From Chitinophaga pinensis (lineage in GTDB: Bacteria; Bacteroidota; Bacteroidia; Flavobacteriales_D; Crocinitomicaceae), in contig CALPMC020000001.1 of NCBI GenBank assembly GCA_943324565.2, forward strand, positions 1-64,000: a stretch of DNA of 64,000 nt, read 5' to 3'. Both the position numbers and the translations under genes were made by a program. The first letter of the stretch is position 1, and each line of letters begins with the position of its first letter. The notes beneath the pieces were generated by a model that had not been told where the DNA came from, did not search any database, and saw only the letters and a list, made by a program, of their open reading frames with translations. Shown piece after piece: positions 1 through 64,000 of this stretch.

Positions 1-246
1 AAAAATAAACCAATTTCAGTTCAGTAGCTAAAACCATGAAATTCAAGGCCAATCATTGTTCGCTATCAATCACAAAATAGTTCTCACTTCGAATAAATCT
101 TTAGTTTTCAACATTCAAGTATTTTACTGGTACGATTGCGAATACACAAATTATTTTTTCAGTTTTCAACTTTTAATTCTTAGTTAATAGTTGTTTAGAA
201 CTAACACTACTTTGTGAGATTTTATACATTTGACCAAACATAAAAA

Positions 247-1392
247 ATGACAAAATTATTTACCGCAATCGCATTGAGTTCTTTACTTTTTCAAAGTTGT
301 GCGCAAAGTCCAGCTAAAGAAACAAAAAAAGTAATCTCGCAGCCTGTTACGAAAATAGACTTCAAATTGACTGATTATTTGGATGATAATAAAGATTTGG
401 ACAAAGAAGTAGAGCGCATTTTTAAAGAAATGGACGACACAGCACGCGTTGCACAATTAATTATGCCAGCTGTTGGACGTTTGGGAAAAACGAAAGATCA
501 AATCGATTCTTACATCAAAGAACGAATAATTGGTGGCGTTTTGATGTTGAATGGTACCAAAGAAGAATTCAGTTCATGGATTAAAGACTTTGAGAGCAAC
601 AATAAAAAAATGGGAAATCTACCTTTTTTGTACAGTGCAGATGCTGAACCTAGTTTGGTAAATCGCAAAATAACAGGTTCAACGCAAGTAAAAAAAGCAA
701 ATGAGGTCGCTACACTTGCTGAAGTTACTACAGTTGCACAAACGATTTCTACTGACTTAAACGCAATTGGAATCAACTATAATTTTGCACCTGTTGTGGA
801 TATGTCAGCAAACAAAACGGTTGGTTATCGTGGTTTTGGGGCGATTGCTGAAAACTTAATTCCTTGGTCGGACGAGTTTATTCAAGTGACTCAAAAAAAT
901 AATATCATTGCAACTGCAAAACATTTCCCAGGCCACGGCTTAGTTTCTGGTGATACGCATCATTCTTTACAATCTATTGATGGAGAAATGAAAGAAGTGA
1001 AAAATTATCCTGAGTTGATTAAAAATGGAGTGCTTTCAATCATGGTGGCACACATCGCAGTGGTTAATAATGTAAAATTCGACACAGACGGTTTGCCTTC
1101 TACTTGTTCAGAAAAAATCGTAACGAAATTGCTACGTGACAGTTTGAATTTCAAAGGCTTGATTGTTACTGACGCTATGAATATGGGCGGTGTTGCAAGC
1201 GTTCCTCAAGCTTCTTTTAAAGCAATTAATGCTGGTTGCGATATTTTGTTGATGCCGTTAGACGTAAAAAAATCACACGATGAATTATTGGCTGCGTACC
1301 GAAAAGACAAAAACTTCAAATTAAAAGCTGACGCATCTGTGAAAAGAATCATTCGCATGAAAATAGCGATGGGCTTGATTTCAGTAAAATAA
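247..1392 (+). CDS. Glycoside hydrolase family 3 N-terminal domain protein (beta-N-acetylhexosaminidase-like lipoprotein)
   Basis: Lipoprotein-like N-terminus (LLFQSCAQ); GH3 motifs KHFPGHG, DTHHSL, GLIVTDAMNMGG. Confidence 0.85.
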   Translation: MTKLFTAIALSSLLFQSCAQSPAKETKKVISQPVTKIDFKLTDYLDDNKDLDKEVERIFKEMDDTARVAQLIMPAVGRLGKTKDQIDSYIKERIIGGVLMLNGTKEEFSSWIKDFESNNKKMGNLPFLYSADAEPSLVNRKITGSTQVKKANEVATLAEVTTVAQTISTDLNAIGINYNFAPVVDMSANKTVGYRGFGAIAENLIPWSDEFIQVTQKNNIIATAKHFPGHGLVSGDTHHSLQSIDGEMKEVKNYPELIKNGVLSIMVAHIAVVNNVKFDTDGLPSTCSEKIVTKLLRDSLNFKGLIVTDAMNMGGVASVPQASFKAINAGCDILLMPLDVKKSHDELLAAYRKDKNFKLKADASVKRIIRMKIAMGLISVK

Positions 1393-1412
1393 TTTCTACA
1401 AACTAATATTGG

Positions 1413-1440
1413 AAAGGCGTTCGAAAGGATGCCTTTTTTT
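1413..1440 (+). terminator. Intrinsic terminator after the GH3 gene
   Basis: AAAGGCGTTC-GAAA-GGATGCCTTTTTTT hairpin with T run. Confidence 0.75.
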
Positions 1441-1502
1441 GTTTGCTGAATTCAAGCGACAAATGCAACTTTTGGATTAAATAATTACTTTACAACAGTA
1501 CA

Positions 1503-1860
1503 ATGAAGAACGAGATTATTATATACCAACAAGGTAAACTTGCTGAATATATTGAAGTGAGGTTGGATGAACAAAATGAAACCGTATGGCTCAATCAATA
1601 TCAATTAGCTGAATTGTTTCAAACCGATAGAACCTCAATTATTAAACATTTACAAAACATCTATTCCTCTGGAGAATTAGAAGAAAATGCAACTTGTGCA
1701 AAAATTTCACAAGTTCGAAAAGAAAGAAATAGAAAGCAAAGGCGCCAAAAATCTATCATCGGAAAAACCACCGGAATAACCATCGGAATTTAAAAGAAAA
1801 TAATCAGCTAAAACCCTTATAATAAAAGACATTTAACCGTCGGAATAAACATCGGAATAA
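1503..1860 (+). pseudogene. Truncated RhuM/virulence-protein-like N-terminus joined to an unrelated decayed tail
   Basis: QLAELFQTDRTSIIKHLQNIYSSGELEENATCAKISQVRKE resembles the RhuM N-terminus; ORF stops at 96 aa, followed by in-frame stops and GI(N/T)IGI-like repeats. Confidence 0.6.
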
Positions 1861-1861
1861 A

Positions 1862-1894
1862 TTGTAAAATATCGAATTTTTTTATTTAGTTTTG
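1862..1894 (+). promoter_or_regulatory. Candidate Bacteroidota-type promoter for the Fic gene
   Basis: TTG (1862-1864), 22 nt spacer, TAGTTTTG (1887-1894), upstream of ATG 1913. Confidence 0.4.
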
Positions 1895-1912
1895 TATTCT
1901 GTTAAAAAGACT

Positions 1913-3148
1913 ATGAACTATTACATGACTCCAAATACGATGGAACCATTATTTCCTGAAGATAACTCAGGTGAATTGGAATCCCTTGCATTGGAGTTAA
2001 TAAGTAAGGCAGGAAGATTATCTGGAACAATGAACGAGGAAACTCGAAAAGCAATTGCATCATTTCTACTTCCTATGAATAGCTACTATTCAAACTTGAT
2101 TGAAGGTCACGACACACATCCAATAGACATAGATAAAGCATTGAAAAATGAATATTCATCAGACAAGACAAAACGCGATTTGCAATTAGAAGCGTATGCA
2201 CATATAAAATTACAATCAATCATTTCATCGGAAATACGAAATGGAGAAAATAGTGTTAATCCAACTTCAATTGACTATTTAAAGTCCATTCATCGAAGGT
2301 TTTATGAGCATTTACCGGAAACTTTTAAAGAAGTAAAATCGAAAGATGGTCTCATTAAAATCGTTGTACCAGGAGAATTTCGTGATTGCGAAGTAATTGT
2401 TGGTCGACACGTTGCACCGTTTACAGAAAAACTTCATCTTTTCACGGATAGATTTGAAGAATTCTACAATCCAATTCACTTAAACAATCAATCTAAAGTT
2501 AGGCGTATTATTTCCATTGCTGCATCACATCATCGTTTGGCTTGGATTCACCCCTTTCTAGATGGTAATGGTCGTGTAGTTAGACTTTATTCAGATGCCT
2601 GTTTTATTTTTGAAAACATAGATGCTTCAGGACTTTGGTCCATTTCAAGAGGTTTAGCAAGAAAAAACGAAGACTACAAAAATTATCTTGCTCAAGCAGA
2701 TTTAACGCGCTATAATGATTATGACGGCAGAGGTAATTTATCGAATAGTAAATTGGTGCAATTCTGTAAATTTTTCCTTGAAACTGCAATTGACCAAACG
2801 GAATTTATGTTTAAAATCATTGAAACACATAACATTCTTATACATATTAAAAGTTTCACAAAATTGATGGTCAACAGAGGTGCGTTACGACCTGAGGCTG
2901 AATTTATTTTGAGTGATCTTTTTTTAAAGGGAAAAATTAGTAAGGTAGAAGCGATGCGAATCACCAATACCTCTGATAAAACGCTGAAAATGACCATTGA
3001 TAAATTAACTGAAATGGGATTGCTAATTTCTAAAAAAGAAAGTATATCAATGATGTATTACGTTAACTATTCGGTAAAATATTCACCAATGATTTTCCCT
3101 GGTCTGTACCCCGGAAATAAAGAGGTAGAAATGTATAGTAATATTTGA
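1913..3148 (+). CDS. Fic family protein (Fic/DOC domain plus C-terminal winged-helix-like region)
   Basis: Fic motif HPFLDGNGRVVR; the ORF-track start (1892) is non-ATG, ATG at 1913 preferred. Confidence 0.9.
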   Translation: MNYYMTPNTMEPLFPEDNSGELESLALELISKAGRLSGTMNEETRKAIASFLLPMNSYYSNLIEGHDTHPIDIDKALKNEYSSDKTKRDLQLEAYAHIKLQSIISSEIRNGENSVNPTSIDYLKSIHRRFYEHLPETFKEVKSKDGLIKIVVPGEFRDCEVIVGRHVAPFTEKLHLFTDRFEEFYNPIHLNNQSKVRRIISIAASHHRLAWIHPFLDGNGRVVRLYSDACFIFENIDASGLWSISRGLARKNEDYKNYLAQADLTRYNDYDGRGNLSNSKLVQFCKFFLETAIDQTEFMFKIIETHNILIHIKSFTKLMVNRGALRPEAEFILSDLFLKGKISKVEAMRITNTSDKTLKMTIDKLTEMGLLISKKESISMMYYVNYSVKYSPMIFPGLYPGNKEVEMYSNI

Positions 3149-3347
3149 AACCTACCTCCCCTCCCCTGATAGCAGCGACATCCTCCGACTGTGCAAAGTG
3201 AGAGCGGAGTCCGCCGCGGCGGATAGAGCGGAAAATCAGAGTTAGAATGATGGAGAGAGCGAGAAAGTCAGAGATATAGCGGATAGCAGGCAAAGGCGCC
3301 ACATCTAAATCAACTACCTTTCCCAACGAAACCGAGTAAAAAGCAAA

Positions 3348-5207
3348 CTAACTTTCAAGAAACCCTTCAATCAAATCTCTTGGATGCGTAGTTTCTAAGA
3401 CCGGGAAATCAAACCAAGAAGACAATTGTATTTCAAAACCTGTTTTATTCAAATAACTGTTCAAGGCTGCGTTAAGTCCATTAGTATACTTTTCGTGGTC
3501 GGCGCCTTGTGGGTCGAGGTGGATTAAATCATTTTGAGCGAAGCCTTCAAAAATAGGACCTGTAATTTCAATTCCAAATTCCTCCGGATTTAGACCGATT
3601 GGGCTATGCGCAGTTGCTGTAAACAAATGCCAAAAAGCCGATTGAATGCAATTTTTCTCAAACAGTTGCCTTACCACTTCTAAGGAATCAATTGTTTCTT
3701 GCTCAGTTTCAGTTGGAAAACCGTACATCAAATAAGCATGTACAAAAATTCCATAGCTTGAAAAGTTATGCGTTACTCTTGTAACTTGAGCAATGTCCAC
3801 CCCTTTCTTCATCTTAGCCAAAAGCCGATCGGAAGCAACTTCTAAACCACCTGTAACGGCTACACAGCCTGCCTTTGCCATGAGTTCGCACAACTCATCT
3901 GTAAACGTTTTTTCAAATCGAATGTTGGTCCACCAAGTAATTGAAAGATTGCGTTTTATCAATTCCAAAGAAAGTGCCCTCAACATTTTAGGGGGAGCCG
4001 CTTCGTCTACAAAATGAAAACCTGTTAAACCTGTATCTGCAATTATTTTTTCGATTTTATCCACCAACTTTTCGGCAGTTGTATTTTGGTAATTCCCAAT
4101 ATAATCAAGGCTTACATCGCAAAAGGAGCATTGTTTCCAATAACAACCATGCGAAACTGTTAGTTTGTTCCATCTTTTGTCGGTCCACATGCGGTGCATT
4201 GGGTTCACCACATCTAAAAATGAAACATACTTTTCGAAAGGTAAATCAACATAGCTCGGTGCAGGTAAATTTTCGTGGTGAAAAATCTTATTGGGAATAT
4301 GATTTTTGTACACCACACGATTATTTTCTAATACAAACGTTCTTTCCAACTCAATACTACTGATTTTTCCTTCAATCAACTGCACCATTTTTAAAATCGG
4401 TCCTTCACCATCGTCTAACGAAATAAAGTCGAGGTAGTCAAAAATCCGTGTGTCTTCCAAGCTTCGAAGTTCTGTATTGCAATAACCACCACCAAAAGCA
4501 ACGTAAATAGCTGGATAAAAATCTTTTATAAATTGTGAACACCTCAAGGCAGCAAATAAATTACCAGGAAAAGGTATCGTGAAGCCTATTAAATTCGGTT
4601 CATACAATAGAATTTTCTCCTCTAAAATCCGCAGCATTTCCTCTTCAATAAGCGTCGGTTCGTAGTGTAAAAATTCATCTATTTGATCAAAACTACTCGC
4701 TGATCGTGCAATTTGTTCTGCATATTTTGTGAACGCGAAAAACTCATCAACATTAGCTTGGATGAAATCTCCAATTTCTTCAATAAAAAGAGTCGCGTAA
4801 TGTTTTGCTTTGTCAATGATTCCAGCATCACCTTCTGCCCATTTAATCGCTGTATTCACCTTCGCTAATCGGTGCCCATTAGGTAAAAAATCGGGTTCTG
4901 TAATTTTAAGAGCTGTTTCTAAATCGTGTTTTTGTAAAAAACGAATCACTAAATCAACCCTTGCAATGTATAACAGCTTCATTTTCTTGACCCCAGGAAA
5001 AATATTACTTCCGATGTCATTTGCTTCCTTAAAAAGCTGCACCAAAAAATCACTAGTAAACACCGAAGTAAACAGCTCAATACTTAAGTCGTAATGTGAA
5101 ACTGAAACCTGATGGCCCTCCAAAAAGCCTTTCAAATAAGAGGTTGCAGGATATGGAGTGTTAAGTTGTGTAAATGGCGGCGTTATGAGAAGTAACTTAG
5201 TTTGCAT
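3348..5207 (-). CDS. B12-binding domain radical SAM protein
   Basis: CYWKQCSFCD radical SAM CxxxxxCxxC-type cluster; N-terminal cobalamin-binding-like region; MQTKLLLITPPF start preferred over the ORF-track start 5264. Confidence 0.85.
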   Translation of the reverse strand: MQTKLLLITPPFTQLNTPYPATSYLKGFLEGHQVSVSHYDLSIELFTSVFTSDFLVQLFKEANDIGSNIFPGVKKMKLLYIARVDLVIRFLQKHDLETALKITEPDFLPNGHRLAKVNTAIKWAEGDAGIIDKAKHYATLFIEEIGDFIQANVDEFFAFTKYAEQIARSASSFDQIDEFLHYEPTLIEEEMLRILEEKILLYEPNLIGFTIPFPGNLFAALRCSQFIKDFYPAIYVAFGGGYCNTELRSLEDTRIFDYLDFISLDDGEGPILKMVQLIEGKISSIELERTFVLENNRVVYKNHIPNKIFHHENLPAPSYVDLPFEKYVSFLDVVNPMHRMWTDKRWNKLTVSHGCYWKQCSFCDVSLDYIGNYQNTTAEKLVDKIEKIIADTGLTGFHFVDEAAPPKMLRALSLELIKRNLSITWWTNIRFEKTFTDELCELMAKAGCVAVTGGLEVASDRLLAKMKKGVDIAQVTRVTHNFSSYGIFVHAYLMYGFPTETEQETIDSLEVVRQLFEKNCIQSAFWHLFTATAHSPIGLNPEEFGIEITGPIFEGFAQNDLIHLDPQGADHEKYTNGLNAALNSYLNKTGFEIQLSSWFDFPVLETTHPRDLIEGFLES

Positions 5208-5329
5208 GTGCAAATATAAACAAGATGGAGGCTTCTTTGAGAACCTTCGATAAAAGGAATTCAAGAGACTACCAAAAGAAATTTACTATATATTTTTTTA
5301 TTCTAGATTCAAAAAAGTCAGTAATTAAA

Positions 5330-5893
5330 CTATACTGTCATAATATCTTTCTCTTTCAACTCAACCAAATCATCCACTTTTTTAATGGCTCCATTCGTGA
5401 TTTTTTGAACTTCCTCCTCAGCTGTTTTAGCCATATCTTCAGACAATCCATCATTCTTTAGATCCTTAATCATATCGATTGCATCTTTGCGATTGTTTCG
5501 AATTCCAACTTTTGCATGTTCAGCTTCTGCCTTTGCTTTCTTAACTAAATCTTTTCTGCGTTCTTCTGTTAAAGGTGGGACTGAGATAATTAATTGTTCT
5601 CCATTATTTTGTGGATTCAAACCCAGATTTGAGTTGATAATTCCTTTAGCAATTTCACTCAATATATTTTTCTCCCAAGGTTGAACAAGTATTGTTCGTG
5701 CATCGGAAGTATTAATGTTAGCAACTTGCTGAATTGGAGTCATTGAACCATAATATTCAATCATAACTCCATTTAACATAGCAGGAGAAGCTTTTCCAGC
5801 ACGTACTTTAGTTAATTCGTTTTCAAGATGAACAAGCGTTTTACCATTTGCGCTTCTAAACTCATCAAAAATCATATCTAATTCTTCTGTCAT
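5330..5893 (-). CDS. frr: Ribosome recycling factor
   Basis: Full-length RRF (187 aa), LTKVRAGKASPAML, PPLTEERRKDLVKKAK. Confidence 0.97.
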   Translation of the reverse strand: MTEELDMIFDEFRSANGKTLVHLENELTKVRAGKASPAMLNGVMIEYYGSMTPIQQVANINTSDARTILVQPWEKNILSEIAKGIINSNLGLNPQNNGEQLIISVPPLTEERRKDLVKKAKAEAEHAKVGIRNNRKDAIDMIKDLKNDGLSEDMAKTAEEEVQKITNGAIKKVDDLVELKEKDIMTV

Positions 5894-5904
5894 AACAGAT
5901 GCTA

Positions 5905-6612
5905 TTAATTTTTTACAATTGTTCCTACTTGTTCCCCTTCAACCAATTTAATTAAATTTCCAGGTGTATCCATATCAAATACTATAATCGGCAAATCATT
6001 TTCTTTACAAAGGGTAAATGCAGTTAAATCCATTACATTTAATCCTTTAGCATAAACTTCATCAAAAGTGATTTCATTGTATTTTGTTGCTGTTTTATCT
6101 TTCTCAGGGTCAGCTGTGTAAATTCCATCAACACGCGTACCTTTCAAAATAACATCCGCATTCATTTCAATTGCTCTTAACGATGCAGCCGAATCAGTTG
6201 TAAAGAATGGATTTCCTGTTCCGGCACCAAAGATTACAACACGACCTTTTTCTAAATGACGAACTGCTTTTCTTCGAATGAAGGGTTCTGAAATTTCTTT
6301 CATTTCAATAGCTGATTGCAAACGCGTGTGAACTCCTAACGCTTCAAGTGCCGCTTGTAAAGCCATTGAATTTATCATAGTCGCCAACATTCCCATGTAA
6401 TCGCCGTGGGTTCTATCCATTCCACCAGCTTCTGCTTGAACACCGCGGAAAATATTTCCACCACCAATTACGATAGCAACTTCAATTCCCATATCGCGAA
6501 CCTCTTTTATTTGAAGTGCATACGAATGAATTCGATTGTTGTCGATTCCAAATTGTTTCTCACCCATTAGAGATTCTCCACTTAACTTGAGAAGTATTCT
6601 TTTATATTTCAT
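5905..6612 (-). CDS. pyrH: Uridylate kinase
   Basis: [41 protein letters not shown]-track start at 6624 is probably 4 codons too early. Confidence 0.97.
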
Positions 6613-6621
6613 AATTGTTGG

Positions 6622-6629
6622 CAAAGATA
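6622..6629 (-). promoter_or_regulatory. Candidate -7 box (TATCTTTG) for pyrH
   Basis: TATCTTTG on the minus strand about 10 nt upstream of the pyrH ATG; no clear TTG at -33. Confidence 0.35.
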
Positions 6630-6660
6630 AATAATCGTTTGAATCCTAGAAAAAGATGCA

Positions 6661-6692
6661 AAAAAAAAAGCTACCGATTTCGATAGCTTTTA
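6661..6692 (-). terminator. Intrinsic terminator after tsf
   Basis: AAAAGCTAtCGaaatCGgTAGCTTTTTTTTT hairpin read on the minus strand. Confidence 0.75.
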
Positions 6693-6697
6693 AAATA

Positions 6698-7528
6698 TTA
6701 ACTCAATGAGAATCGCTTGAAGTCTGTGACTGTCAAACCTTTTTCAGTTGAATCTAAGAATTGTTCAATTGTTACTTTATTGTCGCGAACGAATGCTTGA
6801 CTTAACAATGTGTTCTCTTGGAAGAATTTATTTAAACGTCCCATTGCAATTTTCTCAGCCATCTCAGCAGGTTTACCTTCTTGAATAGCTAATTCTTTTC
6901 CAACTTCGATTTCTCTTTCAATTGTACGAGCATCAACACCGTCTTTATCGATTGCAATTGGATTCATTGCAGCGATTTGCATAGCAACTTGACGACCTGC
7001 TTCAGCAACTACATCATAACCACTATTTAAACCAACAAGAGTAGCCAATTGGTTCCCTGGATGATTGTAAGCAACAACTTTTGCAGCGTTGATAACAGCG
7101 TAACTAGATAAATCTAATTTTTCACCGATAACACCAACTTGCTCAGTGATTTTTTCTTCTACAGTCAATTTATCATTGTAAGCTAAAGCTTTTAATTCTT
7201 CTGCTGTTGCAGGTAATTTAGCTAAAGCGATATCAACGATAGATTGAACGAAATTTACGTAACCTTCATTTTTTGCTACGAAGTCAGTTTCACAATTCAA
7301 CGTTAAGATAACACCTGTAGTACCATCTGCTGAAGTTTGCGCTAAAACCAATCCTTCTTTAGCCTCATTATCACCACGTTTCGCAGCAATTTTTTGACCT
7401 TTTTTACGAAGAACGTCAACTGCTACTTCAAAATCACCATTAGCTTCAACTAATGCGTTTTTGCAGTCCATCATTCCTGCACCTGTTTGTTGGCGCAATT
7501 TATTTACATCTGAAGCTGTGATAGCCAT
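6698..7528 (-). CDS. tsf: Elongation factor Ts
   Basis: MAITASDVNKLRQQTGAGMMDCKNAL; TDFVAKNEGY. Confidence 0.97.
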   Translation of the reverse strand: MAITASDVNKLRQQTGAGMMDCKNALVEANGDFEVAVDVLRKKGQKIAAKRGDNEAKEGLVLAQTSADGTTGVILTLNCETDFVAKNEGYVNFVQSIVDIALAKLPATAEELKALAYNDKLTVEEKITEQVGVIGEKLDLSSYAVINAAKVVAYNHPGNQLATLVGLNSGYDVVAEAGRQVAMQIAAMNPIAIDKDGVDARTIEREIEVGKELAIQEGKPAEMAEKIAMGRLNKFFQENTLLSQAFVRDNKVTIEQFLDSTEKGLTVTDFKRFSLS

Positions 7529-7557
7529 GATAAATATATTTAATAGTTAGTTATAAA

Positions 7558-8406
7558 TTATTCTGCTGATTTATCTTCTGCTGCTGGAGCTTCTGGAGTT
7601 TCTTCTACTACTGGAGTAGCCTCAACAACTGGTGCTGCTTCCACAACTGGAGCAACTTCAACAACTGCCTCCGAAACAACTTCTTTAGAAGAATCTTCTT
7701 TATCCTTATCTTTCAAGTTTTTACGATCTTCTAAACCTTCTTGGATAGCGTTACAAATTTGATCTAAGATTAAAGAAATTGATTTTGTTGCGTCATCATT
7801 TGCAGGGATAGGGAAGTCAACCAATTTAGGATTTGAATTCGTATCTACCATTGCAAAAGTTGGGATATTCAAACGACGAGCTTCAGCTAGTGCGATATGT
7901 TCTTTTAAAATATCAACGATGAAAATAGCTGCTGGTTGACGAGTCATGTCTGAAATCGAACCAAATGTTTTTTCTAATTTCTCTCTTTGACGAGTTTTAA
8001 ATAATTTTTCTCTTTTATTTAACGTTTCCCAAGAACCATCAGATTTCATTTTATCAATCGTAGCCATTTTACGGATTGATTTACGAGTTGTTTGAAAGTT
8101 AGTTAACATACCACCTGTCCAACGTTCTGTTACAAACGGCATATTTACTTTAGTTACTCTTTCAGAAACGATTTCTTTCGCTTGTTTTTTTGTTGCTACG
8201 AAAAGAACTTTTTTACCTGATTTTGCAATTTGTTTCATTGCTGCACAAGCTTGATCAAGGTGAACCATTGTTTTATTCAAATCAATGATGTGAATTCCTT
8301 TTTTCTCTTCGAAAATGTATGGAGCCATTGCTGGATTCCATTTTCTTTTAAGGTGACCAAAATGAACACCTGCTTCTAATAATGTTTCAAAATTTAATTT
8401 AGACAT
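7558..8406 (-). CDS. rpsB: 30S ribosomal protein S2
   Basis: LLEAGVHFGHLKRKWNP; C-terminal low-complexity E/V/A/P tail. Confidence 0.97.
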   Translation of the reverse strand: MSKLNFETLLEAGVHFGHLKRKWNPAMAPYIFEEKKGIHIIDLNKTMVHLDQACAAMKQIAKSGKKVLFVATKKQAKEIVSERVTKVNMPFVTERWTGGMLTNFQTTRKSIRKMATIDKMKSDGSWETLNKREKLFKTRQREKLEKTFGSISDMTRQPAAIFIVDILKEHIALAEARRLNIPTFAMVDTNSNPKLVDFPIPANDDATKSISLILDQICNAIQEGLEDRKNLKDKDKEDSSKEVVSEAVVEVAPVVEAAPVVEATPVVEETPEAPAAEDKSAE

Positions 8407-8512
8407 ATTTTGTTTTTGTTTACTTTCCTGTTTATACTAATTGCACAACCAAAGAGGGTAATAAAGTTTATTAAAGTACTCAGTGGTTTGGATGCTAAAC
8501 TTCCAATAACGA

Positions 8513-8899
8513 TTAACGTTTCGAGAACTGGAATTTTTTACGTGCTTTTGGTTGACCTGGTTTTTTACGCTCTACCATACGAGGGTCACGTGTCATCAAT
8601 CCTTCAACTTTTAATAAAGGTTTGTTTTCAGCTTCCAACTCAACTAGAGCTCTTGATATACCTAAACGAATTGCTTCTGCTTGGCCGTTGATTCCTCCAC
8701 CGTTAACATTTACTTTAATATCGTATTGTCCAACTGTGTTTGTAAGAATGAAAGGTTGATTGATTTTTGCTTGTAAAACATCAATTGGGAAAACAGTTGT
8801 CATTTCTTTCTTGTTAACCAAGATGTTTCCTGTTCCTTTTGATAAATAAACACGCGCTACTGCTGTCTTTCTTCTTCCTAAAGCGTTAATTACGTCCAT
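8513..8899 (-). CDS. rpsI: 30S ribosomal protein S9
   Basis: ALGRRKTAVARVYL; C-terminal KARKKFQFSKR. Confidence 0.97.
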   Translation of the reverse strand: MDVINALGRRKTAVARVYLSKGTGNILVNKKEMTTVFPIDVLQAKINQPFILTNTVGQYDIKVNVNGGGINGQAEAIRLGISRALVELEAENKPLLKVEGLMTRDPRMVERKKPGQPKARKKFQFSKR

Positions 8900-8904
8900 A
8901 ATTT

Positions 8905-9360
8905 TTATTTGAGTGTATCAAGATTTAATAATTCTGGTGTTTGAGCCTCATGTTTGTGAGTTGTACCAGTATATACTTTTAAATTTCTGTATAATTGTCT
9001 TCCTAAAGTATTTTTAGGCAACATACCTTTAACCGCTTTTTCAATTAAACGCTCAGGGTGTTTTCTCAACATTTCTTCAGCTGTTGTAAAACGTTGACCA
9101 CCTGGATAACCAGAGAAACGAACGTATTCTTTGTCAACCAATTTTGTGCCAGAGAAAGCAACTTTTTCTGCATTGATAACAATTACATTATCACCACAAT
9201 CTGCGTGTGGCGTATAACATGTTTTGTACTTTCCACGGATGATTTTAGCAATCTTACTTGCCATACGTCCTACGGTTTGTCCTTCTGCATCAACGATAAA
9301 CCACTTTTTGTCTGCAGTTTCTTTGTTGCCTGATAACGTTCTGTAACTTAGTGTATTCAC
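8905..9360 (-). CDS. rplM: 50S ribosomal protein L13
   Basis: WFIVDAEGQTVGRMASKIAKIIRGK; AVKGMLPKNTLGR. Confidence 0.97.
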   Translation of the reverse strand: MNTLSYRTLSGNKETADKKWFIVDAEGQTVGRMASKIAKIIRGKYKTCYTPHADCGDNVIVINAEKVAFSGTKLVDKEYVRFSGYPGGQRFTTAEEMLRKHPERLIEKAVKGMLPKNTLGRQLYRNLKVYTGTTHKHEAQTPELLNLDTLK

Positions 9361-9407
9361 GGTATTTTTTATTTTAATATAGTGCTTATTACCTAAAATT
9401 AGGGGTG

Positions 9408-9437
9408 CAAAGATACTATTTTAGTTTTTATTTACAA
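9408..9437 (-). promoter_or_regulatory. Bacteroidota-type promoter of the rplM-rpsI-rpsB-tsf operon
   Basis: Minus strand: TTG (9435-9437), 19 nt spacer, TATCTTTG (9408-9415); matches the TTG-N19-TAnnTTTG consensus. Confidence 0.75.
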
Positions 9438-9459
9438 ATGAAAAAGAAAAAAATATGCT

Positions 9460-10236
9460 TTATTTCTTTTTAAATGAATTTATTGCAGCAATTGTAAAAT
9501 CACTTAGGACTAATTTTCCGCTCATTTCTGCGCGTTCGACTAATAAAGTATCCCAATTTTCTGTTCCTTGCCAAAAAACATTTTTTAACATACGCATCGC
9601 TTCTGGATTTGAATTGGAAAGCTGCACTGCTAAGCGGTTTATTTCTGTATCCATTTCTGCAACGGTGTCAAAAACTTCCATATATAATCCTTTGGATTTC
9701 GCCCAAGAAGCAGATCGCCATTCTGTTGCATTTATTGCTAATTCACTCATTGCCGACAAGCCAATTTTACGTTCAACTGCTGGCCCTACAACGAAAGGAC
9801 CAATTCCAACAGCTAGTTCAGAAAGTTTCACAGAAGCTGAGTCAACAGCTAAACAATAGTCTACTGCAGATGCCACTCCTACTCCACCTCCAACTGCTTT
9901 TCCTTGAACACGTCCAATAATGAATTTTGGACATTTTCTACAAGTATTAATTACACTTGCAAAACCAGAGAAGAATTTTTTTCCAACTTCTAAATCAGTG
10001 ATTGAAATTAATTCATCAAAACTCGCTCCTGCACAAAATGCTTTTTCTCCTTCCGATTTTAAAACAATCACTTTAACGCTTTCATCTTCTCCTAATTGAG
10101 TTATTGTTGCGGCAAGTTTTTGTAAAATTTTCCCTGGTAATGAATTACTCATTGGGTGTCCAAAAGTAATAGTTCCAATTCCTGTAGCTTGATCAATTTC
10201 AAAAGATACACTTCCTTGTTCGATAATCGTTGACAT
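9460..10236 (-). CDS. Enoyl-CoA hydratase/isomerase family protein
   Basis: SEGEKAFCAGASFDEL; GKAVGGGVGVASAVDYCLA oxyanion-hole motifs. Confidence 0.9.
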   Translation of the reverse strand: MSTIIEQGSVSFEIDQATGIGTITFGHPMSNSLPGKILQKLAATITQLGEDESVKVIVLKSEGEKAFCAGASFDELISITDLEVGKKFFSGFASVINTCRKCPKFIIGRVQGKAVGGGVGVASAVDYCLAVDSASVKLSELAVGIGPFVVGPAVERKIGLSAMSELAINATEWRSASWAKSKGLYMEVFDTVAEMDTEINRLAVQLSNSNPEAMRMLKNVFWQGTENWDTLLVERAEMSGKLVLSDFTIAAINSFKKK

Positions 10237-10245
10237 ATTGGCTGA

Positions 10246-11211
10246 CTATTTTAAATTGATGCTATCTGTTCCAATTAAAGTTCCATCACAATAGATTTTC
10301 ACTTTGTAATTTCCTTTTGGTGTTCCCTCGCCTCTTAAATCATAATAAATAGTAATGTCAACAGATTGATTTTGATAATCAATATCTTTCTTATCTGAGT
10401 AAGCTACAGTGCCATTTTCAGATTCTAAAGTGTTTCCACCTCGTGTTTGTAAAGTTTGACCATCAGGAGCAATGATTTGTAAGTACACTGTTTTCTTACC
10501 CGCCGAAGTAAGCGTATTTTCAGACAAAGTAAAACTTGAACGAAACTGAACGACATTTTTAGCTTTTTCCGTTGGCTCTGTTGTTTTGTTCAGCTTCATT
10601 CTTAATGCTTCCGTATTAATGCCATAAGCAGAAAGTTTACTTCCTTTTTTAACTAGATCCGTTTTTTCTTCTGCATCTTTTTTATAATTGTCACGCTCAA
10701 CAGTTGTAGTTGTAAGTTTTGTAGATGTAACGTCCAATTCTGAAGATAACTTGATATTCAATGTATTCAATGAATCGATTTGCTTCACATAGCTTTTCAT
10801 AATGTCACGTAAAGTCTCATTTTCTTTATTTAATTTGAATAATTTTGAAGCTGTCAGACGGCCACTTCTTTTTGCAGCATCCAACTCGTTCATCAAAGAC
10901 ATAATTTTCTCTTTTTGTTGATTCAAACTATCTGCTTTTGAAGCATCTTTTTCAATTAACTTATCATAAGTTGCAAGCATGTTTTTGAAATCTTTTTTAA
11001 TGTCATTAGAAATATTACCAACATAACCTTGCATCATGTCGTTCATTCCTTGCATGTCAGATTTCAATGTCAAATTCTCATTTGTACAATTATTCAACTC
11101 TGTTCTCTTATTTGACCACATGTAAGACATTACGGCTAAACCTCCTAAAAGAAGGAAAATAATGATCATAAACACTCCATTGGAATTCTTTTTGTTTTCT
11201 GTTTCACTCAT
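10246..11211 (-). CDS. Single-pass membrane coiled-coil protein of unknown function
   Basis: N-terminal TM (FMIIIFLLLGGLAVMSYMW), long heptad-rich region, C-terminal beta domain. Confidence 0.6.
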   Translation of the reverse strand: MSETENKKNSNGVFMIIIFLLLGGLAVMSYMWSNKRTELNNCTNENLTLKSDMQGMNDMMQGYVGNISNDIKKDFKNMLATYDKLIEKDASKADSLNQQKEKIMSLMNELDAAKRSGRLTASKLFKLNKENETLRDIMKSYVKQIDSLNTLNIKLSSELDVTSTKLTTTTVERDNYKKDAEEKTDLVKKGSKLSAYGINTEALRMKLNKTTEPTEKAKNVVQFRSSFTLSENTLTSAGKKTVYLQIIAPDGQTLQTRGGNTLESENGTVAYSDKKDIDYQNQSVDITIYYDLRGEGTPKGNYKVKIYCDGTLIGTDSINLK

Positions 11212-11259
11212 TTTTTATTGTTTTGGAGTTCAAAATTAGTTATTTCATTTTTAAGAATA

Positions 11260-12690
11260 CTAATCGAAATTTTGAAATGTAATGTTTCTAAGAAATCTTG
11301 TAATACTTTGAGTTCCAACTGCGGTAAATCGACTGTCGGATGAAGCTGGGTAAGGACCACCATGATTCATTGCTTCGTCAACACGAACGCCTGTTGGAAT
11401 ACCATTTATAATTATTCTACCAACCTTAAATGATAATAAATCAATAACTTCATCAAAATCAAGACTTTTAATGCTATCTCCTACAATTGTCCCTGTAAGT
11501 TGTCCTTCCAATTTTGCTAAACAAGTCTTCAATTCTACGCTGTTTTCATAACTTACAATCAGTGCAAAAGGTCCAAATACTTCTTCTTGTAATTGATTGT
11601 GTGCTAAAAATTCCTTCGCATCAATTTGTAAAATCGCTTGTCTTCCTTGTAAATGTTCCAATTGTCCTTTTTTTTCTACCAATGAATTTGCCACTAAACT
11701 TTCACGCTCTTTTTTCAGTAATTCAAACTTGTTTTGAATAGATGGGTGAAGCATATAAAATGAAGATTGTTCGATTACTTCTTCTATGAGTCTTGTTGTT
11801 AATTCATTTCCTTTTTTACTTTTTGGAATAAAAAACAAACCTGGCTTGGTACAAAATTGTCCTGCATCGTTGCAAATCGAACCAGCAAAAAGTGGCGCAA
11901 AGTGATTTATTTTTTCTTCAAAGCCATTTTCTAAAAAAACAACCGGATTAGCACTTCCCATTTCCGCAAAAACAGGAATAGGCGATTTTCTTTTACTTGC
12001 TAAATCCATAATTGCTCTTCCTCCACGAATACTTCCTGTGAAACCAACAGCTTGAATTCGAGCGTCAGTAATTAATTGTGTTGCAACCTCAAATCCATCA
12101 TCTATTAAATGTTGGAAAATCCCTTCTTCTAAACTTAATTTTCTAATTGCTGAAAGAATACAGTTTGAAACTTCTAGACTTGTTCCAACGTGCATCGGGT
12201 GTGACTTAACAACTACTGGACATCCAGCAGCTAAAGCAGCAACGCTATCCCCTCCAATTGTTGAATAAGCTAAAGGAAAATTACTTGAGCCCATTACTAA
12301 AACTGGACCAATTGCTAGAGGTTTTTTTCTTAAGGAAGGTAAATTTTGACTCGCCGTAGTAAAGGTTTCCAACTCCTTCCAATTGTTCAATAGAAAATCA
12401 GAAAAGGATGTTAATTGAAAAATAGTCCTAGTAAATTCAATTTCAAATCGCGCTTTCGACAAGCCACTTTCACTACAATAAAATGCTTCAATTGTTGATT
12501 TAGCATTTCCTAATTCTTGAGCAATTTGAAGCAAAAGTTCGCTCCTTAAAGTTGGACTTGTCTTTGAATAACTGAGAAATGCTTTTTGTGATTTTTCCAA
12601 AGCAAGTTCTACCTCCTCTTGAGTGGAACAACAATACTTTATTGGGTTAAAATCATTGAGTTGAGGATTAAAAGTTTGAAATCCCCTCAT
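11260..12690 (-). CDS. Aldehyde dehydrogenase (alpha-ketoglutarate semialdehyde dehydrogenase-like)
   Basis: VMGSSNFPLAYS, GFTGSIRGGRA, FAEMGSANPV, GQFCTKPG. Confidence 0.85.
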   Translation of the reverse strand: MRGFQTFNPQLNDFNPIKYCCSTQEEVELALEKSQKAFLSYSKTSPTLRSELLLQIAQELGNAKSTIEAFYCSESGLSKARFEIEFTRTIFQLTSFSDFLLNNWKELETFTTASQNLPSLRKKPLAIGPVLVMGSSNFPLAYSTIGGDSVAALAAGCPVVVKSHPMHVGTSLEVSNCILSAIRKLSLEEGIFQHLIDDGFEVATQLITDARIQAVGFTGSIRGGRAIMDLASKRKSPIPVFAEMGSANPVVFLENGFEEKINHFAPLFAGSICNDAGQFCTKPGLFFIPKSKKGNELTTRLIEEVIEQSSFYMLHPSIQNKFELLKKERESLVANSLVEKKGQLEHLQGRQAILQIDAKEFLAHNQLQEEVFGPFALIVSYENSVELKTCLAKLEGQLTGTIVGDSIKSLDFDEVIDLLSFKVGRIIINGIPTGVRVDEAMNHGGPYPASSDSRFTAVGTQSITRFLRNITFQNFD

Positions 12691-12694
12691 TGTT

Positions 12695-12949
12695 TTAGTT
12701 TACTTCAGAAAGTGAAAATACGTAGCTTTCCATAATCTGATTCGCTAACATTTTTTTGCAAGCTTCATCTACTTTTTCTTCAGCAAGTACTTTTGAATCA
12801 GCTTCCACAAACAAACGGATATGTTTACCAATTCTAACTCCATCTATTTCAGCTAAACCTATGTTTTTCATAGAATTAGTAACTGCTTTTCCTTGTGGGT
12901 CTAATAATGCGTCGTGTGGCATTACGTCAATTTCAGCTTTGAATTTCAT
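12695..12949 (-). CDS. purS: Phosphoribosylformylglycinamidine synthase subunit PurS
   Basis: MKFKAEIDVMPHDALLDPQGKAVTNSM...GVRIGKHIRL; ORF-track start 12976 is likely 9 codons too early. Confidence 0.9.
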   Translation of the reverse strand: MKFKAEIDVMPHDALLDPQGKAVTNSMKNIGLAEIDGVRIGKHIRLFVEADSKVLAEEKVDEACKKMLANQIMESYVFSLSEVN

Positions 12950-13787
12950 TTTTTTTCTTTGTTTGATAATTTTCAATTAGCGATAAAAACAAGTACAAAA
13001 ATACGATAATTGGAATAGCCCAAAAGGTTAAAAGTGGAATAATTATCAACGAAATTCCTATTAGGCTGAAACGAAAGTAATTGTCTTTCCACGTCCATGT
13101 TTTAAACTTCAAAGCAATCATTGGAATATTAGAAACCATTAACAATGAAAACAAGACCGAGATAGCGCTCAAGGTATAACAATCAAAAAGCGCGTGAATA
13201 ACCTTTGGCTGATGTCCCCAATTTTGAAGGTTGTAGGAAAAATACAAAGGAAAGAACAAAAAGAAAATAGTATTTAATGGAGTTGGTACACCGATAAATT
13301 TATCACTTTGATTTTCGTCAATATTAAATTTTGCCAAACGAAACATAGAGAAAAAAGGAATCACCATCGCTACAAAAGGTAAAAATTTAATACTCGCATC
13401 AAAGTTATTGGGCACTTCGTAAACCAATGCTTGAAACCAAGCTGCAACTTGAAAGTAAACGAAATAACTTAAATCATTTTGATATACTCTTGCGCCATCT
13501 TCAGCAGGAATTAAGGAACTAATATCAATTCCTAAGATTATCATTACCAACATCAAAACACCAGGTGCAACACCAAAAGTTATCATATCAGCCAAAGAAT
13601 CTAATTGCTTACCCATAGGGCCAGCAATTTTTAATTTTCGCGCAATAAATCCATCAAAAAAATCGAGCACTGCACCACCAAGAATAAAAAAAGGGGCAAT
13701 ATCAATTCGTCCTGCTAATGTTAAAATAATGGAGACAAAACCACAAAGCATATTTGCGGCAGTAAAAAGATTAGCTAAATTGAACAT
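12933..13787 (-). CDS. pssA: CDP-diacylglycerol-serine O-phosphatidyltransferase
   Basis: FILGGAVLDFFDGFIARKLKIAGPMGKQLDSLADMITFG = CDP-alcohol phosphatidyltransferase DGx2ARx8Gx3Dx3D motif. Confidence 0.93.
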   Translation of the reverse strand: MFNLANLFTAANMLCGFVSIILTLAGRIDIAPFFILGGAVLDFFDGFIARKLKIAGPMGKQLDSLADMITFGVAPGVLMLVMIILGIDISSLIPAEDGARVYQNDLSYFVYFQVAAWFQALVYEVPNNFDASIKFLPFVAMVIPFFSMFRLAKFNIDENQSDKFIGVPTPLNTIFFLFFPLYFSYNLQNWGHQPKVIHALFDCYTLSAISVLFSLLMVSNIPMIALKFKTWTWKDNYFRFSLIGISLIIIPLLTFWAIPIIVFLYLFLSLIENYQTKKKNEIQS

Positions 13788-13921
13788 TTTACGATCAATT
13801 GTTTTTTAAAAGTGTTAATACTAACTTTGTTTGCTATAAATTTACAAGTCAATGCAAATCAACTTGACAAAGAACACAATTTTTCGTCAAACTGATAGTT
13901 ATTGATATAAATAAAATTTTA

Positions 13922-15022
13922 ATGATTAAATCAATTAGCCTTTCAATCGCCGTTATAACTTGTGCTTATTTACAAGCACAGGAAACTACTATTGCTCCAA
14001 AATATTCGAATGAGTTTTTATCTTTAGGTGTTGGCGCTGAATCATTTGGAATGGGAAATGCAGTTGTTGCAAGTACCGCTAATGCCAATTCAATTTATTG
14101 GAATCCAGCAGGTTTGACGAGCATAAATAAATGGGCTGAAGTTTCATTTATGCATTCTGAATATTTCGCGGGAATTGCTAAATACGACTACCTAGGAATT
14201 GCCCATTCTATTGACGATAAAAGTGCTTTAGGTTTTGCTGCTATTCGTTTTGGAGTTGATGACATTCCAAACACTACTCAACTTATTGATAACAATGGCG
14301 TTATAAATTATGACAATGTTACTTCTTTCACAGCGGGAGATTATGCATTTATGTTATCTTATGCTCGTAAATTAAATGTTCCGGGATTGAGTTTAGGTGG
14401 AACTACAAAAGTAATCTATCGAAAAGTTGGCGATTTTGCAAAATCTTTTGGCTTTGGAATCGATGCGGGACTGCAGTATCACTTACCAAAACATTGGAAA
14501 TTTGGATTAATGGCAAGAGATGTTAGTTCAACTTTTAATGCTTGGGTTTTTGAATTAGATGATGCGACGCGCGATGTATATATTAACACCGGAAATGCTA
14601 TTCCTCAAAATGGCTTAGAATTAACTTTACCAAGAATTATTCTAGCTGCTGCTGGAAATTTTGATATCGGTTCGAAAGGTTTAAACGCTGGAGGTGAAAT
14701 CGACTTTGACATTACAACAGACGGAAAAAGAAACGTTTTAATTAGTGCAAATCCTATTTCAATTGACCCACATGCAGGTTTATTCTTCGGTTTTAAAGAA
14801 TTAGTAAAAGTAAGAATGGGTGTTTCAAACGTTCAACAATTCACAAATCTTGACGATTCAAAATACTGGGGCATTCAACCAAACATTGGAATGGGCTTGG
14901 CTTTCAAAGGATTTTCATTGGATTATGCCTTCACACGACTTGGTGCTTCTGAGGCAAATTATTACACGCACATATTTTCAGTTCGCTTAAAATTAGATAA
15001 ACCTAAAAACGCAGTTAAATGA
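13922..15022 (+). CDS. PorV/PorQ-family outer membrane beta-barrel protein
   Basis: LSLGVGAESFGMGNAVVASTANANSIYWNPAGL is the typical N-terminus of the PorV/PorQ/UPF0164 family; overlaps the next gene by 4 nt. Confidence 0.8.
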   Translation: MIKSISLSIAVITCAYLQAQETTIAPKYSNEFLSLGVGAESFGMGNAVVASTANANSIYWNPAGLTSINKWAEVSFMHSEYFAGIAKYDYLGIAHSIDDKSALGFAAIRFGVDDIPNTTQLIDNNGVINYDNVTSFTAGDYAFMLSYARKLNVPGLSLGGTTKVIYRKVGDFAKSFGFGIDAGLQYHLPKHWKFGLMARDVSSTFNAWVFELDDATRDVYINTGNAIPQNGLELTLPRIILAAAGNFDIGSKGLNAGGEIDFDITTDGKRNVLISANPISIDPHAGLFFGFKELVKVRMGVSNVQQFTNLDDSKYWGIQPNIGMGLAFKGFSLDYAFTRLGASEANYYTHIFSVRLKLDKPKNAVK

Positions 15023-18000
15023 GAAAGTTTTACGCTTTACTTTTTATTTGTTTTTTTATTACATGTGGACATTCGCAAACTTTTGGTAACGAATGGATTA
15101 ACTACAATCAGAAGTATTATGCAATCAATGTTGTTCAATCTGGAATTTATAAAATTGATTACAATACTTTAGCCTCCTCAGGAGTTCCTTTGACTACTTT
15201 TTATTCTAGTAATATTCAAATTTTCGGAAGACAGAAAGAGATTCCGATTCACATTGAAGATGGAGGAGACAATATTTTTGGTTTGGGTGACTATTTTCTT
15301 TTTTATGGTGAACGAAATGACGGTTGGTTAGATTCAACGCTTTATAATAATACAGCTGAAATGGGAAATCCTAAATACAGCTTGTACAACGATACCATTC
15401 AATATTTTTTTACTTGGAATAATTCTTCAAATAATAACCGTTTTGTTATTGAAACAGATGTTAATTACAATGGTTTTATTGCTTCTGATTTTGTTGAATT
15501 TGAAACTTTTACCTTTTATAATCAACAATATAACGAGGGAGAAAAATCTGCTGATGCTTCAAGTTCGTTTTTTGTTGAAGGTGAAGGATGGGGAAGAACA
15601 CCTCAAAACGGTGCTACAAATAGTTACACTTGGGATATGAGTACAACCCAATTAACCAATATTTATCAAGGATTAAATGCTCCTAATATTAAATACAATG
15701 CCGTTGTTGTCGGCACTTCAAATGCAGCAGCACCTTCAAATCAGCCAAACCATCGTACAAGACATACAATTGGCTCAAGTAATTTTGTGATTTACGATAC
15801 AACCTTTACAGGATACAAGGCGGTTACAGCAAATAAAAGTATTCCTGCTTCTGATTTTCCAAATTCTGGGAATTTGGGTTTCAAAGTTCAAATTGTGAAT
15901 AGTTTAGGTGTTGCAACAGATTTTCAATCCTTAAATTTTTGGTCATTTAGATACCCAAGAATTCCATCTTTTGCAAATGCTAGCAAGTTGACTTTTAAAG
16001 TTTACAATTCTTCTATTCAAAATAAAATACGTTTAAATATTTCAAATGTAAATATGCCTAATCCAACATTATTTGTATTTGGAACAGTAGCTCGCAAAAT
16101 TCCACTTTCATCTTATAATGGTGATTATGTAGTAGTTATTCCGAATAATGGTTCAATTGATTTGCAACAAGTTGTTATAGAGGATGCAACAAGTTTTATA
16201 AATGTTTCCAACCTTAGAGCCGTTAATGGCACTGGAGATTTCACCAATTTTACAGCTATACCAAATATTGATGAAGCCCTGTTATTCATTTACAACAAGA
16301 AATTAAAAAACAAAACACTAGAATATGCAGCTTACCGAAGTTCAGCATCAGGTGGTAGTTATAATGTGATTCTTGCTGATATTGAAGAATTATATCAACA
16401 ATATGGAGGTGGTATTCAAAAACACATCAACGGTTTAAGACGTTTTGCACACAAAATGTATGTAACTTCAACCGTAAAGCCTGTTGGATTGTTTCTGGTA
16501 GGAAAAGGAATTCGCGAGGCTAACATTACATCTGCTACTAATTTAGGGCCAGGTTCTCGAACAAATGCTGCAGCTTACGCTAACAATTTGATTCCAACCT
16601 TCGGACAACCATCATGTGATGTTTGTATCACTTCTAACCTTCCCCAAACAGATAAATTTACACCATTGATTCCTACAGGAAGGATATCGGTTATTTCCGA
16701 AGATGAACTGCAAATTTATTTCTCGAAAGTTATTCAATATGAGGAGCAACAAAAACAAAACTCAGTTTATTCAAGTCCAACGAAAGACTGGCAAAAGCAA
16801 CTTTTACACTTTGCAGGAGGAACATATGTTGCAGAACAATCACAATTCCAAGATTATTTAACTGAAATGGGGGACATTGCAGAAGGGGATTTTTTCGCAG
16901 GAAATACTAGATTAATCAAAAAAGAAAGTAGCAGCCCTATCACCCCCTCCGAATTACAGTCTATCAAAAACAGAATTAGTGACGGCGTAAGTGTAATGAA
17001 TTTCTTTGGTCATTTTACAACATCTGAAAGTGGATTTGACGTAAACTTAGATGAGCCACAATTTTGGAATAACCAAGGAAAATATCCTATTCTACTTGCA
17101 AATTCTTGCTACAATGGTAATATATTCCACAATTCAACCTCCAATTCTCAAAATTTTGTTTTGGCTCCAAATGGTGGTGTAATTGCTTACATCGGTACTA
17201 TTAATTATGGTTTTTCCTATGCTTTGAATTCTTTTTCAAAAAATTTCTATAAGCAATTTAGCACATACAACTATGGTGGAACGATAGGAGAACACATTAA
17301 AAATACAATTGATTCAGCTTTAACGACAAATCCTTCATTGATAACTGAGGCTACTTTTTGCCAAATGACGTTGAATGGTGACCCAATGCTTCGGTTGAAT
17401 TATCACAACAAACCTGAAATTGAACTCACAGAATCTAGAGTAAATTTTGGTCCTGAAAACATTTCCTATGCAACTGATTCGATTGAAGTTAAAATCCAAT
17501 TAAGAAATTTAGGCAAATCAATTATCGATACATTTAACATTGAAATCAAACGCGATTTTCCTAATTCATTAACCGATTCCGTCTATAACATTAAAGTTTT
17601 TGGAATGGATTATGAGAAGCTTATCACAAAAAAAATGCCTTTCCAACCCACTATTGGTATTGGATTGAATAAGTTTACTATCAGTGTAGATATTCCGAAT
17701 CTTGTCGCAGAACAATACGACGAATCGGCAAACAATCGCATTATTAGAAACTTCTTCATCGGTGTTGATGGAATTGAACCTATTCAACCAACTGATTTTG
17801 CTGTAGTTCCTTCGAATCAAGTTACGGTTTATGCCTCTACGTTGAATCCAATGGCAGAACTTCAAACCTATCGCTTTGAAATAGATACCTTGCCAACGTT
17901 TAATTCAAACTTTAAACGTTTCGCTGAAATAAGTGAAATTGGAGGTGTCAAATCCGTAAATCCAAACCAGTGGAAATTAGCTTCAAATAATCAACTTTCA

Positions 18001-20190
18001 AGTTTAATTCTTGAAGATAGTATTGTTTATTATTGGCGTGTAGCACTTGTCGAACCAACTTTGATTTGGAAACAACGATCTTTTCAATACATTCAAAATA
18101 AATCAGGCTGGGGGCAAGCAGATTATCATCAATTTACAGCAAATAATTTAAGTGGTTTAACTTTGAATTCATCCACCGAGTTTAGAGAATTTCAACCCAA
18201 CTATTCTGATATTTCCTGTTTAGCACTTGCCGCAACACCTGGCGCGAATTTATATGAAAATGCCTGGTACCTCAACGGAATTCAACAAGATTACAATATT
18301 TGTACAGTCACTCCAAAATTTCAAGTAGCAGTTATTGATCGCTCTACATTAACAGCTTGGGAAACACGATTTACTTATTCCAATGGTACGGTTGCCAATC
18401 CTAATAATAATTTCGGAAATGCGAATGACAATGGTGGATGTGAGCAAAGACCAATGAAGTTTTTTACCTACAACCAAAATAATGCAACACAACTAGCTGC
18501 CTTTAGAAATCTTGTAGAAAATGAAGTTCCTTTTGGAGATTACATTTTGATTTATTCGCCAATAACAACACGTTATGATTGGTTAAATACATTTGATCCA
18601 GCTGTTTTTCAAACCTTTGCGAATTTAGGTTCGGATAGCATTGTGCCTGGAAGAGCTAATCGACCGTTTATCTTTTTAACGCGAAAAGGCGACCCGAATT
18701 TTGTGGTTGAATTGTGTTCTCAAAACAATGAACCAATTTTCTTGGATACACTTATTTCAGGTGTTCAATCTTTTGGAGTAGAAACTAGCCCAGTTATTGG
18801 TCCTGTTGCCGATTGGAAGTCTTTGTATTGGAATTACAAAAAAATGGAAGCTAATTCACAAGATAGTACAAAACTTGAAGTTCAAGTTTTAAATGCTTAT
18901 GGCACTTATCAATTCTCCATTTACCCAACAATAACTTCTGGAGATTCTTTATTAAATCTTGATAATCTGATTGATGCAAATCTTTACCCGAACATTCGAT
19001 TAGTAGCGAAATACAATGACAATATCAATTTAACACCAAGTCAATTACAAAACTGGCACGTTGTCTATTCTCCCTTACCTGAAGCCGCAATTGATGGTAC
19101 TGCAGGAATTACTTGGATTCCAAACATGGACTCAATTCAAGAAGGAAATCAAGCGAAATTTGCTGTTAATATTCGAAACATTAGCAACGTTTCTATGGAT
19201 TCTTTATTGGTGAATTATTACATAACAGACGCTAACCAAGTAAGACGAGACTTAACTTATCCGCGCAAAGATTCGCTTGGAGTTGGTGAAACATTAAGAG
19301 ATACCATTTTAATTTCAACTAACGGACTTATTGGTGCGAATTGGTTCAATATGGAAGTAAATCCTTATGTTGATGCTAACTTGACTTTGTTGGATCAACC
19401 TGAATTATCTCATTTAAATAATGTACTTCAATTTCCATTCAAAGTAGTTGGAGAAAATAAAAATCCTTTATTGGATGTAATCGTCAATGGTCGGCATATA
19501 ATGAATAAAGACATCGTTGCACCTACAAGTGAAATTGTAATTACTTTAAAGGATGAGAATCCATTTTTAGTAATGAATAGTGATGCTGACACGTCCTTAT
19601 TTGGTATTTATTTAACAGATCCAGACGGAATTCAAAAACGCATTTATTTTACGGATAATTCTGGAAATCAAATTATGTCATGGATTCCAGCTACAACTCA
19701 GAATAAAAAATTCAAAATTATTTTTCCAACTTATTTTGAAAAATCAGGAACGTATTCTCTTCTTGTACAAGGGACAGACCGTTCTGGAAATCTTTCTGGA
19801 GATTTAGAATACAAAATTAGCTTTGAAGTAATTCACGAATCAATGATTAGTCAAATGATGAATTACCCAAATCCGTTTTCAACTAGCACACGGTTTGTGT
19901 ATACTATAACTGGTGATGCGATTCCAGACGACATTCAAATTCAAATTATGACTGTAAGTGGAAAAGTGGTGCGTGAAATTAACGAAGCAGAACTTGGTCC
20001 AATTCAAATTGGCAGAAATGTTTCGTCTTATGCATGGGATGGAAAAGACCAATTTGGTGATCCGTTAGCAAATGGTGTTTATTTATATCGGGTTAAAACT
20101 AGAATCAACGGAAAAGAAATCAAACAACTTGAAACTGGCGCTGATAATTATTTTCACAAAGGTTTAGGTAAGATGTATTTGATTAGGTAA
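15019..20190 (+). CDS. Large C25-peptidase-like protein, PorU/PorU2-type T9SS sortase candidate
   Basis: C25 His/Cys motifs NFFGHFTTSESGFD and PILLANSCYNGNIFH; C-terminal FlgD-like/T9SS region (MMNYPNPFSTSTRF...GVYLYRVKT). Confidence 0.75.
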   Translation: MRKFYALLFICFFITCGHSQTFGNEWINYNQKYYAINVVQSGIYKIDYNTLASSGVPLTTFYSSNIQIFGRQKEIPIHIEDGGDNIFGLGDYFLFYGERNDGWLDSTLYNNTAEMGNPKYSLYNDTIQYFFTWNNSSNNNRFVIETDVNYNGFIASDFVEFETFTFYNQQYNEGEKSADASSSFFVEGEGWGRTPQNGATNSYTWDMSTTQLTNIYQGLNAPNIKYNAVVVGTSNAAAPSNQPNHRTRHTIGSSNFVIYDTTFTGYKAVTANKSIPASDFPNSGNLGFKVQIVNSLGVATDFQSLNFWSFRYPRIPSFANASKLTFKVYNSSIQNKIRLNISNVNMPNPTLFVFGTVARKIPLSSYNGDYVVVIPNNGSIDLQQVVIEDATSFINVSNLRAVNGTGDFTNFTAIPNIDEALLFIYNKKLKNKTLEYAAYRSSASGGSYNVILADIEELYQQYGGGIQKHINGLRRFAHKMYVTSTVKPVGLFLVGKGIREANITSATNLGPGSRTNAAAYANNLIPTFGQPSCDVCITSNLPQTDKFTPLIPTGRISVISEDELQIYFSKVIQYEEQQKQNSVYSSPTKDWQKQLLHFAGGTYVAEQSQFQDYLTEMGDIAEGDFFAGNTRLIKKESSSPITPSELQSIKNRISDGVSVMNFFGHFTTSESGFDVNLDEPQFWNNQGKYPILLANSCYNGNIFHNSTSNSQNFVLAPNGGVIAYIGTINYGFSYALNSFSKNFYKQFSTYNYGGTIGEHIKNTIDSALTTNPSLITEATFCQMTLNGDPMLRLNYHNKPEIELTESRVNFGPENISYATDSIEVKIQLRNLGKSIIDTFNIEIKRDFPNSLTDSVYNIKVFGMDYEKLITKKMPFQPTIGIGLNKFTISVDIPNLVAEQYDESANNRIIRNFFIGVDGIEPIQPTDFAVVPSNQVTVYASTLNPMAELQTYRFEIDTLPTFNSNFKRFAEISEIGGVKSVNPNQWKLASNNQLSSLILEDSIVYYWRVALVEPTLIWKQRSFQYIQNKSGWGQADYHQFTANNLSGLTLNSSTEFREFQPNYSDISCLALAATPGANLYENAWYLNGIQQDYNICTVTPKFQVAVIDRSTLTAWETRFTYSNGTVANPNNNFGNANDNGGCEQRPMKFFTYNQNNATQLAAFRNLVENEVPFGDYILIYSPITTRYDWLNTFDPAVFQTFANLGSDSIVPGRANRPFIFLTRKGDPNFVVELCSQNNEPIFLDTLISGVQSFGVETSPVIGPVADWKSLYWNYKKMEANSQDSTKLEVQVLNAYGTYQFSIYPTITSGDSLLNLDNLIDANLYPNIRLVAKYNDNINLTPSQLQNWHVVYSPLPEAAIDGTAGITWIPNMDSIQEGNQAKFAVNIRNISNVSMDSLLVNYYITDANQVRRDLTYPRKDSLGVGETLRDTILISTNGLIGANWFNMEVNPYVDANLTLLDQPELSHLNNVLQFPFKVVGENKNPLLDVIVNGRHIMNKDIVAPTSEIVITLKDENPFLVMNSDADTSLFGIYLTDPDGIQKRIYFTDNSGNQIMSWIPATTQNKKFKIIFPTYFEKSGTYSLLVQGTDRSGNLSGDLEYKISFEVIHESMISQMMNYPNPFSTSTRFVYTITGDAIPDDIQIQIMTVSGKVVREINEAELGPIQIGRNVSSYAWDGKDQFGDPLANGVYLYRVKTRINGKEIKQLETGADNYFHKGLGKMYLIR

Positions 20191-20405
20191 AGAATTATTA
20201 TTAAGCTGAATTATTGCTTTATATTTTCTTGCTTTTAACGACATGCCTTTGAAAAAAGTAGTTGAAAATGCCATCACAAGCATATCTACAGATTTCAAAA
20301 AAAATAATAGGAATAATACTAGCAAAAATGGTGCTTTCGAACGAAAAAAATCAAATTGAGAATCCTTCAGATTTAATCATTAGAAATTCGTTGTAGAAAT
20401 AAAAA

Positions 20406-20432
20406 AACGTCCAAACCCATTCGGACTTGAAC
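20406..20432 (-). terminator. Intrinsic terminator after the YfhO-family gene
   Basis: Minus strand GTCCGAA-TGGG-TTTGGAC-gTTTTTTT. Confidence 0.65.
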
Positions 20433-20456
20433 ATTTTATTAAGTAGTTGTTTAATT

Positions 20457-23207
20457 CTATTTCACTTTTTCTTCTGTTTTATTGACCATTGATTTTCCTT
20501 CCCAAGCTAATGCTCCTAGAAATAACAACAGGTTTAATATAGAAAAAATGGAAGCATATCTAGAACCTTTTATATAAGATGCTGGTTCAAATTTCCACTC
20601 AATGTTGTGTTTTCCTGCTGGAATCATAGCGCCACGCAAAATATAATTTGCTCTAAAAGTTTCAATCTGTTCTCCGTCAACATAACAATTCCAACCTTCT
20701 GGATAGTATACCTCACTAAAAATTGCAGGTAATTCTGTTGTTGAATTGGAGCTGTATTTCAAAACATTTGTTCCATAGTTTGTTAATTTAACCGTTGCTG
20801 TTGAATCTTTTGAATACCTTGATTTCAAAGCAATCGAAGGAAATTCTTTTTTATTAAAAATAGCTTCTTCTTTTGAATTTAATCCTTCAAGTGATTTCAT
20901 CTCCTCATTTGAAGAATTTACGATTTTCATTTTACCAACAAACCAAGCGGCACCATTAGCATTCACATTTTTAATCGGTTCTTTCGTTCTGTCAAGTACT
21001 AAATACTTTGTATTCAACATGTTTAAAACGGCGTTCGAGTCAGTAACAGCGATCTCATTAATTTGAATTGTATCAAAAACTTGCTTTGCATTTTCATTGG
21101 TTACCATTCCATTCATTCCATAAACTTGTAACTTCATATTTTTAGCCATCGAAATTTCTTTGTTGATGCGATTCATTTCATCAAAAATGTAGAAATCAGC
21201 AATTTCTTGGTAACGCTTCAATTTTGCTCCGTGATAACCTCCAATACTTTTATGGAAATAACTAGTTGTTGTTTCTGCAAAAGGATTTGAAAAAGATAAA
21301 ACTCTGTAATTAGTATTTAAGCTCAATACCCCAAAAGCAGCAAAAGCTCGTCGCGTTTGTTCGTCTGTGATTTGTTTGTATTGAATTGATTCCACCATTT
21401 TTGATTGAAGCTCTGAAACTTTTGAAGCAAAATTTGGAACACTTCCCATTTCACTCGCTAAGATTCGATTGTCAGCCAAAGCTGGAAGTGTTGGGAAAGC
21501 TGCGGCATCAATAGGTTCGTAGCTTTTATAAATTCCACCTTCTTCTTCATTGTTCAAATAGCGTTTTGAAACTGAAATATTATCAAATGCCACAACAGCA
21601 ATCGCAACCAATGAAATCAAGAAATGCGAAACTTTTGTGTAAACGGATGCTAAAACAATTCCACAAGCTAAAATTACAAGAAGTAATGCTCTCCCCATAT
21701 CGCCTTTGTATAGTCCAATTCTTGTATTAATAAGTTCTCCCTTCAATCCATTTACAAAAGTAACTTGTGCAGGATCTTGTGATTTTCCAGCTTGAGCAAA
21801 CATTTTCACTTCTTCGGCAGAAATAAATGATCCTGAAAGCGACGGGATAATGTACAGTATTGCAATTAGAAAAGTAATGCCACCTGTTGCGTAAAGCCAA
21901 ATTTTCTTGTCGCCAATAATTCCTTCTTTTTTGAAAAAGCGATCTAAAAACAAAACTCCTAAAGCAGGAATCATTACTTGTAGCAAAACCAAAATCATTT
22001 TTGAATCGCGGAATTTATTGTACATCGGAAATTTATTGATAAAAAAGTTATTAATTCCACCAGGATCATTGGATGCTAGTAAAATTGCTAAAATTGAAAT
22101 CGCTAAGAAAGGCCACTTCAAATTGTCTTTCAATAAAATCAAGCCTAAAAGGAAAAATCCTATCATCGCAGCACCAAAATAAAATGCGCCACCAGTAAAC
22201 GATTGTCCACCCCAATAACGATTCATTTGTGCGATTTGCTCCGCATATTGACCATCGACATTTAACATTGCTTCCTCGTCATTTCCAAGGTATTCTCCAC
22301 GCTCTCCTTTTGCATTTGGTGCTAAAATCGAAAGAAATTCACCCGGGCCGAAATTGTATTCTAAGATATAGTTTTTATTTAAACCTTCTTTTTCTTGAAC
22401 GTTGGTTGGATTTTTTGGTTTAATCGTTAAATCCGTCGTTCCTCTTGTTGTAAACTCACTGTATTCTAAGGTTGTCAATAAGTTACTCGCTGCTGGAAGT
22501 ACACCTAAAACTGTTGCAACAGTCAAAGCTACAACCGTTTTTCCTAGAGTTAAAATCTCTTTCTGAATCAATAAACGAATAGCTTCTCCAAAAGCAACGG
22601 CCACTAATAAAAACGCAAAATAATAGGTCATTTGTAGGTGATTTGCTGTGATATTCAAGCCTAAAAACAAACCAAAAATAGCACTTCCCAGTAACCATTT
22701 ACCTCGAAAAGCAAGCAACATTCCACCTAAAGCAGGCGCCATATAAATAATTGCATTCACTTTAGTTATGTGACCTCCAGCTAAATAAAGAATGTTAATA
22801 GTAGAAAAACCAAAACCTATTGCACCCAAAATTCCAAGCCAAGGATTAATTTTTAAACATAAGGCAAAAATGTAAAAACCAAGCATCGCCACAAACAAAA
22901 TTCCGACAGGTGTTGGTAAACCAAGTTTAATAATTCTATCTACGTAAATTAACACATTAGAATCGTGAGAAACAGAAACTTGATAAGCTGGCATTCCACC
23001 AAACATAGAATTTGACCAAAGTGGTTCTTTGTTATCATTCATCAAACGATAATCAACGATTTCTTTTGCCATTCCTTGGAATTGTTTCACGTCACTTTGG
23101 CGCAATGCATTTCCATCAAAAAGAGGTGAAAAATAAATACTCGACAATCCGATGAAAACGGCGATTGCAATGATGTGAGGTAGAAGTGCTTTTAATTTTG
23201 AATTCAT
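20457..23207 (-). CDS. YfhO-family multi-TM membrane protein
   Basis: More than 10 hydrophobic segments; C-terminal FSEVYYPEGWNCYVDGEQ...RANYILRGAMIPAGKHNIEWKFEP typical of YfhO. Confidence 0.85.
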   Translation of the reverse strand: MNSKLKALLPHIIAIAVFIGLSSIYFSPLFDGNALRQSDVKQFQGMAKEIVDYRLMNDNKEPLWSNSMFGGMPAYQVSVSHDSNVLIYVDRIIKLGLPTPVGILFVAMLGFYIFALCLKINPWLGILGAIGFGFSTINILYLAGGHITKVNAIIYMAPALGGMLLAFRGKWLLGSAIFGLFLGLNITANHLQMTYYFAFLLVAVAFGEAIRLLIQKEILTLGKTVVALTVATVLGVLPAASNLLTTLEYSEFTTRGTTDLTIKPKNPTNVQEKEGLNKNYILEYNFGPGEFLSILAPNAKGERGEYLGNDEEAMLNVDGQYAEQIAQMNRYWGGQSFTGGAFYFGAAMIGFFLLGLILLKDNLKWPFLAISILAILLASNDPGGINNFFINKFPMYNKFRDSKMILVLLQVMIPALGVLFLDRFFKKEGIIGDKKIWLYATGGITFLIAILYIIPSLSGSFISAEEVKMFAQAGKSQDPAQVTFVNGLKGELINTRIGLYKGDMGRALLLVILACGIVLASVYTKVSHFLISLVAIAVVAFDNISVSKRYLNNEEEGGIYKSYEPIDAAAFPTLPALADNRILASEMGSVPNFASKVSELQSKMVESIQYKQITDEQTRRAFAAFGVLSLNTNYRVLSFSNPFAETTTSYFHKSIGGYHGAKLKRYQEIADFYIFDEMNRINKEISMAKNMKLQVYGMNGMVTNENAKQVFDTIQINEIAVTDSNAVLNMLNTKYLVLDRTKEPIKNVNANGAAWFVGKMKIVNSSNEEMKSLEGLNSKEEAIFNKKEFPSIALKSRYSKDSTATVKLTNYGTNVLKYSSNSTTELPAIFSEVYYPEGWNCYVDGEQIETFRANYILRGAMIPAGKHNIEWKFEPASYIKGSRYASIFSILNLLLFLGALAWEGKSMVNKTEEKVK

Positions 23208-23234
23208 AAGTTGAAAATTAAGTTGCTAAAAGTA

Positions 23235-24407
23235 TTAATATTGATGTTTTGGATTGGCATAAGTTTGAATTTCTTCTTCTTGGATTTCATTTCCGCAAAG
23301 AATAATTAAGCGCTCAATAATATTGCGTAATTCTCGAATATTCCCAGTCCAATCAACGTTTTGAAGTGCTTTAATTGCTTTAGGAGTGAACGATTTTTTA
23401 GCGATGCCGTGTTCTTGGCAAATACTTGTTAGAAAATGTTCTGCTAATAAAGGAATGTCGTCTTTTCTATCATTTAAGGAAGGAACATGAATCAAAATTA
23501 CTGCCAAACGATGGTATAAATCTTCTCTGAAGCGTCCTTCTGCAATTTCTTTTCGGAGGTCTTTGTTCGTTGCAGCCAAAACGCGACAATTCACTTTAAC
23601 ATCCTTTTCTCCTCCAACTTTTTGGATCACATTTTCTTGCAATGCACGCAATACTTTTGCTTGAGCTCCAAGTGACATATCTCCGATTTCATCCAAGAAT
23701 AAAGTTCCACCTGAAGCCAATTCAAATTTTCCTTTTTTGTCCTTAACAGCAGAAGTAAATGCTCCTTTTTCATGTCCAAACAATTCGCTTTCAATTAATT
23801 CTGAAGGAATCGCAGCACAATTTACTTCGATAAAAGGCATTTTATTTCTATTCGATAAATCATGAAGAGAGCGAGCAACTAATTCTTTTCCCGTTCCATT
23901 TGCCCCGGTAATCAATACACGAGCATCAGAAGGAGCAACTTTTTCAATCATCTCCTTTATTTTCTGTATGCCTTCTGACTCGCCAATAATCGAACTTCCT
24001 TTTATACGTTTAACGGTCGTTTTTAAGATTTTAGTCTCCTGAACCAAGTTATTCCGGTCTTTAACATTACGTAAAGTCACCAAAATACGGTTCAAGTCTA
24101 ATGGTTTTTCAATGAAATCAAAAGCACCTTTTTTAATCGAGTGAACGGCAGTTTCCACTGTTCCGTGGCCTGAAATCATAATGATAGGAACTTCATTTCC
24201 TTCGCTTGTTAATGCATCTAGAACTTCGGAGCCATCCATCAAAGGCATTTTAATATCGCAAAAAATCAAATCTAGCGAATTTGATTTTGCAATTTCTAGC
24301 CCTTCTTTTCCATTTTCAGCTTCTAAAACTGTACAATCTTCAAACTCTAAAATTTCTTTTAAGGCTCTACGAATCGCACGTTCATCATCTATAATTAGTA
24401 CTTTCAT
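23235..24407 (-). CDS. Sigma-54-dependent two-component response regulator (NtrC type)
   Basis: REC domain [19 protein letters not shown] motifs [27 protein letters not shown]. Confidence 0.93.
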
Positions 24408-25066
24408 TTTTGAGAATTAACTTTATGTTCAAGCATAGGTACAAATTTAAAAGTACCATATTCTTTTAAACTCACTTCACCTTCTTGAATTTTTACAATT
24501 TTAAGCATTTTTTGTTCTGCTCCTTCTCCTACTGGAATCACCATAATACCACCTACTTTCAATTGTTTTACTAATTCAGATGGAATATCTGGTGCTCCAC
24601 AAGTCACTAAAATCTTATCAAATGGCGCATAAGCAGGGCTTCCTTGATAACCATCTCCAAAAAATAATTTAGCATTGAAATTAAAGAAATCAGTCATTTT
24701 CTTTGCTTTTTGATGCAAGGAAAGATGTCTTTCAATGGAAAAAACTTTTGCACCCATTTGACACAAAATACAAGTTTGAAAACCAGAACCAGAACCAATT
24801 TCTAGTACTTTTTCTCCTTTATTTAATTCGAGCAATTCAGTTTGAAAAGCTACTGTGTATGGATGTGAAATCGTTTGACCAGCGCCAATTTGAAAAGCAG
24901 TATTGGTATAAGCTTGCTCATCAAAAGCCAAATCCAAAAAGAAATGCCTTGGAATAGCATCAAAAGCATCCAAAATTCGTTGGTCTTTGATCCCCATCTC
25001 TGCTAATTCAGAAATTAAAATTTTGCGTTTTCCTTTATGTTTGTATGTGTCGATTAAATGTTTCAT
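24404..25066 (-). CDS. pcm: Protein-L-isoaspartate(D-aspartate) O-methyltransferase
   Basis: GAGQTISHPYTVAFQTELL; VLEIGSGSGFQTCIL. Confidence 0.92.
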   Translation of the reverse strand: MKHLIDTYKHKGKRKILISELAEMGIKDQRILDAFDAIPRHFFLDLAFDEQAYTNTAFQIGAGQTISHPYTVAFQTELLELNKGEKVLEIGSGSGFQTCILCQMGAKVFSIERHLSLHQKAKKMTDFFNFNAKLFFGDGYQGSPAYAPFDKILVTCGAPDIPSELVKQLKVGGIMVIPVGEGAEQKMLKIVKIQEGEVSLKEYGTFKFVPMLEHKVNSQK

Positions 25067-25242
25067 TCTTTTAATGGCGAAAGTATAAAATACGATCTTT
25101 ATATTTTTTAATTTATCACTTTAACTCAGTTTGAGAAAGAGGAAAATTTAAACGTTTACTTAAGGAGACTAATAAAATTCCTTTGGGCAAACAAAATTAA
25201 CCTAATCTTTAAATAAGGCGAATGAAAGCACGATAAAATCTT

Positions 25243-25250
25243 TATATTTG
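25243..25250 (+). promoter_or_regulatory. Candidate -7 box (TATATTTG) upstream of the polysaccharide locus
   Basis: TAnnTTTG match about 60 nt upstream of the antiterminator remnant; no good -33 TTG at expected spacing. Confidence 0.35.
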
Positions 25251-25300
25251 CATTGGCTTGAACGGATGATTTTTAAACTTTCTTGATAATAATAGCTGGA

Positions 25301-25570
25301 TAAATACAAATAGTATGTTATTCTATCAAATATCATGAGAAGAAAAAAGTTGAAGAAGGATTGCAAAAACTTGGTTTTAAGGTTTTTTACCGATACAAAC
25401 TAGTAAAACAATGGAGTAATCGAAAAAAAGGTTTCTATATCTTTAATTTCATGCACCTAATTTATTCATTCGTATGAGTTAGATTTATTAGTTTCAAAAG
25501 TTTAGGTATTAATTGGTGACTTTCATCAAAAATGTGAGTTACTGTGGCGAAGCCGTATTTATTAAGTTAT
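25301..25570 (+). pseudogene. Decayed NusG/RfaH-family (UpxY-like) transcription antitermination factor
   Basis: Frame from 25310: IVCYSIKYHEKKVEEGLQKLGFKVFYRYKLVKQWSNRKKGFYIFNFMHLIYSFV* (25310-25477), matching the NGN pattern WYxxYTxxxHEKKVxexLxKxGFxxFxP...W(S/D)RKK; remnants HSYELDLL and YCGEAVFIK (25540-25566) continue in other frames. Confidence 0.7.
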
Positions 25571-26551
25571 ATGAAAATAGTAGTTACTGGAGGAGCAGGA
25601 TTTATAGGTTCAAACACATGTGAGGCTTTTGTTAATGAAGGTTTAGAAGTTATTTGTCTTGATAATTTCTTAACTGGGAAAAGAGAAAACATTGCTCGTT
25701 TGATGGATTCTCCCTTATTTACCTTAGTTGAAGGAGATATTCGGAATTTAGAAGATTGTAAAAAAGCGGTTGAAGGTGCTGATTTAGTTTTACATTTGGC
25801 TGCTTTGGGTTCAGTTCCTCGTTCAATAGTTGATCCTATTACAACAAACAATATTAATATTGGTGGCACATTGAACATGTTAGTTGCAGCTAGAGATGCT
25901 GGCATCAAACGATTTGTTTATGCAGCAAGTTCTTCAACTTATGGTGACTCTGAAGTCCTACCGAAAGTGGAAAATGTTATTGGTCGGCCATTATCACCTT
26001 ATGCAATCACAAAATATGTTAGCGAACTTTACGCGGATGTTTTTGGTACAACGTATGGTCTAGATTGTATAGGTTTAAGATATTTTAATGTTTTTGGAAG
26101 AAGACAAGACCCAAATGGAGCTTATGCAGCTGTAATTCCAAAATTTACTGCCAATTTACTTCAAAAAGAATCTCCAGTTATCAATGGTGATGGGACTTTC
26201 TCTAGAGACTTTACTTATATAGATAATGTTATACAAATGAACAGATTGGCTTTATTTACAGAAAACAAAGCTGCCTTGAATGAAGTCTATAATGTTGCTT
26301 TTGGGGATAGTTCAACTTTGAATGAATTGTATTATGAATTGAGAACCTATTTGTCTGAGTATGATTCAAGTATTTCAACACTAGAACCAATTTACGGTCC
26401 TAATAGAAAAGGCGACATCCCTCATTCATTAGCATCTATTGATAAAGCAAAAAGTTTACTTGGATATGATCCAAAATTTTCATTGAAAACTGGATTGAAA
26501 GAAACAGTAAAATGGTATTGGGAGAATGTGGTTTCTTTAGATATTAAATAA
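25571..26551 (+). CDS. NAD-dependent epimerase, SDR family (UDP-GlcNAc C4-epimerase / WbpP-like)
   Basis: MKIVVTGGAGFIGSNTCE; SSTYGD, SPYAITKY, FNVFGRRQDPNGAYAAVIP; ORF-track GTG start at 25544 lies in the upstream pseudogene. Confidence 0.88.
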   Translation: MKIVVTGGAGFIGSNTCEAFVNEGLEVICLDNFLTGKRENIARLMDSPLFTLVEGDIRNLEDCKKAVEGADLVLHLAALGSVPRSIVDPITTNNINIGGTLNMLVAARDAGIKRFVYAASSSTYGDSEVLPKVENVIGRPLSPYAITKYVSELYADVFGTTYGLDCIGLRYFNVFGRRQDPNGAYAAVIPKFTANLLQKESPVINGDGTFSRDFTYIDNVIQMNRLALFTENKAALNEVYNVAFGDSSTLNELYYELRTYLSEYDSSISTLEPIYGPNRKGDIPHSLASIDKAKSLLGYDPKFSLKTGLKETVKWYWENVVSLDIK

Positions 26552-26595
26552 TTGAGTGCATATTATTTAGAGTTTCTCTTCGAAATTTAAATCTT

Positions 26596-26646
26596 AAAAG
26601 AACACTGAAAGGAAAATCATAAGCCTTTTGTGTTCTTTTTTTGTTT
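26596..26646 (+). terminator. Strong intrinsic terminator between the epimerase and neuD-like gene
   Basis: AAAAGAACAC(tg)AAAGG ... CCTTT(t)GTGTTCTTTT followed by T run; outer 10-bp stem perfect. Confidence 0.8.
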
Positions 26647-26664
26647 TCAAATACAATTACTAAA

Positions 26665-27300
26665 ATGAAAAAAAAAACAAACGAAATAATTTTTATTGGA
26701 TATTCTGGTCATTCTTATACGGTTATTGATGTTGCCAAAAAAGCTGAATATGAACCAAAAGGGTATTTTGATTTAGTTGAGAACACACTAAATCCTTTTC
26801 AATTAACTTATTTAGGGGATGAAAGATTATTTGATTTTTCAAAAATCGGTTTCTTCGTGTTTCCTGCTGTTGGTGACAATTGGTTAAGAATGAAAATTCA
26901 CAAATTCATTCAGCAAAATAACTTAAACGAGTGCCAATTAATTCACCCTAAAGCAATCGTTGGTTTTGATGTTTCAATTGAGAATTCAACATTAATAGCA
27001 GCTGGCGTAATCATAAATCCACTTTGTAAAATCGGAGTTGGTTGCATTCTAAATACAGGCTGTATTTTAGATCATGAAGCTACCGTCGAAAATTACGTTC
27101 ATATCGGTCCTGGCGCTACATTAGCTGGAAATGTTTCTGTAGGTGAAGGTTCTTTTATTGGAGCAAATACGACAATCATTCAAGGAGTTACAATTGGCAA
27201 AAATTGTATAATAGGAGCCGGAAGTGTTGTTCTTAATAACGTTGATGATAATACAGTTATGGTTGGTAATCCTGCTAAATTTTTAAGACGAAATGACTAA
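26665..27300 (+). CDS. NeuD-family sugar O/N-acyltransferase (left-handed beta-helix)
   Basis: Hexapeptide repeats (VGEGSFIGANTTIIQGVTIGKNCIIGAGSVVLNNV); ATG 26665 preferred over TTG 26641. Confidence 0.85.
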   Translation: MKKKTNEIIFIGYSGHSYTVIDVAKKAEYEPKGYFDLVENTLNPFQLTYLGDERLFDFSKIGFFVFPAVGDNWLRMKIHKFIQQNNLNECQLIHPKAIVGFDVSIENSTLIAAGVIINPLCKIGVGCILNTGCILDHEATVENYVHIGPGATLAGNVSVGEGSFIGANTTIIQGVTIGKNCIIGAGSVVLNNVDDNTVMVGNPAKFLRRND

Positions 27301-28315
27301 AGTTTTTATTATTGCTGAGGCTGGAGTTAATCATAATGGTGATTTAGAAAAAGCTAAAAAAATGATTAAAGTTGCAGCAGAAGCAGGAGCAGATGTTGTG
27401 AAATTCCAAACTTTTAAAGCAGAAAAATTAGTTTCAAGTTCAGCAAAAAAAGCACAATATCAACAAAATAATATTGGAGAGACAGACGAGTCTCAATTTA
27501 ATATGTTAAAAAAACTAGAATTACCTTACGATTGGCATCAAGAACTAATCGATTATGCAAAAACACACAATATTCAATTTGCATCGACAGGTTTTGATGA
27601 GGAAAGTGTTGATTTTTTAGCAAATTTAGGACAATCATTTTTTAAAATCCCTTCAGGTGAAATAACTAATCTGCCTTATTTACAACACATTGCAAGCAAA
27701 AATAAGCCAACGATTCTATCAACAGGTATGGCGAATTTAGAAGAAATAACTGAAGCAGTTGAAGTTTTATTAAATGAAGGATTGACAAAAGAAAATATTA
27801 CGGTTTTACATTGCAATACAGAATACCCAACTCCAATGGAGGATGTAAATTTGAAGGCTATGCTTCACATCGAACAAGTTTTACAAGTTAAAATTGGTTA
27901 TTCTGATCACACGTTAGGAATCGAAGTTCCAATTGCGGCAACGGCTTTAGGTGCAACTGTAATTGAAAAACACTTTACTTTAGATAGAACATTGCCTGGT
28001 CCTGACCATTTAGCATCGTTGGAACCAACTGAATTAAAAGCAATGATTCAAGGGATTCGAAATATAGAAAAAGCATTGAGCGGTAATGGTATCAAATCAC
28101 CGAGTAAATCTGAAAGTAAAAACAAAATCATTGCAAGAAAAAGTATTTTATTGAATAAAGATTTAGTTGCTGGAACAATAATAAAGAAAGAAGATCTAGA
28201 AATTAAGCGACCAGGAAATGGAATCTCTCCGATGAAAATCAATGAGGTCATAGGAAAGGAATTGAAAACCGATAAACCGAATGAAACGATTTTACAATGG
28301 GGGGATTTAAAATGA
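27293..28315 (+). CDS. N-acetylneuraminate/legionaminate synthase (NeuB family)
   Basis: FIIAEAGVNHNGDLEKAKKMI, VKFQTFKAEKLV, GYSDHTLGIEVPIAA, EKHFTLDRTLPGPDHLASLEP, C-terminal SAF domain. Confidence 0.95.
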   Translation: MTKVFIIAEAGVNHNGDLEKAKKMIKVAAEAGADVVKFQTFKAEKLVSSSAKKAQYQQNNIGETDESQFNMLKKLELPYDWHQELIDYAKTHNIQFASTGFDEESVDFLANLGQSFFKIPSGEITNLPYLQHIASKNKPTILSTGMANLEEITEAVEVLLNEGLTKENITVLHCNTEYPTPMEDVNLKAMLHIEQVLQVKIGYSDHTLGIEVPIAATALGATVIEKHFTLDRTLPGPDHLASLEPTELKAMIQGIRNIEKALSGNGIKSPSKSESKNKIIARKSILLNKDLVAGTIIKKEDLEIKRPGNGISPMKINEVIGKELKTDKPNETILQWGDLK

Positions 28316-29421
28316 AAATAGGTGTTTTAACAAGTTCCCGAGCTGATTATGGTATTTACTTGCCTTTGTTAACAGCCATGAAAAATGACTCACGATTTGA
28401 GTTAAGTATCATTGCGTTTGGCTCTCATACGCGACATGAATTTGGAGAAACGATTAATTCAATTTATTCTGATTCATACAATGAAGTAATTGCAATTGAT
28501 AACCTTTTAGTTGGCGATTCACCAGAAATTATTGCTAAATCTTATGCAAATACAGTTTCCGTTTTTTCAGATTTCTGGAGCAAAAGAGGAGCTACATTTG
28601 ATTGGATTTTCTGTTTAGGCGACCGTTTCGAAATGGCAGCAGCAGTAAATGCAGGAATTCCCTTTCAACTGAAATTTGCACATTTTCACGCTGGAGAAAT
28701 AACCTTGGGCGCTATTGATAATATTTATAGACACCAATTAACCTTAGCTTCAGAATTACATTTTGTGAGTTTACCCATTAATGAACAAAAAGTCTGGGAA
28801 TTGACAGGAGTAAAAAATACAACAACTGTAATTGGTTCTCTAAGTCTTTTGAATCAAGTGAATTTACCTTTGCTTTCTGTTGATGAGTTTTATGAAAAAT
28901 GGCAAATAGACTTATCTATTCCTACGATTTTGATAACAGTAAATCCAGAAACTGTAAATTTTGAAAAAAATGAACTTTACGCTGAAATAACTGTAAAAGC
29001 GCTTAGAGATTTAGCAAACGAATTCCAATTAGTCATAAACCCACCGAATGCAGATACAAAGGGTTCAATTTTCAGGAAAGCATTTATTGACTTACAAAAA
29101 GAAATAAAAACCATAAAAATTATTGAAAGCTTTGGCTCACAATCTTATTTTTCTTGTATGAAACACGCTGCTTTAATGGTAGGTAATACTTCAAGTGGAA
29201 TTATCGAAGCTGCTAGTTTTCAGAAATATGTAATCAATATTGGAGATAGACAAAAAGGTAGATTTGCACCAGGAAATGTAATTGATATTCCATTCGACTA
29301 CGATCAAATCTGTGAAAAATCAAGAATTTATATAAATCAAACTTATTTAGGGGAAAATCCTTACTTCAATAAAGACGCAATTATATTGACAATCAACAAA
29401 CTTTTACAATGCGCACAATGA
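28312..29421 (+). CDS. UDP-N-acetylglucosamine 2-epimerase, hydrolysing (NeuC/LegG type)
   Basis: MKIGVLTSSRADYGIY; LGDRFEMAAA, HFHAGEITLGAIDNIYRHQLT, VGNTSSGIIEAA; overlaps neuB-like stop (ATGA). Confidence 0.92.
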   Translation: MKIGVLTSSRADYGIYLPLLTAMKNDSRFELSIIAFGSHTRHEFGETINSIYSDSYNEVIAIDNLLVGDSPEIIAKSYANTVSVFSDFWSKRGATFDWIFCLGDRFEMAAAVNAGIPFQLKFAHFHAGEITLGAIDNIYRHQLTLASELHFVSLPINEQKVWELTGVKNTTTVIGSLSLLNQVNLPLLSVDEFYEKWQIDLSIPTILITVNPETVNFEKNELYAEITVKALRDLANEFQLVINPPNADTKGSIFRKAFIDLQKEIKTIKIIESFGSQSYFSCMKHAALMVGNTSSGIIEAASFQKYVINIGDRQKGRFAPGNVIDIPFDYDQICEKSRIYINQTYLGENPYFNKDAIILTINKLLQCAQ

Positions 29422-30470
29422 TTTGGCAAAAACATTTAATATCAATAGAAACAACAATTAAAATTGCATTGGGACTATTGGACGATCTAGCACAAGATGC
29501 TTTACTTTTTATTGTTGACGATGAAAATAGGCTCATTGGTTCAATCACTGACGGAGATATTCGTCGTGGTCTTATGAAAGGTATTTTGATTGAAGAAAGC
29601 GTTTCAGCCGTTGCCAACTTGAAACCTAAATTTTTAATCCAAAATTCTGAAGAGTTTTTAAATCAGCTTATTGAATTCAGAGAAAAGAAGTTTAAGATTG
29701 TACCTATAGTTTCGGCCGATAAAAAACTTATCGATTGTATTAATTTCCGCCTAAAGAAAACAATTCTACCCATTGAATGTGTGATTATGGCTGGAGGCAA
29801 AGGTGAACGGTTACGTCCGTTAACCGAATCAACGCCAAAACCATTATTAAAGGTAGGAAACAAACCAATCATCGAATACAACATTGATTCCTTTAAAAAT
29901 CATGGAATTGATAAATGTTGGATTTCAATAAATTACCTAGGTGAACAATTGGAAATATTTTCAGAAGAAAAACAAACTGAATCTTTTGAAATAAAAACAA
30001 TTCGTGAAGATTATCCAATGGGAACAATTGGTTCAATTAAACTTATTGAACAATTTGATAAAGAAATAATTATGGTTTGTAATTCTGATTTATTGAACAA
30101 TGTAAATTTAGAAGCTTTTTATCTTGATTTTATAAATTCAAACACCGATTTATCAGTAGTTACAATCCCTTACACTGTAAATATCCCTTATGCTGTTTTA
30201 GAATTGGAAAATGAATATGTTACCAATCTCAAAGAAAAACCAAGTTTTACTTATTATTCAAATGGAGGAATTTATCTTTTCAAAAAAAGTTTACTTGATT
30301 TAATCCCTGAGAATTGTCCTTTTTCGGCAACAGATTTTATGGAAAAAATCATCGAAGAAAAATTGAAGATCAAAAGCTTTCCTCATCATGGTTATTGGTT
30401 AGATATTGGAAAACATGAAGATTATAAACGTGCAAATGAAGATATTAAAACATTTCAATTTAACTTATGA
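29418..30470 (+). CDS. CBS-domain sugar nucleotidyltransferase (PtmE-like, glucosamine-1-P guanylyltransferase candidate)
   Basis: N-terminal CBS pair (LIGSITDGDIRRGLMKG) plus MAGGKGERLRPLTESTPKPLLKVGNKPIIEY. Confidence 0.85.
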   Translation: MIWQKHLISIETTIKIALGLLDDLAQDALLFIVDDENRLIGSITDGDIRRGLMKGILIEESVSAVANLKPKFLIQNSEEFLNQLIEFREKKFKIVPIVSADKKLIDCINFRLKKTILPIECVIMAGGKGERLRPLTESTPKPLLKVGNKPIIEYNIDSFKNHGIDKCWISINYLGEQLEIFSEEKQTESFEIKTIREDYPMGTIGSIKLIEQFDKEIIMVCNSDLLNNVNLEAFYLDFINSNTDLSVVTIPYTVNIPYAVLELENEYVTNLKEKPSFTYYSNGGIYLFKKSLLDLIPENCPFSATDFMEKIIEEKLKIKSFPHHGYWLDIGKHEDYKRANEDIKTFQFNL

Positions 30471-31168
30471 TTCAAATTGAAAAATACTTAATTGTGATTC
30501 CAGCAAGAGGAGGTTCGAAGGGAATTCCGCGCAAAAATATAAAGCTATTGAATGGAAAACCTTTGATTCACTACACGATTGAAGCTGCCCAAAATATATT
30601 CGATTCTAGTAGAATTTGTGTGTCAACTGAAGATCTTGAAATCAACTCTATTGCTAAAAAATCAGGATTAATCTATTCTTACCTCCGTCCTGAAAAACTT
30701 TCAACTGACATTAGTTCTTCACGTGACGTAGTTCTAGATGTTATTGACCATTACCAAAACCAAGGTCCGGTATTTGAAACTATTATTTTATTACAACCAA
30801 CATCACCATTTAGAACTTCTAAGCATATTTTAGAGGCAATAAGTCTTTATGAATCTTCGGACTGTGAAATGGTTGTTAGTGTCAAAAAAACTAAAAGTAA
30901 TCCCTATTTTAATCTATTCGAAGAAAATGAATCTGGGAATTTAGAATTATCCAAAAAAGGAAATTTTACTTCTCGACAAAGCGTACCTATAACATACGAA
31001 TACAATGGTGCAATTTATATTTTCTCGAAAGAAACAATTCAATCGAAGCAATTTTCGGAGTTTGAAAGAATCAAAAAATATGAAATGTCAGCAATTGATT
31101 CAGTAGATTTAGATGAACCATTGGATTGGAAATTGGCAGAATTAATATTTAATGAAAAAACAGATTGA
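30467..31168 (+). CDS. Acylneuraminate cytidylyltransferase (NeuA/LegF type)
   Basis: VIPARGGSKGIPRKNIKLLNGKPLIHYTI; LLQPTSPFRTSKHI. Confidence 0.93.
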   Translation: MIQIEKYLIVIPARGGSKGIPRKNIKLLNGKPLIHYTIEAAQNIFDSSRICVSTEDLEINSIAKKSGLIYSYLRPEKLSTDISSSRDVVLDVIDHYQNQGPVFETIILLQPTSPFRTSKHILEAISLYESSDCEMVVSVKKTKSNPYFNLFEENESGNLELSKKGNFTSRQSVPITYEYNGAIYIFSKETIQSKQFSEFERIKKYEMSAIDSVDLDEPLDWKLAELIFNEKTD

Positions 31169-32622
31169 GTACTTTAAAGAATAAAACAATCAAAGCTTTT
31201 TCTTGGGATATCTTAGGACGAATTTTCATTCAAGGTAACAGCTTTATTGTATCTATTTTTCTTGCACGTTTACTTGGACCAGAGCAATTTGGACTTATAG
31301 CAACTGCTATGGCTTTCATAAGTATAAGTAGTGTTTTTATAGATATTGGATTTTCAGCAGCCTTGATTCAAAGTCAGAAAAACACACAGACTACTTACAG
31401 CTCAATCTTTTTCTTTAACATCTTTGCTGGAGCAGTATTAACACTTCTTACTTATCTAATTGCACCTTTGATCGGTAAGTTTTATGACAATTCGTTAGTA
31501 ACAGACTTGGTAAGATGGTTATCATTAGTTTTTGTTTTTAATTCTTTCAATCGTATTCAGAACACTATTCTCAACAAAGAATTAAATTTCAAAGCTTTGA
31601 CTTTAAGAACATTTATCGCTTCTATTGTAAGTGGAACTTTAGGTGTAGTTTGTGCCTATCAAGGCTGGGGAGTTTATAGTTTAGTCGTTCAAACCTTAAG
31701 TTTTGGTTTATTCAGTACCATTCTGCTATGGTCAACTTCTACATGGAAACCTAGCTTTCATTTTTCAATGGCTGAAGTAAAGAGACTTATGGGATTTAGT
31801 GTTTATGCCTTCTTAGAACGAATTTTAAATAATATTTTCATTCGATTAGATGTTTTATTACTTGCAAAAATATTTTCACCAATAACTGTAGGTTTTTACT
31901 CAAGATCTTCAACTTTAGTAGATCAAGTTACCAAATACACTTCAACCTCAATTATTCGTGTTTTATTTCCGGTTTTAAGTAAAGTTCAAGACAATCAAAA
32001 AGAATATGAAAAGATTTATTTTAGAATGTTTTCAATCATTTCTTTTTTAAGCTATGCTTTATCTGGATTACTTTATTTCATTGGTTGTGATATCATTCTA
32101 TTACTTTTTGGTAATAAATGGCACGCTTCTGTTCCAATTTTTCAAATATTAATAATTGCTAGTTGTAATATTCCTTTGAATTCTTTAATGTGGAATGCAC
32201 TAATGAGTAAAGGAAAAGCAAAGGAGAATTTTTATTATGGAATACTACGTAAATCAGTTGGATTGATTCCTTTCATTTTCGCCTTCTACTTTGACATTTG
32301 GTGGTTTACTGTAACTTGGGTCGTATCCAAATTTATCATCTCTTTCTTAAATATTATAGTTCTAAAAAAACACTCAAATCTATCTATTTCAAAACACCTA
32401 TACTATTTACTAAACGGATTTATAATTTTAATACCTGGCTTTTTAATCTTTGAATATTTAGAATTAAATCTGTTCGCAACAAGAGTTATTTTTGCAATAT
32501 CCTATTTACTCGTTTATTTATTTGCAAACTGGGTAATTAAAAACGAAGGTTTAATCTATATTATCAGTACAATTTCAACTATAAAAGGAGCACTTAAGAA
32601 ACGATTAGTTAGTAAATCCTAA
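31165..32622 (+). CDS. Lipopolysaccharide/polysaccharide flippase (Wzx-like, MOP superfamily)
   Basis: FIVSIFLARLLGPEQFGLIATAMAFISISSVFIDIGFSAALIQ; 12-14 TM pattern. Confidence 0.9.
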   Translation: MSTLKNKTIKAFSWDILGRIFIQGNSFIVSIFLARLLGPEQFGLIATAMAFISISSVFIDIGFSAALIQSQKNTQTTYSSIFFFNIFAGAVLTLLTYLIAPLIGKFYDNSLVTDLVRWLSLVFVFNSFNRIQNTILNKELNFKALTLRTFIASIVSGTLGVVCAYQGWGVYSLVVQTLSFGLFSTILLWSTSTWKPSFHFSMAEVKRLMGFSVYAFLERILNNIFIRLDVLLLAKIFSPITVGFYSRSSTLVDQVTKYTSTSIIRVLFPVLSKVQDNQKEYEKIYFRMFSIISFLSYALSGLLYFIGCDIILLLFGNKWHASVPIFQILIIASCNIPLNSLMWNALMSKGKAKENFYYGILRKSVGLIPFIFAFYFDIWWFTVTWVVSKFIISFLNIIVLKKHSNLSISKHLYYLLNGFIILIPGFLIFEYLELNLFATRVIFAISYLLVYLFANWVIKNEGLIYIISTISTIKGALKKRLVSKS

Positions 32623-32643
32623 CCTACCTACACTATATTTATA

Positions 32644-33642
32644 ATGATACTCAACAAACTCTCCATTTACAAACCCATACTTGAGGTTGAAAATGCGGTA
32701 GTACTTAACCCGAAAGTTAGTGTAATTCTTTTAACTTATAATCATGAAAATTATATTGCTCAAAGTATAGAGAGTATATTAAATCAAGAAACTGATTTTG
32801 AATTTGAAATTCTTATTGGTGAAGACGACTCTACTGATGATACAAGAAAAATTTGTTTGGAATATGCACAAAAGTATCCTTCAAAAATACGTTTGTTTCT
32901 TCATCATAAAGAAAACAAAATCGCTGCCAATGGAGTTCCAAACGGTAAATTCAACCTACTTTACTCAATTGAAATGTGCAGAGGTAGCTATATTGCAACA
33001 TGTGAAGGTGATGATTATTGGCATCTTAAACAAAAACTTCAAATTCAAACTGATTTCATGGAAAACAATCCAGAATTCACAACAATTGCAACGGATTTTA
33101 CGAAATTGTATGTTCACAATAATTTAAAAAAACATGCATTCAATAAAATAGTAAAGATGGAATTAAAAGATAGAACTATTGAACCAATTAATATCTTCAA
33201 AACTCAAATTAAAATAATGAGAATGTGTACTTATTTTTTTAAAGCTGAACTTTTGAAAAGTTTTTATCCGTTAATTATGGAGACAGCTGGGGATATTCAA
33301 ATTTTATTGCACGCCTTTCAATTTGGAAAAATCAAATATTTAGCAATTGACAGTTCAACTTACAGAGTTATGAATGAATCAGCCAGTAAAACAAAAGACT
33401 ATTCAAAAAGACAACGGTTTTTATGGAATTACATTGTTTTTATAGAGAAAGCAATTACCCACTATCACTTAGATAGTAAAGAACAAACTTATCTCAAAAA
33501 ACAAAAGATGATGTATCAAATTCGGGAATATTCAGAACGAAAACAATTTTTAAAGACTAATTTGATTGGATTAAAAATGATTGCTTATGGTTATTTCTCA
33601 AAAAATATTTTTCGAAATATCAATCATTCATTACGAAAATAG
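32644..33642 (+). CDS. Glycosyltransferase family 2 protein
   Basis: KVSVILLTYNHENYIAQSIESIL; EILIGEDDSTDDT; CEGDDYW. Confidence 0.9.
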   Translation: MILNKLSIYKPILEVENAVVLNPKVSVILLTYNHENYIAQSIESILNQETDFEFEILIGEDDSTDDTRKICLEYAQKYPSKIRLFLHHKENKIAANGVPNGKFNLLYSIEMCRGSYIATCEGDDYWHLKQKLQIQTDFMENNPEFTTIATDFTKLYVHNNLKKHAFNKIVKMELKDRTIEPINIFKTQIKIMRMCTYFFKAELLKSFYPLIMETAGDIQILLHAFQFGKIKYLAIDSSTYRVMNESASKTKDYSKRQRFLWNYIVFIEKAITHYHLDSKEQTYLKKQKMMYQIREYSERKQFLKTNLIGLKMIAYGYFSKNIFRNINHSLRK

Positions 33643-34686
33643 ATGAGTAACAACTATTATTTTGTTCGAACACCTCTTCAATATTTGAACGCTTTTGAAG
33701 CAAGAAATAACGATAAATTCAAATCAGGAGCTCATCATTTAATCGTTTTAAGTGATTTTCATCGCTCTATATCACAAATAGAATCAATCATTGAAAACGA
33801 TTTTTGGTCTAGTATTGATTTCCCTTGGAAAGAATTTAATACTAAAAAAAATAATCCTATTTTCAATGCGATTAATATATTAAAACGCAAAAGAAAACTA
33901 GACAAAATTATCTCTTATATAAAACCATTTGATTTAATTTTTTGGGGGAATTTAAACGCAAATTGGTTTTTTTATCTCTATCAGAAAACAAATTCTAACA
34001 TCTGTATTTTAGATGATGGTTTTGTTTCGATTAATACCATATTAAATACTGATTTAAAAGTCTTAAAATCTAAACTTCTAAGCAGTAAATTAGGGAAAAT
34101 AGAACGATTTATACTGAAACTAAATTACAACATCAATTGGGAAAGAATTATGTTTTTTACCAATTTCGATTTAAAAACTAGCACAAAAAATATTGAACAG
34201 CACAACTATGAATTCTTAAGTAAACAATTTAAAATTAACACAATAGAAAATAAAGTTTACTTTATTGGACAGCCTTTGATTTTTCAGAAAATGATGAAAA
34301 AGGAGGTATATGTTTCATTAGTAGATTCAATTATTCGCCATTATCAATCCAAAGACTTTAATTGTTTTTACATTCCACATCGTTCAACCACTTTAGATTA
34401 CATTCCAAATCATTGGTCAACAAAAACTTTTAACAAACCTATTGAGTGTATTTTGTTTGATGAATCAATTGAAAAACCATTGGTTTTTGCATCCTTTTAT
34501 TCCTCGGCATTGTATAATATTGCAATGATGGATAAAAATTCTGTATTCAAATATGATTATTGGCAATTTGACGAAAGTGATTTAATAAACTTTAATTTTA
34601 AAACAATAAGTGATGTCTATAAATTTGTTCAATCACAAAATAAAGACAACGTTAATGTAAGACATAAATCGGTAGTTAATGCCTAG
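33643..34686 (+). CDS. Uncharacterised protein, candidate bacterial sialyltransferase-like glycosyltransferase
   Basis: N-terminus YYFVRTPLQYLNAFEA; ILDDGF, FYIPHRST and FYSSALYN resemble the D/E-D/E-G, HP and S-S/T motifs of bacterial sialyltransferases. Confidence 0.5.
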   Translation: MSNNYYFVRTPLQYLNAFEARNNDKFKSGAHHLIVLSDFHRSISQIESIIENDFWSSIDFPWKEFNTKKNNPIFNAINILKRKRKLDKIISYIKPFDLIFWGNLNANWFFYLYQKTNSNICILDDGFVSINTILNTDLKVLKSKLLSSKLGKIERFILKLNYNINWERIMFFTNFDLKTSTKNIEQHNYEFLSKQFKINTIENKVYFIGQPLIFQKMMKKEVYVSLVDSIIRHYQSKDFNCFYIPHRSTTLDYIPNHWSTKTFNKPIECILFDESIEKPLVFASFYSSALYNIAMMDKNSVFKYDYWQFDESDLINFNFKTISDVYKFVQSQNKDNVNVRHKSVVNA

Positions 34687-35920
34687 AGAAAAACTCGATA
34701 ATATCTTTTACTTTTTTCTTTTCATTCCAATTCTGAATGTTTTATCCTCAATTGCAACACCTTTTTATCCTGGGGCATTAAATCCTGGGGTTATTCGTGG
34801 AGGAATTTTGAGCTTATTTCTAATTTGGTTTTTAATAAATAAATATAAAAGTAAACCCGACACAAATCTAGTTGTTGGCTACACTTTTTACATCTTTCTT
34901 CTTTGTTGGTTCTCTGAAGAATCTTCAACATCTTTCTATATTTTCAATAAATTTGCTATTTCAAGTTTGATGTTCATTCTTGGTTTTTATTATATACAAA
35001 GTCCACTTCGCTTTTTATATTTACAAAGAGCTTTTTTAATTAGTATTGTTTGTATTATCATTTACTTTGCTTTATCGAATGTATTCGGAGTTGGTAAACA
35101 AAGTTACCAAGATGATTCAGTGTTTTTTGGAGAATCTGGCGTAAACATTACTAAATCAATTGTGATATTTATAATAGGAATTCCACTCTATCTAAGATTT
35201 GAAAACAAAAATCAATATAAAACAATAGCGTTGATTGCGTTATTGATTGGTGTAATTACTGTTTTTTTAGGTATGAAACGATCTGCTATTTTAGCTATGA
35301 GTTTTGGTTTTTTCTTTTATTCTTTGTTAACTCCTTATAAAACAAGACTTATCAGAAATGTTCCTTTAATTTTATTAGTGCTTTTTTTAGCTTCACCCTA
35401 TTATGTTCCGATTATCGAAAAAAGATTTGAGGCCAGGCGAGGTAGGGTTTCAATGACAGTTAATCAATTAAAAGAAAACGAAAGTGAAGGTCGACTTTTA
35501 GAAATTCAATATACAATAGAACAAACATTTGAACGTCTTGATCGTGTCTTTTTTGGTTTTAATGTATTCATGAAAAAAGACTATCAAGGACGAAAAAGAA
35601 TGCTTCATATAGATTATACAAACATGCTTGGAGGAGCTGGTATAATTGGTTTAGTCTTATTTATTGGAGTTTATATTAAAATAATTAAGCGGCAATTGTT
35701 TTATAAAACAGTTCTAGGAAATAGCTTGCTTTCGAAAGAAATATTTGCCACTACAGCTTCTTTGGTTGCAGTTCAAGCTTTTCTTTCGATTGGAGGAACA
35801 ATGCAAGGTGTAAATCAAAGAGGTTATATACTTTTGTATCTTGGAGCATTAATGGGGTTATCCTTATCTCTAATAAAACTAAAAATCACACAAAATAGTG
35901 CAAATAAACAAAGTCAATAA
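34679..35920 (+). CDS. O-antigen polymerase/ligase-like membrane protein (Wzy candidate)
   Basis: About 10 hydrophobic segments; central soluble loop; position in locus. Confidence 0.65.
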   Translation: MPREKLDNIFYFFLFIPILNVLSSIATPFYPGALNPGVIRGGILSLFLIWFLINKYKSKPDTNLVVGYTFYIFLLCWFSEESSTSFYIFNKFAISSLMFILGFYYIQSPLRFLYLQRAFLISIVCIIIYFALSNVFGVGKQSYQDDSVFFGESGVNITKSIVIFIIGIPLYLRFENKNQYKTIALIALLIGVITVFLGMKRSAILAMSFGFFFYSLLTPYKTRLIRNVPLILLVLFLASPYYVPIIEKRFEARRGRVSMTVNQLKENESEGRLLEIQYTIEQTFERLDRVFFGFNVFMKKDYQGRKRMLHIDYTNMLGGAGIIGLVLFIGVYIKIIKRQLFYKTVLGNSLLSKEIFATTASLVAVQAFLSIGGTMQGVNQRGYILLYLGALMGLSLSLIKLKITQNSANKQSQ

Positions 35921-37172
35921 CGCTTTATTCAGTCTATTTCATCATGATATATTAGAAGCCTTAAACGAAAATTCACATTTTTCTGATAAACTTTGGGCTA
36001 GCCTTCAACAACCTATATCTGTTTCAGAAAGAGAAATAGGGGATGAAATTTTATCTATAATTAAAGAAAAAACTAGAAATATTGATGACCATGAGATCGG
36101 ATTAACTTTAACTGGTGGATTTGATTCAAGAGTTATTTTGGCTGCCCTTTTGCACCTTGGAATTAAACCCGTATGTTTTACTTACGGATACGAAAAAAAC
36201 AGAGATATTGAAATTGCTAGAACTATTTGCGAAAAGTTTGGATTGACTTATTACAATGTTGCAAATTCTGCTCCTACTAAGGAATGGTATTCAAAATGGG
36301 TAAACGAAACAGTTTCCCTAGACAATGGAAATGCACATCTTCACAGAGCACATCGCACAGCTGCAATTTCCGAATTAACACAAAAACATCCGCTTAAAGT
36401 ATTGTTTACAGGACATTTGGGTGGAGAAAACATTAGAGGACTTTCTTACAATGATTATTTTGCCTCGTCTTTTTTTGAAGATTTTAATGAACTAAATTTA
36501 TCCTTGGATAAAAATATCAAAAAGCATTTGGATTGTTATTTTATCAAGTTAAATGAAAGTGAATTTTCAGAATTAAAAGTTAAAATTCAATCTTTACCTT
36601 GGTTGACTGAAAATACGGATTACAATAAATTATATTTTGTTAATGAGCTTGTAGGTAAAATTCACCATTATCAAGATATTCGATTGTATTCAAAATTTGT
36701 AGATACAGTTGTGCCCGTTTTTTTACAGCCTACTTATCTAGAAAAACTTTCTCTTTCTAAACATCATTTCATGCGCAAATTAGATAAAAAGGTTAGTTTT
36801 TTGGAACACCCTAAACTTTATTGTCAATTAATTGGAAGTTTCTACCCTGCCTTACAAGAAATTGAATTATCAAATGGTTATGCTCCAAAAGACTTTTTGA
36901 AGGGGAAAATGAATTATGTTGTCAAACGAATTTGGAATAAATATTTCAAAAAAAATAAAAACTATTCTTCCTTTTCTTATACAGATTGGTATATTGATTT
37001 TGTAAAAGAAAAATCAACTGTGATTTCAGAAGAAATTTGGGATATTTACGACAAAGAATCGTATTTTCATCATTTAAATTCAACCGCATTAAGAACAAAC
37101 GAAGGATTTTGGCATAAGTTTTCTAATCCAATCTTTTTTGATTTAATAAATAAAAATAAACAACTTCCGTGA
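35898..37172 (+). CDS. Asparagine-synthetase-like (PP-loop ATPase) domain protein lacking an N-terminal glutaminase domain
   Basis: LTLTGGFDSRVILAALLHLGIKPVCFTYG = SGGxDS-type PP-loop; no N-terminal Cys nucleophile. Confidence 0.75.
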   Translation: MQINKVNNALFSLFHHDILEALNENSHFSDKLWASLQQPISVSEREIGDEILSIIKEKTRNIDDHEIGLTLTGGFDSRVILAALLHLGIKPVCFTYGYEKNRDIEIARTICEKFGLTYYNVANSAPTKEWYSKWVNETVSLDNGNAHLHRAHRTAAISELTQKHPLKVLFTGHLGGENIRGLSYNDYFASSFFEDFNELNLSLDKNIKKHLDCYFIKLNESEFSELKVKIQSLPWLTENTDYNKLYFVNELVGKIHHYQDIRLYSKFVDTVVPVFLQPTYLEKLSLSKHHFMRKLDKKVSFLEHPKLYCQLIGSFYPALQEIELSNGYAPKDFLKGKMNYVVKRIWNKYFKKNKNYSSFSYTDWYIDFVKEKSTVISEEIWDIYDKESYFHHLNSTALRTNEGFWHKFSNPIFFDLINKNKQLP

Positions 37173-38224
37173 AATTTGTCATCTTAACTAACGAAATTGC
37201 GGGCTCCGAATTAAAATGGAAAATAGCATGTGAAAAAATTAATGCAGAACATATCGTAGTTGATATTAGTAAAGCAAATTGGCAGGATTTAATTGAAAAT
37301 TATCAACCAAACATTTTACTCACAAGACCAGCAGGATTAACCTCACCATTTAAAATTCTTTACGATGAACGTTTGGAAATCCTGGTAAATGAGCTGGATT
37401 ATTTTTGTTTTCCAAGCTTAAAGGAAGTTTTGATTTATGAAAATAAAAAATACTTTTCTTATTGGTTAAAAGCTAATAAAATCGCACATCCAAAAACAGA
37501 AGTTTTTTACTATAAAAAAGAAGCATTAGAATGGTCACAATATTCTGAAGTACAACTACCAATTGTTGCTAAAACGAATATTGGTGCATCAGGAAGTGGT
37601 GTTGTTATATTGGAAACATCGGTGGAATTACAATCGTATATTAAATCTACTTTTTCAGGAAAAGGAGCTACAAAACGTATTGGTCCGAATCTTAAAAAAG
37701 GACGCATCTTACAAAGAGTAATAGGGTTACTTTCAAAACCAAAAGCCTTATTAAAAAAAATAGACGTTTACAAGGCTAGAGCTTTAGATATTCAAAAAGA
37801 CTTTGTTTTATTTCAAGAATACATTCCTCACGTATTCGAATGGCGTGTTGTAAGAATGGGAGATTCCTTTTTTGCACATAAAAAACTGTTGCTCGGTAAA
37901 ATGACAAGTGGCTCATTACTGAAAGATTACGGAAACCCTCCTTTAAAATTGTTAGATTTTGTCAAAGCCATTACTGATAAACATCAATTATATTCTCAAG
38001 CTGTTGATGTTTTTGAATCACCTCAAGGATATTTAGTGAATGAAATGCAATGTATTTTCGGACAATCTGATACATTTCTTATGAAAGTTGATGATTCTAT
38101 TGGTAGATATTTATTTGAAAATGGAGAATGGAAATTTGAAGTTGGAGATTTTAATACCAATGAATCCTATGATTTAAGATTACAAACTGCAATTAAGTGT
38201 TATCAAAAAAAAATAAAAGCTTAA
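37169..38224 (+). CDS. ATP-grasp domain protein (RimK-like)
   Basis: LPIVAKTNIGASGSGVVIL (ATP-grasp phosphate loop), FQEYIPHVFEWRVVRMGD, YLVNEMQCIFG. Confidence 0.75.
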   Translation: MKFVILTNEIAGSELKWKIACEKINAEHIVVDISKANWQDLIENYQPNILLTRPAGLTSPFKILYDERLEILVNELDYFCFPSLKEVLIYENKKYFSYWLKANKIAHPKTEVFYYKKEALEWSQYSEVQLPIVAKTNIGASGSGVVILETSVELQSYIKSTFSGKGATKRIGPNLKKGRILQRVIGLLSKPKALLKKIDVYKARALDIQKDFVLFQEYIPHVFEWRVVRMGDSFFAHKKLLLGKMTSGSLLKDYGNPPLKLLDFVKAITDKHQLYSQAVDVFESPQGYLVNEMQCIFGQSDTFLMKVDDSIGRYLFENGEWKFEVGDFNTNESYDLRLQTAIKCYQKKIKA

Positions 38225-38225
38225 T

Positions 38226-39149
38226 TTGAAAGTCTTATTCGTTTGTAGTGGTAATAAATCACAAGGAAAGCCAAGTGTTCTTGTGAAAAATCAAGGGGAT
38301 AGCCTCATTGAAATAGGAGTTCAAATTAGATACACGCTTATCGCTCAAAAAGGAATATTTGGTTACTTAAAAGCTGTAGTTCCAATTTATAAATCAATAA
38401 AGAAAGAACAAGTTCAAATCGTACATGCACATTATTCACTAACTGCTTTTGCAGCGAGTTTGGCAGTACTTTTAATTTTTAGAAATCGTCCTAAATTGGT
38501 TGTATCCTTAATGGGAAGTGATTCGCAAATAAAAGGTTGGAAGAGAAAACTCACGAATTACTTTTCGGAAAAATTATGGTTTTCTACAATAGTGAAAAGT
38601 CCCAAAATGGCAATTGATCTTGGCTTAAAAAAGTTTATTGTTATACCAAATGGTGTACAAATACAGAAATTCATAAATAATGAATCAATAATAGATAATA
38701 AAGTTCTTTTTGCTGCTGATCCTTCAAGAGAATCGAAAAATTTCGAATTGGCAAAAAAAGCGATTAAAATTGCAAAAAAAACTATTACAACAATCAATTT
38801 GGAGGTTATTTACAATGTTGAACATACTGAAATTATTAAAGAAATTAAATCCTCGGCTTGTATTTTATCAACTTCAAAATGGGAAGGTTCGCCAAATATT
38901 ATCAAAGAATCTTTGGCTTGTAATCGTCCAATCGTTGCTACAAATGTTGGTGATGTTACTTGGTTACTAGAAAATGTAGAAGGGTGTTTTGTTACTAACT
39001 TTGATGCTGAATTAATTGCGCAATCAATTTTAAAGGCTTTGACTTATAACCATGAAAAAAAATACACCAAAGGATTAGATAAAGTTAAAGAATTACAAAT
39101 TGATTCTCAGTCAATTGCAAAAAGAATCTTAAAGATTTATGGATACTAA
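38226..39149 (+). CDS. Glycosyltransferase family 4 (group 1) protein
   Basis: VHAHYSLTAFAASLA, VIPNGVQ, EGSPNIIKESLACNRPIVATNVGDV; TTG start. Confidence 0.85.
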   Translation: MKVLFVCSGNKSQGKPSVLVKNQGDSLIEIGVQIRYTLIAQKGIFGYLKAVVPIYKSIKKEQVQIVHAHYSLTAFAASLAVLLIFRNRPKLVVSLMGSDSQIKGWKRKLTNYFSEKLWFSTIVKSPKMAIDLGLKKFIVIPNGVQIQKFINNESIIDNKVLFAADPSRESKNFELAKKAIKIAKKTITTINLEVIYNVEHTEIIKEIKSSACILSTSKWEGSPNIIKESLACNRPIVATNVGDVTWLLENVEGCFVTNFDAELIAQSILKALTYNHEKKYTKGLDKVKELQIDSQSIAKRILKIYGY

Positions 39150-40302
39150 ACCTGGCGTAATTATCATTGAAGGACATGTTCAGGGTTTGTCTAATGTTCG
39201 AGCTTTAGGTGAACATGGTATTCCAGTTTGGGTTATTGATAAATCGAATTGCGTGGCTCGCTATTCAAAGTATTGTCAAAATTTCGCTATTTGCCCTGAA
39301 TATGAAAGCACCTCTTTTATTGATTTTTTGATTCAACTTTCTGAAAAACATAATCTTAAAAATTGGTTGCTTTTACCATCAAATGATCATGTCGTTTACA
39401 CTATTGCGAAGAATAAAGTAAAACTCGGTAACTATTTCAACCTCATTACAGAGAATTTAGCTACGGTTTTGAAAATTTATGATAAAGTTGAATTATTGAA
39501 AATTTCCCAAGAAATTGGTGTGGATTATCCGTTGTATGAAACTTACAGTGAGCTTTCAGAATGTAAGACAACTAATTTAGAATTTCCTGTCATAACAAAA
39601 GGTAATAATGGCTTGAGTTTTTACAAAAAAACAAAAACTAAAGTGGTACTTTCCAATTCAATCGAAGAATTAGAAAATAATTTAAAAAATTTAGAATGTA
39701 AAATACTTTTAAGAGAAACATTTACCCAAGAAATTCTTCCTTTTAGTGAGGAACATAGAACAATTTCATTTACATGTTTTTCAGTTAAAGGTGAAATCAA
39801 AGCACATTGGGTAGGTGTCAAACTTCGTGAGCACCCACTTCGGTTTGGTACTGCAACATTAGCGGAAAGTATTGAAAAAGAAGAATTGTTATTACCATCT
39901 AAAAAGCTAATACAAACACTCCAATATACCGGGATTTGTGAAATCGAATATCTATTAGATATTAGAGATAATAAATATAAACTAATAGAAGTCAATGCAA
40001 GATCATGGCTTTGGGTTGGACTCGCAAATGCTTGTGGTGTGAATTATGCAAAACTTGCTTATGATTATGTGAATGGTTTTGAAATTCAAGAGATAAAAAG
40101 CTATCAAAAAGGTATAGTATGGTTTAATCCAATTACAAATATATTTTTCGGAATTAAAGGACTTTTCTTGGGTCGTGTTAAACTAAAATCAATTTTTGAA
40201 AACCTATCAAAAAAGAAAATTAACGCACTTTTTCAAAAAGGAGATAGAAGGCCTGGATTCATGTATTTAATTCTTTTATTTAAAATTTTTAAAACAAGAT
40301 GA
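39139..40302 (+). CDS. ATP-grasp domain protein (carbamoyl-phosphate-synthase-like/PylC-like)
   Basis: FPVITKGNNGLSFYKKTKTKVV; ICEIEYLLDIRDNKYKLIEVNARSWLWVGLANACGVNYA. Confidence 0.75.
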   Translation: MDTKPGVIIIEGHVQGLSNVRALGEHGIPVWVIDKSNCVARYSKYCQNFAICPEYESTSFIDFLIQLSEKHNLKNWLLLPSNDHVVYTIAKNKVKLGNYFNLITENLATVLKIYDKVELLKISQEIGVDYPLYETYSELSECKTTNLEFPVITKGNNGLSFYKKTKTKVVLSNSIEELENNLKNLECKILLRETFTQEILPFSEEHRTISFTCFSVKGEIKAHWVGVKLREHPLRFGTATLAESIEKEELLLPSKKLIQTLQYTGICEIEYLLDIRDNKYKLIEVNARSWLWVGLANACGVNYAKLAYDYVNGFEIQEIKSYQKGIVWFNPITNIFFGIKGLFLGRVKLKSIFENLSKKKINALFQKGDRRPGFMYLILLFKIFKTR

Positions 40303-41381
40303 CAGTACTTTTCGTTACAGGACACCCTGCACAAATTCATAATTTCAGAATTGTAAAGCATTTATTAGAAGAAAAAGGGCATAAGGTAGTTTGGGTTTCA
40401 AGTAAGAAAGACATCTGTTTTGAACTTTTAGAACTCTATGATATTAAAGCCTATGAAATAACTCGACCTACAAAAGGATTTGTATCAAAATTTAAGGCGC
40501 TAATTGTTAATTCTGTTATTATTCTCAAAATTATCCGTAAAGAAAAAGTTGATTTTATAGTTTCTCGAGTATCGCCATTTGCAACTGTTGCAGGTAAATT
40601 ATTAAATAAGAAACATATTGCTCTTGCCGACACTGAAAGTTCTGGAATATACGATACAATTTTTACAAAATTTTTAGATTCATTAATAACTTCAACTACT
40701 TTTAAAAGAGATTTACGAAAAGATCAAGTAAGAATTAAAAGTAACATTGAGCTCTTTTATTTGCATCCAAATCATTTTAAACCGAATGATTCAATATACG
40801 ATTACTTAAAAATTTCGAAAGAAGAAAAATTTGTTATTCTTAGATTTGTAAGTTGGAAAGCTTATCACGACAAAGGCTTAACTGGTTTTAACGATGAGAA
40901 TAAAATTAAGGCAGTTAGAGAATTTTCCAAATTTGCCAAAGTTTTCATCTCTGCCGAAGGAAGTTTACCTAAAGAAATTGAAAAACATCGTATTAAAATA
41001 CCTTTTGACAAAATGCACGATGCCCTTAATTATTCTTCATTGTTTTTCGGTGAAGGTGCTTCAATGGCAGCAGAAAGTGCAGTACTTGGTTCTCCAGCAA
41101 TTTTCTTAAACGATAATTGGTCTGGTAATGCTTTTGATTTAATGAAACACGAACTGTTTTATTCTTATAAAAGTAACAATGAGGATCAAATAAATGCAAT
41201 TGAAAAAGGTGTTGAATTATTGAGTAACCTGAATTTAAAACTTGAAATGCAAAACAAATTAGCCAATTACTTTGCGGATAAAATTGATGCTTCAAGTTTT
41301 TTAACCTGGTATATCGAAGAATTTCCTCAATCAAAAAAAATAATAGCTCAAAATTCAAAGTATCAAAACAATTTTAAATAA
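40299..41381 (+). CDS. DUF354-like (glycosyltransferase-B-fold) protein
   Basis: VTGHPAQIHNFRIVKHLLEEKGHKVVWVSSKK; SLFFGEGASMAAESAVLGSPAIFLN. Confidence 0.75.
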   Translation: MTVLFVTGHPAQIHNFRIVKHLLEEKGHKVVWVSSKKDICFELLELYDIKAYEITRPTKGFVSKFKALIVNSVIILKIIRKEKVDFIVSRVSPFATVAGKLLNKKHIALADTESSGIYDTIFTKFLDSLITSTTFKRDLRKDQVRIKSNIELFYLHPNHFKPNDSIYDYLKISKEEKFVILRFVSWKAYHDKGLTGFNDENKIKAVREFSKFAKVFISAEGSLPKEIEKHRIKIPFDKMHDALNYSSLFFGEGASMAAESAVLGSPAIFLNDNWSGNAFDLMKHELFYSYKSNNEDQINAIEKGVELLSNLNLKLEMQNKLANYFADKIDASSFLTWYIEEFPQSKKIIAQNSKYQNNFK

Positions 41382-42139
41382 TGGATTTTACTGTTCGAAA
41401 ATATAAAGAACTTCTAAATTCAATGAAAGATGCTGGATATGAATTTCAAACCTATAGAGAATTCATAAATGCACCGAAGAGTAAAGTTATAGTCCTAAGA
41501 CACGATGTTGATTTAAAACCAGAAAATTCATTGTGCTTTGCTGAAATTCAAGCTACTATAGGTGTTAAAGGCGTTTATTATTTTAGAGCAGTTAAAGAAA
41601 GTTGGAACGAAGACATTATTAAAAGAATAAGTTCATTGGGTCATGAAATTGGTTATCACTATGAAAATATAACGACAACCAAAGGTAATTTGAACTTAGC
41701 TTTTGATGATTTTAAGAAGAACTTAGAACTTCTGCGAACATTAGCACCAGTTGCTACAATTTGTATGCATGGAAGTCCAATGTCAAAATACGATAGTAAA
41801 GACCTTTGGAAAACCAACGATTATAAATCTTTAGGAATTATTGCCGAGCCTTATTTTGACACCAATTTCAACAAAGTTTTTTATTTAACAGATACAGGAA
41901 GAACTTGGAATAGTGAAAAATTCAGTGTTAGAGATAAAGTAAACACAACATTCACTCAAAAATTCGCTAACACTAATCAAATTATAGATGCTTTCGTTCA
42001 AAAAAAGTTGCCGAGTCAAATTATGTTTACTTTTCATCCTCAGAGATGGAATGATAATATAATAAAATGGCTAGTTGAACTAATTAATCAAAATGCCAAA
42101 AATTCGGTTAAACGTTTATTGATTAAAATAAGAAAGTAA
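41381..42139 (+). CDS. Polysaccharide deacetylase-like protein
   Basis: VIVLRHDVDLKPENS, SLGHEIGYHYE, CMHGSPMSKYD, FTFHPQRW. Confidence 0.7.
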   Translation: MDFTVRKYKELLNSMKDAGYEFQTYREFINAPKSKVIVLRHDVDLKPENSLCFAEIQATIGVKGVYYFRAVKESWNEDIIKRISSLGHEIGYHYENITTTKGNLNLAFDDFKKNLELLRTLAPVATICMHGSPMSKYDSKDLWKTNDYKSLGIIAEPYFDTNFNKVFYLTDTGRTWNSEKFSVRDKVNTTFTQKFANTNQIIDAFVQKKLPSQIMFTFHPQRWNDNIIKWLVELINQNAKNSVKRLLIKIRK

Positions 42140-42150
42140 CTTTATTTGCC

Positions 42151-42200
42151 CCTCTAAACAAAAAAGGACTTTGATTACAAAGTCCTTTTTTGTTTAGAGG
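42151..42200. terminator. Bidirectional terminator, perfect 22-bp stem
   Basis: CCTCTAAACAAAAAAGGACTTT-gattac-AAAGTCCTTTTTTGTTTAGAGG between convergent genes. Confidence 0.9.
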
Positions 42201-42210
42201 TTTGAATAAA

Positions 42211-44424
42211 CTATTTAAGTTTAACTATTCTTTTTTGAAGTTGGTTTGTTCCAATTTTAATATTCACTAAGTAAATTCCTTGAGCGAAATTCTCACCAAA
42301 GGAATATTTTTCAAGTTCTTCAATTGATTTAAAATTAGTTGATTCTATTTTTTGACCAATTGAATTCATTACATACAACTCAATCAATTCATCGTAAATT
42401 GGAAATTCAGTGGTTAAAAACTTAAAACCAGAATTAGAAGGATTGGGGTATAAAGAAAGTGTATTTTCATTAAATTCACTTAATCCTAAACTACTTTCAA
42501 CTAATTCAATACCATCCTCTTTTTGATTAATTAAATCAAAATTTTCAAAGTCAGAAGTAATATAAGCTAGTGGAGTTGTTATATTACAAGCATTTCCATA
42601 ATTAGACCATGTTCCGTTTGATAATACAGACACTTCAACAGAATAAGTTGAATTAAGTTGCATTCCAGATGCAACTAATTGGCTAGGTCTAAAAAAGTTA
42701 GTAAACGTTGGATTATGTATTACATTACTCATTCCTGGTCCATTAATTCTAAAACGATAGTCTGTTGCACATCCAACACTAGTAGAGTATACATTTGTAC
42801 TCATTGTTGGGATGGATGCACCACACATAGCATTTGATAAGGTAGGGATTTGCAAAGTAACATTTCTAGCTGGACCCCAAGGACACCAGTTCCCATTAGT
42901 AAAAACTCGACACTCAATACTGTAGGTATTTCCATATATTACATTCGCAACTTGAGTCAAATAAGATAGTCTAATTTGTGAACCTACCATTTCAAGAACC
43001 TCATTTACATTGGGTCCAACAACTCTATATTGATATGGAGTAGCATAAACAATTGAGTTAACATATAAATTTGTCGCACAAGATGATATGTTACTGTTTA
43101 TATATCCATCTCTTAATTCTGTAGTTGGTTCACAAACCGTTGAAATAGTGCAAGGAGTACCCCATTCACTCCAATAACCATTTACCCTTACTTGAACTGA
43201 AATTTGATACGTTTTACAGTATTCAACTCCTGGGAATTTTCTTAATGTTATACCATTGTAGGAAGTCAAATTCATTACACTGTCGATAATAGTTGTTACA
43301 CCATCTACAATACGATATCTGTAAGCTTCGGCGTTTGGAATAATATTAGCATGCAAGGTATCTTGTTGTAAGTAATTAATAGTCCGTCCACAATCAGCAC
43401 TTGATATTGTTGTTGTTGGTATAGCAAGCCGAACTAAACAAGATGATCCTGGGCCACTAAACAAACTTGCTAGAGTATTTCTTGTTGCTACCACAACGTC
43501 GTAATCAAGACCTGTAATAGGATGAGGAGATGACAATTCGTTTAATTTAAAACTGTTTGTTGATTTAGTTAGAACACCAACTGTACCGTATCCAACTGCT
43601 GAAATTGTAAATTGATACTGAATAGCACCAGTTACTGTACTGCATATTATTGATGTTGCGGCTGAAGGTACGTTTGTATTACCGCACCATGCTGGAGTCA
43701 ATTGCGTACTAGCTGAAACAGGTGTTGTTACATTACAACTTGGACCATAAGCACTCCAAGCACCAGTTGTAGCATCGTAGTAAGCAACTCTTAATTGGTA
43801 AGTTGTTGCATTTTGAATTGTACCAACTGGCATCCATGAAAACCTAAAATTAAAAGCTGACCTCCCAGGATTTGCAACGGATGCGGTTAAAGCGTCATAT
43901 ACACCTATAAGTGCGTTACTCATATCTCTAACTTCCCATCTATGACCACACATTTGATTTGTTGAGGCTATAATATTAACTCCTAAACTTGAAATTGTCG
44001 TTCCACAAAATGAAGAACCAACAACTAAAGGAACTGTTGGGGTCGTTACTTGGCAGTATGAACCGTATGAACTCCAAACAGAACCATTAAACCATGATAC
44101 ACGAATTCTGTATGTGAAGCCATAACCAATATTACATCCCGACAACCAGGTGAGTTTTAATGCATATTTCGATCGACTTGCATCTACTTGATTTCCTGAA
44201 ATTGCATCGTAAACAGTTAAAATTGTACCATCAGTTTTAGAAATTTCAAAACGATGTCCTTGACCTCTATTTACGCTACTTGTTAGATTAGTCCCTAAAG
44301 AATTAATGTTGCCATCGCAAAAAGCATCTGCCAATCGAGTAGTTTGAGAATTCAAACTAAAAAGCACAAAAACAAAAGTAAACGTAACTGAAAGTTTTGT
44401 TTTTAAAAATTTTGGAAAGTACAT
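42211..44424 (-). CDS. Secreted repeat protein with T9SS type A C-terminal sorting domain
   Basis: Six imperfect repeats with CG..I.. starts and W(S/C).(Y/W)G..CN(V/I)TTP ends; C-terminal LSLYPNPSNSGFKF...GIYLVNIKIGTNQLQKRIVKLK. Confidence 0.85.
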   Translation of the reverse strand: MYFPKFLKTKLSVTFTFVFVLFSLNSQTTRLADAFCDGNINSLGTNLTSSVNRGQGHRFEISKTDGTILTVYDAISGNQVDASRSKYALKLTWLSGCNIGYGFTYRIRVSWFNGSVWSSYGSYCQVTTPTVPLVVGSSFCGTTISSLGVNIIASTNQMCGHRWEVRDMSNALIGVYDALTASVANPGRSAFNFRFSWMPVGTIQNATTYQLRVAYYDATTGAWSAYGPSCNVTTPVSASTQLTPAWCGNTNVPSAATSIICSTVTGAIQYQFTISAVGYGTVGVLTKSTNSFKLNELSSPHPITGLDYDVVVATRNTLASLFSGPGSSCLVRLAIPTTTISSADCGRTINYLQQDTLHANIIPNAEAYRYRIVDGVTTIIDSVMNLTSYNGITLRKFPGVEYCKTYQISVQVRVNGYWSEWGTPCTISTVCEPTTELRDGYINSNISSCATNLYVNSIVYATPYQYRVVGPNVNEVLEMVGSQIRLSYLTQVANVIYGNTYSIECRVFTNGNWCPWGPARNVTLQIPTLSNAMCGASIPTMSTNVYSTSVGCATDYRFRINGPGMSNVIHNPTFTNFFRPSQLVASGMQLNSTYSVEVSVLSNGTWSNYGNACNITTPLAYITSDFENFDLINQKEDGIELVESSLGLSEFNENTLSLYPNPSNSGFKFLTTEFPIYDELIELYVMNSIGQKIESTNFKSIEELEKYSFGENFAQGIYLVNIKIGTNQLQKRIVKLK

Positions 44425-44575
44425 GATTTCGTATTTTTAGTATGAAGGTAGTTATAAAAGTTGAAACAAAAAAAAAAGAGAAGTTAAAATTCAAATTCAC
44501 ATTTTTTTTGACTTTTACATTCGATTGTTTGATTCTATTCAAACAGTCAAATTCATTTTTACTACTTTTGAATTT

Positions 44576-45319
44576 ATGAGAAAGAAAATTACTATTTCAA
44601 GTCTATTTACTTTGTTGCTTTTGAATTCGTTTTCACAAATCGTTACCAAAGAGCAAATGAAAACCGAAGATAAATCAGTTCAAAAGAAAAAAACAGTTAA
44701 AGACACAAGCAGTCGTTTTTACCTTGAAGCAAGTTTTGCAAATTCATTCAGAAGTCTTGAATCTAACGTTGATTTTTTAAATAAACCATTAGGAGAACGA
44801 GCAAATGAATCTAAACTTGGAATTTGGAGCTATTCATTAGGTATGACAACTCCTTTAAGTAATCATGTTTATTTTGACGGAGCGCTCTCTTTGCTAAGAA
44901 ATGGTGAACAATATAGTTGGAAATCAAATACAAGTGATAGCACGTTCAATTATCAATCTAAATATAATTACATAGCACTGCCATTACAAATAAAACTACA
45001 AGGCGGAAAAAATTTAAAATACTTCGTAGGTGGGGGTTTGATTCCTCAGATGAATTTTTCCTACAAACAAACGCAACAATGGACTGATTCTCTTGGTTCG
45101 AAAGGTGATGAAACGATTAAAGTCAATAATGAAATAAATTCTTTTGCATTTTCATGGGTTGTAAGCGCTGGTTTAGAATTGCAGTTTGAAAATAAAATTG
45201 GTTTACGATTATGCGCAAGTTACCGCAATCAAATAAGTAATACATACATCGAATTCAGTGATTATATCCACAAAGCAAACGCTATTGGAGTTAATATTGG
45301 AATCACGCGCAAATTTTAA
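44576..45319 (+). CDS. Outer membrane beta-barrel protein
   Basis: Signal peptide MRKKITISSLFTLLLLNSFS; alternating hydrophobic strands ending with aromatic F; ATG 44576 preferred. Confidence 0.65.
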   Translation: MRKKITISSLFTLLLLNSFSQIVTKEQMKTEDKSVQKKKTVKDTSSRFYLEASFANSFRSLESNVDFLNKPLGERANESKLGIWSYSLGMTTPLSNHVYFDGALSLLRNGEQYSWKSNTSDSTFNYQSKYNYIALPLQIKLQGGKNLKYFVGGGLIPQMNFSYKQTQQWTDSLGSKGDETIKVNNEINSFAFSWVVSAGLELQFENKIGLRLCASYRNQISNTYIEFSDYIHKANAIGVNIGITRKF

Positions 45320-45321
45320 AA

Positions 45322-46416
45322 ATGAAATTAAAAGTAATTACACAGTTTCTGGAACATCAATTTCCGCTTTCACTTCAAGAGTCGTATGACAATTCTGGAT
45401 TATTAATTGGTAACCTAGAAATGGAAATCACAGGAGTTCTTATCTGTCTGGATAGCATTGAAAAAATCGTAGATGAAGCAATTGAAAAGAACTGCAACTT
45501 AATCATCGCCCACCATCCAATTATTTTTAAAGGGCTAAAGAAAATGACGGAATCAAACTATATTGAACGGGTTGTTTTTAAATGTATCAAAAACGACATT
45601 GCTCTATATGCGATTCACACAAATTTAGACAATCATTTTGAAGGTGTAAATAAAGAAATTGCGAATAGAATTGGATTGAAAAACTTAAGAATTTTAAAGC
45701 CTATTCAAGGAAATCTATCAAAACTGACTGTTTTTGTTCCAAAAGATGCGTTAGAAAAATTAGACGAAGCTATTTTCAAAGCTGGAGGCGGGCAAATAGG
45801 AAATTATTCAGAATGTCATTTCAGAACCGAAGGAACAGGAACATTTAAAGGCAATGAAAATTCGAACCCAAAAATTGGCAATAAAAACGTTCGAGAAGCT
45901 TTCGAAGAATTCCGAGTTGAATATTTAGTGAATAACTATAATTTAAGAACGGTATTGAATGCAATGAACACGGCCCATCCGTATGAAGAAGTGGCGTATG
46001 AAATTTATCCGATACAAAATTCTAATCAGTTTGAAGGCGCAGGAATGATTGGAGAATTGGAAACAGAACAAGACGAAATCGCTTTTTTAAGTCAACTAAA
46101 AACAACATTTAGATGTGATGTAATTCGCCATACACAACTTTTGGGGAGAAAGATTAAAAAAGTGGCGGTATGTGGAGGTTCTGGGAGTTTTCTTTTATCA
46201 AAAGCCATTCAACAAAAAGCAGATATTTTTATCACGGGAGATTTCAAATATCATGAGTTTTTTGACGCTGAAAACAAGCTGATAATTGCAGATATAGGAC
46301 ATTTTGAAAGCGAACAATTCACAACTAATTTATTAGCTGAAAGAATGAAAGAAAATTTTACTAACTTTGCCATCCATTTAACAGAACATAATACAAATCC
46401 GATAAACTATTTTTAG
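45322..46416 (+). CDS. Nif3-like dinuclear metal center hexameric protein
   Basis: YDNSGLLIGN, NLIIAHHPIIFKGLKK, AIHTNLDNHFEGVN, DIGHFESEQF. Confidence 0.92.
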   Translation: MKLKVITQFLEHQFPLSLQESYDNSGLLIGNLEMEITGVLICLDSIEKIVDEAIEKNCNLIIAHHPIIFKGLKKMTESNYIERVVFKCIKNDIALYAIHTNLDNHFEGVNKEIANRIGLKNLRILKPIQGNLSKLTVFVPKDALEKLDEAIFKAGGGQIGNYSECHFRTEGTGTFKGNENSNPKIGNKNVREAFEEFRVEYLVNNYNLRTVLNAMNTAHPYEEVAYEIYPIQNSNQFEGAGMIGELETEQDEIAFLSQLKTTFRCDVIRHTQLLGRKIKKVAVCGGSGSFLLSKAIQQKADIFITGDFKYHEFFDAENKLIIADIGHFESEQFTTNLLAERMKENFTNFAIHLTEHNTNPINYF

Positions 46417-46419
46417 CCC

Positions 46420-47172
46420 ATGGCAGCAACTGCAACTAAGAAGGAAGCTACAATCGCAGAGAAGCTAGATGCGCTTTTCGAACTTCAAAAAATCGATTCT
46501 GAAATTGATCGAATCCGTACCATTCGTGGTGAATTACCTCTTGAAGTTCAAGATTTAGAAGATGAAATTAGTGGTTTGAACACTCGAATTGCTAAAATCA
46601 ACGAAGAAATTAAAGAAATTGAAACTGAAATTTCTGATCGTAAACAAGCTTCTAAAGATTCTGAAACAGCAATCACAAAATACAAGGAACAACAAAATAA
46701 TGTTAGAAATAACAGAGAATTTGAATCACTTGCTAAAGAAATTGAGTTTCAAGAATTAGAAATTAAATTAAACGAGAAAAAAAGTAAAGAAGCAAAATTC
46801 AAAATCGAAGGAAAAAAAGAATTGCTATCTGATGCTACAGATCGTTTAACAATGAAAAAAGAAGATTTAGCTTCCAAAAAAGCTGAATTGGACGCAATCG
46901 TTAGCGAAACGCAAAAAGACGAAGATAAATTAATGAAAGCTTCTGACGATGCTAAGAAAAAAATTGAATCTCGTTTGATTTTTGCTTACTCTCGTTTAAG
47001 AGAAAATGCAAAAAATGGTCTTGGCGTTGTACAAGTAATGCGTGGTTCTTGTGGTGGATGTTTCAACAAAATCCCACCTCAAAGACAATTAGACATCGTT
47101 ACTAAGAAAAAAATTATCGTTTGCGAACATTGCGGACGTATCTTAGTTCCAGTTGAAGGTACTGAAGAATAG
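46420..47172 (+). CDS. C4-type zinc ribbon domain, coiled-coil protein
   Basis: Long coiled coil; CGGCFNKIPPQ...IIVCEHCGRILV. Confidence 0.9.
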   Translation: MAATATKKEATIAEKLDALFELQKIDSEIDRIRTIRGELPLEVQDLEDEISGLNTRIAKINEEIKEIETEISDRKQASKDSETAITKYKEQQNNVRNNREFESLAKEIEFQELEIKLNEKKSKEAKFKIEGKKELLSDATDRLTMKKEDLASKKAELDAIVSETQKDEDKLMKASDDAKKKIESRLIFAYSRLRENAKNGLGVVQVMRGSCGGCFNKIPPQRQLDIVTKKKIIVCEHCGRILVPVEGTEE

Positions 47173-47192
47173 AATTTAAAACCAAAATACAT

Positions 47193-47225
47193 AAAGGCAA
47201 TTTCGAGAGGAGTTGCCTTTTTTAT
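47193..47225 (+). terminator. Intrinsic terminator
   Basis: AAAGGCAA ... TTGCCTTTTTT hairpin. Confidence 0.75.
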
Positions 47226-47337
47226 TGCAGAAAATTAACTGTTAGTTCTTCAATTTTAGCTTTTAATTCTCAACATTTAAAAAATTCTTGTCACACATGT
47301 TACATTCATCAAAGATGGAACTTACTACCTTTGTACC

Positions 47338-47634
47338 ATGGGAAAATTTAAAGATATCGTAGCTTCAGAAACACCAACATTGGTTGATTTTTACGCTACT
47401 TGGTGTGGACCATGTAAAACCATGCATCCTGTTTTAGATAATTTAAAGAAAGACATGGGCGAGGAAATTAGGATTCTCAAAATCGATGTGGACAAAAATC
47501 CTGCAATCGCTGATATATACAAAATTAGAGGCGTTCCTACTTTTATGCTGTTCAAAAAAGGGGAAGTTCTTTGGAGAGAAAGTGGCGCTTTTCCTCTACA
47601 GACTTTGAAAAGTAAAATCACAAACGTACTTTAA
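47338..47634 (+). CDS. Thioredoxin
   Basis: VDFYATWCGPCKTMHPVL; KIRGVPTFMLFKKGE. Confidence 0.93.
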   Translation: MGKFKDIVASETPTLVDFYATWCGPCKTMHPVLDNLKKDMGEEIRILKIDVDKNPAIADIYKIRGVPTFMLFKKGEVLWRESGAFPLQTLKSKITNVL

Positions 47635-48275
47635 ACTAATTCTTTTTTAGCCTTCGCTGTTCCAATAGTTGCAGTGATATAATCAATCGCTAATTTCGGA
47701 CTGCGTGCCGGTGAATGCGAACGTCCGTAAAATATAATTTGTAAGTGTAATTTATTCCATTTTTCAATAGGAAATAAGGCTTTAGCATCTTTCTCTGTTT
47801 CGACAACATTTTTTCCAGACGTTAATCCCCAATGAATCATTAGACGATGAATGTGGGTATCAACAGGAAACGCAGGAAAACCAAAAGATTGCGACATTAC
47901 AACAGATGCTGTTTTGTGACCAACTCCTGGTAATTCTTCCAATTGTTCAAAGCTTTGTGGTACTTCACCATTGTATTTGTCAATCAAAATTTGTGATAAT
48001 TCCCATATTGCTTTTGCTTTTTTAGGAGACAAGCCACAAGGACGAATAATCGCTTGAATTTCTGAAACTTCCAGTTTCACCATGTCAAAAGGATTATTTG
48101 CTCTTTTAAACAAAATAGGAGTGATTTTATTAACGCGCTCGTCCGTACATTGAGCTGACAACAAAACAGCAATAGTCAAGGTATAAGGGTCAGAATGATC
48201 TAAAGGAATTGGCGTTTCAGGATACAATTTTTCCAATTCATCCATTACATAGATTGCTTTTTGCTTTTTTGTCAT
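47631..48275 (-). CDS. nth: Endonuclease III-like DNA glycosylase/AP lyase
   Basis: HhH ELPGVGHKTASVVMSQSFGFPAFPVDTHIHRL. Confidence 0.9.
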   Translation of the reverse strand: MTKKQKAIYVMDELEKLYPETPIPLDHSDPYTLTIAVLLSAQCTDERVNKITPILFKRANNPFDMVKLEVSEIQAIIRPCGLSPKKAKAIWELSQILIDKYNGEVPQSFEQLEELPGVGHKTASVVMSQSFGFPAFPVDTHIHRLMIHWGLTSGKNVVETEKDAKALFPIEKWNKLHLQIIFYGRSHSPARSPKLAIDYITATIGTAKAKKELV

Positions 48276-48417
48276 ACTCGTAATTCATTTAAATCTAAAA
48301 CAAAAATACATATTATACCAAAGAAGCAAATATTGCTGAACTTATATAGAAACTTAAGACATAGAATGAATTCATGTTAAAATCGACAGCGGAAATATTC
48401 GGCCTTGAATTTCATGG

Positions 48418-48502
48418 TTTTAACTACTAAACTGAAACTGGTTAATTTTAAGGATTTTTGTAAAAACATCCGCAAAAATCCAGTTTCAGAAAGGAGTTAA
48501 AA
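48418..48502. repeat. Nested three-stem inverted-repeat element
   Basis: TTTTAACT (48418-48425)/AGTTAAAA (48495-48502); CTGAAACT(GG) (48432-48441)/(CC)AGTTTCAG (48480-48489); GGATTTTTG (48452-48460)/CAAAAATCC (48473-48481). Confidence 0.75.
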
Positions 48503-48602
48503 TTGTTCGCAACGAGTTATAAATATCTATTTAACAATGATTTGCGAATAAAATAGAAATTCTAAGCCTTGATTTTTGATTCTTTTGATCAAGCAAAAGA
48601 AT

Positions 48603-49448
48603 TTAAAAAAAACCCAAGGTTATTAAATGAAACCACCTATCTTCAGTCAACAAATACAAACCTACTAAAACCCCAGAAACATATCTCGTTAAATAATGTC
48701 CTATTACGAAAAACGCATTGTCTTTTTTGTAGAAAAACATAAAAATCGGAAACAATAAAAATGGACTCAAAGCAAATTGCGCCCAATAAACTGTGAAATG
48801 AATCGGTATTTCAGAGAATTGGTTTCCAGCATAAATTTTGGCTGTAATGGGATTTTGAAAAATCTGACTTGACTCCAAAATAAAAAAAGGATTGTAATTG
48901 AAATCTTTGTTGTAAAACTCATTTGTCCAAAGATTTTTTCCCGATTTTGTCTTAATCAAACTGATTTGATGTCCACCAAAACTATGATAGATATCATTTG
49001 AATACTCCGTTACCACCTCTGGGATTGCTTGTGTGGGTAATATAAAATCGACAAGCATCACAACCAAAACAAGTCCACACAAAATTGTAACCGACTTAAA
49101 TGCAAACCACGACCAACCTAAGCGCAAGGAATGATAAAAAGCTTGTAATTCTTCCTCGTCGCGCATTTTCTTTTCACGCGCATAGTTCCAAGCCTTTTCA
49201 CGATAAGCTCGCTGTTCTTCTTCAGCTTTTTCCCTTTGTTGCTCCTCGAAACTTTTAGCTGGGATCTTGTCTTTTGAAAGCAAATAAATATAAGCTTCAT
49301 TTATTTCAATGAATCGTTTATTTGCATCAGGACTCGGATTCCTATCGGGATGGTATTTTTTCGCTAACTCCTTATAGCGTTTTTTGATAAGTTGTTCACT
49401 TGCGCCAAAAGGTAAACCAAGAATATCATAAAATCGGTTTCCAATCAT
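48603..49448 (-). CDS. J-domain (DnaJ) protein with C-terminal transmembrane segments
   Basis: FYDILGLPFGASEQLIKKRYKELAKKYHPDRNPSPDANKRFIEINEAY with HPD motif; later TM segments. Confidence 0.88.
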   Translation of the reverse strand: MIGNRFYDILGLPFGASEQLIKKRYKELAKKYHPDRNPSPDANKRFIEINEAYIYLLSKDKIPAKSFEEQQREKAEEEQRAYREKAWNYAREKKMRDEEELQAFYHSLRLGWSWFAFKSVTILCGLVLVVMLVDFILPTQAIPEVVTEYSNDIYHSFGGHQISLIKTKSGKNLWTNEFYNKDFNYNPFFILESSQIFQNPITAKIYAGNQFSEIPIHFTVYWAQFALSPFLLFPIFMFFYKKDNAFFVIGHYLTRYVSGVLVGLYLLTEDRWFHLITLGFF

Positions 49449-50463
49449 TGGCTAGAATTTTAGATGCAGTTGCCTTTCGGTTTATTTTTCCGCTGCTTGT
49501 TCGTTCAAAAGTAGGAATTATTACAAACATTTTGGGTAATTCATACTTCGTAAGTAAAGCTTCAAAATCTGCTTTTTTAATTGAAATATCGCGCTCACTT
49601 TCAAGTACTAAAGTTAATTTATTTCCAAGTAAATCATCTGGAACGGAAGAAATGAAATAGGGTACATCAATTAAACTTGCTAATTTTTGCTCTATTACTT
49701 CTGGATTTAATTTCACGCCTCCACAGTTAATTATAAAATCTGTTCTTCCAATCCATTCAAAATGCGTTGAATCAATTAAGTGAACGAAATCAGTTGTTAA
49801 CAAAGGTTGTGGTAATAATTCAGGGTAATGAATTTCTAAATTACCTTCTGGCGCTGTAAAAGTGACACCTTGCAATGCTTGATAGTAGTCACTTTCTTCA
49901 AAACCTATTTTTCGCAAAGCAATATGAGAAACGGTTTCTGTCATTCCATAGGTTTGAAAAACTGTTTTCTTTGCTTCCTTGAGTAATTGCTTTAATTTAT
50001 CTGAAACAGGCGCGCCACCAACAATTATCGTTTTAACTAAGTTTAATTTTTCAGGCGTTTCCGATAAAATTGTTTCGAGTTGCAATGGAACAATTGCCAA
50101 AAAATCAATTGGCTCAGTAATCGTTTTTAATGGATTTGAACTTGGACTTTCAATTTGAAGAAAATAATCACCTACCAAGGCTCGCACCAACATCATTTTT
50201 CCAGCAATCGTGTCGAACGAAAGACATAAAAGCGCTTTTGTTTCAGAATTGAATTGAAAAAATTGATTCGTTTTTTGTGCCGAAAGCTTCATCTGACTTT
50301 TCGAAATCTCAATCAATTTAGATTGACCAGTTGAACCAGAAGACTTAACCACAAAAGATGCTCCTTCCCTACTCCATTCTATCAAAAAATCACTTACATA
50401 TTTATGCAAATTTTTATTTAACGAATTGAATTTCCCGAGCTTGAACATAAGATTAAAACTCAA
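49426..50463 (-). CDS. menE: AMP-binding enzyme, o-succinylbenzoate-CoA ligase-like
   Basis: VVKSSGSTGQSKLIEIS, QTYGMTETVSHIALR, GRTDFIINCGGVKLNPEVIE, TSSGKINRK. Confidence 0.75.
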   Translation of the reverse strand: MSFNLMFKLGKFNSLNKNLHKYVSDFLIEWSREGASFVVKSSGSTGQSKLIEISKSQMKLSAQKTNQFFQFNSETKALLCLSFDTIAGKMMLVRALVGDYFLQIESPSSNPLKTITEPIDFLAIVPLQLETILSETPEKLNLVKTIIVGGAPVSDKLKQLLKEAKKTVFQTYGMTETVSHIALRKIGFEESDYYQALQGVTFTAPEGNLEIHYPELLPQPLLTTDFVHLIDSTHFEWIGRTDFIINCGGVKLNPEVIEQKLASLIDVPYFISSVPDDLLGNKLTLVLESERDISIKKADFEALLTKYELPKMFVIIPTFERTSSGKINRKATASKILANDWKPIL

Positions 50464-52167
50464 TGTCCAGATTAAACAAATTCTTCAATTTGTGGAGGTT
50501 TGAATTTTTTCTTGCCATTGAAGCAAATTTGTCTTTTCCGGTTAAAAATTTGACTTCACTTACTTGATCATCCGACAATTTTAAATCGACATTTATTGAA
50601 TAATTCTTCAGATTTTTACGCAAATAAGATACAAACTCATTTAAAAGCGGATTGATATAATCTATTTGAACACTATTATCGACTTCTATTACTAATTTTT
50701 CATCATCCAAAAAAACAGGTTCTCTTTTTATCAAAGCATTGTAAAAAGTTTCCATACTGTTTTCCTTCATCTGAAAAGCAAATCGCTTCCAAAACATTTT
50801 TAATTGCTCGCGTGTGAAAGGCTCTCGTTCTTCGTTTTCTTTACTTAAACTCGGTTCGTTTTTGTTTTGCTCTTCTAAGATTTTCTTAATTGAAATATGA
50901 GGTGCATCAACAGAGCCTGCAGGTGAGGATAAAACAACTGGTTTAACTTCCTGAGGAACAATAGAAACGGGAACAGAAGCAACTGTTTTCGCTGGTGTTG
51001 GTTTCTTTCTTAAAGTTTGATTTGGAAATGGAAGAATGTCAACGCGTTCAGTTAGCCATTTTTTTTTTCTTGCTCTTGTTTTAAAGAACAAAGCTGCATT
51101 AAAGCAACTTCAATTAACAAGCGCTGATTTTTCGACACTTTGTAATCCACATCGGTTTTGCTTACAATACTCAATGCACGCATTATACGCGAAGCCTCAA
51201 TTACTTTTGATTGCTCAATGAATCGTTGTTGCGTAATTTCAGGAACTTCCAACAAAGAAGCAGTTCTAACATCTTTACACACTAACAAATTTCTGAAATG
51301 CTCCGCTAATCCAGTGATGAAATTGTGACCATCGAAACCTTTTTCGTAAATGTCATTTAAAATCAAAAGCGCAGAAGGAATGTCTTCTTTTTCAGCTGCT
51401 TCAACAACTTTAAAATAATATTCGTAATCGAGAATATTTAAATTTTCAAGAACGTTTTTATAGGTAATCGTATTTCCTGCGAATGTTACAATCTGATCAA
51501 AAATGGATAATGCATCTCGCAAAGCACCGTCAGCCTTCATAGCAATTAAATGCAAAGCTTCGGGGTCAGCAGAAATTTCTTCTTTCGTTGAAATTTGTGC
51601 TAAATGGTCTGAAATATCTTTTACGCGAATTCTACTGAAGTCAAAAATTTGACAGCGAGAGAGAATCGTTGGTATAATTTTATGTTTTTCAGTAGTTGCA
51701 AGAATAAAAATCGCGTGCTTTGGTGGTTCTTCTAAAGTCTTCAAAAACGCATTAAACGCCTGTGTTGACAACATGTGAACCTCATCGATGATATATACTT
51801 TGTGAGTCCCTAACTGCGGAGAAACACGCACTTGGTCAATTAAACTTCTGATATCGTCAACAGAATTATTTGACGCCGCATCTAATTCATAAACATTGAG
51901 TGAAGAACCTGTGTTGAAAGAAATACAAGAATCACATTGGTCACACGCTTCGATATTTTCTGTTCGGTTGAAACAGTTGATTGTTTTAGCTAAAATGCGG
52001 GCAGTGGTTGTTTTTCCAACTCCACGTGAACCACAAAAAAGAAATGCTTGCGCCAAATGATCGCTCTTGATTGCATTTTTTAAGGTAACCGTAATCGACT
52101 TTTGACCAACAACTGTGTCAAAGGTTTGCGGACGGTATTTTCTAGCTGAAACAATAAAATCACTCAT
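50453..52167 (-). CDS. dnaX: DNA polymerase III subunit gamma/tau; full-length product requires a frame change at the A10 run (51059-51068)
   Basis: 51052-52167: N-terminal AAA+ (FCGSRGVGKTTTARILAKTINC, VYIIDEVHMLSTQAFNAFLKTLEEPP), stops after QEKKNG*; 50453-51091: DnaX C-terminal-like region in the other frame. Confidence 0.9.
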
Positions 52168-52251
52168 TACTACAAAGTTAATTTATTTGGTCAAAGTTGT
52201 GTTTTTTATTATCCTAAAAGATACAAACAATTTCATTTTTTTTGAATTAAA

Positions 52252-53484
52252 CTACCTCGGAAAAATCTCCACTAAAGTTCCATTAACTGGACCATATAGT
52301 TCAATATTTTTAGGCATTTGGAAACGATTCTTTTCTGTAAGCGACTCAACCTCAGCTTCGTTTTCGTATTTCACTGTTCTTAATTCAATTTTTTCTTTCG
52401 AAACAAAAATCCAATTAAACTGATTGATTGCTTCTGCATCGCGCGTCCACGATTTCTTGTCGTCAGAAGCTCTGAGTGGCGCACCCCAAGTTCCTTCACC
52501 TGCATAAACGATTCCTTTCGCATCGTCGCGTTTGAAGCCTTCATCAGCATCCGTTTCTTTACTGCTTACGATTGGCCAAGTTACTTTCCACGTATGAGAA
52601 TCATTTTCAAGACACAAACGAACATTTTTATGCTTTTCAAATAATGGAACGAAATTTTTATACTGCGTTTGCATTTCTTTCTTACTGGCAACATGCGCTC
52701 GAACTGGTCGGTGATATTGAATAATTTGCCATTGAAAATTAGCATGTTCAGCCAAGGTGTTTCTTAAAAATATTTTCTGTGGTCCAACCTTTTGAATTTC
52801 AGAATTTAAAGAGACTAAATTCAATAAATTTCCACCGAAAACAGTGTTATAGAAAACTTTTTTGTGAGGCACATCAAACAAGGATACTAAGACTTTATTT
52901 GAATGTTCGTGATTTCCTCGTGTAACGATTAAAGGTGTAATTCTACCATCCGTATCAATCGAGTTTTCCCAGTCCAAAAACCATTCTTTCCATTGTTTTT
53001 CTATGTCAATTCCTGTGAAATCGCCATTAAACAAAACGGCATGTGCTTTTAACTTTGCTACTAATTTATCCGCTTTTGCCCTAACAACTCTATTATCCCG
53101 CGAATCTCCTCCAGCAATAAAAGAAAAACGCTCATTTGGGCTATTAGACACAGTTGAAAAATAGTAAGTTCTTCCAAATCCTTCGGTGTCTTTGATGGTA
53201 AAATAATAACGTGTATTTGGTTTTAAATCTTTCAAGCGAACAATGTGGTTTTTCATTCCGCGCGCAGAATTTTTCGCAGATAATTCTAACTTGGTTCGAT
53301 AACGATTCACACTAGGGTCAACTGTATCAAGGTATAAACCCAAAAATTCACCTCTATTTTGATCCCAAATAATACTTGCTTCGTTATAAGGATTAAATCC
53401 AAAAGTTACCCGAACGAAACGCGCTTTTGCACTGACATTTTGAAAAATAAAAAAAGATAAACAACCAATAATCAAATATTTCAT
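52252..53484 (-). CDS. Metallophosphoesterase, calcineurin-like/purple acid phosphatase-like
   Basis: FIAGGDSRDN, LFNGDFTG, TRGNHEH, YHRPVRAH; fibronectin-like N-terminal domain. Confidence 0.85.
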   Translation of the reverse strand: MKYLIIGCLSFFIFQNVSAKARFVRVTFGFNPYNEASIIWDQNRGEFLGLYLDTVDPSVNRYRTKLELSAKNSARGMKNHIVRLKDLKPNTRYYFTIKDTEGFGRTYYFSTVSNSPNERFSFIAGGDSRDNRVVRAKADKLVAKLKAHAVLFNGDFTGIDIEKQWKEWFLDWENSIDTDGRITPLIVTRGNHEHSNKVLVSLFDVPHKKVFYNTVFGGNLLNLVSLNSEIQKVGPQKIFLRNTLAEHANFQWQIIQYHRPVRAHVASKKEMQTQYKNFVPLFEKHKNVRLCLENDSHTWKVTWPIVSSKETDADEGFKRDDAKGIVYAGEGTWGAPLRASDDKKSWTRDAEAINQFNWIFVSKEKIELRTVKYENEAEVESLTEKNRFQMPKNIELYGPVNGTLVEIFPR

Positions 53485-53493
53485 AGCTTTTTT

Positions 53494-55074
53494 TTAATGT
53501 TGAATTTGGAATTTATATACTGAAACTCCTTGTTGATTTACAATTTTGAAAAAGTAATTTCCATTATTATACTTCTGACAATCAAAAACTTGTGATTTCA
53601 AAACTCCTTTTTCAATTACTTTTCCATTAATACCATACAAATAGTACTCAGCATTGAGCGCCGATTCTGGTAGGGTAACATTTTGACTCGCTGGATTTGG
53701 ATAGAGCAATTGTTCTTTTTGCGTATAAACTTCGTACAAACTTGAACTTTGGTTATTGATATTCCATTTGTTCAAGTAAATTTTCAAAGTCCCAGAACGA
53801 ACATCTCCCCAAATTGCATAAGCTGTATCATTTTGAAGCGCAACGTTCATAAAATCATTTCCTTTATCTTCTAAAATCGCATCGTGGTCAACTTGTAAAG
53901 ATGAAATACTAAAATCCTCCTCGAAATCTGCCTGACCATTTCTTCTCACCGCACAATAAATTTCAGTTGGAACACTGTAAGTTGAACCAGCAGCATTTCT
54001 TCTATCTCTCCAACAAACAACTAAATCTCCGTCAGTATCAAAATCGGCCCATACTAAATCTTGTAATTTTCCATTCGCAATTGGATCTTGATTGATTCTT
54101 TTAATTGCTGACCAACTTGTTCCTGCATTCGTTGTTTCCATCATTTTAATATCCGCATCACCATCAGAATCTGAAAGAAAGAAAAATGCTAAATGATTTG
54201 AATTGTTTGGATTAGAACGCAATAAATAACCGGTTTTCAATAAAGAATTCGTAGCGTTATTCGCTAAAAATGGACTTGCACTTTGGTAAGCAACTTGATA
54301 ATTCACATCCACACATGCTGTAATTGAACTTGCTAAAATCATTCTCCCAAAAGGACTTTGAGAAGGAAGGTAGCTCGGATAAATAGCATAAAATTTACCA
54401 TTACTTGTTACTGTTGGAGTTGGCATAGGTTGTGCAACTGAGGATCCAGACAAAAAACCTAAAGTATCTAAAAAACGAGGAGAAGCAAAAGAAGTGCCAT
54501 TGTCCGTACTTACAGTTACATAAGGATTATAAGGAGCCGTTACTAAAGTTGGCTGATTCGCATTCATGTTGGTGATATAAATCGTTCCATCCAATGGTCC
54601 ACCCGAACAATCAATTGCCATCCAAGGTCTATCAATACATAGTTTATTTGGGCAATCTAAAAGCGATAATACTTCAACTGCATTTCCCCAAGTTATACCA
54701 CCATCAGTTGATTTTCTTACTACCACTTTACCTGCAGTAAATTGTTCATTATCATAATCTATATAAGACATAAAAACATTTCCTGCGTCATCAAACTTTA
54801 CAGAAACATCCGCAGAAGAATAAGTTGAGACAATATGAGGTTGCCAAATTGGAGTTGTCCATGTCATTCCTCCATTTGTTGACACTGATGATTTAATTAC
54901 GACTTTATTTCCAACTTGAAATCCCATCCAAGCTGCAACAAGGTGCTGTTGATTTTGACGATTTATAGCCAAATAAGGTTCTCCTTCAAAAGTTGAACCT
55001 TGGGAAACAAGCGTATTTTGAGCGAAAAATGGAGCTATTAAAAAACAAAAGATTGTAAGTAAAAGGCATTTCAT
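53494..55074 (-). CDS. Secreted sialidase-fold (BNR/Asp-box) protein with T9SS sorting domain
   Basis: Asp-box-like STNGGMTW, STDGGITW, TTNAGTSW; C-terminal LYPNPASQNVTLP...NYFFKIVNQQGVSVYKFQIQH. Confidence 0.75.
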   Translation of the reverse strand: MKCLLLTIFCFLIAPFFAQNTLVSQGSTFEGEPYLAINRQNQQHLVAAWMGFQVGNKVVIKSSVSTNGGMTWTTPIWQPHIVSTYSSADVSVKFDDAGNVFMSYIDYDNEQFTAGKVVVRKSTDGGITWGNAVEVLSLLDCPNKLCIDRPWMAIDCSGGPLDGTIYITNMNANQPTLVTAPYNPYVTVSTDNGTSFASPRFLDTLGFLSGSSVAQPMPTPTVTSNGKFYAIYPSYLPSQSPFGRMILASSITACVDVNYQVAYQSASPFLANNATNSLLKTGYLLRSNPNNSNHLAFFFLSDSDGDADIKMMETTNAGTSWSAIKRINQDPIANGKLQDLVWADFDTDGDLVVCWRDRRNAAGSTYSVPTEIYCAVRRNGQADFEEDFSISSLQVDHDAILEDKGNDFMNVALQNDTAYAIWGDVRSGTLKIYLNKWNINNQSSSLYEVYTQKEQLLYPNPASQNVTLPESALNAEYYLYGINGKVIEKGVLKSQVFDCQKYNNGNYFFKIVNQQGVSVYKFQIQH

Positions 55075-55140
55075 TTTAGTAGAAATTATTATAGCTGTGT
55101 AAAAATACGAATTCAGCGGTTAAAATACTTCCTACTGAAA

Positions 55141-55176
55141 GACAAAAAAAAAGTCCAGAATTACTTCCAGACTTTC
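55141..55176 (-). terminator. Intrinsic terminator after rplI
   Basis: Minus strand AAAGTCTGGAA-GTAA-TTCTGGACTTTTTTTTT. Confidence 0.75.
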
Positions 55177-55196
55177 TTAATAAGAATAATGAGTTA

Positions 55197-55643
55197 TTAT
55201 TCGCTAACAACTTCAAATTTGAATGCTTGTTTAACACCTTTGTAAAGGTTAGCTTCTGCTTCAAAAGTTCCAATTTCTTTAATCGGTTCATCTTTAATTT
55301 TTAAAGATTTACGGTCGATTTCAAAACCAGCTTTACGAATAGCTTCAGCCAATTGAACTGTACTAACAGAACCAAAGATTTTACCATTTTCACCTGCTTT
55401 AGTAGCAATTGTGATAGTAAGACCTTCAATTTTAGCAGCCAATTCTTGCGCTTCAGCAAGATTTTTAGCTTCTTTATGTGATTTTTGACGCATAATTTCA
55501 GCGTGTGCTTTTTTAGCACTTGGTGTTGCCAATACAGCGTATCCTTGAGGAATCAAGAAGTTACGTCCATAACCAGGCTTCACATTAACAAGCTCGTTTG
55601 CATAACCAAGCTTATCTACATTTTTCTTTAGGATAATTTCCAT
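55197..55643 (-). CDS. rplI: 50S ribosomal protein L9
   Basis: MEIILKKNVDKLGYANELVNVKPGYGRNFLIPQGYA. Confidence 0.97.
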   Translation of the reverse strand: MEIILKKNVDKLGYANELVNVKPGYGRNFLIPQGYAVLATPSAKKAHAEIMRQKSHKEAKNLAEAQELAAKIEGLTITIATKAGENGKIFGSVSTVQLAEAIRKAGFEIDRKSLKIKDEPIKEIGTFEAEANLYKGVKQAFKFEVVSE

Positions 55644-55676
55644 GATATTTTTAGTCTTTTAAGTTCAACAATAGGC

Positions 55677-55937
55677 TTATTTCAACATATCACCAACATA
55701 AGGCAAAATCGCAAGGTGACGAGCACGTTTGATTGCTTTGTTGACTCTTTTTTGGTATTTAGCTGAAGTACCAGTGATACGACGAGGAAGAATTTTCCCT
55801 TGCTCGTTGATCAATTTCAATAAGAAATTAGGATCCTTGTAATCGATGAACTTAATTCCGCTTTTTTTGAAACGGCAATATTTATCCTTCTTAATATCAA
55901 TATTAATCGGGGTTAGGTAACGAATATCGTTTGACAT
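55677..55937 (-). CDS. rpsR: 30S ribosomal protein S18
   Basis: [50 protein letters not shown]. Confidence 0.97.
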
Positions 55938-55961
55938 CTTTAATGTTTTTGTGGGTTAATA

Positions 55962-56309
55962 TTAAGCTACAGTTGCGGATTTACCAGCTTTTATACGTCT
56001 TTTCTCAGCATAAGCTACATGGTCAACATCCATTTTCATTGTAAGGAAGCGCAATACTCTTTCGTCGCGTTTCATCATCAATTCATATTTTGCTACCACA
56101 TCGCCTTCACCTTCAAATTCTATTAAAAAATAGAATCCGGTTGACTTTTTCTGGATTGGATACGCCAACTTGCGTAATCCCCAGTTCTCTAAGTGTTTGA
56201 TTTTAGCACCAAATGCTGTAATCTCACTTTCGAACTTCTGTACTGCTTCCTTTGCCTGATCATCAGACAAAACGGGAGTTAAAATGAAAACAGTTTCGTA
56301 AGAATTCAT
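55962..56309 (-). CDS. rpsF: 30S ribosomal protein S6
   Basis: [43 protein letters not shown]. Confidence 0.96.
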
Positions 56310-56342
56310 AGTGTTTATAAATTAAATTATTAAATAAGGGTG

Positions 56343-56372
56343 CAAAAGTAATAATTTATTTCTAGCTTACAA
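56343..56372 (-). promoter_or_regulatory. Bacteroidota-type promoter of rpsF-rpsR-rplI
   Basis: Minus strand: TTG (56370-56372), 19 nt spacer, TACTTTTG (56343-56350). Confidence 0.75.
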
Positions 56373-56440
56373 TAGGTTTGCAACAATCTATTTTTAACAA
56401 TTAATTTTATCTTTGTCTAAATTCTTATTAAAAAGATTTT

Positions 56441-57382
56441 ATGACTCCAAAAATTCGAGTAATCTTAAATATTTCTGAAATTGGCGCAGGGACAAGAGGA
56501 GCTTCTCTAGGACCTCAAGCAATTATTTCTGCAGCGCGAAAAAAAGAAAGTGATTTTTTTGATAATTACCGACCATACATTTTACCCATTTTCAATGAAT
56601 TGTTAGATAAACCAACAGCATATATTCATGCGAAAAGAATTGATGGAATGGTGAATGTTTACGAAAATATTAAATCCGAAGTAGAAGAAACTTTATCCAA
56701 AAATATATTTCCTTTTATAATTGCAGGCGATCATTGTTCGGCTGGAGCCACAATAGCTGGAATTAAAAACGCAAATCCATCAAAAAGAATTGGAGTTATT
56801 TGGGTTGATGCACACGCAGATTTACATACTCCATATACTACACCATCTGGAAATCTTCACGGGATGCCTTTAGCTGCAGCAATTGGTCTCAACAATATAG
56901 ATTGCCAAAGAAACAACGTGGATGAAGAAACAGCGAATCTTTGGAATCAATTAAAGTCTAATTCGATTTCAACTGATGATTTAGTTTTTGTTGCAGTACG
57001 AGATACCGAGCCCGAAGAAGATTACCTTATAAATGAGAACAAAATAAAAAATTATAGTGTAGAAGAAATTCGAAGTTTAGGAATAAGTGAAGTTTTATGT
57101 CAGATCGAAACTAAACTTCAAAATTGTGACTTGATTTACATTTCTTTTGATGTGGATTCAATGGATCCAATTTTAACATCACATGGTACAGGAACTCCAG
57201 TTCCAAATGGTTTATCACCTTCTGAAGCAAAAGAATTATTGAAAGGCTGTTTAAATTTTCCAAAAACGGCAACCTTTGAATTAGTTGAAGTAAATCCTTG
57301 TTTGGACGAGAAACAAAACTTAATGGCAGAAATAGCATTTGACATAATAGAAGATTTAATGGTGGTTTTAGAGAAAAAGTGA
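56441..57382 (+). CDS. Arginase/agmatinase (ureohydrolase) family protein
   Basis: IAGDHCSAGATIAG, VIWVDAHADLHTP, ISFDVDSMDPIL metal-binding motifs. Confidence 0.88.
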   Translation: MTPKIRVILNISEIGAGTRGASLGPQAIISAARKKESDFFDNYRPYILPIFNELLDKPTAYIHAKRIDGMVNVYENIKSEVEETLSKNIFPFIIAGDHCSAGATIAGIKNANPSKRIGVIWVDAHADLHTPYTTPSGNLHGMPLAAAIGLNNIDCQRNNVDEETANLWNQLKSNSISTDDLVFVAVRDTEPEEDYLINENKIKNYSVEEIRSLGISEVLCQIETKLQNCDLIYISFDVDSMDPILTSHGTGTPVPNGLSPSEAKELLKGCLNFPKTATFELVEVNPCLDEKQNLMAEIAFDIIEDLMVVLEKK

Positions 57383-59280
57383 TGGAAGAACAAATAAAAA
57401 AGGTAATTATTGAAAATGCAACTAGTTTATTTGGGGAGGAAATAAATGAAAGTTTAATACAATTTCAGCAAACTCGAAAAGATGTTGAAGGTGACCTAAC
57501 ACTGGTTGTATTTCCCTTTGGTAAATTGTTGAAATGTTCACCAATTGAAGCTGGAACTAAAATCGGTGATTTTTTAAAATCTTGTTTTTCTGAAATCGAT
57601 AAATACATAGTTATAAACGGTTTTTTAAATCTCGTTTTCTCTAATAAGTATTGGTTAAATAACCTAAATATCATTCATTCTGATTCCAACTTCGGTTTTT
57701 CTCCTGAAAAGTCAAAACCTGCAATGATGGTAGAATATTCGTCACCCAATACGAATAAACCCCTACATCTTGGACATTTAAGAAATATATTTTTAGGTTA
57801 CTCTGTATCTGAAATTTTAAAGGCTAACGGTCACGAAGTGATAAAAACACAAGTTATTAATGACCGTGGAATCCATATTTGTAAAAGTATGTTAGCTTGG
57901 GAATTATTTTCCCCTATAAACGATAAAGGCGAAAGAGAAACTCCACAAAATACTGGTTTAAAAGGTGATAAACTTGTTGGAAAATATTATGTTGAATTTG
58001 ATAAACACTTCAATCAACAAGCTAAAGCAATTATTGAACAATGGACAGCTGGAAATTTTAATTCCTTCAGTGATGAAACCAAAAATGCATATTTGAATTT
58101 CGAGAAAGCGAAGGAAGGAAAAGACGAAAAAGCAATCCAAGCAATCGATGATAAAATAAAAGATTTAGCTAAAAATCAAACCGCTTTGTTGCGTGATGCT
58201 AAAGAAATGTTAGTAAAATGGGAAGCTAGAGATCCTCAAGTTTACCTACTTTGGACCACAATGAACGGTTGGGTTTATGAAGGATTTGAATCAACTTACA
58301 AAATGATGGGGGTTGATTTCGATAAACTTTATTATGAATCTGAAACTTACTTACTAGGGAAAGATAAAATCATCAAAGGATTAACCGATGGTGTATTTTA
58401 TAAAAAAGAAGATGGTTCTGTTTGGATTGACTTAACAGATGAAGGATTAGATGAAAAACTTGTACTACGTTCAGACGGTACTGCTGTTTACATTACACAA
58501 GATATTGGAACTGCAATAGATCGTTTTTCTGATTTTCCACAACTAAACGGTATGGTTTATACGGTTGGAAACGAACAAGATTACCACTTTAAAGTTTTGT
58601 TTTTAATCCTTAAAAAATTAGGTTACAAATGGGCTGAAAACTGTTTCCATTTATCGTATGGGATGGTGGATTTACCTTCTGGAAAAATGAAATCAAGAGA
58701 AGGAACGGTTGTAGATGCTGATGATTTAATGGCCGAAGTTGTTGAAAAAGCCACAGAAATGACCAAAGAAAGAGGTCACTTAGAAGGAATGAGTGAACCA
58801 GAACGTGAGCAATTATATTATCAAATCGGAATGGGTGGCTTAAAATATTACCTTTTGAAGGTAGATCCAAAAAAACGAATGTTATTCAACCCAGATGAAT
58901 CAATTGATTTAAATGGAAATACTGGACCTTTCATACAATATACTTATGCAAGAATTTGTTCTTTGGTTTTTAAAGCTGGCGATTTGGATTTGTCCTATCA
59001 AGAAGTAGAATTGACAAAAGAAGAAATTGAGATTATTAAACTGTTAAATAATTTTCCAATAATTGTGAATGAAGCAGCAACAACTTTTTCACCAGCATTG
59101 ATTGCTAACTACATGTACGAATTGGTTAAAGCCTACAATCACTTCTATCAAAGTGTGAAAATCAATATCGAGCCAAATTTGTTATTAAAAATGAATCGCT
59201 TAAAAATTAGTTTAGAAGTGTCAAAAATTATTAAAAAAAGTTTAAACCTTCTTGGAATTAAAGCGCCAAATAAAATGTAA
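57379..59280 (+). CDS. argS: Arginyl-tRNA synthetase
   Basis: VEYSSPNTNKPLHLGHLRNIFLG (HIGH-like), SYGMVDLPSGKMKSREGTVVDADDL. Confidence 0.96.
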   Translation: MMEEQIKKVIIENATSLFGEEINESLIQFQQTRKDVEGDLTLVVFPFGKLLKCSPIEAGTKIGDFLKSCFSEIDKYIVINGFLNLVFSNKYWLNNLNIIHSDSNFGFSPEKSKPAMMVEYSSPNTNKPLHLGHLRNIFLGYSVSEILKANGHEVIKTQVINDRGIHICKSMLAWELFSPINDKGERETPQNTGLKGDKLVGKYYVEFDKHFNQQAKAIIEQWTAGNFNSFSDETKNAYLNFEKAKEGKDEKAIQAIDDKIKDLAKNQTALLRDAKEMLVKWEARDPQVYLLWTTMNGWVYEGFESTYKMMGVDFDKLYYESETYLLGKDKIIKGLTDGVFYKKEDGSVWIDLTDEGLDEKLVLRSDGTAVYITQDIGTAIDRFSDFPQLNGMVYTVGNEQDYHFKVLFLILKKLGYKWAENCFHLSYGMVDLPSGKMKSREGTVVDADDLMAEVVEKATEMTKERGHLEGMSEPEREQLYYQIGMGGLKYYLLKVDPKKRMLFNPDESIDLNGNTGPFIQYTYARICSLVFKAGDLDLSYQEVELTKEEIEIIKLLNNFPIIVNEAATTFSPALIANYMYELVKAYNHFYQSVKINIEPNLLLKMNRLKISLEVSKIIKKSLNLLGIKAPNKM

Positions 59281-59317
59281 AAAAAAATATATTAAATTTG
59301 CAAACAAAACTTACTCT

Positions 59318-59749
59318 ATGAAAAATATCCTTCTAGTCTTATCATCCGTTTTCATTATCTCATCATGCGGTAGATATGAAAAACCATTTATAACTTTAAA
59401 GTCGCCTGAAAAAAGATTAATGGATAAAACATGGAAACTTGAGAAAATAGTTGATAGTAATGGAAACGAAATAATTTCAAACCAAACCATCAGCTTTACT
59501 ATAGAAGGAAATGATTCTATTTTGGTTAGGACAATTGATAATATTACTTATACTGGTTCTTGGAATTGGCTACCTGCTTTAGAAGGTAAAATTGATAAAC
59601 AAAGGATTGTAACAAACATTCAACTGCCACAAGTGTATGACCCAAGAGTTGTTTATGACGTAAAAGTTTTAACAAGTAAAAAAATAGAATTAATAGATCG
59701 TAATGGAGCTGCAACAGCTAACTTCAGATACTACTTCATTAAAGAATAA
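59318..59749 (+). CDS. Small lipoprotein, lipocalin-like
   Basis: MKNILLVLSSVFIISSCGRYEKP lipobox; TWKLEKIVDSNGNEI; ATG 59318 preferred over 59252. Confidence 0.6.
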   Translation: MKNILLVLSSVFIISSCGRYEKPFITLKSPEKRLMDKTWKLEKIVDSNGNEIISNQTISFTIEGNDSILVRTIDNITYTGSWNWLPALEGKIDKQRIVTNIQLPQVYDPRVVYDVKVLTSKKIELIDRNGAATANFRYYFIKE

Positions 59750-61537
59750 TCAGTTATTAAAAATTACTCCGTCTGTAATTCCTCGAATCATTTGATAAAG
59801 TTCTTGTTTGAATAATTGAGGGTCATAATTTCCTTTTTCTATTTGTCGTAATTTAAATTCCCACTGCCCAGTTAATTCTGGGCTTTTGAGTAAATCATTA
59901 GAAATAACATCAATTAATTGCATTCCAGTTTCCGTTGCAATAATGTTCTTTTTTTTACGCTCTATATATTTTCGTTTAAACAGAGTTTCAATAATATTAG
60001 CTCTTGTTGAAGGTCTTCCAATTCCATTTTCCTTCATTAAATCACGCATTTCTTCATTTTCAACCATTTTACCTGCTGTTTCCATAGCACGCAACAATGT
60101 TGCTTCCGTGTAAGGCTTTGGTGGACTCGTTTTACCTTTATGGATGATTGGAACATGCGGGCCTGATTCCCCCTCTGTAAAATGTGGTAAAATCTTTTCT
60201 TCAGCTTCTTTCGCTTTTGCATCTTTTGATTCAGATGAATTTGAAGCTTTCAGGTCTTCGTATACAAATCGCCAGCCTTGTTCAATGATTTGTTTCCCTG
60301 TTGCCTTGAATATAAGGTTGTCAACTTTTCCTAAAACAGTAGTATTTGAAACTTTACATTCTTGATAAAATACCGAGATAAATCTTCGAGTAATCAAATC
60401 ATAAATACGATTTTCATCAGGAGTGATTCCAGAAGGGTGCACTCCTGTTGGAATAATTGCGTGGTGATCCGTGATTTTTTTGTCGTCAAAAATAGTTTTG
60501 GATTTTGGTATTGGATTTTGAAGAACTGAATCAGTAAATCTAGAATAGTCTCGTAGGTTTCCTAAAATCCCAGGTACTTTAGGATGCAAATCTTCGGATA
60601 AATAAGTTGTATCAACTCTAGGATAGGTTACTAGTTTCTTTTCATATAAACTTTGAATATGCTTTAAAGTATCCTCTGCACTGTATGCGTAACGTTTATT
60701 TCCATCAACTTGTAACGATGTTAAATCATACAATCTTGGATTACCTTCTTTTCCTTCTTTTTGTTCAAAGGAAGTAATTTCAAAAGGTTTATCCTTTAAA
60801 TATTCCAATCCTTTTTCAGCCTTTTCTTGCGATTTCAAGCGTTCTATTTGACACAAAAATTCTGTATCACGGTAAATCGTTTTTAACTCCCAATATTCGT
60901 CACTTTTAAAAGCATTGATTTCTTTTTGACGCTGAACGATCATTGCAAGGGTTGGAGTTTGAACCCTCCCTACAGATAAAGTCATTTTATTCTGACCAAA
61001 TTTCCTTGTGTATAATCTTGTTCCATTAATTCCAAGTACCCAATCACCAACAGCTCTTGAATTTCCCGCTGCGAATAAATTATCAAATTCTTTTGAATCC
61101 TTTAATTTATTAAAACCTTCTCTGATTGCTTCTTCTGTCAAAGATGAAATCCATAAACGTTTAATTGGAACTTTACATTTTGCCTTTAATAAAACCCATC
61201 GTTGAATTAACTCTCCTTCTTGACCTGCATCACCACAGTTTATCACTTCCTCTGCCTCAGCCACTAATCTTTTAATAACTTCAAATTGCTTTTTAACGCC
61301 CTGATCATCTTTGATTTTTATTCCAAACTGTTGAGGAATAATAGGCAAATCTTCCAATTTCCAATATTTCCAATTTGGATTGTAATCTTCAGGATCTTTA
61401 AGTGAACACAAATGTCCAAACGTCCATGAAACGCAATATCCATTACCCTCAAAGTATCCGTCGCGCTTTGTACGAGCCCCTAAAATTTCAGCTAAATCTT
61501 TGGCAACACTAGGTTTTTCAGCAATACAGAGTTTCAT
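59750..61537 (-). CDS. topB: DNA topoisomerase III
   Basis: MKLCIAEKPSVAKDLAEILGA, NCGDAGQEGELIQRW, LSVGRVQTPTLAMIV, GIGRPSTRANIIETL. Confidence 0.95.
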   Translation of the reverse strand: MKLCIAEKPSVAKDLAEILGARTKRDGYFEGNGYCVSWTFGHLCSLKDPEDYNPNWKYWKLEDLPIIPQQFGIKIKDDQGVKKQFEVIKRLVAEAEEVINCGDAGQEGELIQRWVLLKAKCKVPIKRLWISSLTEEAIREGFNKLKDSKEFDNLFAAGNSRAVGDWVLGINGTRLYTRKFGQNKMTLSVGRVQTPTLAMIVQRQKEINAFKSDEYWELKTIYRDTEFLCQIERLKSQEKAEKGLEYLKDKPFEITSFEQKEGKEGNPRLYDLTSLQVDGNKRYAYSAEDTLKHIQSLYEKKLVTYPRVDTTYLSEDLHPKVPGILGNLRDYSRFTDSVLQNPIPKSKTIFDDKKITDHHAIIPTGVHPSGITPDENRIYDLITRRFISVFYQECKVSNTTVLGKVDNLIFKATGKQIIEQGWRFVYEDLKASNSSESKDAKAKEAEEKILPHFTEGESGPHVPIIHKGKTSPPKPYTEATLLRAMETAGKMVENEEMRDLMKENGIGRPSTRANIIETLFKRKYIERKKKNIIATETGMQLIDVISNDLLKSPELTGQWEFKLRQIEKGNYDPQLFKQELYQMIRGITDGVIFNN

Positions 61538-61625
61538 AGGTAATTAAAATTCAAGGAGCCAAATTTAGTTCAATTTTAACCTTAAAATTAAATCTCAAAC
61601 TTGATTTTATTAACGAAATAAAAAG

Positions 61626-63668
61626 CTATTTTTTACTCTTAAAAGCCTTTATTCCTTTGCTTAAGAATTTCTTATACTTTTGAATTTCTGGTGTATAGCC
61701 AATAGGTTCTGTTAAATCATTGCCTTCGTGGTCAATTACAACATAAAGTGGTTGTTGGAAACTTTGGTATTTTTCAATTTGTAGTTCCGCCCATTTGTTA
61801 CCTACGTTTTTTATTTGTCGTTTGGCCATTTCTGAATAACGAACTTCATTTGCTGGCAATGGTGTTCTATCATCACAATACAACGAAACAATTACAAATT
61901 TAGATTGAAGCATTGGTCTTATTTCATCATTTGTCCAAACTGAAGATTCAGTTTTACGACAGTTTTGACAGGCATGACCAGTGAAATCTAGTAATATCGG
62001 TAAGTTTTTTTCTTTAGCATAAGCAGATCCTTTTATTAAATCATGGAAAACTAGAATTGAACCATCCCCAACTGGATGCATGTCAGCTGCAAACTTTTCA
62101 TACGTTGAATCTTTAATAACACCTGTCTCCAATCCTCCATTTACAAATCTGAAATTATCTTCTGAGTGTGTTCTTGGTGGTGCAATTCCATCAATGATTT
62201 TCAACGGAGCTCCGAACATTCCTGGAAATAAATAAACTGAAAATGTAAGTGCAAATAATGCAAACATAAAACGAGGTACACTCAATTTCTCTACAGGTGA
62301 ATCATGTGAAAAACGAATTTTACCCAATAAATAAATACCCATCACCAAGAATAATACAAACCAAATTGCCACAAACCACTCTCTTGATAATAAATCCCAA
62401 TGATAAGCTAAATCTACAGCTGATAAGAATTTTAATGCTAAAGCTAATTCAATCAATCCTAAAACAACTTTTACTGAATTCAACCAACCGCCTGACTGAG
62501 GTAAAGAATTTAACCAACCTGGAAAAATTGCAAATAAAGTAAATGGAATTGCTAACGCTAAAGAAAACCCCGTCATTCCAATTGCAGGTGTAATATAAGA
62601 GCCACTTGTTGCAGCTTGAACTAATAAACTTCCTATTATTGGACCTGTGCAAGAAAAAGAAACTAAACCAAGCGTGAAGGCCATAAAGAAAATGCCAATT
62701 AAACCTCCTCTATCCGCTTGTTTATCCATTTTATTTACCCAAGAAGAAGGTAATTGAATCTCAAATGCACCCAAAAATGAAAATGCAAACAATACAAAAA
62801 TTCCAAAGAAAACTAAATTCATCCACATATTTGTTGATAAATCATTTAACCCTAAAGGACCAGTTGCAGCAGTGAAAACAACTCCAAATGTGACATAAAT
62901 TAAAATGATAGAAACACCATAAACTAATGCTTTGAAAATACCTTCTCGTTTCGTTTTGGATTGTTTTGTAAAGAAAGTAACAGTCATTGGAATCATTGGA
63001 AACATGCAAGGAGTAAGTAAAGCTACTAATCCTGCTAGAAATCCTGCTACGAAAATAACTATGTTTGAATCTTTCTCTTTATTAGGCTCTTTTTTAGATT
63101 CTTGTTGAGTAGCTACTGTTTCATTTGAAGAAGTTTTACTAGCTCCTTGGGCTTTTTTGGCTGTATCCTCTAAAGTTTGATTAGTATTAGCAGAAGGTAT
63201 GAAACCTTTAACTTTTAATTTACTTTCATAATCAAATGGTCCAACACATCCATCGTCATTACACAATTGAAAAAAAAGAATTCCAAATTCAACATTAAAT
63301 TCTTCTTTTGTAAGAACTTCTATTTGTTGTTTAAAAATCACTTTTTTCTCAAAAATAAAGGACGTTCCTAAATCATCAACATGTTTAATTGGTTTTCCAA
63401 TTTCAAAAGGTTTTCCAACCAAATTATAGTTTGGTGATTTTTTAAATTCAAATTGTGGCACTAATCCCGTTCCATCAGCTTGAGCTGGATCATGTTTTAA
63501 AGAAAAAATATGATAGGTTTCAGCAATTTTACCTATAAAGACAAGATTCGCGTGAGAATCATCAATTTTTTCAACCGACAGTTGCCATTTTATAAAATCT
63601 TCCATTCCTTGAGAAAAGGATGAAAAAACAAAAGATAAAACAATTAATAAGGAAAGGATTTTTTTCAT
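61626..63668 (-). CDS. dsbD: Protein-disulfide reductase DsbD family / cytochrome c biogenesis TM protein
   Basis: FLAGLVALLTPCMFPMIPMTVTFF; FSCTGPIIGSLLV; thioredoxin-like LLDFTGHACQNCRKTE. Confidence 0.92.
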   Translation of the reverse strand: MKKILSLLIVLSFVFSSFSQGMEDFIKWQLSVEKIDDSHANLVFIGKIAETYHIFSLKHDPAQADGTGLVPQFEFKKSPNYNLVGKPFEIGKPIKHVDDLGTSFIFEKKVIFKQQIEVLTKEEFNVEFGILFFQLCNDDGCVGPFDYESKLKVKGFIPSANTNQTLEDTAKKAQGASKTSSNETVATQQESKKEPNKEKDSNIVIFVAGFLAGLVALLTPCMFPMIPMTVTFFTKQSKTKREGIFKALVYGVSIILIYVTFGVVFTAATGPLGLNDLSTNMWMNLVFFGIFVLFAFSFLGAFEIQLPSSWVNKMDKQADRGGLIGIFFMAFTLGLVSFSCTGPIIGSLLVQAATSGSYITPAIGMTGFSLALAIPFTLFAIFPGWLNSLPQSGGWLNSVKVVLGLIELALALKFLSAVDLAYHWDLLSREWFVAIWFVLFLVMGIYLLGKIRFSHDSPVEKLSVPRFMFALFALTFSVYLFPGMFGAPLKIIDGIAPPRTHSEDNFRFVNGGLETGVIKDSTYEKFAADMHPVGDGSILVFHDLIKGSAYAKEKNLPILLDFTGHACQNCRKTESSVWTNDEIRPMLQSKFVIVSLYCDDRTPLPANEVRYSEMAKRQIKNVGNKWAELQIEKYQSFQQPLYVVIDHEGNDLTEPIGYTPEIQKYKKFLSKGIKAFKSKK

Positions 63669-63675
63669 TGGAGAA

Positions 63676-64000
63676 TTACTTTTTTACTTTTATAGTGAAA
63701 GGGACATCAATCGGAGGAAAGCATTTTACATCGTCACAAACCATGTAAGTTACTTTTCCAGATACGATTGCTTCCTTTTTAATTTTTATTGGTACTTGTG
63801 CTATATATATAATGTCAATTATATATAAATCTGAATCAAAATTTGGATCAAACACTTTTTTTGGAATACTCTTCTCTTCTGCCTTCCCTGAAATTTTATA
63901 CCCTTTTCTTTTTTCTATAGTTAAAGATGTCGGTACAGGTCCAGAACTGTTTTTGTTGTGAATTGAGTAAGTATGCCAAGTAGAATCTATTCTACCATAA
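63676..64000 (-). CDS. Partial CDS, DsbD N-terminal-like domain protein (runs off the window)
   Basis: Minus-strand frame ...KVFDPNFDSDLYIIDIIYIAQVPIKIKKEAIVSGKVTYMVCDDVKCFPPIDVPFTIKVKK*; not in ORF track. Confidence 0.7.
   Translation of the reverse strand, partial: YGRIDSTWHTYSIHNKNSSGPVPTSLTIEKRKGYKISGKAEEKSIPKKVFDPNFDSDLYIIDIIYIAQVPIKIKKEAIVSGKVTYMVCDDVKCFPPIDVPFTIKVKK

Follow-up and report, generated by a model that had tools for sequence, protein, structure and literature searches.

Gene content and integrity of the locus

The window, the whole 64,000-nucleotide stretch of Chitinophaga pinensis DNA analysed here, carries a polysaccharide operon that begins with an epimerase gene and ends with a set of six genes at positions 35898-42139:

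25544..26551, + strand: TviC/WbpP-like UDP-HexNAc(A) 4-epimerase (381 bits), first operon gene, uronate route
26641..31168, + strand: nonulosonate genes (PglD-like acetyltransferase, NeuB, NeuC, PtmE-like, NeuA-like)
31165..34686, + strand: flippase, GT2 and a 347-aa ORF without Pfam match
34679..35920, + strand: Wzy-like polymerase, throughout the genus the immediate upstream neighbour of the AsnB-like gene
35898..37172, + strand: AsnB-like PP-loop protein of 424 aa with TGGFDSR, without glutaminase domain
37169..38224, + strand: ATP-grasp ligase 1, RimK/LysX/ArgX-like, with intact K135, D280, E292 and Q294
38226..39149, + strand: GT4 glycosyltransferase, mostly partnered with ATP-grasp 1
39139..40302, + strand: ATP-grasp ligase 2, PRK12767/L-amino-acid-ligase-like, with intact E270, E284 and N286
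40299..41381, + strand: DUF354-like GT-B protein, probable glycosyltransferase
41381..42139, + strand: CE4/NodB-like putative N-deacetylase, WbmS/VimE-like by context

All six ORFs of the terminal set are intact and lie on the + strand. An earlier, sequence-only reading had described six genes with overlaps or gaps of at most a few nucleotides, and its coordinates match exactly: neighbouring ORFs overlap by 1-11 nt or stand 1 nt apart. The start of the AsnB-like ORF overlaps the end of wzy by 23 nt, and the six genes are translationally coupled behind wzy. In a terminator scan, predicted terminators were rarer than in shuffled sequence, and the module contained none; promoter scans are uninformative in this phylum. 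The first operon gene had been read as LegB; with the TviC model at 381 versus 139 bits, we reject LegB and reassign the gene to a TviC/WbpP-type UDP-HexNAcA 4-epimerase. The lack of LegB and LegC in the operon had also suggested Neu5Ac rather than legionaminic acid, a candidate rejected as LegC scores above its cut-off elsewhere in the genome (G000:C21). By its sequence, the 347-aa ORF possibly encodes a sialyltransferase-like glycosyltransferase.

Families and active sites of the six proteins

The domain calls of the earlier reading hold, with Pfam matches to Asn_synthase, RimK, GT4 and CPSase_L_D2, DUF354 reached via an intermediate, and CE4 recognised by weak PgdA similarity. The AsnB-like protein matches Asn_synthase with 27.1 bits (cut-off 21), and the glutaminase domain is absent according to Pfam. 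Its SGGxDS-type ATP site reads TGGFDSR, and T72, G73, G74 and D76 are invariant in 13 sequences. The protein falls into a Cys-less AsnB-like family that stands apart from canonical AsnB; distant members retain a degenerate N-terminal domain lacking the catalytic Cys, and Cys2 of the N-terminal glutaminase was not found even in full-length relatives. The uronamide-forming WbpS/WbqG enzymes (TIGR03108-type) are likewise AsnB PP-loop enzymes of polysaccharide loci, but their canonical members have a Cys2 glutaminase, and the window protein scores 13.1 bits against the TIGR03108 cut-off of 816.9. The N-acetyl sugar amidotransferases WbpG/WbuX/PseA are also PP-loop enzymes that modify an amino sugar, but they use HisH/HisF-like partners, whose genes were not found in the operon; TIGR03573 was not among the model matches, and the assignment to PseA/WbuX was rejected for want of a model match. 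HisH/HisF-like partners do occur in the sister loci L071 and L142, where they were recognised by reading the sequence. The analysis delimits a distinct AsnB-like family without glutaminase.

ATP-grasp 1 matches RimK with 21.5 bits (cut-off 21), and K135, D280, E292 and Q294 are invariant in 13 rows of the alignment. Its AF2 model (pLDDT 84.8) finds structural matches in ArgX, LysX, Ddl and RimK, with LysX/ArgX at the top. ATP-grasp 2 matches the CPSase_L_D2 ATP-grasp with 26.7 bits (cut-off 19.8), E270, E284 and N286 are invariant in 15 rows, and the model (pLDDT 91.2) matches the CPS-like 2pn1, biotin carboxylase and L-amino-acid ligases of the BL00235 type. The structure of ATP-grasp 2 is as close to carboxylases as to ligases. 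Degraded ATP-grasp and PP-loop sites were sought as evidence against the sequence-only reading; the sites are intact by conservation, and the AF2 models show ATP-grasp folds. As judged from models and alignments, the fold and the ATP/Mg residues of carboxylate-amine ligases are present in both proteins, and amide-forming activity is predicted. RimK/LysX/ArgX and the L-amino-acid ligases have this fold and the metal/ATP residues in common with the window proteins, and peptide-bond-type ligases are the top structural matches of ATP-grasp 1, but identity in the top matches is only ~10-18% and the window families stand separate, without a solved close relative. ATPgrasp_ST (Pfam) and SO_3265 of the Shewanella sfm flagellin cluster (PMC3765264) place an ATP-grasp protein in a glycan-modification cluster, as here; unlike the window set, neither was found described together with the combination of AsnB-like, CE4 and DUF354 proteins.

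The GT4 assignment rests on a Pfam match of 38.9 bits. The DUF354-like ORF has no direct Pfam match and is linked to the family through an intermediate (L069:13728-14837), which scores 183 bits with the HMM of the ORF and itself matches PF04007. The CE4-like ORF shows weak similarity to PgdA, and HDxD, H93, E95, HGS, H130 and H219 are invariant in 24 sequences of its family; the metal motif, usually HxxxH, lacks its second His. Members of the family in sister loci have FemAB and Wbp genes as neighbours, and the family is VimE-like by context.

Conservation and comparative loci

The six-gene set occurs in the same order in 7 of 37 congeneric genomes, this order being seen in six further congeners and in the public MAG L021. 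The six genes hold their order while neighbours differ between congeners, and the genes between the flippase and wzy are variable. A single-protein scan of genome contigs recovered only two near relatives, and an alignment query would reach further. The Cys-less AsnB-like protein, the RimK-like ATP-grasp, the second ATP-grasp, DUF354 and CE4 cluster again in four distant Bacteroidota genomes, and the module reassociates in other families of the phylum. Among 396 genomes, those with the AsnB-like protein are nested in those with the RimK-like protein, and these in turn in the CE4 genomes, also within the same clusters (hypergeometric P ~5e-9 for AsnB/RimK and 3e-8 for the second nesting). The co-occurrence on which the earlier reading depended is found both in congeners and in other families. 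With dN/dS of 0.05-0.11, the six genes are under purifying selection. Because of the same order in the congeners and L021, these dN/dS values and the recurrence in other families, the association exceeds chance, and the six genes are confirmed as a real, conserved enzyme set.

The comparative loci have a frame of ATP-grasp, GT4, a variable N-acylating enzyme, DUF354 and CE4. In 13 loci the second ATP-grasp fills the variable slot and in 11 a FemAB/GNAT transferase does so, whereas no locus has both; these counts are not corrected for shared ancestry. FemAB was found neither in the window module nor in the other ATP-grasp-2 loci. From this swap of FemAB for ATP-grasp, the enzyme that attaches the amino acid can be predicted. 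One locus (L152) holds RimK, GT4, canonical AsnB, FemAB, DUF354, a UDP-GlcNAc 2-epimerase-like ORF and CE4 together, joining the ATP-grasp and FemAB types. In L072, L076 and L030/L100, CE4 has Wbp-type genes as neighbours. Phosphatidylserine-decarboxylase-like genes occur in the related loci L030, L032 and L093 (Pfam was run on L030 and L093). By sequence, the clusters of G123 and G241 look like an L-FucNAc locus too, and the sugar therefore may not be a uronate everywhere.

Candidate sugar and proposed reaction

The likeliest sugar appears to be a 2-acetamido or 2,3-diacetamido uronic acid, favoured by a Wbp-like gene set in the genome and a TviC-like epimerase in the operon; these genes are present, and their use here is presumed. 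The Wbp-like run (G000:C14) comprises a TviB/WbpA-like 6-dehydrogenase, Gfo/Idh, a hexapeptide acetyltransferase and a DegT aminotransferase, with the roles of WbpA, WbpB, WbpD and WbpE assigned by homology and gene order at scores below the equivalog cut-offs. Co-occurrence of WbpB was rejected as an argument that the substrate is a diNAc-uronate, and we count only in-cluster cases, as WbpB is near-universal in the genus with or without the module and does not track CE4 outside it. The core module is found outside the genus in clusters without neuB, and the nonulosonate link is a trait of the genus, not of the module.

The closest precedent in logic is the Wbp/Vim pathway of Porphyromonas gingivalis and Tannerella forsythia, whose linking sugar is 2-N-seryl-3-N-acetylglucuronamide (PMC7468200, PMC13086638) and in which VimE and VimA exemplify the pairing of CE4 and FemAB (PMC7468200). 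In the window, a CE4-like putative deacetylase, a predicted amino-acid-joining enzyme and a glycosyltransferase likewise share an operon; an AsnB-family partner, a Wzy-type polysaccharide and a Bacteroidota host with PorU are further common traits, as are the WbpA/B/D/E-like genes on G000:C14. However, Wbp/Vim has the FemAB/GNAT protein VimA, which the window module lacks, having two ATP-grasp ligases instead, and the window AsnB-like protein is without glutaminase. By analogy, the cassette seems related in logic, not in parts, to the Porphyromonas pathway that anchors secreted proteins on the cell surface.

Our preferred reading, to which we give about an even chance, is that the genes form an N-deacetylate-then-aminoacylate tailoring cassette for a Wzx/Wzy surface polysaccharide, with the AsnB-like protein providing a second amide step. 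The CE4-like protein would take the N-acetyl group off an amino sugar, and one or both ATP-grasp ligases would turn an amino acid or similar carboxylate into an acyl-phosphate for coupling to the freed amine. The AsnB-like protein could adenylate a carboxylate, whether on a uronate or on the newly attached amino acid, and then form a further amide whose amine does not come from glutamine, while GT4 and the DUF354-like protein may load the modified sugar and its neighbour onto the lipid-linked unit. The ATP-grasp ligases would thereby replace the FemAB/GNAT transferase in a logic like that of VimE plus VimA (plus WbpS). Amide or amino-acid decoration, as first proposed, is well supported as a class of chemistry because the genes co-occur and the active sites are intact, although clusters without neuB show that nonulosonate is not needed; its placement on a uronic or nonulosonic carboxyl is less secure, the comparative loci favouring the amine side at least as much (CE4, then FemAB or ATP-grasp). 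The candidate for an undescribed system is not wholly new in its logic, as Wbp/Vim does a similar kind of step with other enzymes (PMC7468200); in the open-access literature we found no paper on a combination of ATP-grasp, AsnB and glycan. The way in which amino acids are added to bacterial surface sugars has been worked out in few systems, and the recurrent gene set gives a testable candidate for such decoration, with CE4/DUF354 as a marker pair for locating these glycans.

Carboxyl-side amidation, in which the PP-loop and ATP-grasp enzymes would activate the uronic C6 or nonulosonic C1 carboxylate for linkage with ammonia, an amino acid or an amine, seems to us unlikely. Carboxylated sugars are on hand, given the nonulosonate genes, the TviC-like 4-epimerase and WbpA-like/Ugd dehydrogenases in the genome; uronamide formation by AsnB-type enzymes is known for WbpS/WbqG (PMC7468200) and probable for the b-Cool locus (PMC12407052), and the phosphatidylserine-decarboxylase-like genes of the related loci would fit a serine amide being decarboxylated to give an ethanolamine amide. 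CE4 and DUF354 would then act elsewhere in the repeat unit, but this leaves their near-constant pairing and the replacement of ATP-grasp by FemAB unexplained, and the AsnB-like protein lacks glutaminase and belongs to a family apart from canonical AsnB. We consider it quite unlikely that the cassette makes the PorU-sortase linking sugar for type IX secretion cargo as an ATP-grasp version of Wbp/Vim. The Wbp-like set, VimE/VimA-like gene pairs in sister loci and the P. gingivalis linker borne on a Wzy-type O-polysaccharide (PMC13086638) agree with it, as does the variation of linkers among species, the alanine-bearing linker of Prevotella intermedia having no known pathway (PMC11969387). All 22 genomes with the module or CE4 relatives of it that were checked for PorU have the gene, but it is nearly universal in these genomes and therefore does not discriminate, and only about 8 of 37 congeners have the module. 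A T9SS-sorted protein is encoded beside the module on the minus strand (42211-44424); it was dropped as secretion evidence because the adjacency fails in G003. A broader and unlikely proposal is that an ATP-grasp route to an amino-acid-bearing linking sugar for type IX cargo replaces VimA-type transferases in many Bacteroidota, with the AsnB-like enzyme building an as yet undescribed glycan-linked dipeptide or lactam.

Also quite unlikely is the absence of any joint reaction, with independent serotype genes travelling together and with ATP-grasp and AsnB-like proteins that each serve a different residue or take part in non-amide chemistry. Polysaccharide loci are mosaic, as the varying genes of the flippase-wzy interval illustrate, and ATP-grasp folds serve carboxylases too; yet the six genes keep their order amid these varying neighbours and come together again in other families of the phylum.

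Gene order and distribution of the module

The six genes of the module were confirmed at 35898-42139, where the sequence-only reading had placed them, all on a single strand; adjacent genes overlap by 1-11 nt or are separated by a 1-nt gap, and the first of them overlaps the preceding wzy by 23 nt. The window is contig 1 of a 3.17-Mb Bacteroidota genome, and the operon starts at 25544.

Genes of the operon, in order
From 25544: TviC/WbpP-like UDP-HexNAcA 4-epimerase, operon gene 1 (model match)
Next: PglD-, NeuB-, NeuC-, PtmE- and NeuA-like genes
Then: flippase, GT2, an ORF without Pfam match, wzy
35898-42139 (+): AsnB-like, RimK-like ATP-grasp (ATP-grasp 1), GT4, ATP-grasp 2, DUF354-like, CE4-like

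The AsnB-like gene was found in 7 of 37 genomes of the genus, the window included, and all seven carry wzy-AsnB-RimK-GT4-ATPgrasp2-DUF354-CE4 in identical order; in an eighth congener, the module is interrupted by the contig end. The gene content from flippase to wzy varies within the genus while the module is constant: locus L013 has an aminotransferase, a WbqC-like protein and sulfotransferases there. The class and phylum surveys were samples of a few hundred genomes each. Among 396 genomes of the phylum, strong matches outside the genus were found in 4 genomes for the AsnB-like, 5 for the RimK-like and 14 for the CE4 protein, with the AsnB-like genomes nested within the RimK-like and these within the CE4 genomes (P 5e-9 and 3e-8). 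These matches share clusters in different families of the phylum, in agreement with the co-occurrence predicted earlier. The same reading had named uronic or nonulosonic acids as acceptors of an amide, amino acid or peptide; a nonulosonate as part of the module was not borne out, as the extra-genus clusters contain no NeuB match, and we therefore place it outside the module.

The PtmE-like protein (29409-30470, +; CBS and nucleotidyltransferase) is typical of GDP-linked legionaminate routes; LegB and LegC are both missing from the operon, and LegC was found on a different contig. The 347-aa ORF beside wzy (33643-34686, +), lacking a Pfam match and 33-73% conserved in the genus, is possibly a GT52-type nonulosonate transferase. 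Congeners (L106, L107, L102, L103) have a NusG/UpxY-like antiterminator (~175-188 aa, sequence reading) beside pcm and ahead of the operon, which the window lacks at the corresponding place. A public MAG titled Chitinophaga pinensis (L022/L012, CAMAZP010000001.1) groups with the window's genus, and the organism label looks wrong.

Active sites

Degraded PP-loop or ATP-grasp sites, named earlier as evidence against the proposal, were not found, the motif residues being invariant in 13-15 sequences. The RimK-like protein keeps K135, D280, E292 and Q294 in 13/13 aligned rows, and its model (pLDDT 84.8) is nearest to LysW-bound ArgX/LysX, D-Ala-D-Ala ligase and RimK. ATP-grasp 2 keeps E270, E284 and N286 (15 rows); a CPS-like split protein, biotin carboxylases and L-amino-acid ligases are the nearest matches of its model (pLDDT 91.2). 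The final protein of the module is CE4-like: numerous acidic and His residues are invariant in it, but its HxxxH motif lacks the second His. In comparisons with two relatives, dN/dS was 0.05-0.11 for all six genes.

The AsnB-like protein (424 aa) scores above the Pfam Asn_synthase cut-off, and the Pfam search found no glutaminase domain in it. Its PP-loop (T72, G73, G74, D76) and GGE motif (G175, G176, E177) are invariant across 13 relatives. Full-length relatives in other families keep the N-terminal domain without the catalytic Cys, and the protein matches these at E = 2e-69 to 2e-10 but the canonical MCGI-type AsnBs of neighboring loci only at 3e-5 or worse. Judged by sequence, it belongs to a separate, putatively glutamine-independent AsnB-like family, and the module is neither a canonical AsnB nor a PseA/WbuX system.

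Variation among CE4-centered loci

Across 45 CE4-centered loci we observed a recurring frame of ATP-grasp 1, GT4, a variable enzyme, DUF354 (39/45) and CE4. Thirteen loci have ATP-grasp 2 in the variable slot, 11 have a FemAB/GNAT protein there (two weak), and none has both; this exclusivity is suggestive only, because seven loci belong to the window's genus and share common ancestry. Where neither is present, L095 and L096 have an acyltransferase-like protein and MaoC instead, and other related loci a bi-domain oxidoreductase and an alpha-toroid protein. L152 links the two locus types, with a RimK-like protein of the module's family (476 bits), GT4, canonical AsnB, FemAB, DUF354, a UDP-GlcNAc 2-epimerase-like ORF and CE4. 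L142 also has HisH/HisF and a PP-loop amidotransferase (sequence reading).

Two further kinds of protein recur in these loci: the pair of bi-domain oxidoreductase (zinc ADH and Gfo/Idh) and ~390-aa alpha-toroid-like protein repeatedly adjoins CE4, and phosphatidylserine-decarboxylase family proteins, which could decarboxylate an attached amino acid, adjoin ATP-grasp 2, DUF354 and CE4 in glycan loci.

Recurrent neighbors
L029:4713-8023, L030:5215-8510, L032:11213-14502; also L141, L143, L148, L153, L154, L156: oxidoreductase/alpha-toroid-like pair
L030:2215-3024, L093:16636-17445, L032:15710-16528: phosphatidylserine-decarboxylase family (Pfam run for L030 and L093 only)

Possible relation to linking-sugar synthesis and type IX secretion

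The linking sugar of type IX cargo in Porphyromonas gingivalis arises through N-deacetylation by VimE, a putative deacetylase, serine addition by the GNAT/FemAB-like VimA and uronamide formation by WbpS, an AsnB (PMC7468200); it is carried on a Wzy-type O-polysaccharide (PMC13086638). WbpA/B/D/E-like genes form a single run on another contig of the window genome (G000:C14), WbpB is present in 19 of 21 congeners checked, and Wbp-like genes adjoin CE4 in L072, L076 and L030/L100. The module may work like this Wbp/Vim pathway; we do not class it as such because a VimA-type transferase and a glutaminase-bearing WbpS are missing from it. From the genes, folds and co-occurrence, we infer that CE4 would likely deacetylate a HexNAc or HexNAc(3NAc)A residue to a free amine, to which an ATP-grasp ligase would then probably join an amino acid; the AsnB-like enzyme would likely make a further amide, and GT4 and DUF354 would place the sugars, with substrates, step order and amino acid all putative. 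We found no description of this gene combination in the open-access literature; subscription journals may hold one.

Within the genus, the module is distributed patchily, which speaks against a housekeeping role. A gene for a T9SS-sorted protein (Por_Secre_tail; 42211-44424, -) directly follows the module. In several congeners CE4 is likewise flanked by homologs of this protein or by other T9SS-like proteins, but G003 has none there, so this position is not conserved. PorU was found in 22/22 genomes checked and does not discriminate for a secretion link. That the module is an ATP-grasp-based route to an amino-acid-bearing linking sugar for T9SS cargo is conceivable but rather unlikely. At 13922-20190 (+), a PorV-like outer-membrane protein adjoins a C25 peptidase of 1723 aa that matches PorU in part; comparable long proteins, also matching PorU partially, occur in several congeners, and the canonical PorU of the window genome is on a separate contig (G000:C41).
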